A DNA stretch of 33,253 bases from Octadecabacter sp. (GTDB lineage Bacteria; Pseudomonadota; Alphaproteobacteria; Rhodobacterales; Rhodobacteraceae), in assembly GCA_028825445.1 (NCBI GenBank), contig JAPKAD010000022.1, forward strand, positions 1-33,253. Reading direction: 5' to 3'. The notes beneath the pieces are model-generated. The model was not told the DNA's origin. It did not search any database and saw only the letters and a program-made list of their open reading frames with translations. Below are positions 1 to 33,253 of this stretch, piece by piece (position 1 is the stretch's first letter; the number at the start of each line of letters is the position of its first letter). The position numbers and the translations under genes were made by a program.

Positions 1-149
1 TTTCAAATCATACTTTATTTAGCAAATTATAGTTTTTAAATTTAAAATTTTTTTCATTATAAAATTAATATCAACTTTAATTCTAAATTTTTTTCTTATT
101 CAATATATCTTTAACTAATTATTAATATTTGAGTATCATACAAAACAAT

Positions 150-575
150 ATGTTTTTAATTCAACTTTTGCTAGGATTTTTTGTATCACAGTACGCAAGT
201 GCTGAAATGATATACTCGCCAACACTTCCTCAATTCGATGGTGGTAATGGACAAGCTCTCGGTATTGTACAATTTGAAAAAAGGCAGATTGATTCTCGTA
301 ACGCTAGGGCCGATTCAGCTTTGGCATCAGCAAGTCGTCTAGCAAACAAGACAACTACAACTAATGCTGACCGCCTTATTTCATCCATTACTAATTATTT
401 GAACGTTAAGATTGCGCGCCGTTTTGCTAATGAAGTTTTAAGTGGAGATGCTCCAAGGGGCATTATCTCGGTTGGTAACGTTAGCATCGGCTACGTTAGG
501 TCGGATGGTTTTCTTAGCCTTGAGATCGACGACAGAAAGAGTGTTTCGATCATCGAACTGCACGTAGTTCAATGA
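150..575 (+). CDS. csgF: Curli production assembly/transport protein CsgF
   Basis: CsgF is a small secreted protein that sits at the outer-membrane CsgG pore and couples export of curli subunits to nucleation at the cell surface. From the ATG at 150 the protein has 141 residues, close to the E. coli length. It begins with a hydrophobic signal peptide (FLIQLLLGFF, then an ASA cleavage-type site) and continues into the family's ActP-like segment with SPTLPQFDGGNG, matching the conserved N-terminus of mature CsgF that inserts in the CsgG channel. A TTG at 129 is also in frame, but the ATG at 150 puts the signal peptide at the very start. The stop overlaps the csgG start (ATGA at 572-575), so the two are translationally coupled. 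csgA, csgB and csgE are not in the window; they could lie upstream of base 1. Confidence 0.85.
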   Translation: MFLIQLLLGFFVSQYASAEMIYSPTLPQFDGGNGQALGIVQFEKRQIDSRNARADSALASASRLANKTTTTNADRLISSITNYLNVKIARRFANEVLSGDAPRGIISVGNVSIGYVRSDGFLSLEIDDRKSVSIIELHVVQ

Positions 576-1426
576 TTAAATATCTTAAATCCACTCTGCT
601 AGCTCTTGCCATAACTCTTGCCGGTTGCTCGATGCCTGAATTACAGACAAAACCACCGATGGTTGATCAAAAATCCTTGTTTGAAACCCTGTCGGTGCTT
701 CCTCCATCAGAAGGCAAACCTCTCGTGGTGGGTGTGTATAGCTTTCTTGATCAAACTGGGCAGCGGTCGTTCAGTGGCAATGGTGGATCGAGTATGTCGA
801 CTGTGCTGCCGCAAGGATTATCTTCGATCCTCGTTCAGGAGTTGCAGCGGACTGGTGATGGAAGTCGCTACCGTGTGGTCGAGCGCGAAAATGTCGAAGC
901 TCTGCTCACAGAAGTTCGCATCGTGGTTGCTTCACTGCCCGAAGATCAGGGCAGCCAGCTAACCCCACTTTTGTTGCCAGGCATCATCCTGACTGGTGGT
1001 GCTGTATCGTATGATCGTAGCGTAACACAGGATTTGCGAGGCCTTGGTTTTAGATCAGTTAATGGTATGAACGAGGTCGTTACAGATCAAGTTGGTGTTA
1101 TATTACGCGCCGTTTCAGTTTAAAACGGCGAGGTGTTGGCTTCGATCCACACCCGCAAACCAGTCATAAGCGCTCGAAGCGGAATTTCAGGGTTATACAT
1201 CCTTAAAAATGGCGTTTTGGCGTTTGAAGTCGGTGGGTCGGAAAACGAGCCGATATCTCTGGCAGTACGCTTGGCTATTGCGGCCGCTGTACTGGAATTA
1301 ACCCATCAAGGTATCCAGAAAGGTTGGTGGCCAGTTTTATTCAAATATACTGGTCTTTCGCTAAGGCGAAAATTGAATAGGAACGTTTTAGCCGAGTTGA
1401 GACTAAGATGCATTATTATAAATTGA
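572..1426 (+). pseudogene. csgG: Curli secretion pore CsgG, interrupted by one in-frame stop
   Basis: CsgG is the outer-membrane lipoprotein that forms the nonameric curli export channel. The reading frame from 572 opens with a lipoprotein signal peptide (lipobox L-A-G-C, Cys19) and runs through the CsgG domain (VVGVYSFLDQTGQ, VVERENVEALLTE) to a TAA at 1121-1123. The same frame then continues without a break to 1426, with the family's C-terminal part: NGEVLASIHT, then SENEPISLAVRLAI, which parallel TGEILSSVNT and TSNEPVMLCLMSAI of E. coli CsgG. So one nonsense codon splits an otherwise full-length protein (284 codons against 277 residues in E. coli) after residue 183. The last 30 or so residues look diverged. 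As it stands the product would lack the C-terminal third and should not form a pore. A sequencing error or stop-codon read-through are the alternatives. Confidence 0.85.
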
Positions 1427-1571
1427 CGAGCCAGCCTTTGGCATCCCAAACATTGTTATATTAAAATAAAAATGTAAAAAATGAACTATACATGGTTTAA
1501 GTGCGATTTATCCAAAAGCCTGCATAATGCATAAAGTTGGTTTTCATCAGAAACCTCTAAGGCTTATATTT
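1427..1571. other. Convergent intergenic spacer between csgG and the HAD gene
   Basis: A short AT-rich gap between two convergent genes. The only structure seen is a weak 5-bp hairpin (GGTTT/AAACC, 1539-1555) that could be a poor terminator. No open frame worth reporting. Confidence 0.4.
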
Positions 1572-2456
1572 TCAGATACGACCAAGCCGCCAGTCCGCAA
1601 ATAGATTAGATTTCTTAGAGAATTCGTAAGTGTCGTGTCCAGTAAATAAACCGTCTTGAGTGACAAGAACCGTACGCCATCCACGTGCCGCGGCACCTAA
1701 AATATCAGTGTGCAAGGTGTCTCCACACATAGCGACACGATATGAGGGCACATCTGGTAATGAATTTTCAATTAAATCATAGACTTCTGGGAATGGTTTG
1801 CCAAAAAAACGTACGTGTTCGGGAAACTTGTCTGCGAGGAGGTGACCGTAGTGGCCAGGTTCAATAGAAAACCCTCCGCCGCGCGGTGCGGCCAAGTCGG
1901 CATTGCCTATTAAAAGAGGGCGAGGCCGGTCATTCATTGCAGCCGTGAGTAAGTCTTGTCGCGCTGTTGTCCATTCTGCAGTCGACAAGAACAAAAAATG
2001 ATCCACAGAGTTGTAGATTTTGGGCACGTCTTCTAACCGGCTAGTGGATGCAGGTAAATCGCTTAGGCTGTCTGACGCTGCCGCAATCACACCCCAATGA
2101 CCATCTGATAAATGCAGTAATGCAGCTTCGCGGCTTGTCACGATTTCATTGTCCGCGACAGTCAGTCCAAGACGTTTAAATTTATCGATAGCACCTGCGC
2201 GGTTATAGCTTGCGGCATTTGTTAAAATGCGGATTTCACATCCACGCTCACGCAATTGATCAAGGCGACGGTCTGCACCTGGGATAATTGTCTCTCCCAC
2301 ATTCAAGACACCGAAAGCATCAAATACAAATACATCAACATCGTCTGTGATATCCAGTAACGAATTTATATCAATTGTTTCAGGTTGTGCCGCAACGCTT
2401 GGGAAGCGGCCACTTACTTCTTCGTAACGATTAAAGATCGATTTCGTTGTTAGCAT
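1572..2456 (-). CDS. HAD superfamily class IIA (NagD/TIGR01459-like) hydrolase
   Basis: A 294-residue HAD-fold protein of the NagD/phosphoglycolate-phosphatase branch (class IIA, C2 cap). Motif I is VFDAFGVLN with nucleophile Asp46, motif II is in ILTNAAS, motif III Lys is in FGKPFPEVYD, and motif IV is in CGDTLHTDI. The length suits TIGR01459. The residue two positions after the nucleophile, usually an acidic acid/base in phosphatases, is Phe48. The gene is divergent from a GlpR-like regulator and a phosphoester transport/hydrolysis operon. The likely job, by context, is dephosphorylating the monoester released by the neighbouring phosphodiesterase, for example glycerol phosphate, but nothing in the sequence proves the substrate. 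It probably shares the 2457-2699 control region. Confidence 0.8.
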   Translation of the reverse strand: MLTTKSIFNRYEEVSGRFPSVAAQPETIDINSLLDITDDVDVFVFDAFGVLNVGETIIPGADRRLDQLRERGCEIRILTNAASYNRAGAIDKFKRLGLTVADNEIVTSREAALLHLSDGHWGVIAAASDSLSDLPASTSRLEDVPKIYNSVDHFLFLSTAEWTTARQDLLTAAMNDRPRPLLIGNADLAAPRGGGFSIEPGHYGHLLADKFPEHVRFFGKPFPEVYDLIENSLPDVPSYRVAMCGDTLHTDILGAAARGWRTVLVTQDGLFTGHDTYEFSKKSNLFADWRLGRI

Positions 2457-2699
2457 ATTACCTCAGCAAAAATAGTGACCTCATGGCGTTGTTCCACTTT
2501 AGGGGAAAATGCACAGAGGGGAAGATAAAACAACAAAGACATTTCTTTTTAATTAATTTTATGAAGTAATTATCCCAGTTAATTTAATATTATTGCATTA
2601 AATCAATAATTTATGTTAATTTATGATAATGTAAGATTAAAATGTTGTTTTGTTGCTTTTTCCAGCCTAACGTGGACTTTATACAAGTCAGGAGGTTGT
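2457..2699. promoter_or_regulatory. Divergent control region between the HAD gene and the GlpR-like regulator
   Basis: A 243-bp very AT-rich region from which both divergent units must be transcribed. It contains two perfectly phased copies of AATTTATG spaced 10 bp apart (2608-2615 and 2618-2625) and a third TTTATG at 2558-2563. Direct repeats one helical turn apart fit a multimeric regulator such as the GlpR/DeoR-type protein encoded next door. That assignment is inference. No clear -35/-10 pair was identified. Confidence 0.4.
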
Positions 2700-3479
2700 A
2701 TGTCATCTAAGAAGACTAGTCGGAGAGAGGCAATAATGGCCCTTGTTTTAGAACAAGGAGCTGTGACCGTAGGTTCTTTGGCTGAACGTTTTGATGTCTC
2801 GATGCAGACAATCCGGCGCGACGTGGATGCGCTATGTGAAGACGAAATGCTTCGCCGTGCACATGGTCGGATTGAACTGAGCGAAGAGTTCTTGAACACG
2901 CCGTTTGACCAACGTGCTGGAACCAACCTTTTGGGTAAACGCGCCATTGGTGAGGCCGCTGCACGCTTGATCCCCGATGGGGCATCATTGTTCATTTCTA
3001 TTGGATCAACTCCTTTGAGCGTTGCGCAGGCCTTGCGCCACCGTAAGGGTTTAACTGTAATTACCAATAATTTGAGCGCTGCAATGGTATTAAGTGATGA
3101 AGTCTCGAACCGGATTCTTCTGCCGGGTGGTGAGTTACGCTTGCCAGATCGAGATATACTCGGGAACGAAGTCTTAGATTTTTTTGGACGCTTTCGGGCT
3201 GACTTTGCTGTGTTTGGCACGGCAGGGATCGCGGAAGATGGTGGCCTTTTAGAATTTCACACGACTGAGGTCCGCGCCACGCAAAAAATCTGTGAAAACG
3301 CGCAGAAATCTTTGTTGGTGGTAGATGGATCAAAATTTGGACGTCATGCGCCCGCTTTGGGTGAAAATATTGCAGTCATCGATACTGTCATTATTGACCG
3401 TCGACCGCCTCCGGCTTTCGCGCCGCTGATGAATGCAATCAATAACAGGCTGCTGATAGCGGCAGGAGATGCGACATGA
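2700..3479 (+). CDS. GlpR-like DeoR-family transcriptional regulator
   Basis: A 259-residue DeoR-family repressor. An N-terminal helix-turn-helix (TVGSLAERFDVSMQTIRRDV, about residues 22-41) is followed by the sugar-phosphate-sensing DeoRC domain. The protein tracks E. coli GlpR closely by eye: NTPFDQRA, TVITNNLSAA, LPGGELR, DGGLLEFHTTEVR and VVDGSKFGR all have clear GlpR counterparts. This supports a phosphorylated three-carbon effector such as glycerol 3-phosphate. An ATG at 2613 is in frame, but the ATG at 2700 has a perfect AGGAGG at 2690-2695 and gives the normal family length, so it is chosen here. Its stop overlaps the ATPase start (ATGA, 3476-3479). It is probably the local repressor, acting at the divergent upstream region. 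Confidence 0.88.
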   Translation: MSSKKTSRREAIMALVLEQGAVTVGSLAERFDVSMQTIRRDVDALCEDEMLRRAHGRIELSEEFLNTPFDQRAGTNLLGKRAIGEAAARLIPDGASLFISIGSTPLSVAQALRHRKGLTVITNNLSAAMVLSDEVSNRILLPGGELRLPDRDILGNEVLDFFGRFRADFAVFGTAGIAEDGGLLEFHTTEVRATQKICENAQKSLLVVDGSKFGRHAPALGENIAVIDTVIIDRRPPPAFAPLMNAINNRLLIAAGDAT

Positions 3480-4501
3480 CGAACATCCCCTTTGTAGAGA
3501 TAAAAGAAGTTGCCAAACGTTGGAATGGCCAGCTCGGGGTTGAAGGCATTAACCTCAAAATACCAGAAGGAAGTTTCACGGCACTGCTTGGCCCGTCAGG
3601 TTGCGGTAAGTCCACAACATTGCGGCTACTAGCTGGGTTAGAGTTACCCGATGAGGGTAAGGTTTACATCGATGGTAAGGACGTGACAACGAGTGCAGCT
3701 TCTGATCGTAATTTGTCGATGGTGTTCCAGTCCTACGCGCTTTTCCCGCATCTATCGGTCGCTGAAAATGTAGTTTTCGGACTTAAGGTGCGCCGTGTCC
3801 CCAAGAAAGAGCGGCAGGAAAAACTACGCCGCGCCTTAGATATTACAGGTTTAATTGGCTTCGAATATAGGAAACCTGGTGAATTATCGGGCGGCCAACG
3901 CCAACGCGTGGCTTTGGCCCGCGCGATTGTTGCAGGTCAACGTCTGTGTTTGATGGATGAACCACTCTCGAACCTTGACGCCAAGCTGCGTAATTCGGTC
4001 CGTAAAGACATCAAAAAGTTACAGCGCGATCTGGGTATCACAGTCGTCTACGTAACCCACGACCAGACTGAAGCCATGAGTATGGCGGATACCGTTGTTT
4101 TGATGAAGGATGGTCATATCCAACAGGTTGGGCCACCAGAGGACTTGTATAATAAGCCGAACAATACTTTTGTCGCTGAGTTTGTGGGGTCACCACCAAT
4201 GGCCTTAATCTCTGCTGATGGGCTAGCGGGTTTTACTGAGGGCCAAAAGCTGGGCATCCGTGCGGAAAATATTCAAATCGCACTAAAAGGTGAGGGGCGT
4301 TTGACCTGCACGATTACCGAAAGCGAATTTTTGGGTTCAGAAACGTTAATCGGGCTGGACCATAAGCATGCTACGGGCCTGTGTATCTTGAAATCTGGGA
4401 TGGCATTGATGCCAGAAGGCGAAACGATAGACATTACTTTTACTGACGATCACCTGCACGTTTTTGATGCGGCAGGGAATAGAATGGCGGCGCAGGCATA
4501 A
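3476..4501 (+). CDS. ABC transporter ATP-binding protein, UgpC/MalK type
   Basis: A 341-residue ATPase of the CUT1 (carbohydrate uptake 1) class that powers import through the two permeases downstream. Walker A is GPSGCGKST (39-47), the Q-loop is in MVFQSYALFPH, the signature LSGGQ is at 137-141, Walker B is LCLMDE (157-162) and the H-loop is in VTHDQTEAM. The C-terminal 100 or so residues form the regulatory TOBE/OB domain of UgpC/MalK proteins. Here it is shorter and more diverged than in MalK. The gene is coupled to the regulator by an ATGA overlap and is 46 bp ahead of the binding-protein gene. By context it belongs to a glycerol-phosphate or glycerophosphodiester importer. The ATPase alone does not indicate the substrate. 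Confidence 0.92.
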   Translation: MTNIPFVEIKEVAKRWNGQLGVEGINLKIPEGSFTALLGPSGCGKSTTLRLLAGLELPDEGKVYIDGKDVTTSAASDRNLSMVFQSYALFPHLSVAENVVFGLKVRRVPKKERQEKLRRALDITGLIGFEYRKPGELSGGQRQRVALARAIVAGQRLCLMDEPLSNLDAKLRNSVRKDIKKLQRDLGITVVYVTHDQTEAMSMADTVVLMKDGHIQQVGPPEDLYNKPNNTFVAEFVGSPPMALISADGLAGFTEGQKLGIRAENIQIALKGEGRLTCTITESEFLGSETLIGLDHKHATGLCILKSGMALMPEGETIDITFTDDHLHVFDAAGNRMAAQA

Positions 4502-4547
4502 GATTTGCACCGGCTGAAAGACTATTTTAAACCCTAGGGAGGAAAAC

Positions 4548-5807
4548 ATGAAACTAATCTCAACAACTGCAATTGGCTTGGCGACCGCTATGTCTGTCAC
4601 AACAGCAAGTGCGCAAACCGAACTGACAATGTATTACCCGATCGCAGTGGGTGGATCATTGACCCAAGTCGTCGACGGTATTGTCGCTGATTTCGAAGTT
4701 GCAAACCCAGATATTGACGTCACTGCCATCTATTCGGGCAACTATGACGATACTCGCGTGCGTGCATTGTCAGCCCTTGCATCTGGCGAGGCTGCACAGC
4801 TTGCTGTGATGTTTTCCATTGATGCTTACGACTTGATCGAACAGGAATTGATTGTTCCATTCGAGGAAGTTGCGACTTCAGCGGCAGAAAAAGAATGGTT
4901 GGACAGTTTTTACCCTGCATTGATGGCAAACGGTCAAATTGAAGGCCAGACATGGGGAATTCCTTTTCAGCGATCAACTATTGTCGCTTATTACAACAAG
5001 GATCTGTTCCGCGCTGCTGGCCTTGATCCAGAAGCTCCACCAACCACGTGGGGCGAAATGATTGAGATGGGCAAAGCCCTAACCAATGAAGATACGTATG
5101 GCTTGATGATCCCGTCAACGGGTTATCCGTATTGGATGTTTCAGGCGCTTGCGATCCAAAACGGCAAAGAAATTATGTCTAATGACGGCTTGGCAACATA
5201 TTTCGATGATCCAACGGTCATTGAAACTCTGGAATTTTGGCAGTCGTTGTCAGGTGAGCATGGCATTATGCCAACGGGCACAGTTGAATGGGGCACATTA
5301 CGTCAGGCGTTCCTCGAAGGTCAGACTGCTATGATGTGGCATTCCACAGGTAACCTGACCGCGGTAAAAAATGGCGCCAGCTTTGATTTTGGCGTCGCTG
5401 AACTTCCGGGCAATGTGCGTCTTGGATCACCAACGGGTGGTGGAAACTTTTATCTGTTCAAAGATACAACAGAAGAAGAACGCACAGCCGCTTTGAAATT
5501 GATGCAGTTTATGACAGCACCAGAACAGGCGGCCGCATGGTCTATCGCTACGGGTTATATGGGGGTGTCTCCAGCCGCATATGAAACCAAAGCGTTGCAG
5601 GCTTACGTAGCTGAATTCCCGCCTGCACTTGTGGCTCGCAATCAGCTAGAAAATGCAGTTGCTGAGTTTTCAACGTTTGAAACAGCACGTGTTCGCGATG
5701 GTCTAAACAGCGCGATCCAGTCCGCGCTGACAGGGGCCAAAGAACCAGCAGAAGCCTTGGGCGAAGCTCAAGCCGCAGCAGTACGTTTGCTGTCGGACTA
5801 CCAATAA
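4548..5807 (+). CDS. Extracellular solute-binding protein, UgpB-like (family 1)
   Basis: A 419-residue periplasmic binding protein with a typical signal peptide (MKLISTTAIGLATAMS, cleavage after ASA near residue 22). The body is family 1 SBP: PDIDVTAIYSGNYDDT, GIPFQRSTIVAYYNKDLFRA, and AGLDPEAPPTTW are very like the corresponding parts of UgpB (GNYEQ, PFNSSTPVLYYNKDAF, AGLDPEQPPKTW). E. coli UgpB takes up glycerol 3-phosphate and glycerophosphocholine, so a related phosphoester is the best guess. The ligand-contacting residues are not all recognisable, so the exact ligand is open. The start has a strong site, AGGGAGG, ending about 6 bases before the ATG. A perfect hairpin follows the stop (5814-5846), as often seen after binding-protein genes that are made in excess over their permeases. 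Confidence 0.9.
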   Translation: MKLISTTAIGLATAMSVTTASAQTELTMYYPIAVGGSLTQVVDGIVADFEVANPDIDVTAIYSGNYDDTRVRALSALASGEAAQLAVMFSIDAYDLIEQELIVPFEEVATSAAEKEWLDSFYPALMANGQIEGQTWGIPFQRSTIVAYYNKDLFRAAGLDPEAPPTTWGEMIEMGKALTNEDTYGLMIPSTGYPYWMFQALAIQNGKEIMSNDGLATYFDDPTVIETLEFWQSLSGEHGIMPTGTVEWGTLRQAFLEGQTAMMWHSTGNLTAVKNGASFDFGVAELPGNVRLGSPTGGGNFYLFKDTTEEERTAALKLMQFMTAPEQAAAWSIATGYMGVSPAAYETKALQAYVAEFPPALVARNQLENAVAEFSTFETARVRDGLNSAIQSALTGAKEPAEALGEAQAAAVRLLSDYQ

Positions 5808-5813
5808 TCGCTC

Positions 5814-5846
5814 GGATGGGCCGGAGCGTTATGCATCGGCCCATTC
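5814..5846 (+). promoter_or_regulatory. Intercistronic hairpin after the binding-protein gene
   Basis: ATGGGCCG (5816-5823) and CGGCCCAT (5837-5844) form a perfect 8-bp stem around a 13-base loop, extended outward by a G-T wobble and a G-C pair. There is no T-run after it. It most likely protects the binding-protein mRNA from 3' exonucleases or slows transcription into the permease genes. Confidence 0.7.
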
Positions 5847-5867
5847 ACCCTAAACTGGAGCTACTTC

Positions 5868-6761
5868 ATGTCAGCACACGTTAATCTTGAACGCCGCAGG
5901 CAAGCTATTTATGGCTGGTTGTTATTGTTACCCGCCCTGTTGTTGTTGTCGATCTTCGCGTTTTACCCAACCATGGCGACCCTTTGGTCCAGTTTGTTTT
6001 CACGTGGCACACGTCGCAATCCGGTCGAATATATAGGTACTGGTAATTATTCTGAATTGTTTGCGGATCCGACCTTTTGGATTGTTGTAAAAAATAACCT
6101 TTTGTATGCTGGCGTCACAATTCCTGTATCCATTGGAATTGCTCTAGCGATGGCCCTTTGGGCGAATGGAAAAATCCGCGCGCGCAGCTTTGTGCGCACT
6201 GCCTATTTCACCCCAACTGTGTTGCCAATGATCGCTGCCGCTAACCTTTGGCTGTTCTTTTACACGCCGGGTTTAGGTGTGCTTGATCAAATTGGTTCTG
6301 TATTTGGATTGCCGTCTGTTAATTGGCTGGGTCAGCCGGAAACTGCGCTTTGGGCGATTATCATAGTAACAATCTGGAAAGAGGCAGGGTTCTTCATGAT
6401 CTTCTACCTCGCTGCGCTGCAAACCATTCCCGAAGATTTGAAAGAAGCCGCTGACATCGAAGGCACAAGTCGGTGGACCTACACGCGCCGCATCGTGTTA
6501 CCCTTGTTGATGCCGACTACGTTATTTATTGCCGTCAACGCGCTAATAAATTCAGTAAAGTTAATAGATCATTTATTTATCTTGACCAAGGGCGGCCCGT
6601 CGGATGCCTCCAAGCTATTACTGTATTACATCTGGGAAATGGCATTTGCGTTCTTTGATTCACCACAAGCCGCAGCCATGACGATCCTTGTGATTGGAGT
6701 CTTGGCAATCGTGGCGGCGGTGCAGTTCCTCTATCTTGATAAAAGGACGCATTACCAATGA
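5868..6761 (+). CDS. ABC transporter permease, UgpA-like
   Basis: A 297-residue inner-membrane permease, one of the two channel subunits of the importer. Six hydrophobic segments are visible, starting with LLLLPALLLLSIFAF near residue 18 and ending with TILVIGVLAIVAAVQFLYL near the C-terminus. The cytoplasmic EAA loop that contacts the ATPase is EAADIEGTSRWTYTRRIVLP, starting near residue 193, with the conserved EAA and G. The stop overlaps the start of the second permease (ATGA at 6758-6761). This permease type (MalF/UgpA) pairs with a MalG/UgpE type, which is what follows. Confidence 0.92.
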   Translation: MSAHVNLERRRQAIYGWLLLLPALLLLSIFAFYPTMATLWSSLFSRGTRRNPVEYIGTGNYSELFADPTFWIVVKNNLLYAGVTIPVSIGIALAMALWANGKIRARSFVRTAYFTPTVLPMIAAANLWLFFYTPGLGVLDQIGSVFGLPSVNWLGQPETALWAIIIVTIWKEAGFFMIFYLAALQTIPEDLKEAADIEGTSRWTYTRRIVLPLLMPTTLFIAVNALINSVKLIDHLFILTKGGPSDASKLLLYYIWEMAFAFFDSPQAAAMTILVIGVLAIVAAVQFLYLDKRTHYQ

Positions 6762-7567
6762 AGCGGTTTAGCAATTTTATGGACAGCTTTGGTGCAATTC
6801 TTTTGGCAGTTGTCTGGATCGCTCCTCTACTATTTGCGTTCTGGGCTGCCACTCATTCCACATCTGATGCAGTAAATTTGAGACTTTTTTCGCCGTGGAC
6901 TTTGGAAAACTTTCGCGTTGCATGGTACGGAGCACCGTGGCTTAAATATTTTATAAACACCTTCAGTTTGGTAACGGTGATCTTGATTGGACAGTTCATC
7001 CTAGTGACGCTGGCCGGGTTTGCCTTTGCGCAGCTGAAATTTTTTGGCAAAGACTTTGTTTTTATTCTGGTGTTGATGCAGCTGTTTATTTTACCTGAAG
7101 TTCTGATTGTGGAAAATTATGCCATGGTGTCACGGTTAGGATTATTCGATACTATTCTAGGTGTGGGCATGCCATACATGGCGTCTGCGTTTGGTATTTT
7201 CTTGATGCGCCAAGCGTTTAAAGGCGTGCCGATTGAATTGCATGAAGCTGCTCGAATTGAAGGCTGTGGTTTGCTCGGTATCTTATGGCGCGTTTACGTG
7301 CCCTTAGCAAAACCGACATACTTGGCCTACGCACTGGTTTCTGTGTCAACCCACTGGAACAATTTTTTGTGGCCCCTCATTGTAACAAATTCGCCAGAAA
7401 CACGTCCTTTGACGGTTGGTCTTTCGATCTTTGGTGCACCTGAAAACGGCGTAGATATCAGTGTGATATCTGCGGCAACTTTGATGTCGGTTGCACCACT
7501 TCTTATCGCTTTCCTAATTTTCCAACGCCAGTTTGTACAAGCTTTTTTGCGCGCAGGGATCAAATGA
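6758..7567 (+). CDS. ABC transporter permease, UgpE-like
   Basis: A 269-residue inner-membrane permease of the MalG/UgpE type, partner of the preceding gene. Six membrane segments are visible, from FGAILLAVVWIAPLLFAF at the N-terminus to LLIAFLIFQRQFVQAFL at the end. The EAA motif, HEAARIEGCGLLGILWRVYV, starts near residue 162. The C-terminal FLRAGIK tail fits the family. It overlaps the upstream permease and the downstream phosphodiesterase by ATGA junctions (the latter at 7564-7567), so import and ester hydrolysis are translationally linked. Confidence 0.92.
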   Translation: MKRFSNFMDSFGAILLAVVWIAPLLFAFWAATHSTSDAVNLRLFSPWTLENFRVAWYGAPWLKYFINTFSLVTVILIGQFILVTLAGFAFAQLKFFGKDFVFILVLMQLFILPEVLIVENYAMVSRLGLFDTILGVGMPYMASAFGIFLMRQAFKGVPIELHEAARIEGCGLLGILWRVYVPLAKPTYLAYALVSVSTHWNNFLWPLIVTNSPETRPLTVGLSIFGAPENGVDISVISAATLMSVAPLLIAFLIFQRQFVQAFLRAGIK

Positions 7568-8355
7568 GCACGATACTTCAGATCACGGACACGCATATTG
7601 TTGGTGACGGAGCGTTGGTCTCGAGACGTTTGGAAACGTCTTCGGCCTTGACTCACCTGATCGAACGCATCGTGTCGATTAGGCATCAGATTGGCGTCAT
7701 TGACGCAGTTTTGGTAACGGGTGATCTTAGCGATGATGGCAGTAAAGTTAGCTACGAAAAGTTCAAAGACTTGCTTGCACCCCTTGATCTACCGTTGCTT
7801 GTCATCCCTGGAAATCATGATGTTCGCGAACCGATGAGGGCTGCGTTTGTTACTCAATTCACTAGTAATGGGCCACTAAATTGGGTTAATCAAGTGGGTG
7901 ATCTGACAATTATAGGCCTCGACACTTTAGTCGAAGGAACGGGCAAAGGCACTCTTAGCACTCAAACTTTGGACTTTTTAGAAACCACACTTGCAAACGC
8001 CCACAATAAGCCGATCTTGCTTGCCATGCACCACCCACCGTTTTTATCGGGCATCAATTTTATGGATAACATTGGCTTGACTAACCGCGACGCATTTTGC
8101 GATATTGTGTCCTGTCACATAGGCCCGATGCGAATTGTTTGCGGTCATATTCATTCTATGATGATTACGGACGTTGGTGGGCACACCGCAATTTCGGCGC
8201 CGTCTCCGTGTAGCACATTTAACTATGATATACGTGATTGTGCACCTATAGGTTTTATGGTGCAAGAAGATGGATGCCTTTTGCATAAATGGTCCACCGT
8301 TTTTCAAACAATACGGATAGGACCTGGCATCGGGACTGGTCCATTCCAGTTTTAA
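7564..8355 (+). CDS. GpdQ-like cytoplasmic metallophosphodiesterase
   Basis: A 263-residue binuclear-metal phosphodiesterase (calcineurin-like fold, class III cyclic-nucleotide/glycerophosphodiester group). All expected ligands are visible: Asp9 and His11 (ITDTHI), Asp54 (VTGDLSDDG), Asn84 and His85 (PGNHD), His156 (MHHPPF), His195 and His197 (CGHIHSMM). From memory, Enterobacter GpdQ uses Asp8, His10, Asp50, Asn80, His156, His195 and His197, an almost identical layout. There is no signal peptide, so it acts in the cytoplasm on imported substrate. It is coupled to the UgpE-like gene. The likely reaction is cleavage of a glycerophosphodiester to glycerol 3-phosphate and an alcohol. A CpdA-like cAMP phosphodiesterase is the alternative, less likely given the transporter operon. 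Confidence 0.88.
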   Translation: MSTILQITDTHIVGDGALVSRRLETSSALTHLIERIVSIRHQIGVIDAVLVTGDLSDDGSKVSYEKFKDLLAPLDLPLLVIPGNHDVREPMRAAFVTQFTSNGPLNWVNQVGDLTIIGLDTLVEGTGKGTLSTQTLDFLETTLANAHNKPILLAMHHPPFLSGINFMDNIGLTNRDAFCDIVSCHIGPMRIVCGHIHSMMITDVGGHTAISAPSPCSTFNYDIRDCAPIGFMVQEDGCLLHKWSTVFQTIRIGPGIGTGPFQF

Positions 8356-8374
8356 ACTATTTCTCTGACAGAAA

Positions 8375-10036
8375 GTGTGGGCTTTGGAAGACGCATACCC
8401 TATTCAATTCCTGATTCAAATCGCTGGGGCGGCGTCCCTTCTTATATGGGCTGTTCGATTGGTCCGAACTGGTGTTGAGCGCGGTTTTGCAGCGCCTTTG
8501 CGGTTCTGGTTGCGCCATTCTGCTAAGAACCGTCTGCTGGCGGCGGCCACAGGTATGGGGGCGGCAGTGTTCCTTCAAAGCTCAACTGCTGTGGCGGTTT
8601 TAGTATCCAACTTTGTAGCAAAAGGCAGCCTTGCGACCGCTGCTGGTTTGGCGATTTTGTTGGGGGCGGATGTGGGATCAGCAGTTGTCACGCAGTTGTT
8701 GATGGTGCGTCAAGCGACCCTGATACCTTTATTATTATTGGCTGGGGTTGCCATACATCAACGCGCAAACGGCAGCACCCGCCAAGTTGGCCGTATCCTT
8801 ATTGGGCTTGCTATGATTTTTGTGTCATTAGATATGATCCGCACTGCAACAGGGCCCTTGGTAGACTACCCAGGCACTCAGGGGGTCATGGCTTACCTTG
8901 GGAGTGATTTACTGACAGCTTTTGTTTTGGGTGCGGGTTTTGCATGGATTGTACATTCTAGTGTTGCAGTGGTGTTGTTGTTTGTCACGCTGGCAGCGCA
9001 GGCCGTTCTGCCTGTTCCAGCAGCTGTGGCTATGATCCTTGGAGCCAATCTGGGTGGTGCATTTATTGCCTACGTGTTGACGTTGTCGGCGCCCTTGGCG
9101 TCGCGGCGGATGGTTGTTGCGAACCTTGTATTGCGGGGGGGCGGTGCGGCGCTTGTGACGTTGTTGATATCGGAAATGCCTTATCTGCTAAATAATTTAG
9201 GATCTACGCCCGCGCGACAATCCATTAATTCACATCTTATTTTCAATCTGACGTTGGCATTAATTGCATTGCCTTTTGTTGGGGTGCTGACATCTTTGCT
9301 GACACGTCTGATGCCAGATAAAATATTAGAGGATAATCCGCTGGTAGCAGTTTCCGCTCTTGATCCGAACGCTTTGGAACGGCCTCAACGTGGTTTGGAT
9401 TGTGCGGCGCGCGAATTACTTGGCATGGGGCAGAAAATCGAACGCATGTTGATTTCAGTCGAACCGCTTTATGATAATTGGCACCCTGCGACTGCAAAAA
9501 CTATTAAAGATCAAGATCTTACAATCAAGAAGATGCACCTTGATGTAAAGCTTTACCTTGCCAAGTTGGGCCAAAAGGGGCTGGATGAGGAGCTGGGCCG
9601 CAGGTCGATGGATCTTGCGTCAATCTCCTCAAGCCTTGATTCTGCGTCCGATGCAATTGCTAGAATTATGTTAGAATTGGCCAAAAGGCTTGACGCTCAG
9701 CGGCTTCAGTTTTCGTCACAAGGGCGTGAAGAAATTACCGATTTTGCTGATCGTGTGCAAAGCAACGTTCAACTTGCCCTAAATGTTATGATGAACCAGA
9801 ACCCATCTGAAGCGCGCGAACTTGTGCTAGCCAAGGAAAAAGTCCGGAAAGTCGAACAGAAACTTCAACGTAATCATATTGGCCGCCTACGCGAAGGTTT
9901 GGTGGAAAGTATTGAGACCAGCAACATCCATCAAGAAACCCTTCGCGCTCTCAAACAAGTCAACACCGCTTTTTCAATGGTTGGGTATCCAATTTTGCTA
10001 AAATCTGGTGATCTGTTGAAAAGTAGGTTGTCATAA
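8375..10036 (+). CDS. Na/Pi cotransporter family protein with PhoU-like C-terminal domain (YjbB-like)
   Basis: A 553-residue inner-membrane protein. Residues 1-310 hold two Na_Pi_cotrans repeats, each with the QSS/HSS-type motif (AAVFLQSSTAVAVLV and WIVHSSVAVVLLF). Residues about 335-550 are a helical PhoU-like cytoplasmic domain. This is the architecture of E. coli YjbB, which has been reported to export phosphate. Start: GTG at 8375, 19 bases after the phosphodiesterase stop; the Shine-Dalgarno is weak. As the last gene of an operon that imports and splits phosphoesters, its inferred role is disposal of excess phosphate, or Na-coupled phosphate transport more generally. No terminator of convincing quality follows. 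Confidence 0.85.
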   Translation: MWALEDAYPIQFLIQIAGAASLLIWAVRLVRTGVERGFAAPLRFWLRHSAKNRLLAAATGMGAAVFLQSSTAVAVLVSNFVAKGSLATAAGLAILLGADVGSAVVTQLLMVRQATLIPLLLLAGVAIHQRANGSTRQVGRILIGLAMIFVSLDMIRTATGPLVDYPGTQGVMAYLGSDLLTAFVLGAGFAWIVHSSVAVVLLFVTLAAQAVLPVPAAVAMILGANLGGAFIAYVLTLSAPLASRRMVVANLVLRGGGAALVTLLISEMPYLLNNLGSTPARQSINSHLIFNLTLALIALPFVGVLTSLLTRLMPDKILEDNPLVAVSALDPNALERPQRGLDCAARELLGMGQKIERMLISVEPLYDNWHPATAKTIKDQDLTIKKMHLDVKLYLAKLGQKGLDEELGRRSMDLASISSSLDSASDAIARIMLELAKRLDAQRLQFSSQGREEITDFADRVQSNVQLALNVMMNQNPSEARELVLAKEKVRKVEQKLQRNHIGRLREGLVESIETSNIHQETLRALKQVNTAFSMVGYPILLKSGDLLKSRLS

Positions 10037-10911
10037 ACGGAATCAAATATTTTCATATGTTGAAAGATGAGTTTTCAGACTGAAAGGGAATAAAATCTTT
10101 ATTCATTTCAGCCGTTTGACATGTGAAAATACTGCGTACATGCGCCAATGTATGCTTCGGGCAAACTGTCCCACAGCACAGGACAATTTTAGAAAAGTCA
10201 GCTAGCGTGAAGATTCCTCCAGGATACTTTAAGTTTAGTAGAATACCACAGTTCCGCAATGCTCGGTTATAGAACCCAAAGTTTGTGGCCAACATTTTTA
10301 ATGCATGATTATACTGCTTAATGGATCCAGTGGAGAAACCCTAATTGTCAGACTCAACCAAGATACCCATGTGTAGCTTGATGATACTGAAAACTTTTAC
10401 ATTTCGCAGCGTTACTAAGTAGTAGCATTCCAAGTCTTATATTAAAAAAATTTGATATGAATTAGCACAAACAAGCCTGGCTTTTAAGAAGCCAAGACAG
10501 TATCGCGCGAACACTACCTTATCTATAAATTCTGTACCAAAGATGATCTGGCTATTTTGAGCACGATTTTTATAAATATTGCATAGCTGTTGATCACTAC
10601 ACGAAGCGAAGTTTGGTGAAGGGGCAGGGCGCAAGGGTTTCAAGACCTATTTCATCTTGTTCTTTGTAAAGATATTTATCGAACATGGAAATATCGTATA
10701 CGACAACGCAGAACAGCTATTTTGCAAGTACGGAAAATTAACCCCAGCTAAAGCCTCTAACAAAGGATTAAAATAAAATGGTATCAATGCCTTAAAAGAA
10801 AATGTAATTAACCTTCAATTGGCTGTAAACCAGCAGTATTACTGGAATGTTTTTAGCCTCCAACACTTTTATCAAATTTATGTTGAGGCTGCCCAACAAA
10901 AGGACGGACAA
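10037..10911. other. Gene-poor decayed stretch after the Na/Pi carrier
   Basis: No intact gene recognised. Short open frames exist on both strands (for example 10053-10295 and 10437-10643, minus) but lack start signals and family resemblance. One plus-strand open segment without a start, 10594-10776, looks protein-like and is listed separately. Confidence 0.5.
10594..10776 (+). pseudogene. Unidentified protein fragment without a start codon
   Basis: A 60-codon open stretch ending in TAA with a credible amino-acid composition (KTYFILFFVKIFIEHGN, then KYGKLTPAKASNKGLK) but no start codon or ribosome site. It reads like the C-terminal end of a degraded gene. I do not recognise the family. Confidence 0.25.
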
Positions 10912-11834
10912 ATGAAAGTATTTCTACGGACGCACAGATCATAATGATAATCAAAGGACAGGATTCTGTTAAAAAGACTGCTGATTTATGTCGGCGGTAA
11001 AGAGTCACGTTTGCGACGACTTATAGATATAATTCTAAGTATGATGCTGGAGCCGTCTGACGCAAAATGGCTGAGGTCCTTGGAGCACGATAATGGCAAG
11101 CTTAAAAAGCTGCTTGCTGATCAGTTGTTTGACAATACTTAGTTTCGCGACATTATTTTTTAAAATTAGTAATGTCTTCGGTAAAAAAAATAATGCCATG
11201 GCGCACTAGAGATGCTGCTGTTTGTGAGACGCAATCAATAGGGTTTCACTGGAACGACGACGGTTTGATTATCGTTGCATTTTGATGGTTGAGTGCGAAG
11301 GTTTTGCGATGACCCCAGCAAGATCAAGCGTATTTATTCTAAAGAAAATATACAGTTTTTTGTGATGTGGCAGAAAGCGTGCCTTAAACATACGCAAACC
11401 AATTGTGTTGTCTGATGTTCTAAACCAACGGCGGAGCTTGGGCTTCGTATAGGATACTTTGACGGACGGTTGCCGATTTCACCTTTTGACTATTGATGAT
11501 GATTTTAGCTGTGAGAACCTAGTACTTGTATTAAAATATATTTTTGTCAGGTCAGCGTGTGGAGCCTGAATTTGATAGGGTAATTGTTGCGCGTGGAATA
11601 TAAATGATAATTGCTTCAGACAACGGAACTAAATTCACCAGTATCGTTTTCCCAAAATGGGTGCAGGAAATAAGCATCGATTGGCACTATATTTCACTTA
11701 GTCAGCCCCACTCTTTCAGAGTTTAGTGAAAATCTGAAAGATAAATGCCTAATCGAAACAATATTGTGCACACTCCGCGGTTCTCGCAAAACGCTGGAAG
11801 AATGATGGGAAGATTTCAACTAATTTAAACTACA
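10912..11834 (+). pseudogene. Decayed IS3-family transposase (OrfA and OrfB remnants)
   Basis: Translating fragments across frames recovers a whole IS3-type element. OrfA: start-like ATG at 10912, then TDAQIIMIIKG and KKTADLCRR (10926-11002), a stop, and then the diagnostic EPSDAKWLRSLEHDNGKLKK and LLADQLFDNT with a TAG at 11140-11142. OrfB: RRRFDYR near 11260, LTIDDDFS near 11485, SDNGTKFTS with the second catalytic Asp at 11619-11621, IDWHYISLSQPHS, and ENLKDKCLIETI with the catalytic Glu region and LEE-stop-WEDFN near 11725-11820. At least several frameshifts and stops separate these pieces, so the element is long dead. The pattern fits the IS407/IS511-like side of the IS3 family. No terminal repeats or target duplication could be identified. 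Confidence 0.85.
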
Positions 11835-13431
11835 TTTAATCTTAGTAGATTTAACCTAAATAAATCCCTGAAGAAAAATGATGATAAATAATAGCGGTTC
11901 AATGTTACAGGTACGCCCCTTAAGATTTTGCACAAGTTTGAGTGAACCTGGGGCGCATGTCAGAGACAAAGTCTGCATAAACGCGTCGTCAGCCATTCCA
12001 TAAATCACAATTTTTTAATCTGGAGTGTGGCTACAACAGCAGAGACATTCTCAAGCTGATACAAACCACTGCTTTTGCTGAATAGCGCTAATTTTAAATA
12101 ATTTCCAGTTTTGTAAGTGATACGGAAACGAGTTCAAAACTGTTTGGCAGGACAAATTGCTGAGTTTGGCAGGGATTCAGCTAAGTGTCTTATTATTGCC
12201 TTGTTTTGTGACGTTGATAAGTACCTCTTATGTCAAAAAATAGGATATTTTATGACCGTTCAATTTTCGTAAACTAATTGGCGTGTAAGCTCCTCATTGA
12301 ATAGGGTGGTTTTTATCTTCAGTCCGTATCAATTAAGATAATCTTTGCAAAACTTGTTCTATAGTATGTCCCTATTTTTCTTCATTGGGTGTCTTTGAAA
12401 ACAAGTGGTTGGATTCAAAATGTCTTGTCTTGCCTAAATGAGGCAATTCCTTAAATTAAGACTTATTGTACTCTTGTTTAATTCAAGCTTTGTTGCGAGC
12501 ATTCTCATAGTGAGAGTTTCTTTATGTAACAGGCACCCCACAAAATTAATTTGTTTTGATTTTACGCAATATTTCTACCAATCTAAACACAGGAACTAGT
12601 CTTTTTTTGTATTATAATTAGAGAATTTCTCTGCAGCTTTGTAACAGATTTGATAATAAGATATTGCGTTCTGATTTATCTGAATGGCTTTAAAAGTAAA
12701 TTAAATTGCATGATTGGTAAGTATTAATTGCAAGGCTGTTTCATTAAAGCGCACTGTGATGATGCTATTGTCTTTGTGATCAAAACTAATCCTAGCACGC
12801 GCGACGTTTCTGATGGTGGCGGAGTCAGTTGTAGAAACGCTGGTGTATGTAAACGGATGTTAGAAAGAATTATGCGGTGTCTTTGTTATTTACGATACAA
12901 AAACAGCAGACATTTTCAGGTTCTTTTGAACTAGAAATTCATGTTGGACCAGTAACTTTGCAATAAGAATATCCTATCTTTTTTTTACTTCACGTTAAAT
13001 AGTAAAAAAAACTTTTGAGCGTCCAACAAACACATATTAGCTCCATAGATCTCAAAAATATTTTTTACTCCTAACGAGATAGACATCTTGGCATCAATAT
13101 AAATACGAATCCCCTCAGTGTGGTCTGAAGTAAATTTTGGCTCATCAAGGCTGTACACCAATTCATGAGTTAATTGGCTTTGACACAAATTAAGGCGAAT
13201 AAATATAACCTGTTAAAAACCAAAATTAATTTTGGTGTGTTAGCCTCATATATCTTTTAAAATTCTGTTAAATAAGTAACTTTACCAACTGAAATTGTTG
13301 GGAGGTATCTCAGAAATGGATTTTTTTGCCTCCGTATAACTATTTTTTGTGTTTTTCAGGACCCATCTCAAGCAATAAAAAAGGGTTTGAAATATGTTAT
13401 GTCACGCAAATTTTTGACATGTTGCCTATTT
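11835..13431. other. Long AT-rich stretch without an intact gene
   Basis: About 1.6 kb between the IS3 fossil and the aldehyde dehydrogenase control region. No frame with both a plausible start and a recognisable family was found. Contents noted: a 6-bp stem TTGCCT/AGGCAA at 12430-12446 with no T-run, an open frame at 12728-12934 with no resemblance, and the possible HesB/IscA remnant on the minus strand near 12985-13200. Confidence 0.5.
12985..13200 (-). pseudogene. Possible HesB/IscA-family (A-type iron-sulfur carrier) remnant
   Basis: On the minus strand the segment reads IRLNL, then ELVYSLDEPKF, then GIRIYIDAKMSISLGVKN. This follows the order of an A-type carrier: a first strand, a GF-Y-L-DEP strand, and the GV-VVID-KS-LL-G segment. 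The Cys-containing GGCSG loop is not readable (here CQSQLTHE) and the C-terminal CGCG motif is absent, so if it is this family it is broken. The resemblance is short and by eye only. Confidence 0.28.
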
Positions 13432-13471
13432 TAGATGTTGTTTCATAATAATAGATGTTGTTTCATAATAA
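13432..13471 (+). repeat. Perfect 20-bp tandem repeat upstream of the aldehyde dehydrogenase gene
   Basis: TAGATGTTGTTTCATAATAA occurs twice back to back (13432-13451 and 13452-13471) with no mismatch. It lies 86 bp before the aldehyde dehydrogenase start, downstream of a TTGACA (13414-13419). Two helical turns per unit makes it a good candidate for a duplicated operator or promoter element, although a recent slippage duplication explains it equally well. Confidence 0.8.
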
Positions 13472-13556
13472 ATGTCACCATTCGTTATGTGAATTAATTG
13501 GTACTGGCACGCACGTTGCTTTCATTCAATTAATAAATCAAAGGAGGAACTAACTC

Positions 13557-15098
13557 ATGAACGCTAACCAAAAAACTGTAAGTGCCGCACTGGATACAAA
13601 ACATCTTGGCGTCGAATTCCCGTTTAAAGAACGCTATGGAAATTTTATCAATGGTGAATTTGTTGCACCTAAATCTGGTAAGTATTTTGAAAATACGACA
13701 CCGATTACTGGCGAAGTGATCTGTGAAATTGCGCGTTCAAATGCAGAGGATGTCGAGTGCGCACTAGACGCTGCTCATGCTGCGTTCCCTGCTTGGGGCA
13801 AAACTTCGACGACTGAGCGCTCCAATATGCTTTTGAAGATTGCCGATATCATGGAGGTAAATTCTCAGACATTGGCCGTTGCAGAGACCCTCGATAATGG
13901 TAAGCCAATCCGTGAATCGATTGTTGCTGACCTTGCCCTTTGTGTAGACCATTGGCGTTATTTTGCCGGTTGTATCCGCGCTGAAGAGGGTCACATTTCG
14001 GAAATTGATGGTGATACATATGCCTATCATATTCCAGAACCTTTGGGCGTTGTTGGCCAGATTATTCCATGGAACTTCCCGCTTTTGATGGCTGTTTGGA
14101 AGTTGGCGCCAGCACTTGCGGCTGGTAACTGTGTAATATTGAAGCCAGCTGAGCAGACACCTGCCTCAATCCTAGTGCTGATGGAATTGATTGCTGATGT
14201 GTTGCCTGCTGGCGTTTTGAATGTTGTTAATGGTTTTGGTCTTGAAGCAGGTAAACCCCTAGCCTCGTCTAATCGTATTGCAAAAATTGCATTCACTGGA
14301 GAAACTACGACCGGACGTCTCATTAGCCAATATGCGAGCCAAAACCTAATTCCTGTTACGCTAGAATTAGGTGGTAAATCACCGAACATTTTCTTTGAAG
14401 ATGTGATGTCAGCCGACGACGCTTACTTTGATAAATGCCTCGAAGGATTTACAATGTTCGCTTTGAACAATGGCGAAGTCTGTACTTGTCCAAGTCGCGC
14501 TTTGATCCAAGAATCTATTTATGATGACTTTATGGCGCGCGCGATTGAACGTGTGAAAGCCATCAAACAAGGTAATCCACTGTCAATGGATACGATGATA
14601 GGTGCACAAGTTTCAAATGAGCAGCAAGAAAAAATTGCTTCTTATCTGTTGCTGGGCAAGGAAGAAGGTGCTGAACTTTTGACCGGTGGTAATGTGTCAA
14701 GTCTCGAAGGGCTTGAAGGTGGTAACTATATCGAACCAACTGTGTTTAAGGGTCACAATAAGATGCGCATTTTCCAAGAAGAGATATTTGGTCCAGTTTT
14801 GTCAGTGACAACCTTTAAGGATGATGCTGAAGCGATGGAGATCGCTAACGATACCCTCTATGGCCTTGGCGCAGGTGTCTGGACACGTGATACAAACCGC
14901 GCATTCAGATTTGGACGTGGCATTCAAGCAGGACGCGTCTGGACTAATTGCTACCATGCTTATCCGGCTCACGCTGCGTTTGGTGGGTATAAGCAATCTG
15001 GAATTGGTCGTGAAAATCACAAGATGATGCTGGATCACTATCGCCAAACGAAAAACCTTTTGGTGAGCTATAGCCCGAATGCCTTGGGGTTTTTCTAA
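13557..15098 (+). CDS. aldB: NAD(P)-dependent aldehyde dehydrogenase, AldB/ExaC type
   Basis: A 513-residue aldehyde dehydrogenase that oxidises acetaldehyde or similar short aldehydes to acids in the cytoplasm. It resembles E. coli AldB and Pseudomonas ExaC along its whole length ([63 protein letters not shown]). Catalytic residues: Asn173 (PWNF), Glu270 (LELGGKSPN) and Cys309 ([10 protein letters not shown]). The start has a near-perfect site, AAGGAGG at 13541-13547. It is followed by a DUF779 gene, a common pairing for this subgroup. Codon use and quality are normal, unlike the decayed DNA on both sides. Regulation may involve the 20-bp tandem repeat upstream. Confidence 0.93.
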
Positions 15099-15112
15099 AA
15101 AAACGTTTTGTA

Positions 15113-15138
15113 AGGGCCCCACATTTAAGTGGGGCCCT
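15113..15138 (+). promoter_or_regulatory. Intercistronic hairpin between aldehyde dehydrogenase and DUF779 gene
   Basis: AGGGCCCCAC (15113-15122) and GTGGGGCCCT (15129-15138) form a perfect 10-bp GC-rich stem around a six-base loop ATTTAA. The following bases are not T-rich, so it is more likely an attenuator or mRNA-protecting hairpin than a full terminator. It lies 22 bases before the DUF779 start codon. Confidence 0.75.
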
Positions 15139-15160
15139 ATATTCACTGGGAGTTTCAGCT

Positions 15161-15511
15161 ATGACTAATACTATGACCGTATCTGCTACTGAGGCAGGAC
15201 TGGACTTGATTGAAGAAATCAAGGGACGGTTTGGAACTGAACTTCTTTTCCACCAATCAGGCGGATGTTGTGATGGTTCATCGCCGATGTGTTTTGAGCA
15301 AAGTGACTACATAATTGGTGATAGAGATGTGAAAATTGGTGATATTGGTGGTGTGCCTTTTTATATGAATGCTGACCAATACGAGCTTTGGAAGCATACC
15401 AATTTGGTGATTGACGCCATTGATGGAATTGGTGGTATGTTTTCGTTAGACAATGGGTCTGGAAGGCGGTTCTTAACGCGATCAAACATTTGCTTACCAA
15501 TAGATAAATAA
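15161..15511 (+). CDS. DUF779 family protein, partner of the aldehyde dehydrogenase
   Basis: A 116-residue protein of the DUF779 family, which is very often encoded beside AldB/ExaC-type aldehyde dehydrogenases and has no established function. Recognisable parts: the cysteine cluster FHQSGGCCDGSSPMC (residues about 30-44, three Cys), GDVKIGDIGGVPFYMNADQYELWKHT-like core near residues 55-85, and the LDNGSGRRFLTRS end. The cysteine cluster could bind metal or act in redox chemistry; that is inference. A GGGAG precedes the ATG. It is separated from the dehydrogenase by a strong hairpin, so it is probably made at a lower level from the same transcript. Confidence 0.85.
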   Translation: MTNTMTVSATEAGLDLIEEIKGRFGTELLFHQSGGCCDGSSPMCFEQSDYIIGDRDVKIGDIGGVPFYMNADQYELWKHTNLVIDAIDGIGGMFSLDNGSGRRFLTRSNICLPIDK

Positions 15512-16272
15512 AATTATTTTGTGGTTATTGATGAAAGATTGAAATCAAAAGCTTGCTTCAATTGTATTTATGAGATTTGCGGTTGATTGGTAAATCACTT
15601 CTTTAGATAACGGTGTCTTTTACAAGCAAGTATTTTGCCGCATAACTGAATGATGCTGGTGGATAGAGAAGACATATGGGTCTCTTTGCTTGAAGACTAA
15701 ATAAAACTTATAGTTACATTGTTTCAAGTGAATGAGTTTATACTTTACCGAAATAAATCTTTATTTAAATAACACTTTCAAACACGTTATCTCATTTTAT
15801 AGATAATTGTTATAATCGTTGTACATAAGATTTGAGAAAAAAATAACTAACTTTAAATGCCACTTTTTAGTTGATGAGATCTAGTCAGATGTTAAGTTAT
15901 TTCATAATACAAATATCGAAACAAAACATTAATTAGCGCTATCATTTTTCAAAAAATTAAATGGCAGATACTGGGCTTAAAGCGTTCAATTTTGTGGTTA
16001 GAGCGTTAGCTGTTACCTCTTTCATCAAATTATTTGCACAGGTTATATTGGCAAGACTGAGGCCTCAAACTTAAATTAGTTAGCTGTGTTTACTGTATAA
16101 ACTTTTCCAAAAAGATCAATTTTTACCAAGTAAAAAATTTGCCACAAAACCTTCTATTATTCGGTCATTTTTAATTGTCTCTTTCACAAGTTGATTCATC
16201 TAAATCATGTGCAAAATTTTCTAGACTTCCCCTCTATAGTTTTTATGTCTGAAAAGTTTTTTTACTTAAAAT
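15512..16272. other. AT-rich gene-free stretch between DUF779 gene and GntR regulator
   Basis: About 760 bp with no complete gene. The one segment with protein character is the short frame at 15961-16074, listed separately. The rest holds no recognisable RNA, repeat or insertion sequence. Confidence 0.5.
15961..16074 (+). pseudogene. Possible N-terminal fragment of a polysaccharide flippase
   Basis: A 37-codon frame from an ATG reads MADTGLKAFNFVVRAL, then SFIKLFAQVILARLRPQT, then stop. Wzx/MATE-type oligosaccharide flippases start this way, with KAL-x(n)-Q-ILARLLTPEDFG. In the next frame, LAVFTV appears where the flippase continues after that motif, suggesting a frameshifted and truncated relic. 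There is no ribosome site and the match is short. Confidence 0.3.
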
Positions 16273-16273
16273 G

Positions 16274-16310
16274 TTGACATAAATTGGACTACTGGTCTAA
16301 TAACTAGACC
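16274..16310 (+). promoter_or_regulatory. Promoter with overlapping palindromic operator for the tetronate operon
   Basis: TTGACA (16274-16279) is followed after 16 bp by TCTAAT (16296-16301), one mismatch from the -10 consensus. A perfect palindrome, GGTCTA-ATAAC-TAGACC (16294-16310), sits on the -10 box and likely start point. That is the size and position expected for the operator of the FCD-type GntR repressor encoded immediately downstream, so autoregulation and control of the whole operon is likely. Confidence 0.72.
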
Positions 16311-16349
16311 TGGTGCGTTATGAATGTCTTCGTGTTTAGAGGGATCGGT

Positions 16350-17102
16350 ATGAGTTCTGCTATTTTACTGAATTTATATAAAGATCCTTTAGCGAAAGTG
16401 GTCCACCACTCTATAAAAGACGATGTGGCTGAACGTTTCGTCACGTTAATTTCCTCCGGTGTCCTGAGTGTAGGTGATGTATTGCCAGGTGAGCGGGATT
16501 TGGCATCTGCAATGGGCGTCAGTCGTGAAACGATCCGCGGTGCTCTTTTGATATTATCCACCAAAGGCATAGTTTCGGTGGTGCAAGGCGCACGCACCAA
16601 AGTGGTATCTGCTGATGTTGGCCATTTGGGTATTTCTGTAATGTCAAATGGTAGTGTCACAGACTACGCACTTAACGACGTCCACGAAGTGCGCCTCATG
16701 GTGGAGGCTCAGGTAGCTGTGTTGGCAGCCAAAAGAATTGATGTTGCAACTGTCAATCAACTCAAGAAATTGATTAAAGTTCAAGAGACAACCACAGAGT
16801 ATCCTGTTAATTTTTTAATTGCGGACAGAGCATTTCATACCACGGTATATCAATCATGTGGAAATGCTGTTTTGTCCGATTTTGCGACCACTCTATACTC
16901 ATACCAACTTAATCACAGGCGGAGTGCAGTTAGTAAGCCTGGGGTTATAAAACAGAGTATAGAAGATCACCGTTTAATTTTAAGAGCGCTTGGAACAAAG
17001 GATGCTGACGCGCTGATAAAGGCATTCGGAGTGCATGAACGTCGTATCTATAGCAGCACGCTAGCGATGCTTGGGATGCCTAATAGTGAGAAGAACACAT
17101 GA
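16350..17102 (+). CDS. GntR-family (FadR/FCD subgroup) transcriptional regulator
   Basis: A 250-residue regulator. The N-terminal winged helix carries LPGERDLASAMGVSRETIRG (from about residue 45), the classic GntR recognition segment. The rest is an all-helical FCD ligand-binding domain with the DRAFH and DHRLI histidine/aspartate elements that usually hold a metal and a carboxylate ligand. An in-frame ATG at 16320 exists, but it lies only about 12 bases after the predicted transcription start. The ATG at 16350 has AGAGGG 6-7 bases upstream, so it is chosen. The stop overlaps denD (ATGA, 17099-17102). It is probably the tetronate-responsive repressor of this operon, binding the palindrome at 16294-16310. 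Confidence 0.85.
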   Translation: MSSAILLNLYKDPLAKVVHHSIKDDVAERFVTLISSGVLSVGDVLPGERDLASAMGVSRETIRGALLILSTKGIVSVVQGARTKVVSADVGHLGISVMSNGSVTDYALNDVHEVRLMVEAQVAVLAAKRIDVATVNQLKKLIKVQETTTEYPVNFLIADRAFHTTVYQSCGNAVLSDFATTLYSYQLNHRRSAVSKPGVIKQSIEDHRLILRALGTKDADALIKAFGVHERRIYSSTLAMLGMPNSEKNT

Positions 17103-18091
17103 GAGTAGCAATCATTGGCGCGGCAGGGATGATTGGCCGCAAATTAGCAGAGCGTATTGCGACAACGGGTCAGATTGGTGGGCAGAGGGTTGATGCAATG
17201 ACCCTTATAGATGTAATTTTGCCTGAGGTTGCCATTGATTTCGCAGGCGTGCGTGATGCCTTTGTAGCAGACTTGGCCGAACCGGGTGTGGCCACACGCG
17301 TCATTTCAGAGCGCCCAGAATTCATTGTGCATCTTGCTGCAATCGTCTCAGGTGAGGCCGAGGCAAATATGGCAAAAGGTTACCGCGTTAATCTTGAGGG
17401 TACTCACGCCTTGTTGCAAGCTATTGCAGCTGTTGATGGGTACCATCCACGTGTAATCTATGCCTCCTCACTGGTAGTTTTTGGTGCGCCATTTCCTGCA
17501 CAAATTCCGGATGATTATCATCTCACCCCGCTAACCAGCTATGGTACGCAAAAGGCTATGGGAGAGTTGCTGCTGAATGATTATTCGCGCCGTGCGATCG
17601 TAGATGGTATTGGAATTCGTTTTCCAACGATCTGTATCCGGCCTGGCAAACCCAATAAGGCGGCTTCAAGTTTTTTCTCAAGTATTCTGCGTGAGCCTTT
17701 GAATGGTGAAAAAGCGATCTTGCCTGTTGCAAAAGATGTCCGGCATTGGTTTGCAAGTCCGCGAGCGGCCGTCACGTATATTGAGCATGCAGCGACAATG
17801 GATACAAGCCACCTTGGGGGGCAGCGCTGCATGACGATGCCGGGAGTGTCAGCAACGGTGGGCGAACAAATTGAAGCTCTTCGATTGGTTGCGGGAGACG
17901 GAGCTGTTGCACTGATCAGCCAAGTCCCCGATGCGAATATTGCCAGTATTGTTGCAGGCTGGCCCCGCAACTTCGATACTGTACGTGCCCTTCGATTAGG
18001 CTTTCGTGCTGAGAAATCTTTTCAGGAAATCATTGAGATCTATCTGGAGGATGAGATGGGTGAACACGTCGGCCAACGTGCCTTAAGATAG
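17099..18091 (+). CDS. denD: D-erythronate dehydrogenase
   Basis: A 330-residue extended short-chain dehydrogenase of the DenD type, which oxidises D-erythronate to 2-oxo-D-erythronate with NAD. The N-terminal Rossmann glycine motif is GAAGMIG. The active site has the SS of YASSLVVFG and the YxxxK pair Tyr148/Lys152 (SYGTQKAMGE). Assignment to DenD rather than a general sugar-nucleotide epimerase rests on the neighbours, since the four downstream genes are exactly the other steps of tetronate catabolism. The start overlaps the regulator stop. The 115-bp gap before ltnD is the only sizeable gap in the operon. Confidence 0.85.
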   Translation: MRVAIIGAAGMIGRKLAERIATTGQIGGQRVDAMTLIDVILPEVAIDFAGVRDAFVADLAEPGVATRVISERPEFIVHLAAIVSGEAEANMAKGYRVNLEGTHALLQAIAAVDGYHPRVIYASSLVVFGAPFPAQIPDDYHLTPLTSYGTQKAMGELLLNDYSRRAIVDGIGIRFPTICIRPGKPNKAASSFFSSILREPLNGEKAILPVAKDVRHWFASPRAAVTYIEHAATMDTSHLGGQRCMTMPGVSATVGEQIEALRLVAGDGAVALISQVPDANIASIVAGWPRNFDTVRALRLGFRAEKSFQEIIEIYLEDEMGEHVGQRALR

Positions 18092-18206
18092 ACGCCACAT
18101 CACCTTGATCTGGTTTGTACTGACTGTATTTTTTGATTTTATAATAATTACCTACGCTATATCGATCACAATGTGGCCAGTGAAATGAGTTTTTGGAGAA
18201 TAAAAT

Positions 18207-19094
18207 ATGTTGATTGATTTCGTAGGCCTTGGCTCAATGGGACTGGGCATGGCGACAAGCCTTTTAAAAGCGGGATATGACGTACGCGGATATGATCCTG
18301 ACGTGGCAAGGGTTGAAATGCTGTGCGCACAGGGTGGAGTGGCTTACACAGGCGCGAAAGAGCTCCAGGCCGACGCGATCGTTTGCGTAGTGTTGAATGC
18401 TGATCAAACGCGTGACATTCTATTCGGCGAACACGGGGTTGCAGCACAGCTGTGCAAGGGTGGATTGATAATATCCTGCGCCACCGTTTCTCCAGCCTTC
18501 GCCAGCGAAATGGAGTTTGAGGCTGTTACGCACGGTCTTCTGTACCTCGATGCGCCCATATCTGGTGGGGCTATAAAAGCAGCTGAAGGTCGTCTATCGA
18601 TCATGGCTTCGGGGACTGTTGAAGCATTTACAGCTGCTGATCCTTTGCTAAATGCGATGTCTGAGACGATTCACCGTTTGGGTGATCGGGCTGGACCAGG
18701 CTCTGCTATGAAGGCCGTTAACCAGCTTTTGGCAGGTGTTCATATAGCGGCAATGGGTGAGGCCCTCGCGTTTAGTGTTTCCCAAGGGCTTGATCCAGCA
18801 CGCGTAGTTGATGTTATATCTGCTTCCGCAGGTACGTCGTGGATGTTTGAGAATCGCGCACCCCATGTGGTGGAGAGTGATTACAGTCCACGATCCAAGA
18901 TTGATATCTGGCTGAAAGATTTGGGTATTGTGACTGATATTGGGGCATCTTCAGGTTTGCCTCTGCCAATATCTTCGAACGCTTTAATACAGTTTCGTTC
19001 GGCATCGGACGCGGGACTGGGGCAAGAAGATGATGCAGCAATTGCAAAATACTTTGCGCGCGCAGGCGGTGTGATAATGCCTGGAGATTACTGA
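18207..19094 (+). CDS. ltnD: L-threonate dehydrogenase
   Basis: A 295-residue beta-hydroxyacid dehydrogenase of the LtnD type, oxidising L-threonate at C2 to the 2-oxo acid with NAD. The N-terminal dinucleotide motif is GLGSMGLGM, the substrate loop is DAPISGGAIKAAEG, and the catalytic Lys169 lies in SAMKAVNQ. The GGAG at 18195-18198 supports the ATG at 18207. The stop overlaps the otnK start (TGATG at 19092-19096). Having both denD and ltnD lets the operon accept D-erythronate and L-threonate. Confidence 0.87.
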   Translation: MLIDFVGLGSMGLGMATSLLKAGYDVRGYDPDVARVEMLCAQGGVAYTGAKELQADAIVCVVLNADQTRDILFGEHGVAAQLCKGGLIISCATVSPAFASEMEFEAVTHGLLYLDAPISGGAIKAAEGRLSIMASGTVEAFTAADPLLNAMSETIHRLGDRAGPGSAMKAVNQLLAGVHIAAMGEALAFSVSQGLDPARVVDVISASAGTSWMFENRAPHVVESDYSPRSKIDIWLKDLGIVTDIGASSGLPLPISSNALIQFRSASDAGLGQEDDAAIAKYFARAGGVIMPGDY

Positions 19095-20338
19095 TGCTTC
19101 TGGGCTGCATCGGGGATGATTTTACGGGATCAAGTGACTTGGCCAACACCCTGGCGAAACAGGGCATGCGCACAGTCCAATATACTGGTGTCCCACAAGA
19201 ACCAGCTGGCAAGGATGTTGAAGCTGGTGTTGTTGCGCTTAAGACGCGTTCGATCCCGGTGGTGGATGCGATTAAACAATCTCTTGCTGCTTTAGACTGG
19301 CTACGTAATCAAGGCTGCAAGCAATTTTATTTCAAGTACTGTTCAACTTTTGATAGTACGCCCGAGGGTAATATTGGTTTTGTGGCAGAGGCATTGGCAG
19401 ACGTTTTGGATGCAAAGACCGTCATTGTCTGCCCAGCTTTTCCAGGTGCTGGGCGGTCTGTCTATCAAGGACATTTATTTGTCAACGACACGTTGTTAAG
19501 CGAGAGTGGAATGCAAAACCACCCCCTGACGCCAATGCGTGACCCTGATATCCGACGCGTCCTTGCTGCACAATCAAAAGGAGCAATCGGCCATGTCGGT
19601 GCGCGTACTGTTTTGTCTGGTGCCAGTGCCATTCGAGCCTGTCTCGATAGTTTAACTGAAAAGGGCATAAGAATGATTGTCATAGATGCCCTGCAAGACA
19701 CAGATCTGATGGAGATTGGGTTGGCGGCAAAGGGGCTGACATTGGTAACGGGTGGGTCTGGTGCAGCGCTTGGGCTGGCGCGCAACTTCGGAATTATGGC
19801 GAAGGCTGCTGGCACATGGCGCGGTGAGGCGGGCAAGTGTGTTATTCTCTCAGGTTCATGTTCGATTGCAACGCGCGCGCAGATTACCCACCACAAAATC
19901 CAGCATCCAGCACTTGAAGTCACGGCGGAAGCGCTGTTTGAGGGGTGGATCACTTCCGCTTTAGCCACAGACTGGGTGCTAAAATCAGATGGTATCCCGC
20001 TTATTTACAGTTCAGCTGATCCTACCATTGTTGCGGCTGCTCAGGATAAATATGGACGTAATATCAGTGCAACTGCATTTGAGAAGTTTTTTGCTGATAT
20101 TGCGGTACGATGCACTGAAGCGGGAATTACCAAGCTGCTTACTGCGGGCGGAGAAACGTCAGGCGCTATTGTTGAAGGTTTGTCTGTGTCGCAACTGGAG
20201 ATCGGACCAGAAATTGACCCGGGAGTGCCTGCATTGCGCGCCAGCAATAATCTTGTACTGGCTCTGAAGTCTGGCAATTTTGGCACTGAGAATTATTTTG
20301 ATAAAGCTGCAAAAGTTCTTGCTGGATCACGATCATGA
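19094..20338 (+). CDS. otnK: 3-oxo-tetronate kinase (DUF1537 family)
   Basis: A 414-residue DUF1537-family kinase that phosphorylates the C4 hydroxyl of 3-oxo-tetronate. The family N-terminal domain starts with GCIGDDFTGSSDLANTL and carries the substrate-binding FKYCSTFDSTPEGNIG. The C-terminal nucleotide-binding domain shows GGSGAALG, ILSGSCS and TAGGETSGAIVEGL. The length is normal. It is coupled to ltnD (TGATG) and to otnC (ATGA at 20335-20338). Confidence 0.93.
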   Translation: MLLGCIGDDFTGSSDLANTLAKQGMRTVQYTGVPQEPAGKDVEAGVVALKTRSIPVVDAIKQSLAALDWLRNQGCKQFYFKYCSTFDSTPEGNIGFVAEALADVLDAKTVIVCPAFPGAGRSVYQGHLFVNDTLLSESGMQNHPLTPMRDPDIRRVLAAQSKGAIGHVGARTVLSGASAIRACLDSLTEKGIRMIVIDALQDTDLMEIGLAAKGLTLVTGGSGAALGLARNFGIMAKAAGTWRGEAGKCVILSGSCSIATRAQITHHKIQHPALEVTAEALFEGWITSALATDWVLKSDGIPLIYSSADPTIVAAAQDKYGRNISATAFEKFFADIAVRCTEAGITKLLTAGGETSGAIVEGLSVSQLEIGPEIDPGVPALRASNNLVLALKSGNFGTENYFDKAAKVLAGSRS

Positions 20339-20979
20339 CGTCAATTTTGCGTGAACAGATTTGCCTGTTGGCGAAATCAATGTTCGATCGTGGGCTAACT
20401 GGCGGTAGCACTGGAAATATCTCTGCTCGTACTCCTGATGGTGGTTTGCTCGTCTCGCCAACTGGCACAAGTTTTGGGCGTCTTGATCCCGCGCGGCTCA
20501 GTTATTTTGATGAGAAGGGAACCCTTATAAGTGGTGATCTACCGACCAAAGAAATGCCACTGCATTCCGCCTTTTATGACACTCGCAGTACGGCTGGTGC
20601 TGTTGTTCATCTACATGCTTGTCATTCGGTTGCTTGGTCGATGATGCCTGATGCCGATGTGGATAATTTCCTGCCGCCTATGACCCCCTACGCTATTATG
20701 AAACTTGGCCGTGTAAAATTGCTGCCATTTTTCCGCCCGGGTGATCCCGCAATGGGCGAAGCGGTGCGTGGACTTGCGGGTAAACGCTCTGCGGTAATGC
20801 TTGCAAACCACGGTCCAGTGGTTGCAGGTAAGGATGTTGAGGCGGCCTGCAACGCCATTGAGGAGCTTGAAGACACAGCTCGGCTTGCAATGTTGATGCG
20901 CGGTATCCCCGCCCAAATGCTGGACCAGACACAGATCACCGATCTGGTGACTCATTTTAATATTGAATGGGACGACTGA
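20335..20979 (+). CDS. otnC: 3-oxo-tetronate 4-phosphate decarboxylase
   Basis: A 214-residue class II aldolase/adducin-family enzyme that decarboxylates 3-oxo-tetronate 4-phosphate to dihydroxyacetone phosphate and CO2. Visible features are the phosphate-binding GGSTGNISAR and SPTGTSFG loops, the conserved KEMPLHSAFY acidic segment, the metal pair His92/His94 (HLHACH) and a third metal histidine in ANHGPVVAG. The stop overlaps the otnI start at 20977-20981. The product feeds lower glycolysis directly. Confidence 0.92.
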   Translation: MTSILREQICLLAKSMFDRGLTGGSTGNISARTPDGGLLVSPTGTSFGRLDPARLSYFDEKGTLISGDLPTKEMPLHSAFYDTRSTAGAVVHLHACHSVAWSMMPDADVDNFLPPMTPYAIMKLGRVKLLPFFRPGDPAMGEAVRGLAGKRSAVMLANHGPVVAGKDVEAACNAIEELEDTARLAMLMRGIPAQMLDQTQITDLVTHFNIEWDD

Positions 20980-21743
20980 TGCAATTTTCAGCTAATCTTG
21001 GTTTTCTTTGGTCGGATCTTGCACTGCCCGACGCAATTCATGCCGCCAAAGCCGCAGGTTTTGATGCCGTTGAATGCCATTGGCCTTATGAGGTTGATCC
21101 AAAGGATGTCCGCGCAGCACTTGCTGAAACCGGTTTGTCGATGCTTGGCATAAACACGCAGCGGGGCGATTTAGGAAGTGGCGAAAATGGTCTTTCGGCT
21201 TTACCAAATCGCTTGGTAGAGGCTCGTGCGGCAATTGACCAAGCTATCGACTATGCGTGTGCAATTAATGCAAAAAGCGTCCATGTTATGGCTGGTTTTG
21301 CTGATGGTCAGACAGCACATAACACTTTTGTTGATAACCTACGTTATGCCTGCGCTCTTGCTGAAAATCACGATATTACGATCCTTATTGAACCTCTCAA
21401 TAGTTATGATGCTCCAGGATACTTTCTGAAAACAACTGATCAAGCGATTGCGATCATCGAAAAAGTTGGCGCGCCAAACCTTAAGCTGATGTTTGATTGT
21501 TATCACGTGCAACTGATGGAAGGCGATTTGAGCAATAAATTAAAAATTTTGCTGGATAGAATTGGCCATATCCAGTTTGCTGGTGTCCCAAATCGTGGGC
21601 CACCTGATCAAGGTGAAGTAAATTATAAATATGTGTTTAATGTGATCAAAGCACTTGGCTATGCACGTCCACTGGGAGCTGAATACAAGCCACATGGACC
21701 GACAAGTCAGACTTTGGGTTGGCTAAAAAGTCTAAGGGAGTAA
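20979..21743 (+). CDS. otnI: 2-oxo-tetronate isomerase
   Basis: A 254-residue TIM-barrel enzyme of the hydroxypyruvate isomerase family that interconverts 2-oxo- and 3-oxo-tetronate, linking the dehydrogenases to the kinase. Motifs: FSANLGFLW at the start, AGFDAVECHWPYE, IEPLNSYDAPGYFL, FDCYHVQLMEGD and the end GAEYKPHG, which carry the metal-binding Glu, Asp and His residues. An ATG at 20967 is in frame, but the ATG at 20979 forms a TGATG junction with the otnC stop and gives the family's normal N-terminus. The stop codon lies inside the terminator stem. Confidence 0.92.
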   Translation: MQFSANLGFLWSDLALPDAIHAAKAAGFDAVECHWPYEVDPKDVRAALAETGLSMLGINTQRGDLGSGENGLSALPNRLVEARAAIDQAIDYACAINAKSVHVMAGFADGQTAHNTFVDNLRYACALAENHDITILIEPLNSYDAPGYFLKTTDQAIAIIEKVGAPNLKLMFDCYHVQLMEGDLSNKLKILLDRIGHIQFAGVPNRGPPDQGEVNYKYVFNVIKALGYARPLGAEYKPHGPTSQTLGWLKSLRE

Positions 21744-21787
21744 GTTGCCGAAGCAACTTACTCCGTCTTATTATAATAATTTTTTTG
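21737..21787 (+). terminator. Strong hairpin terminator of the tetronate operon
   Basis: GGAGTAAGTTGC (21737-21748), loop CGAA, and GCAACTTACTCC (21753-21764) form a perfect 12-bp stem that includes the otnI stop codon. An AT-rich stretch and a T7 run (about 21781-21787) follow at some distance. The stem quality is excellent. The T-run is further away than in a canonical intrinsic terminator. Confidence 0.72.
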
Positions 21788-22238
21788 ATGAAAAAACTGC
21801 CAATTTTTTAATGTTATGATGATGAACTAAGATGTTCCAACATCAGGCATTTCTTTACAATTAAGCTTTTCTTCATCTGCTAGCAGTCAATTCCAGAGTA
21901 AAAATGGGGTAAGTTGGGGCGTGAAATAACTTTCCTGAGCCTGCGGGTATTATGGGCTGTGGCGCGAGTGCTTCGCATATAACTAAAGTATACCAAAGAG
22001 CATGTTAGCTAATATTGTTTCGATCTGGGTTGGGCTTTGATTGCCTTTGTTCGTTCCGGTTATGTTTGACGATGTGACTTTTGCTGTTCATTTAAAAAAT
22101 GTGGATATGGCTTTTTGATCAATCCAACATTGAGCCTGTCAGAGGCTAAGATTCCAAATTTATCTTAGTTCAATATGCCAAGATTAGACAGGCTGTCGCA
22201 ATGAAACGGTTAGAGTCAAATTCAGGAGTAAAAGCACA
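21788..22238. other. Gene-free spacer with nested inverted repeats
   Basis: About 450 bp without a recognisable gene. Near its end are nested repeats: outer AGCCTGTC (22133-22140) with GACAGGCT (22187-22194), and inner CTAAGAT with ATCTTAG (about 22146-22168). This could be the remains of a small mobile element or a structured RNA/terminator region for the convergent gene. Confidence 0.4.
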
Positions 22239-22715
22239 CTATTTTTTTTTGATTTCACAGCTCAAATTATACTCAAACCTCACAACTTCATTTGGATCTT
22301 TCAAATTAATACCACGCTTTTTGGCCAAATCACTAAACGCCGCATCAAGTGCATCTCGCAAGGGCAAATCTATATCGTAATTTAAGATTTTCAGATTTCT
22401 TGGAAAATCTTTCTTGCTAACTTCAGCTGGGACTATCTTCTTAATATCGCTTCCATCACCAAATATTGTATTCCACCCTGAGCGATATTGTGGTGTTGAA
22501 ACACTTGAAAAATGACTTGTAGACGATTGAGCAGCTGACTGAGGGGCCGGAACTGATTTCGATGCCGAATTGTCTTCTGATTTAGTTTCAGTCTTTGGAG
22601 TATCAGTCTTTGGAGTTTCGTTCTTCGGTGTCTCAGTCTTGGCATCCACCGTTTTTGTCGTCTCATTCTTTTTTGATACAGGTTCAGCTTTTTTCGGAGT
22701 TTTTGCATCATTCAT
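22239..22715 (-). CDS. Unidentified protein with a Lys/Thr/Glu/Pro repeat N-terminus
   Basis: A 158-residue protein I do not recognise. Residues 1-60 are low-complexity and highly charged, with pentapeptide-like repeats (TETPK, NETPK, TDTPK). The middle is Ser/Gln-rich. The last 90 or so residues look like a small folded domain (YRSGWNTIFGDG, then DLPLRDALDAAFSDLAKKRG, then FEYNLSCEIKKK). There is no signal peptide or membrane segment. The repeat is visible in DNA as four 15-bp units at 22588-22647. No clear Shine-Dalgarno precedes the ATG at 22715. It stands alone between gene-free stretches. The tripartite layout suggests a flexible tether plus a binding domain, but this is inference only. 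Confidence 0.6.
   Translation of the reverse strand: MNDAKTPKKAEPVSKKNETTKTVDAKTETPKNETPKTDTPKTETKSEDNSASKSVPAPQSAAQSSTSHFSSVSTPQYRSGWNTIFGDGSDIKKIVPAEVSKKDFPRNLKILNYDIDLPLRDALDAAFSDLAKKRGINLKDPNEVVRFEYNLSCEIKKK
22588..22647 (-). repeat. Four 15-bp in-frame tandem units inside the unidentified gene
   Basis: On the plus strand the first two units are TCAGTCTTTGGAGTA and TCAGTCTTTGGAGTT, followed by two diverged ones starting at 22618 and 22633. Each unit encodes five residues of the KTETP type. Unit length divisible by three means gain or loss would change length without breaking the frame. Confidence 0.75.
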
Positions 22716-23234
22716 CTTATGGCGCTTTCATAAAAAAATTCATAAGCGCGTCTAACAACATGGAAAAATAATATAAAGAGAAAAGGCTATTAATATCTAT
22801 GTCGTTGTTTAGCACGCAAAAAGCTTTGTTGAAGGAAGAATTGGATTAGACTAACGAAGTGCGCTGGTTAATTAAAGCATTTGGCATTCGCCTGCTCAAA
22901 TTCGATACATAATAAAAGTCAGTTATGTTTCCCACTCATAAAAGCCAAATTAATTCATTTTATCCAATGGTTTTAATAGGATGCCTAGCGTTTTGAAGAT
23001 CTTCAACATTAGGATTTCTGTTACTTTTTGTATCGTCCACTAGGACTGATCGACTTTGTTCCCTACCTTCTAAATGAGTTTTTTAAATGACTAGATCAAA
23101 CTTTCATCCCTATCTTGCCTGTAAGATCTGCCGCTTCTTCACGTTTAAGTACAAAATTGCCTATAAAAAGTTTTTAAAGACCAAAAAGGCCCATTATGAT
23201 TTGGTTCACGTGTAACTATTTAATAATGAGTTTT
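22716..23234. other. Gene-free spacer
   Basis: About 520 bp. The minus strand near 23090-23180 reads a short protein-like piece (FIGNFVLKREEAADLTGKIG) broken by stops, perhaps an old gene relic. Nothing else recognisable. Confidence 0.4.
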
Positions 23235-23924
23235 CTATGCTGGCAAAATCAATTTTTCAAAGGTCATTTTAAGTTGGGTTTCAGCGTTTAACACTACCAT
23301 TGCAGCTGCTCTGGCGTCTTCTCCAGCATCATGATGCTGAAATTTGAGATCCAATTTTTTTTTGAGACTGGCAAGACCATGTCCACCGTTCCCATTAAAC
23401 TCTGGCCACGCGCGCCGTGCAATCGTGAGACTGTCGCTCCACCTCAGATCAGGTGTCGCTATCTCATATGTGCTACACGCGGTTGCGATTGCACGCTTAT
23501 CAAAACTACTATGTTGAACTATGTGATGTGCTGAAAGTAATGGTAAAATAGCAGCTATTGCCTCGGGGAAACGCAGTGCGCCGACAACATGCTCCGGTCC
23601 GATGCCATGCAACTTGATATTAAATGGATCAAATCTTGTTCCCGGATCAATCAACATTGAGAATGTCTGGATCTCGTTGTTGATTTGTACACATGCCAGC
23701 CCAATCTGGCATATACTTCCAGCATCACCGCACGCGGTCTCAACATCTAATGCAATGAACCGGAAGGTGCCAGATGGAACTGTTTTTAAATGTCCCAAAT
23801 GGTCAAGAACTGTAGAGACCTTCGATGCTATTTTTGTCGATCGTAGATCAAATGACTTATACTGAGCTTTGGAATGGGGCTTGGTTCCAGAACCTTTGCC
23901 GAAAAGCCAATCCAAAAGGGCCAC
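23235..23924 (-). CDS. DnaQ-like 3'-5' exonuclease (DEDDh)
   Basis: A 229-residue exonuclease of the DnaQ/RNase T fold. All five DEDDh residues are visible: Asp60 and Glu62 (ALDVETA), Asp142 (HSSFDKRA), His198 and Asp203 (HHDAGEDAR). The length and a basic N-terminal extension of about 50 residues suggest a stand-alone exonuclease, not the polymerase III epsilon subunit; the beta-clamp-binding motif of epsilon is not seen. The role is probably DNA repair or trimming, or nucleic-acid scavenging. The start is GTG at 23922-23924 with AAGGA about seven bases upstream. No operon partner. Confidence 0.88.
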   Translation of the reverse strand: MALLDWLFGKGSGTKPHSKAQYKSFDLRSTKIASKVSTVLDHLGHLKTVPSGTFRFIALDVETACGDAGSICQIGLACVQINNEIQTFSMLIDPGTRFDPFNIKLHGIGPEHVVGALRFPEAIAAILPLLSAHHIVQHSSFDKRAIATACSTYEIATPDLRWSDSLTIARRAWPEFNGNGGHGLASLKKKLDLKFQHHDAGEDARAAAMVVLNAETQLKMTFEKLILPA

Positions 23925-24046
23925 TTGAAATCCTTATAATACATTGATTTCGATATTGTTGAGAAAAATTCTAAGATGCAACCAGTGGAGGCACTGCATA
24001 CGATTAATTTTTTAATGTGCAGCTATCTAGTATCTGAACAGAGTGT

Positions 24047-24335
24047 TCACCCTATAGAGGGAAATCTAGTCAGCCAAAGCTTGTTGTTTACTCCAAAGGT
24101 CATATTCGTAACGGCAGCAATTAAGGCGGCGAGTGCCCATGTGACAAATGTATTTCCTGTTTTCATAATTATCTTCCTTTGGTATTATTTTTGGTCGTCT
24201 CTCTATTAATTCCATGTCATTCGTAGATCGCACAACCAATTCCTGTGCGTAACTTTAGTAATTAGATCAGTATTTACGCCATTCATTGTCAATGCATTGA
24301 GCTAACCAAGAACAATTATCGCACCCACGATTTAC
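24047..24335 (-). pseudogene. Inverted fossil copy of the dipeptidase/binding-protein gene junction
   Basis: Read on the minus strand, this segment is a degraded copy of the junction at about 25600-25850. It carries the 3' end of the dipeptidase gene, including the identical ATGACATGGAATTAATAGAG around its stop (24206-24208), then the intergenic bases and ribosome site, then the start of the peptide-binding protein (24166) with MKTGNTFVTWALAALIA against MKTENTFVALALAALIA. By eye the core (24113-24300) is about 85-90 percent identical. The dipeptidase part has lost about 40 bp between 24305 and 24320, and the binding protein runs into a stop at 24047 after 39 codons. Bases 23970-24000 may hold its old 3' end. 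It is a relic of a second copy or of a rearrangement. Confidence 0.85.
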
Positions 24336-24345
24336 GAACTATGCG

Positions 24346-24698
24346 ATAGTCATCAAGTTAAATTTGGTGAAAATTTTCTTCACAATTTAAAATATATATG
24401 ATATGGTAAATTTTATTACATTTTTCGTCATTTAACTAAAATAAACACCTATAATGGGAGATAAAAAGGGAACATCTCCGTCAAAAGCACTTCTGGAAAA
24501 ACTTTTCATAACTGTGTATTCTCAAAAGTATCATAAAGTTTTAGTAGTTTGCGCTTAGTTTTTTGATCTTAATTGCTACGCGTGGAATCCTGTGTTTAAA
24601 TTAAGAATTACCAAGAATATTTTCGTTCTGCGCGCTCAAGCACAACCATTCCTTTGGGATAAAGATCAAATTACGCTCAAATTTCATCGGAGGCGCAT
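24346..24698. other. Upstream region of the dipeptidase operon
   Basis: About 350 bp of AT-rich DNA with no gene. It must contain the promoter of the dipeptidase/transporter operon, but no convincing -35/-10 pair or operator stands out. Confidence 0.4.
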
Positions 24699-25757
24699 AT
24701 GTCCAATAGTTCTATTATCACTTCTGTTTTCGATGGCCACAATGATCTCGTTCTCAGGCTTATAAGTGGTCAAGTCACGGCTGAAGAGGTTACGGCAGGT
24801 CTTTCTGATGGTCACATTGACAAGCCTCGTGCGATAAAAGGCGGCTTTGGGGGAGGTATGTTTGCTATATTTGTGCCAAGTCCTGACGATAAAGTTGAAC
24901 GTCATGAAGAAATGTGTAAACCAGCTTATGACATTGATTTGCCAGAGTCCCTCGATGAAGATTTTGCGCTTGATTGGACTAAACGCGGGTTTGGTGCGCT
25001 TGACGCATTAGAACAAGCTGGCGCAATTAGCTTGTGTCGCACTGTGTCTGAAATCGAAACTGTATTGCCTTCTGATAAGATTGCTGCCGTAACCCATATA
25101 GAGGGTGCAGAAGCGATTGATCGTGATTTTGAACATCTTCATAAATTTCATACACTTGGGCTGAGATCTCTTGGTCCTGTGTGGAGCCGCGATACGGTTT
25201 GGGGGCATGGCGTGCCCTTTCGCTATCCTTCTGATCCAGACATTGGGCCTGGATTAACAGAGGCTGGAATTGCCTTAGTTAAAGAATGCAACCGATTGAA
25301 AATACTTGTTGATTTATCCCACTTGAATGAAAAAGGTTTTAACGATGTGGCCCGGATCACTGATGCGCCACTTGTTGCGACCCATTCAAACGCATGGTCT
25401 GTTACACCACATTCTCGTAACCTGACAGATCGGCAGTTGGACATGATACGTGACAGTGATGGCATGGTAGGAATTAACTTTGCCAGTGCGTTCCTGCGGC
25501 CTGACGGACAGATGGACGACAATTTTAATCTTGACATAGTGCTTAGACACTTTGACCATCTTATTAATCGTCTAGGCGAAAGTCGTGTGGGCCTTGGGTC
25601 TGATTTTGATGGGGCAATTGTTCCAAAACAGATTAAAGACTGTGCTGGATTGCCAAAACTGCTGAGTGCATTGGCAAAGCATGGCGTTGATACTGATCTA
25701 ATTGCTAAAATTGCGCACAGGAATTGGCTGCGCGTTCTCCGGATGACATGGAATTAA
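24699..25757 (+). CDS. Membrane dipeptidase-family (M19) metallopeptidase
   Basis: A 352-residue M19 (renal dipeptidase-like) enzyme that hydrolyses dipeptides, sometimes with D- or dehydro residues, using two zinc ions. Ligands are visible: His14 and Asp16 (DGHNDL), Glu135 (HIEGAEAI), His208 (DLSHLN), His229 (ATHSNAW), and Asp302 in GSDFDG. The 21-residue spacing between the two later histidines equals that of human DPEP1 (198 and 219). There is no signal peptide, so it is cytoplasmic and probably splits dipeptides brought in by the downstream transporter. GGAGG precedes the ATG. The binding-protein gene starts 40 bp after the stop. A decayed inverted copy of its 3' end lies upstream. Confidence 0.92.
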   Translation: MSNSSIITSVFDGHNDLVLRLISGQVTAEEVTAGLSDGHIDKPRAIKGGFGGGMFAIFVPSPDDKVERHEEMCKPAYDIDLPESLDEDFALDWTKRGFGALDALEQAGAISLCRTVSEIETVLPSDKIAAVTHIEGAEAIDRDFEHLHKFHTLGLRSLGPVWSRDTVWGHGVPFRYPSDPDIGPGLTEAGIALVKECNRLKILVDLSHLNEKGFNDVARITDAPLVATHSNAWSVTPHSRNLTDRQLDMIRDSDGMVGINFASAFLRPDGQMDDNFNLDIVLRHFDHLINRLGESRVGLGSDFDGAIVPKQIKDCAGLPKLLSALAKHGVDTDLIAKIAHRNWLRVLRMTWN

Positions 25758-25797
25758 TAGAGAGACGACCAAAAATAAAAATTATAGGGAGATAATT

Positions 25798-27399
25798 ATG
25801 AAAACGGAAAATACATTTGTTGCATTGGCACTCGCCGCTTTAATTGCTGGCACAGCAGTGCCGCATGCGCAGGCCGATACACCAGCTAATATGCTGGTGA
25901 TCGCCAGCCGGATTGATGATATCAAAACATTTGATCCTGCTGAAAGCTTTGAATTTGCCGGATCGGATGTAAGCCGAAACGTTTATGAAAGGTTGGTTAA
26001 TTTTGACCCCTTGAACCTAGATGCTGGATACCAGCCACAGCTGGCCGAAAGCTGGATAGTTTCCGATGACGGCATGACGATCACTTTCACAATGGCGCAA
26101 GGGCATATGTTTTCGACAGGTAACCCTGTTACGGCCATGGATGCAGAATTTTCTCTGCGACGCGCTGTTGTTCTAAATAAGACGCCTTCGTTCATCTTGA
26201 CGCAGTTTGGCTTTACGCCCGAAAATGTTGCAAAAACCATCGTGGCAACAGATGATATGACACTCGTTTTAACTCTGGATCAGCCTTACGCTGTGTCTTT
26301 TGTTCTTAACTGTTTGACGTCGACAATTGGTGGCATCGTCGACATGCAGGTTGCTATGGAAAACGAAGTTGATGGTGATATGGGAAGCGCATGGCTTCGG
26401 ACCAATTCTGTGGGTTCTGGCCCTTACAAGGTAGTAGATTGGAAGCCAAACGAAAGTGTTCTTATGGACCTCAATCCGAATTATAACGGTAATTCGCCCG
26501 CCATGGAGCGAGTGATCGTGCAGCATATTCAAGAAAGTGCTACACAGCGGTTACAGCTTGAACGCGGGGACATTGACGTGGCACGCAACCTGTCCCCTGC
26601 GGACGTTGCCGGTATCGCTGACGTTGAGGGTGTCAAAATTGTTGATGAACTTCGTGGGCGATTGATGTATTTTGCAGCCAATCAAAAGAATGAAATGCTT
26701 AGTGATCCAATGGTGATGGAGGCGTTGAAATTGGCCGCTGATTACGAAGGCATGTCAAATTCTTTCCTGAAAGGTCAGTATACAGTCCATCAGGCATTCT
26801 TGCCGCGTACGTTCCTTGGTGCCATCGATGACTTGCCTTTTAACTATGATATGGACATGGCAAGTGAAGCGCTTGCCAACTCTGGTTTCCCCAACTGTGG
26901 TCCAGTTGCAATCTCAGTCCGTGATGCGCAAGAACGCATCAATATTGCTCAGTCTCTTCAGAATACATGGGGTCAACTGGGCTGCGATGTCGAAGTGATA
27001 GTGGGAACGGGTGCGCAAACGCTGGATCGCTACCGTGCTCGTGAACATGATATTTATCTTGGCGCATGGGGACCTGACTATCCTGACCCAAATACAAATG
27101 CTGGAACGTTTGCCTTTAACCCCGATAACTCTGATGAGGCAGGGGCCACGGGCCTGTTGGCTTGGCGTAATGCTTGGGCCTTGCCCGAGATGAGCAATGA
27201 CACACTGGCTGCAGTGGTGGAGAATGACACTGAGGCGCGCGGTGCAATGTACGAAACCCTCCAGCGCGAATTTCAGATCACAGCACCATTCGGAGTTATG
27301 TTCCAGCAAATCGAGCAAAATGGTATGGGCACAAACGTCGAGAACTTTGTTGCAGGTGGGGCCACGACAGCGGTGTCCTACTGGGTTGTTAAAAAGTAA
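25798..27399 (+). CDS. Peptide ABC transporter substrate-binding protein (family 5, DppA-like)
   Basis: A 533-residue periplasmic binding protein with a signal peptide (NTFVALALAALIAGTAV, cleavage after AQA near residue 26) and no lipobox. Family 5 (SBP_bac_5) signatures include VYERLVNFDP, LAESWIVSDDGMTITFTM and GSGPYKVVDWKPNE. The C-terminal lobe has the usual DIYLGAWGPDYPDPN aspartate-rich segment. Ribosome site AGGGAG. By context it binds di- or oligopeptides for the neighbouring M19 dipeptidase. Family 5 proteins also bind opines, nickel and other solutes, so the ligand is not certain. The next gene starts immediately at the stop codon (TAA then ATG). Confidence 0.92.
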   Translation: MKTENTFVALALAALIAGTAVPHAQADTPANMLVIASRIDDIKTFDPAESFEFAGSDVSRNVYERLVNFDPLNLDAGYQPQLAESWIVSDDGMTITFTMAQGHMFSTGNPVTAMDAEFSLRRAVVLNKTPSFILTQFGFTPENVAKTIVATDDMTLVLTLDQPYAVSFVLNCLTSTIGGIVDMQVAMENEVDGDMGSAWLRTNSVGSGPYKVVDWKPNESVLMDLNPNYNGNSPAMERVIVQHIQESATQRLQLERGDIDVARNLSPADVAGIADVEGVKIVDELRGRLMYFAANQKNEMLSDPMVMEALKLAADYEGMSNSFLKGQYTVHQAFLPRTFLGAIDDLPFNYDMDMASEALANSGFPNCGPVAISVRDAQERINIAQSLQNTWGQLGCDVEVIVGTGAQTLDRYRAREHDIYLGAWGPDYPDPNTNAGTFAFNPDNSDEAGATGLLAWRNAWALPEMSNDTLAAVVENDTEARGAMYETLQREFQITAPFGVMFQQIEQNGMGTNVENFVAGGATTAVSYWVVKK

Positions 27400-28458
27400 A
27401 TGACGAATAGCGCTACAGAAAGGAGTAGACGGCAATCGCCGTCTACTCCACCTTGGCTTTGGAAAATAATTGCGACGATGACTACAATTTTCGTCACTTT
27501 GCTTGGGCTTCTTTTTGTGACTTTCATGATCGGACGGGTTATGCCTATTGATCCTGTTTTGGCGGTCATCGGTGAACGCGCGACGCAGGCACAATATGAA
27601 GAAACGTTCATCGCATTGGGTCTCGATCAACCCCTTATGGTTCAGTTTTGGATCTACGTGCGCGATGTCATGCACGGTGACTTTGGGCAGTCAATTCGCA
27701 CTGGCCAAGAAGTATCCAGCGATATCGCGCGTGTCTTTCCTGCGACCTTCGAATTAGCTACTTTAGGCACTCTTTTCGGTGTTGTGATCGGGGTACCGCT
27801 AGGGGTGCTTGCTGCCGTTAGACGTGGCACTTGGATTGATCAGATTGCTCGCTTTGTAGGATTGATTGGGTATTCTATGCCAATCTTTTGGCTTGGCCTT
27901 GTAGGTTTGCTTGTGTTTTATGGAATACTGGGATGGGTGTCTGGTCCCGGGCGTGTCGGAATATTTTATCAAGGTATTGTGGAACCAATTACAGGGATGC
28001 TGCTGGTTGATAGCTTGCTGCGGGGTGAGTGGGACGTTTTCAAAAGTGCGTTTTCCCATATCATTCTTCCCGCCTCGCTGCTGGGCTACTTTAGTCTTGC
28101 TTATATTAGTAGGATGACCCGCTCCTTTATGCTCGAACAGATGAATTCTGAATATATTATTACTGCTCGGGTCAAAGGCCTTAGCGAATGGCAGGTTGTT
28201 TGGGGGCATGCGTTTCGCAACATTCGCATCCAGTTGATCACTGTCATTGCATTGGCCTATGCAAACCTTCTCGAGGGGTCCGTACTGACAGAGATCATTT
28301 TTGCGTGGCCGGGCATTGGGCAGTATATTACCACGTCTCTATTGGCTAATGATATGAATGCAGTTCTGGGTGGGACCATCGTCATTGGAAGTATTTTTGT
28401 GGGGATAAATATTTTCTCAGACCTTTTGTATCGTTTTTTTGATCCGAGGGCAAAATGA
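27400..28458 (+). CDS. Peptide ABC transporter permease, DppB-like
   Basis: A 352-residue inner-membrane permease with the family's N-terminal membrane segment (TIFVTLLGLLFVTFMIGRVMP), the periplasmic loop with LDQPLMVQFWIY, FGQSIRTGQEV, and a long membrane domain containing the YIITARVKGLSEWQVVWGHA EAA-type loop. Translation from the ATG at 27400 gives an 18-residue hydrophilic N-terminus encoded partly by a perfect 12-bp hairpin. An ATG at 27478 would start right at the membrane segment and is a possible alternative start. The stop overlaps the next permease gene (ATGA, 28455-28458). Confidence 0.9.
   Translation: MTNSATERSRRQSPSTPPWLWKIIATMTTIFVTLLGLLFVTFMIGRVMPIDPVLAVIGERATQAQYEETFIALGLDQPLMVQFWIYVRDVMHGDFGQSIRTGQEVSSDIARVFPATFELATLGTLFGVVIGVPLGVLAAVRRGTWIDQIARFVGLIGYSMPIFWLGLVGLLVFYGILGWVSGPGRVGIFYQGIVEPITGMLLVDSLLRGEWDVFKSAFSHIILPASLLGYFSLAYISRMTRSFMLEQMNSEYIITARVKGLSEWQVVWGHAFRNIRIQLITVIALAYANLLEGSVLTEIIFAWPGIGQYITTSLLANDMNAVLGGTIVIGSIFVGINIFSDLLYRFFDPRAK
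27422..27449 (+). promoter_or_regulatory. Perfect hairpin at the binding-protein/permease junction
   Basis: GGAGTAGACGGC (27422-27433), loop AATC, and GCCGTCTACTCC (27438-27449) make a perfect 12-bp stem. It starts 22 bases after the binding-protein stop, yet inside the annotated permease reading frame (codons 8-17). It is well placed to raise binding-protein mRNA stability and lower permease expression. Confidence 0.8.
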
Positions 28459-29369
28459 GTTCTGAATTTGGTTTGCGGGACTGGCTCTTGTCAGAAGAAC
28501 CCTCCTCGCGTAGGCAAGCTGCGCTCTCCTCTTGGTATAATGGTTGGTTGCGTTTTCGCAGCAACACTTTGGCCATGGTTGGACTTTGTGTATTAATTCT
28601 TATAATTTTTGCTGCGATATTCGCGCCAGTATTGGCCACACATGATCAATTTGCCCAAGATTTAGGTCAGAGGCTCTTGAGACCTGGCGTCGACGGTCAT
28701 CTGTTTGGAACAGATGGACTTGGTCGTGATATTTATTCACGCGTTCTGTATGGAGCTCGAATTTCTCTTTATATAGTGCTGCTTGTTGCGATGGTTGCAC
28801 CTTTGCTTGGGTTAATCGTAGGCACAGTGGCTGGTTATGCAGGGGGCTGGGTCGATATTATTTTGATGCGGATCACCGATATCTTTTTGGCATTTCCTAG
28901 GCTTATCCTAGCACTTGCTTTTGTGGCTGCCCTAGGGGCAGGGATCGAAAACGCGGTTCTCGCCATTTCGCTGACGGCTTGGCCTCCTTATGCGCGCATC
29001 GCACGGGCTGAAACTCTGACTATCCGCAATTCTGACTATATTCATGCGATCCGACTTCAGGGGGCTGGGCCGATGCGCATCGTAACGCGCCATATCTGGC
29101 CACTTTGCATTTCATCTCTGGTTGTGCGGGTTACGCTCGATATGGCCGGAATTATCCTAACAGCTGCCGGTCTCGGTTTTTTGGGTCTTGGAGCACAGCC
29201 ACCAAGCCCCGAGTGGGGGGCGATGATTTCGGATGGGCGTGCATACATTCTTGATTCCTGGTGGGTTGCAACGATTCCAGGATTAGCAATTTTTTCGATT
29301 TCTTTGGCATTCAACCTGTTAGGTGATGGACTGCGCGACGTGCTGGACCCGAAGGATAATGGATCATGA
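28455..29369 (+). CDS. Peptide ABC transporter permease, DppC-like
   Basis: A 304-residue permease, partner of the DppB-like subunit. An N-terminal cytoplasmic segment leads to a membrane helix (MVGLCVLILIIFAAIFAPVLA). Then come the DppC-type HLFGTDGLGRDIYSRVLYGARISL motif, further membrane helices, and the EAA loop with YIHAIRLQGAGPMRIVTRHI. The end has GDGLRDVLDPK, typical of the family. ATGA overlaps on both sides (28455 and 29366). Confidence 0.93.
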   Translation: MSSEFGLRDWLLSEEPSSRRQAALSSWYNGWLRFRSNTLAMVGLCVLILIIFAAIFAPVLATHDQFAQDLGQRLLRPGVDGHLFGTDGLGRDIYSRVLYGARISLYIVLLVAMVAPLLGLIVGTVAGYAGGWVDIILMRITDIFLAFPRLILALAFVAALGAGIENAVLAISLTAWPPYARIARAETLTIRNSDYIHAIRLQGAGPMRIVTRHIWPLCISSLVVRVTLDMAGIILTAAGLGFLGLGAQPPSPEWGAMISDGRAYILDSWWVATIPGLAIFSISLAFNLLGDGLRDVLDPKDNGS

Positions 29370-30226
29370 TCGAACCTCTCCTTAACGTAGAAAACCTTTG
29401 GGTTCGGTTTCCCAGCAGAAACGCCGATTTTGATGCCGTGCGCGGTGTATCGTTTACTTTGGGGCAGGAACGCCTTGGTATTGTCGGTGAATCTGGGTCT
29501 GGAAAATCCCTGACGGGGCGGGCACTGCTGCGTCTAATCCAGTCGCCTGGCATTGTTGAAGCCGACCGTATGACCTTACATGGTGAAAATATTTTGCACG
29601 CGTCTGAAGCTCGGATGCGGCAGTTGCGCGGTGGACAGATTTCTATGATTATGCAGGATCCAAAATTTTCATTGAATCCGGTCATGAGTGTTGGGCAGCA
29701 GATGAGTGAGGCTCTGCGTGCGCACAAAAAGGTTTCTAAATCGCAAGCGCGCATTCAGACGATTAAGATGCTCGATGAAGTTGCTATACGAGATCCTGAG
29801 CGTGTCTTCGATCTTTTCCCTCACGAGGTTTCGGGCGGCATGGGGCAGCGGATCATGATCGCTATGATGCTTTTGCCCAACCCCAAAATCTTGATTGCGG
29901 ATGAACCTACATCGGCGCTGGATGTCTCCGTGCAAATCCAGGTTCTCGATATTATGGATAAGCTAGTTCGTGATCGAGGGATGGGATTAATTTTTATCAG
30001 TCATGACCTAAATCTTGTGGCGAAGTTTTGTGATAGAATTATCATTATGTATGCAGGTCGAATTGTTGAAACCTGCAAAGCGAGTGAATTGCGGCAAGCA
30101 AAACATCCCTACACGTTAGGACTATTGAACTCTGTACCCAATCTTGAACATCCGCGTGACAGACTTGACGTTCTAAAACGTGACCCTGCCTGGCGGGATG
30201 CTCCGTCGGTTAGTGCCTGTCAATGA
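29366..30226 (+). CDS. Peptide ABC transporter ATP-binding protein, DppD-like
   Basis: A 286-residue ATPase. Walker A is GESGSGKS (from residue 41), signature VSGGMGQR, Walker B LIADEP with the SALDVS D-loop and FISHDLNLVAKFCD as the H-loop. It is shorter than typical DppD (about 330 residues). The C-terminal oligopeptide/HPY extension is present only in abbreviated form (HPYTLGLLNSVPNLEHPRDRL) and lacks the cysteine-rich part, which makes it more NikD-like. Coupled to both neighbours by ATGA overlaps. Confidence 0.92.
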   Translation: MIEPLLNVENLWVRFPSRNADFDAVRGVSFTLGQERLGIVGESGSGKSLTGRALLRLIQSPGIVEADRMTLHGENILHASEARMRQLRGGQISMIMQDPKFSLNPVMSVGQQMSEALRAHKKVSKSQARIQTIKMLDEVAIRDPERVFDLFPHEVSGGMGQRIMIAMMLLPNPKILIADEPTSALDVSVQIQVLDIMDKLVRDRGMGLIFISHDLNLVAKFCDRIIIMYAGRIVETCKASELRQAKHPYTLGLLNSVPNLEHPRDRLDVLKRDPAWRDAPSVSACQ

Positions 30227-30975
30227 CTGCAATATCAGTTCAAAATATGAATGTCTGGTTTGGTACAGGCGCCTTGCGGGCGGATGCAGTGCTTGATGTG
30301 AGTTTTGATGTCAATGAAGGTGAAATTTTCGGTCTTGTCGGTGAAAGTGGTTCAGGAAAATCAACTATTTTACGAGCGATGGTTGGTCTTGTACCCACGT
30401 GGTCAGGCACAATGCAGATCGCTGGTGAAACGCTTGGTAAGAAACGCAGTCAGGCATTTTTTGGCAACGTGCAAATGGTGTTTCAAGACCCTTATGCTTC
30501 GCTCCATCCGCGCCACACTGTTGATCGGGTGTTATCTGAGGTCATGCGATTGCACGGGATAGCGGATGTCGATGAACGAATAGTTCAACTGCTTGACGAT
30601 GTAGGACTTGGCGCTGGATTTCGTTTCCGATATCCGCATCAGCTGTCAGGAGGTCAACGCCAGAGGGTTGCTATTGCGCGGGCGCTGGCTCCCAAACCTA
30701 CTATTTTATTACTCGACGAACCAACATCGGCACTGGATGTTTCTGTGCAAGCGGAAATTCTCAACCTTTTGGCAGATCTGCAACAGTCTCAAGGGCTGAC
30801 TTATATCATGGTTTCACATGATCTAGGCGTGGTTGGGCACCTGTGTAAAAGGATCGCGGTGATGAAGGACGGCGAGTTTGTTGAAGTTCTGAGCGTTGAA
30901 GCCATGCGGCGGCTGGAAGCGAGCCATGCCTACACAAAGCACCTTCTTGCAAGTTCAATTCAATCTGTCAGCTGA
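30223..30975 (+). CDS. Peptide ABC transporter ATP-binding protein, DppF/NikE-like
   Basis: A 250-residue ATPase that pairs with the preceding one. Walker A is GESGSGKS (from residue 40), the Q-loop is MVFQDPYASLHPRHTV with the NikE/DppF-type LHPR element, the signature is LSGGQRQR, Walker B LLLDEP, then SALDVSVQAEIL and MVSHDLGVVGHLC. It lacks the long C-terminal extension of DppF, ending after YTKHLLASS. It is the last gene of the operon; its stop lies in a terminator hairpin. Confidence 0.92.
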   Translation: MTAISVQNMNVWFGTGALRADAVLDVSFDVNEGEIFGLVGESGSGKSTILRAMVGLVPTWSGTMQIAGETLGKKRSQAFFGNVQMVFQDPYASLHPRHTVDRVLSEVMRLHGIADVDERIVQLLDDVGLGAGFRFRYPHQLSGGQRQRVAIARALAPKPTILLLDEPTSALDVSVQAEILNLLADLQQSQGLTYIMVSHDLGVVGHLCKRIAVMKDGEFVEVLSVEAMRRLEASHAYTKHLLASSIQSVS

Positions 30976-30998
30976 TTGAAGGTAATTTTTTATTTATT
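30959..30998 (+). terminator. Likely intrinsic terminator of the peptide-transport operon
   Basis: TTCAATC (30959-30965) and GATTGAA (30974-30980) form a 7-bp stem around TGTCAGCT that overlaps the stop codon. It is followed by a T-rich run (TTTTTTATTTATTT, from about 30985). Short stem but correct layout. Confidence 0.55.
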
Positions 30999-31400
30999 TC
31001 TACATTGGTAGCTTCAAGAACTAGTGGAAAAGCAATTCTATGTATCGCGAAATTAATTCAATCTTTCATAATTTCATTTTTGTCAAAAAGTACGTCACTT
31101 GGCCTGCTTTTGATCTGTCATAGTCTTTTGCGCAGCGTCTCTGGATCTGTGATCGATTGATGCTGTTCCTTTAATTGTATTTATTGCAACAAAGGAGATA
31201 AAATATGAGTCTAAATTGAACACGCCGCGCCTGTTTTTCGACGACAGGGGGGTATTGAGAAGGACTTATTATACTTCCATTTAGTAGGTTATTGCTTAGC
31301 CATCTAATAAAATTTAATTAAATTATGAATGATTTAAAAATCTGTTTTGAATTTTATGTTTTTCAATGATTAAATTGTACTGCTAAATAATAGTTTTACA
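30999..31400. other. Gene-free stretch before the second IS3 fossil
   Basis: AT-rich, no intact gene. A good ribosome site, AAAGGAGA, precedes an ATG at 31205, but the frame stops after four codons, so it is a truncated or decayed start. Confidence 0.45.
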
Positions 31401-32190
31401 CCATTCATTTATGAGGTGCGGCGCAAGGTCGTGAAGCTGATGCTAAAGGCCACAGAGTATTCATTTTTACCGATCACGAAAACTAGTTTGTATAGAAGGC
31501 TTCAACGTATCTGATACTGAAAGCACATGATTTAACTAGCAGACCAGCCTTCATCTTCATCGAGGTTTTTAAAGAATTCAAAGACAAAACAGCTGCCATT
31601 AATTAAATGTGGCAAGGGTCTTCATCTATCTGAAGATTATCGGCTGGGGGTGGTTCTATCTCAGTACAATCCTCGAGGATTACAGCCGCCTCGTCGCATA
31701 GAAATTCTGCATTAACATGAGGATATAAAACGTGATCTACACGTTGGACCTTACTTTAAAATCTTCAGATTGTAATCAGGTCCACATCATCCACAAACCT
31801 CGTGTACTCAACGAAATCGGCTCCAGCTATGCTTCTGGCAAACTGGCAGAATAGTTGCAAGACTAAAGCATTAAGCACTCGCGCGCCACACTCTAGTACT
31901 TCCAAATTAAACTAAAACTGAATGTTAGCATTAGACCCTGAAGAACCGCATCCTGCTGGAAAATTATTTTTTTGCTTGGTGATCTCAAAGTCAAGATTGA
32001 GGCCTTATTTGATTACTCTAACGATCAGCACGATCATGAAAGGCTGAAAAACGTCACAACTATCTGATGGTTACTTCGGACATGAAAGAGCTATTCTGCG
32101 TCTTTACGACAGCGCGAAAGGATCAAACAAAAGACACTCAAAACGCGACGCTTGCACCACAAAAAAAGTTCTGAACAAAGTAAGCAATAT
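31401..32190 (+). pseudogene. Decayed IS3-family transposase OrfB (different from the first)
   Basis: Fragments in changing frames match an IS3-type OrfB: SLYRRL near 31490, FKEFKDKTAAIN near 31570-31605, then YLKIIGWGWFYLSTI followed by LEDYSRLVA (about 31628-31700), STLDLTLKASDCNQVHIIHK near 31740-31800, NEIGSSYASGKLAE, TLKNRILLENYFF near 31935-31975, then GDLKVKIEALFDYSND, and YFGHERAIL near 32075. Several stops and frameshifts separate them. The first catalytic Asp (normally LDDYSR) now reads Glu and the second (SDNGSSY) is lost. The WGWFYLS and LKNR-LLE signatures differ from those of the element at 10912-11834, so the two are independent insertions. OrfA and the terminal repeats were not found. 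Confidence 0.85.
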
Positions 32191-32329
32191 GCAATTATTG
32201 GTTCCATAAAAATTTATGAGTGACAGTTATGTCATATTACTGGAGCCAGCGGTGTTGGCCAAGTCTTGGGATGTTTCTGGCAAGGTAATTTTTCAGTATT
32301 AATGGGATTCAAAGTTTGACAACATGAAG

Positions 32330-32524
32330 TTATTCTACGGTATAAGAGTTATCACCCACAGTCAGACACTTGGGGCAGGTGGCCCGCAGTCTTACCTCAT
32401 GAGTTGTCATATCTTCATCAACTACTAGCAAAAGGTTTGCAATTTTATGAGCGACTACATGCTTACACACAGCGCAGGTAATGCTGATTTTTTTGTGGAC
32501 TATATCTTTAAGCATAGTGATCAT
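32330..32524 (-). CDS. Small four-cysteine (zinc-ribbon-like) protein
   Basis: A 64-residue protein with two CxxC knuckles (Cys17/Cys20 and Cys50/Cys53), the spacing of a small zinc ribbon. The core between them (NLLLVVDEDMTTHEVRLRATCPKC) is beta-rich. It starts 15 bases after the bactofilin stop and probably shares its transcript. A second in-frame ATG lies three codons in. I do not recognise a named family. A role beside the bactofilin, or as a small regulatory or nucleic-acid-binding protein, is guesswork. Confidence 0.7.
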   Translation of the reverse strand: MITMLKDIVHKKISITCAVCKHVVAHKIANLLLVVDEDMTTHEVRLRATCPKCLTVGDNSYTVE

Positions 32525-32538
32525 ATTTTATTATTTCT

Positions 32539-32931
32539 CTAATTGTCGTCTTCGGCGTGCTTTCCTGCCACTTGAATGTTCCCTTGTATCTCTGCACCCG
32601 GTTCAATCAAAATTCGTTCAGATTTAATATCAGCCATGACTTTAGCCGTTGCCTTAACTACAATATTAAGTGCAGAGACAGTGCCCTCTAATTGTCCCTC
32701 AATTGTAATATTGCGTGCGCGAACATTTCCATTTACCCGACCTTCTGAGGTTAGAACGAGAACATCAGCAGTAAGGTTTCCAATAATTTTTCCACTAAAC
32801 TCAAGAACTCCATCACTTGTCCAGTCACCCTTTATCAAAACATCACCATGTAATGTCGAGCAGTGCTTTTCTCCTAAACTTTCCTGCTGTGCAGGTGATT
32901 GTAGGGGGTCAGTTGTCGATTTTGAAAACAT
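32539..32931 (-). CDS. Bactofilin (polymer-forming cytoskeletal protein)
   Basis: A 130-residue bactofilin (DUF583). The central domain, about residues 28-118, shows the repeated right-handed beta-helix pattern: LHGDVLIKGDWTSDGVLEFS, GKIIGNLTADVLVLTSEGRV, NGNVRARNITIEGQLEGTV, with a G-hydrophobic-x-hydrophobic repeat about every 17-18 residues. The N- and C-terminal tails are short and polar, as in the family. Bactofilins self-assemble into filaments that organise cell-wall enzymes, stalks or polarity. The usual M23 peptidase neighbour is not seen; the four-cysteine gene follows instead. Confidence 0.9.
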   Translation of the reverse strand: MFSKSTTDPLQSPAQQESLGEKHCSTLHGDVLIKGDWTSDGVLEFSGKIIGNLTADVLVLTSEGRVNGNVRARNITIEGQLEGTVSALNIVVKATAKVMADIKSERILIEPGAEIQGNIQVAGKHAEDDN

Positions 32932-33198
32932 TGGGATTACCGATTTATTAAAACAATGTTAATAGTATTTGTCTTAAGATTTATAATTGGTTAAATTTAC
33001 CTAAAACACCACCTTATAATATTGTCATTAAAATTTTGTAGCAACACTGTCTCTTCGGGCATAGTTTTTTCAAATACGACAACGGTTCTCCGGTTTGGGG
33101 CAAAGTTCCTCCAGCCAAGTGCCGTGCTTCAAAGTTTAAAAAAAGAATTAATCTGTGGGGACGGGTGAGCTCTAATTTTGTACTGTCAGGGGCGCCGG
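32932..33198. other. Gene-free stretch upstream of the bactofilin gene
   Basis: Contains the promoter region for the minus-strand pair and, from about 33040, a plus-strand protein-like stretch (GSPVWGKVPPAKCRASKFKK) without start or end. It may be a gene relic cut by the mobile element beyond. Confidence 0.35.
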
Positions 33199-33253
33199 GG
33201 CTTTGTTGCATAAATTGGCCCTAGGCTGTGCTTCCTCTCGCCTCAGACAGATT
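33199..33253 (+). mobile_element. Likely terminus of an IS5-type insertion sequence (cut by window edge)
   Basis: GGCTTTGTTGCATAAATTGG at 33199 resembles the inverted-repeat end of IS5-family (IS903-group) elements, which begins GGCTTTGTTGAATAAAT in IS903. The sequence runs on to the window edge, so neither the transposase nor the other end is visible. Whether it is intact cannot be told. Confidence 0.45.

Follow-up and report, generated by a model that had tools for sequence, protein, structure and literature searches.

The Ugp system of Escherichia coli and Salmonella (UgpBAEC with UgpQ) combines a CUT1-branch ABC importer with a cytoplasmic phosphodiesterase. In Salmonella, phosphate export is ascribed to YjbB, and the GlpT glycerol 3-phosphate (G3P)/Pi antiporter couples G3P uptake to phosphate release within one protein (PMC11389368). 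In the marine bacterium Phaeobacter sp. MED193, GpxBACD and UgpB import glycerol phosphates and allow growth on glycerol 1-phosphate (G1P) or G3P as carbon source; the terms phosphodiesterase, PhoU and phosphatase are absent from the main text of that paper (PMC12718374). Catabolism of 2-aminoethylphosphonate (2AEP) is phosphate-insensitive and exports phosphate, and the export protein is not named in the portion of PMC8316502 available to us.

We analyzed a 33,253-nt stretch of an Octadecabacter sp. contig (the window), in which eight genes (1572-10036) form a cassette that can be compared with each of these systems. Like Ugp, it has a CUT1-branch importer and a cytoplasmic phosphodiesterase, and its binding protein conserves the phosphate ligands. 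Unlike Ugp, its importer parts all score below the curated Ugp cut-offs, a metallophosphodiesterase stands in place of UgpQ, the regulator is of the DeoR type, no Pho box was found in the window, and a Na/Pi gene is next in line. GpxB is a PhnD-type protein, unlike the cassette binding protein, but in MED193 gpxB adjoins the same HAD family that accompanies the cassette. In contrast to the 2AEP pathway, whose substrate is a phosphonate, the cassette would act on esters, and in contrast to GlpT, its import and putative export would be carried out by separate proteins. We did not find the cassette described in the open-access literature, as judged by titles and abstract openings.

We consider it probable that the cassette serves the catabolism of glycerophosphodiester-type phosphoesters, with import, cleavage and phosphate disposal encoded in one substrate-switched operon. 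This reading is built on what can be observed in the sequences: gene content and its conservation, phosphate-binding residues, metal ligands, a conserved operator and recurrent linkage.

Gene order and recurrence of the cassette

The plus-strand genes encode a DeoR-family regulator that is a GlpR-like paralogue (2700-3479; PF00455, PF08220), a UgpC-like ABC ATPase (3476-4501; PF00005, TOBE_2; NF008653 348 bits, cut-off 432), a solute-binding protein of the UgpB branch (4548-5807), a UgpA-like permease (5868-6761; PF00528; NF007852 121 bits, cut-off 335), a UgpE-like permease (6758-7567; PF00528; NF008210 106 bits, cut-off 297), a cytoplasmic two-metal phosphodiesterase of the GpdQ/Rv0805/CpdA superfamily (7564-8355; PF00149) and a YjbB-like Na/Pi cotransporter-PhoU fusion, the candidate phosphate exporter (8375-10036; PF02690 twice, PF01895). 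A HAD-IIA-like hydrolase (1572-2456, minus strand; PF13344/PF13242) is divergent. The order and strands given in an earlier note on this DNA agree with the gene calls for all eight genes. That note also described ATGA couplings at most junctions, and these are seen at only three of six (3476, 6758 and 7564); the remaining gaps are 46, 60 and 19 nt. The 60-nt gap 3' of the binding-protein gene, before the first permease gene, is the site of a strong plus-strand hairpin (5808-5867, -26.1 kcal/mol), and no Rfam family matched within the window at gathering score. The cassette genes are probably co-transcribed.

Conservation of the order in other Rhodobacterales, a check that the earlier note had proposed, was borne out. 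The cassette recurs, more than expected by chance, in 13 of 51 named loci retrieved with a phosphodiesterase scan that reaches close relatives only (one of the 13 is cut by a contig end), and the Na/Pi-PhoU gene lies directly downstream in 10 of them. Among 149 genomes of the order, 15 encode the binding protein at ≥75% identity; within 10 kb of it, the phosphodiesterase is present in 13 of these genomes, a member of the HAD family in 11 and a Na/Pi gene in nine. Separately, second-type phosphodiesterases with 35-41% identity occur in 18 loci (L014-L031), where the sole Na/Pi match is partial (23%, in L016). The importer beside the second-type enzyme of L019 is of the PhnS/SBP_bac_6 type.

Importer, phosphodiesterase and HAD hydrolase

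The earlier note took the importer to be UgpB-type. With ~148 bits to the UgpB model (cut-off 411) the binding protein is not UgpB, and the true UgpB of the same genome (527 bits) is encoded on another contig; the sub-cut-off scores and the separate UgpB rule out an ordinary Ugp operon. The phosphoester character of the importer is supported. Using UgpB contact residues given in PMC12718374, we found that the phosphate ligands Y64, S143, S266 and Y342 are all present in the window protein (4/4), along with G303, R393 and W191, and all of these residues are kept in 13/13 orthologues examined (≥73% identity). Among CUT1 controls, the phosphate ligands are kept at 0/4 positions in MalE, 0/4 in a CUT1 protein of the same genome and 1/4 in YcjN. 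MalE binds maltose, and the ligands of the other two are assumed to be sugars. A plain sugar importer is therefore disfavoured, and retention of all four ligands supports the prediction that the binding protein and its ABC transporter import phosphoesters. The glycerol pocket is altered, with the substitutions E88S, W188Y and S142R in Phaeobacter UgpB numbering. Both residues that touch the glycerol end in UgpB, E88 and W188, are thus replaced, and of the Trp188/Trp191 clamp only W191 is kept. The cassette may be specific for diesters.

The seven metal ligands attributed to the phosphodiesterase in the earlier note are all present (D9, H11, D54, N84, H157, H195 and H197, which we take to match the metal-binding residues of GpdQ) and are invariant in 30/30 aligned relatives. 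The name GpdQ-like fared less well, having just a slight edge over Rv0805. Like GpdQ of Enterobacter aerogenes, the enzyme has these ligands, and GpdQ is its best fold match (TM 0.88-0.89, vs 0.75-0.85 for Rv0805), but identity to GpdQ is ~25% and Rv0805 is nearly as close among the nearest PDB sequences (phmmer 79 vs 81 bits). The top family models are CpdA (NF008359, 119 bits) and SpdA (NF050112, 112 bits), both below cut-off, with no GpdQ model among the models listed. The protein is a predicted phosphodiesterase, and a glycerophosphodiester substrate is not readable from its sequence. The gene glpD is next in line downstream of the cassette in three relatives (L003, L008 and L010), which fits G3P as the likely product.

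The CpdA and SpdA matches favour a different substrate, namely a cyclic nucleotide, dinucleotide or other nucleotide-type phosphoester cleaved by a CpdA/SpdA-like enzyme. The changes at E88 and W188 point the same way, as does the close relationship of a dinucleotide-binding protein to UgpB (PMC12718374). We nevertheless regard a nucleotide substrate as quite unlikely, given the GlpR-like regulator, the glpD genes adjoining the three sister cassettes, the better fold match to GpdQ, and gpx genes beside two further cassettes: in L012 the cassette abuts a GpxB orthologue (505.6 bits to 9LF9), and in L101 it lies near gpxBACD.

The family of the divergent hydrolase has 65 matches in the 149 genomes, 32 near gpxB and 11 near a window-type binding protein, and it recurs beside gpxBACD at 32 of 51 gpxB genes. 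In Phaeobacter sp. MED193, the single gpxB match is followed by a family member. HAD motif I is DxD, in which the second Asp is the acid/base. In this family, motif I reads DAFGVL, lacking the second Asp, in 26/26 rows, and motifs II, III and IV are present. The window protein scores 98.7 bits against TIGR01460 (HAD-IIA; cut-off 100.15), and a paralogue on contig C60 scores 111.9. Although it is short of the usual second Asp, the divergent HAD is a candidate to carry out the as yet unnamed step that follows import.

Control of the operon

For the regulator, 2700 is the most likely start, with AGGAGG at 2690-2695 (by eye), and not the ORF start at 2613. It had been described as GlpR-like, which is apt for a DeoR-family GlpR paralogue, but it is not GlpR itself: it scores 212 bits against NF008154 (cut-off 331). 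Another GlpR-like copy of the genome, adjoining glpD on contig C48, scores 243 bits, likewise under the cut-off. Upstream lies a conserved operator, ATGTTGTTTTGTTGCTTT (2642-2659, plus strand), overlapping the -35 element of an inferred promoter (-35 at 2645-2650, -10 TAACGT at 2668-2673, plus strand; hexamers read by eye). The operator core has one exact occurrence in the 3.2-Mb, 88% complete genome. It is matched at ≥14/17 positions in 18 of 21 upstream regions, the same regions from which the motif was derived, and a good operator is missing upstream in L013, L072 and L101. When loci of other contexts were scanned whole on both strands, the best site reached at most 13/17 in 13 of 15; L012 departs from this through a site that belongs to the cassette itself, and L101 gave 11. 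A weak inverted copy on the HAD side (2527-2543, minus strand) matches at 12/17, equalled by 7.6% of shuffles that preserve single-base composition only; in L004 this copy is 17/17. Because two-mismatch sites number 21 genome-wide vs 15 for a reversed control, we claim no wider regulon. The DeoR-family protein probably acts as a repressor at its own operator.

The upstream region was also searched for a Pho box, as the earlier note had suggested, with a sequence-only scan for what we take to be the 14-position consensus. In the window the best site matches at 9/14 and 129/200 shuffles are as good, so PhoB control is unsupported there; no site stands above shuffles in 19 of 21 regions scanned. 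Together with the private conserved operator, this argues for control by substrate rather than by phosphate starvation, in line with the earlier note.

These results bear on the possibility that the cassette scavenges phosphorus, importing diesters as a phosphorus source, with the Na/Pi protein as an importer or a PhoU-type phosphate sensor. Such a role has a precedent in Salmonella Ugp, which is PhoB-activated and required for growth on G3P as phosphorus source (PMC11389368). It would also fit the match of the Na/Pi protein to the sodium-dependent phosphate transporter model TIGR01013 (153 bits, though under the cut-off of 306) and Pho-box-like sites in two relatives, L007 and L079 (1/200 and 6/200 shuffles as good). 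Set against the scarcity of Pho boxes, the private DeoR-type operator and the linkage of the exporter family to genes for 2AEP, a pathway with phosphate export (PMC8316502), we judge phosphorus scavenging unlikely.

Possible phosphate disposal and the proposed pathway

The Na/Pi-PhoU protein matches NF037997 (126 bits, cut-off 50) and contains two Na_Pi_cotrans stretches and a PhoU domain (31 bits, cut-off 23.5). It belongs to the same Na/Pi transporter family as YjbB of E. coli and Salmonella, but E. coli K-12 yjbB sits between metH and pepE, unlike the cassette gene, and YjbB is distant from the cassette protein in a quick tree made without bootstrap.

The exporter family has 66 matches in the 149 genomes. 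Contexts were assigned by tblastn for 62 neighbourhoods (second copies in G133 and G110, as well as G078 and G077, were left out). Gpx or Ugp importers are present in 14 and a window-type cassette in 10, 23 neighbourhoods in all; 10/62 adjoin 2AEP genes, and 29/62 have neither such an importer nor at least two 2AEP genes. The tie to organophosphorus catabolism thus recurs in the order. The earlier note had thought phosphate export in a catabolic operon unusual; in this order, an exporter-family gene next to organophosphorus catabolism is nothing out of the ordinary, occurring in 33/62 neighbourhoods. In L073 and L074, a Ugp-like importer, a GDPD-type phosphodiesterase and the Na/Pi gene are in line. 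In the same tree, which omits L118 (279 aa), 30/35 rows of the window's exporter clade adjoin such importers, or 20/25 without the ten loci fetched through the cassette (L001-L010). In this tree the exporter was recruited separately in L101 and probably in L013, which is joined to YjbB by long branches.

In 6/15 cassettes of the order sample the exporter gene is absent within 10 kb, and two of these six genomes have no exporter match genome-wide at E 1e-30. The locus DNA examined for L011 and L012 likewise contains no exporter. Such absences would suit a Na/Pi gene that travels with the cassette by chance and plays no part in the pathway. This seems highly improbable to us: 20/66 copies, including the window itself, lie within 10 kb of gpxB, a window-type binding protein or the HAD family, vs 0.61 expected from random placement with kinship ignored, and both the arrangements and the source clades of the exporters differ. 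That the family is linked to genes for glycerol phosphates and phosphonates agrees with a role in phosphate disposal, and the predicted direction of transport is export.

For catabolism of glycerophosphodiester-type esters we propose the following course. The periplasmic protein would bind a phosphate-bearing ligand, which the ABC transporter would import. The cytoplasmic phosphodiesterase would split the diester, most likely into G3P and an alcohol. The G3P could then be oxidised by GlpD, whose gene lies elsewhere in this genome and just downstream in the three relatives; the divergent HAD could instead, or in addition, remove its phosphate. Excess phosphate would exit through the YjbB-like protein. 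The repressor, at its operator over the promoter, would switch the operon, possibly together with the HAD gene, in response to substrate or product rather than phosphate starvation. The phosphoesters would serve as a carbon source.

A broader and more tentative possibility is that Rhodobacterales carry a portable phosphate-dump module, in which a YjbB-type exporter, often with the DAFGVL HAD, is attached to the cassette importer, the remotely related UgpBAEC or the unrelated GpxBACD, and the exporter also to 2AEP genes. Organophosphorus compounds would be consumed for carbon or nitrogen and phosphate returned to seawater, and the HAD after gpxBACD, in MED193 as well, would be the missing enzyme that makes archaeal G1P usable by dephosphorylating it without the second Asp. 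This raises the questions of which exporter acts during growth on organophosphorus compounds and which enzyme processes imported G1P. If the proposal is right, marine roseobacters would use phosphoesters as carbon and give off phosphate even in waters that contain little of it. This would bear on the recycling of phospholipid phosphorus in the sea.

Gene order, conservation and surroundings of the cassette

The cassette occupies positions 1572-10036 of the window, where a divergent HAD gene is followed by seven co-directional genes encoding, in order, a DeoR-family regulator (best start 2700), an ABC ATPase, a solute-binding protein, two permeases, a two-metal phosphodiesterase and a Na/Pi-PhoU transporter. 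ATGA couplings, which the earlier note placed at most junctions, are present at three of six. A hairpin (-26.1 kcal/mol) separates the binding-protein gene from the first permease gene, a common arrangement for boosting the yield of binding protein.

The gene order is conserved in other Rhodobacterales. Searching named genomes for the phosphodiesterase returned 51 distinct loci, of which 13 (L001-L013, including L002, which ends at a contig end) hold the cassette; 12 are titled alphaproteobacterial and one is from Enterovibrio coralii. The Na/Pi gene is directly downstream in 10 of these 13. In the E. coralii locus (L013) a distant Na/Pi gene (32%) lies divergently on the other side of the cassette, and no Na/Pi gene was found within the locus DNA examined for L011 and L012. 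The first permease gene of L013 (8292-9184) is split across two reading frames, by a true break or a sequencing error. Among 149 genomes sampled from the order, 15 encode the binding protein at ≥75% identity, with the phosphodiesterase (13), the HAD family (11) and the Na/Pi gene (9) within 10 kb. The importer is more strongly conserved than the phosphodiesterase: across 16 chosen relatives, median identity reaches 87% in the binding protein and 92% in the second permease, compared with 63% in the phosphodiesterase.

Elsewhere in the window, csgF- and csgG-like genes lie at 129-1123 (CsgG-like ORF of 183 aa, model of 277 positions). Downstream of the cassette, about 3.5 kb (10037-13556) contain no ORF of at least 120 aa; up to 11000 this DNA looks AT-rich by eye and is possibly decayed mobile DNA. 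Positions 16320-21743 carry a gene for a GntR/NanR-like regulator together with an L-threonate/D-erythronate pathway, in which the D-erythronate and L-threonate dehydrogenases, the 3-oxo-tetronate kinase and the 4-phosphate decarboxylase exceed their cut-offs and the isomerase stays below. Judged from ORF translations, 24699-30975 holds a dipeptidase-like gene and then a dipeptide/oligopeptide-type ABC transporter; two genes there had no family match at 1e-30.

Substrate and regulation

The earlier note described the importer as UgpB-type. Against the UgpB model the binding protein reaches 147 bits (cut-off 411), and a true UgpB (527 bits) is encoded on another contig of the same genome, C25, so the cassette importer is a second, different importer. 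Measured by the known ligand contacts of Phaeobacter UgpB (PMC12718374), the protein retains all four phosphate ligands together with G303, R393 and W191, and has Ser, Tyr and Arg in place of E88, W188 and S142. These residues are identical in the window and 13 examined orthologues; a fourteenth locus (L078, 46%) keeps the phosphate ligands and differs elsewhere. Of the four phosphate ligands, two of three CUT1 controls have none and the third has one. Taken together, the bound compound most likely carries phosphate, and its glycerol end is most likely held otherwise than in UgpB. A diester would be the economical reading, because the phosphodiesterase gene adjoins the importer.

The seven metal ligands reported for the phosphodiesterase are indeed present, and invariant in 30 of 30 aligned rows. 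Compared as a predicted model (pLDDT 92.5), its fold is closest to GpdQ (TM 0.88-0.89), then Rv0805 (0.75-0.85), but the top family models are CpdA (119 bits) and SpdA (112 bits), both below cut-off; thus the protein alone does not fix the substrate. Gene context tips the reading. L003, L008 and L010 carry glpD downstream of the Na/Pi gene and in the same orientation (770 and 762 bits, cut-off 360, in the first two; 89% identity in the third). In L012 the cassette runs into an orthologue of GpxB (505.6 bits to 9LF9), and in L101, which lacks the phosphodiesterase, a cassette-type importer and gpxBACD surround a single Na/Pi gene. Both glpD copies of the window's genome are outside the window. 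Eighteen further loci (L014-L031) have related phosphodiesterases (35-41%), encoded directly downstream of an ABC ATPase in 16 of them; the importer in the locus of Phaeobacter sp. MED193 (L019) is of PhnS/SBP_bac_6 type.

The regulator, previously called GlpR-like, is related to GlpR, but a different GlpR-like gene (243 bits) lies divergently beside glpD on contig C48, so the cassette regulator is a paralogue. Upstream of its gene is a 17-base putative operator core, TGTTGTTTTGTTGYTTT, whose exact sequence occurs in the genome at this site only. Of 21 regions, 18 match it at 14 positions or more, at a distance of 35-47 bases from the start, and 16 have on the other side an inverted copy that matches at 13 or more (12 of 17 in the window itself). 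Since the operator overlaps the inferred -35 box, repression would be the likely mode. A sequence scan of the window found no Pho box above shuffles, in line with the proposed absence of phosphate-starvation control.

Linkage of the exporter family to organophosphorus genes

The earlier note held that phosphate export within a catabolic operon would be unusual. For this order that point is better reversed, since genes of the YjbB-like exporter family recur beside organophosphorus genes. The family has 66 matches in 58 of the 149 genomes. Of 62 neighbourhoods (60 fetched, two from the window's genome), 10 include the cassette-type binding protein, 10 include Gpx and 7 include Ugp; these sets overlap, so that any of the three occurs in 23, and Gpx or Ugp in 14. 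The cassette importer and Ugp are both CUT1, whereas Gpx is unrelated to either. At least two 2-aminoethylphosphonate (2AEP) genes (PhnW, PhnA, PhnY, AepX/AepW-like; representatives checked) occur in 10 neighbourhoods. A further 13 show nothing beyond a DeoR-type regulator, an IMPase-like gene or the HAD family, and the other 16 lack every partner type counted. Two loci, L073 and L074, have in a row the genes for a Ugp-like importer and a phosphodiesterase of GDPD type (UgpQ model, 79 bits, cut-off 264), together with the Na/Pi gene. Five loci (L097, L099, L113, L115, L116) combine the Na/Pi gene with genes for a DeoR-type regulator and for a hydrolase of phosphoric/sulfuric esters resembling PehA (461 bits in L099, cut-off 900). 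They may represent a further phosphoester pathway that disposes of phosphate.

In a tree of 73 exporter rows, 30 of a clade of 35 are beside Gpx, Ugp or cassette-type importers (20 of 25 without the ten loci that entered by way of the cassette), and a second clade of 32 holds phosphonate and regulator contexts. The L101 exporter falls in the second clade and was therefore separately recruited; that of L013 is outside both, on a long branch. The linkage pattern is the one that a shared function in phosphate release would predict, and does not itself prove direction. Salmonella YjbB is described as a phosphate exporter and Salmonella GlpT as swapping glycerol 3-phosphate (G3P) for phosphate (PMC11389368), and phosphate is exported during growth on 2AEP (PMC8316502).

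The HAD family and glycerol 1-phosphate

The 149 genomes yield 65 HAD-family matches, spread over 59 of them. Of these matches, 32 lie within 10 kb of gpxB, where random placement would give 0.26, and 11 are close to a cassette-type binding protein; counted from gpxB, 32 of 51 genes have the family nearby. The window's genome has copies after gpxD on contigs C60, which begins inside gpxA, and C80; on C60 the next gene is another Na/Pi gene, with 74% identity to that of the window. The C80 importer operon is flanked by two different HADs, the DAFGVL-type after gpxD and, upstream of gpxB, one with the canonical motif DLDGVAY (L134, 6143-6955). MED193 grows on glycerol 1-phosphate (G1P) and G3P as carbon source (PMC12718374), and after its single gpxB match come gpxA, two permease genes and a HAD-family member (L133, 12532-13419; 41%). 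The main text of PMC12718374 does not contain the word "phosphatase".

All 26 rows (one gene counted twice) have DAFGVL as motif I and lack its second Asp; motifs II-IV are intact. That Asp is the acid/base in HAD phosphatases, and its absence counts against a phosphatase. By fold the protein matches phosphoglycolate phosphatase and Rv1692, a glycerol phosphate phosphatase, among others, but the best match is 2hx1, a possible sugar phosphatase. In L003, L008 and L010 a HAD-IIB gene (55 bits to TIGR01484 in L003, cut-off 41.8) occupies the divergent place, a hint that this position calls for a phosphatase. We regard the HAD-family protein as a candidate for G1P use.

The cassette is a new variant assembled from known parts, a conserved phosphoester catabolic operon whose phosphate export is probable. 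Of greater interest are the wider linkage of the exporter family and the HAD-family candidate.
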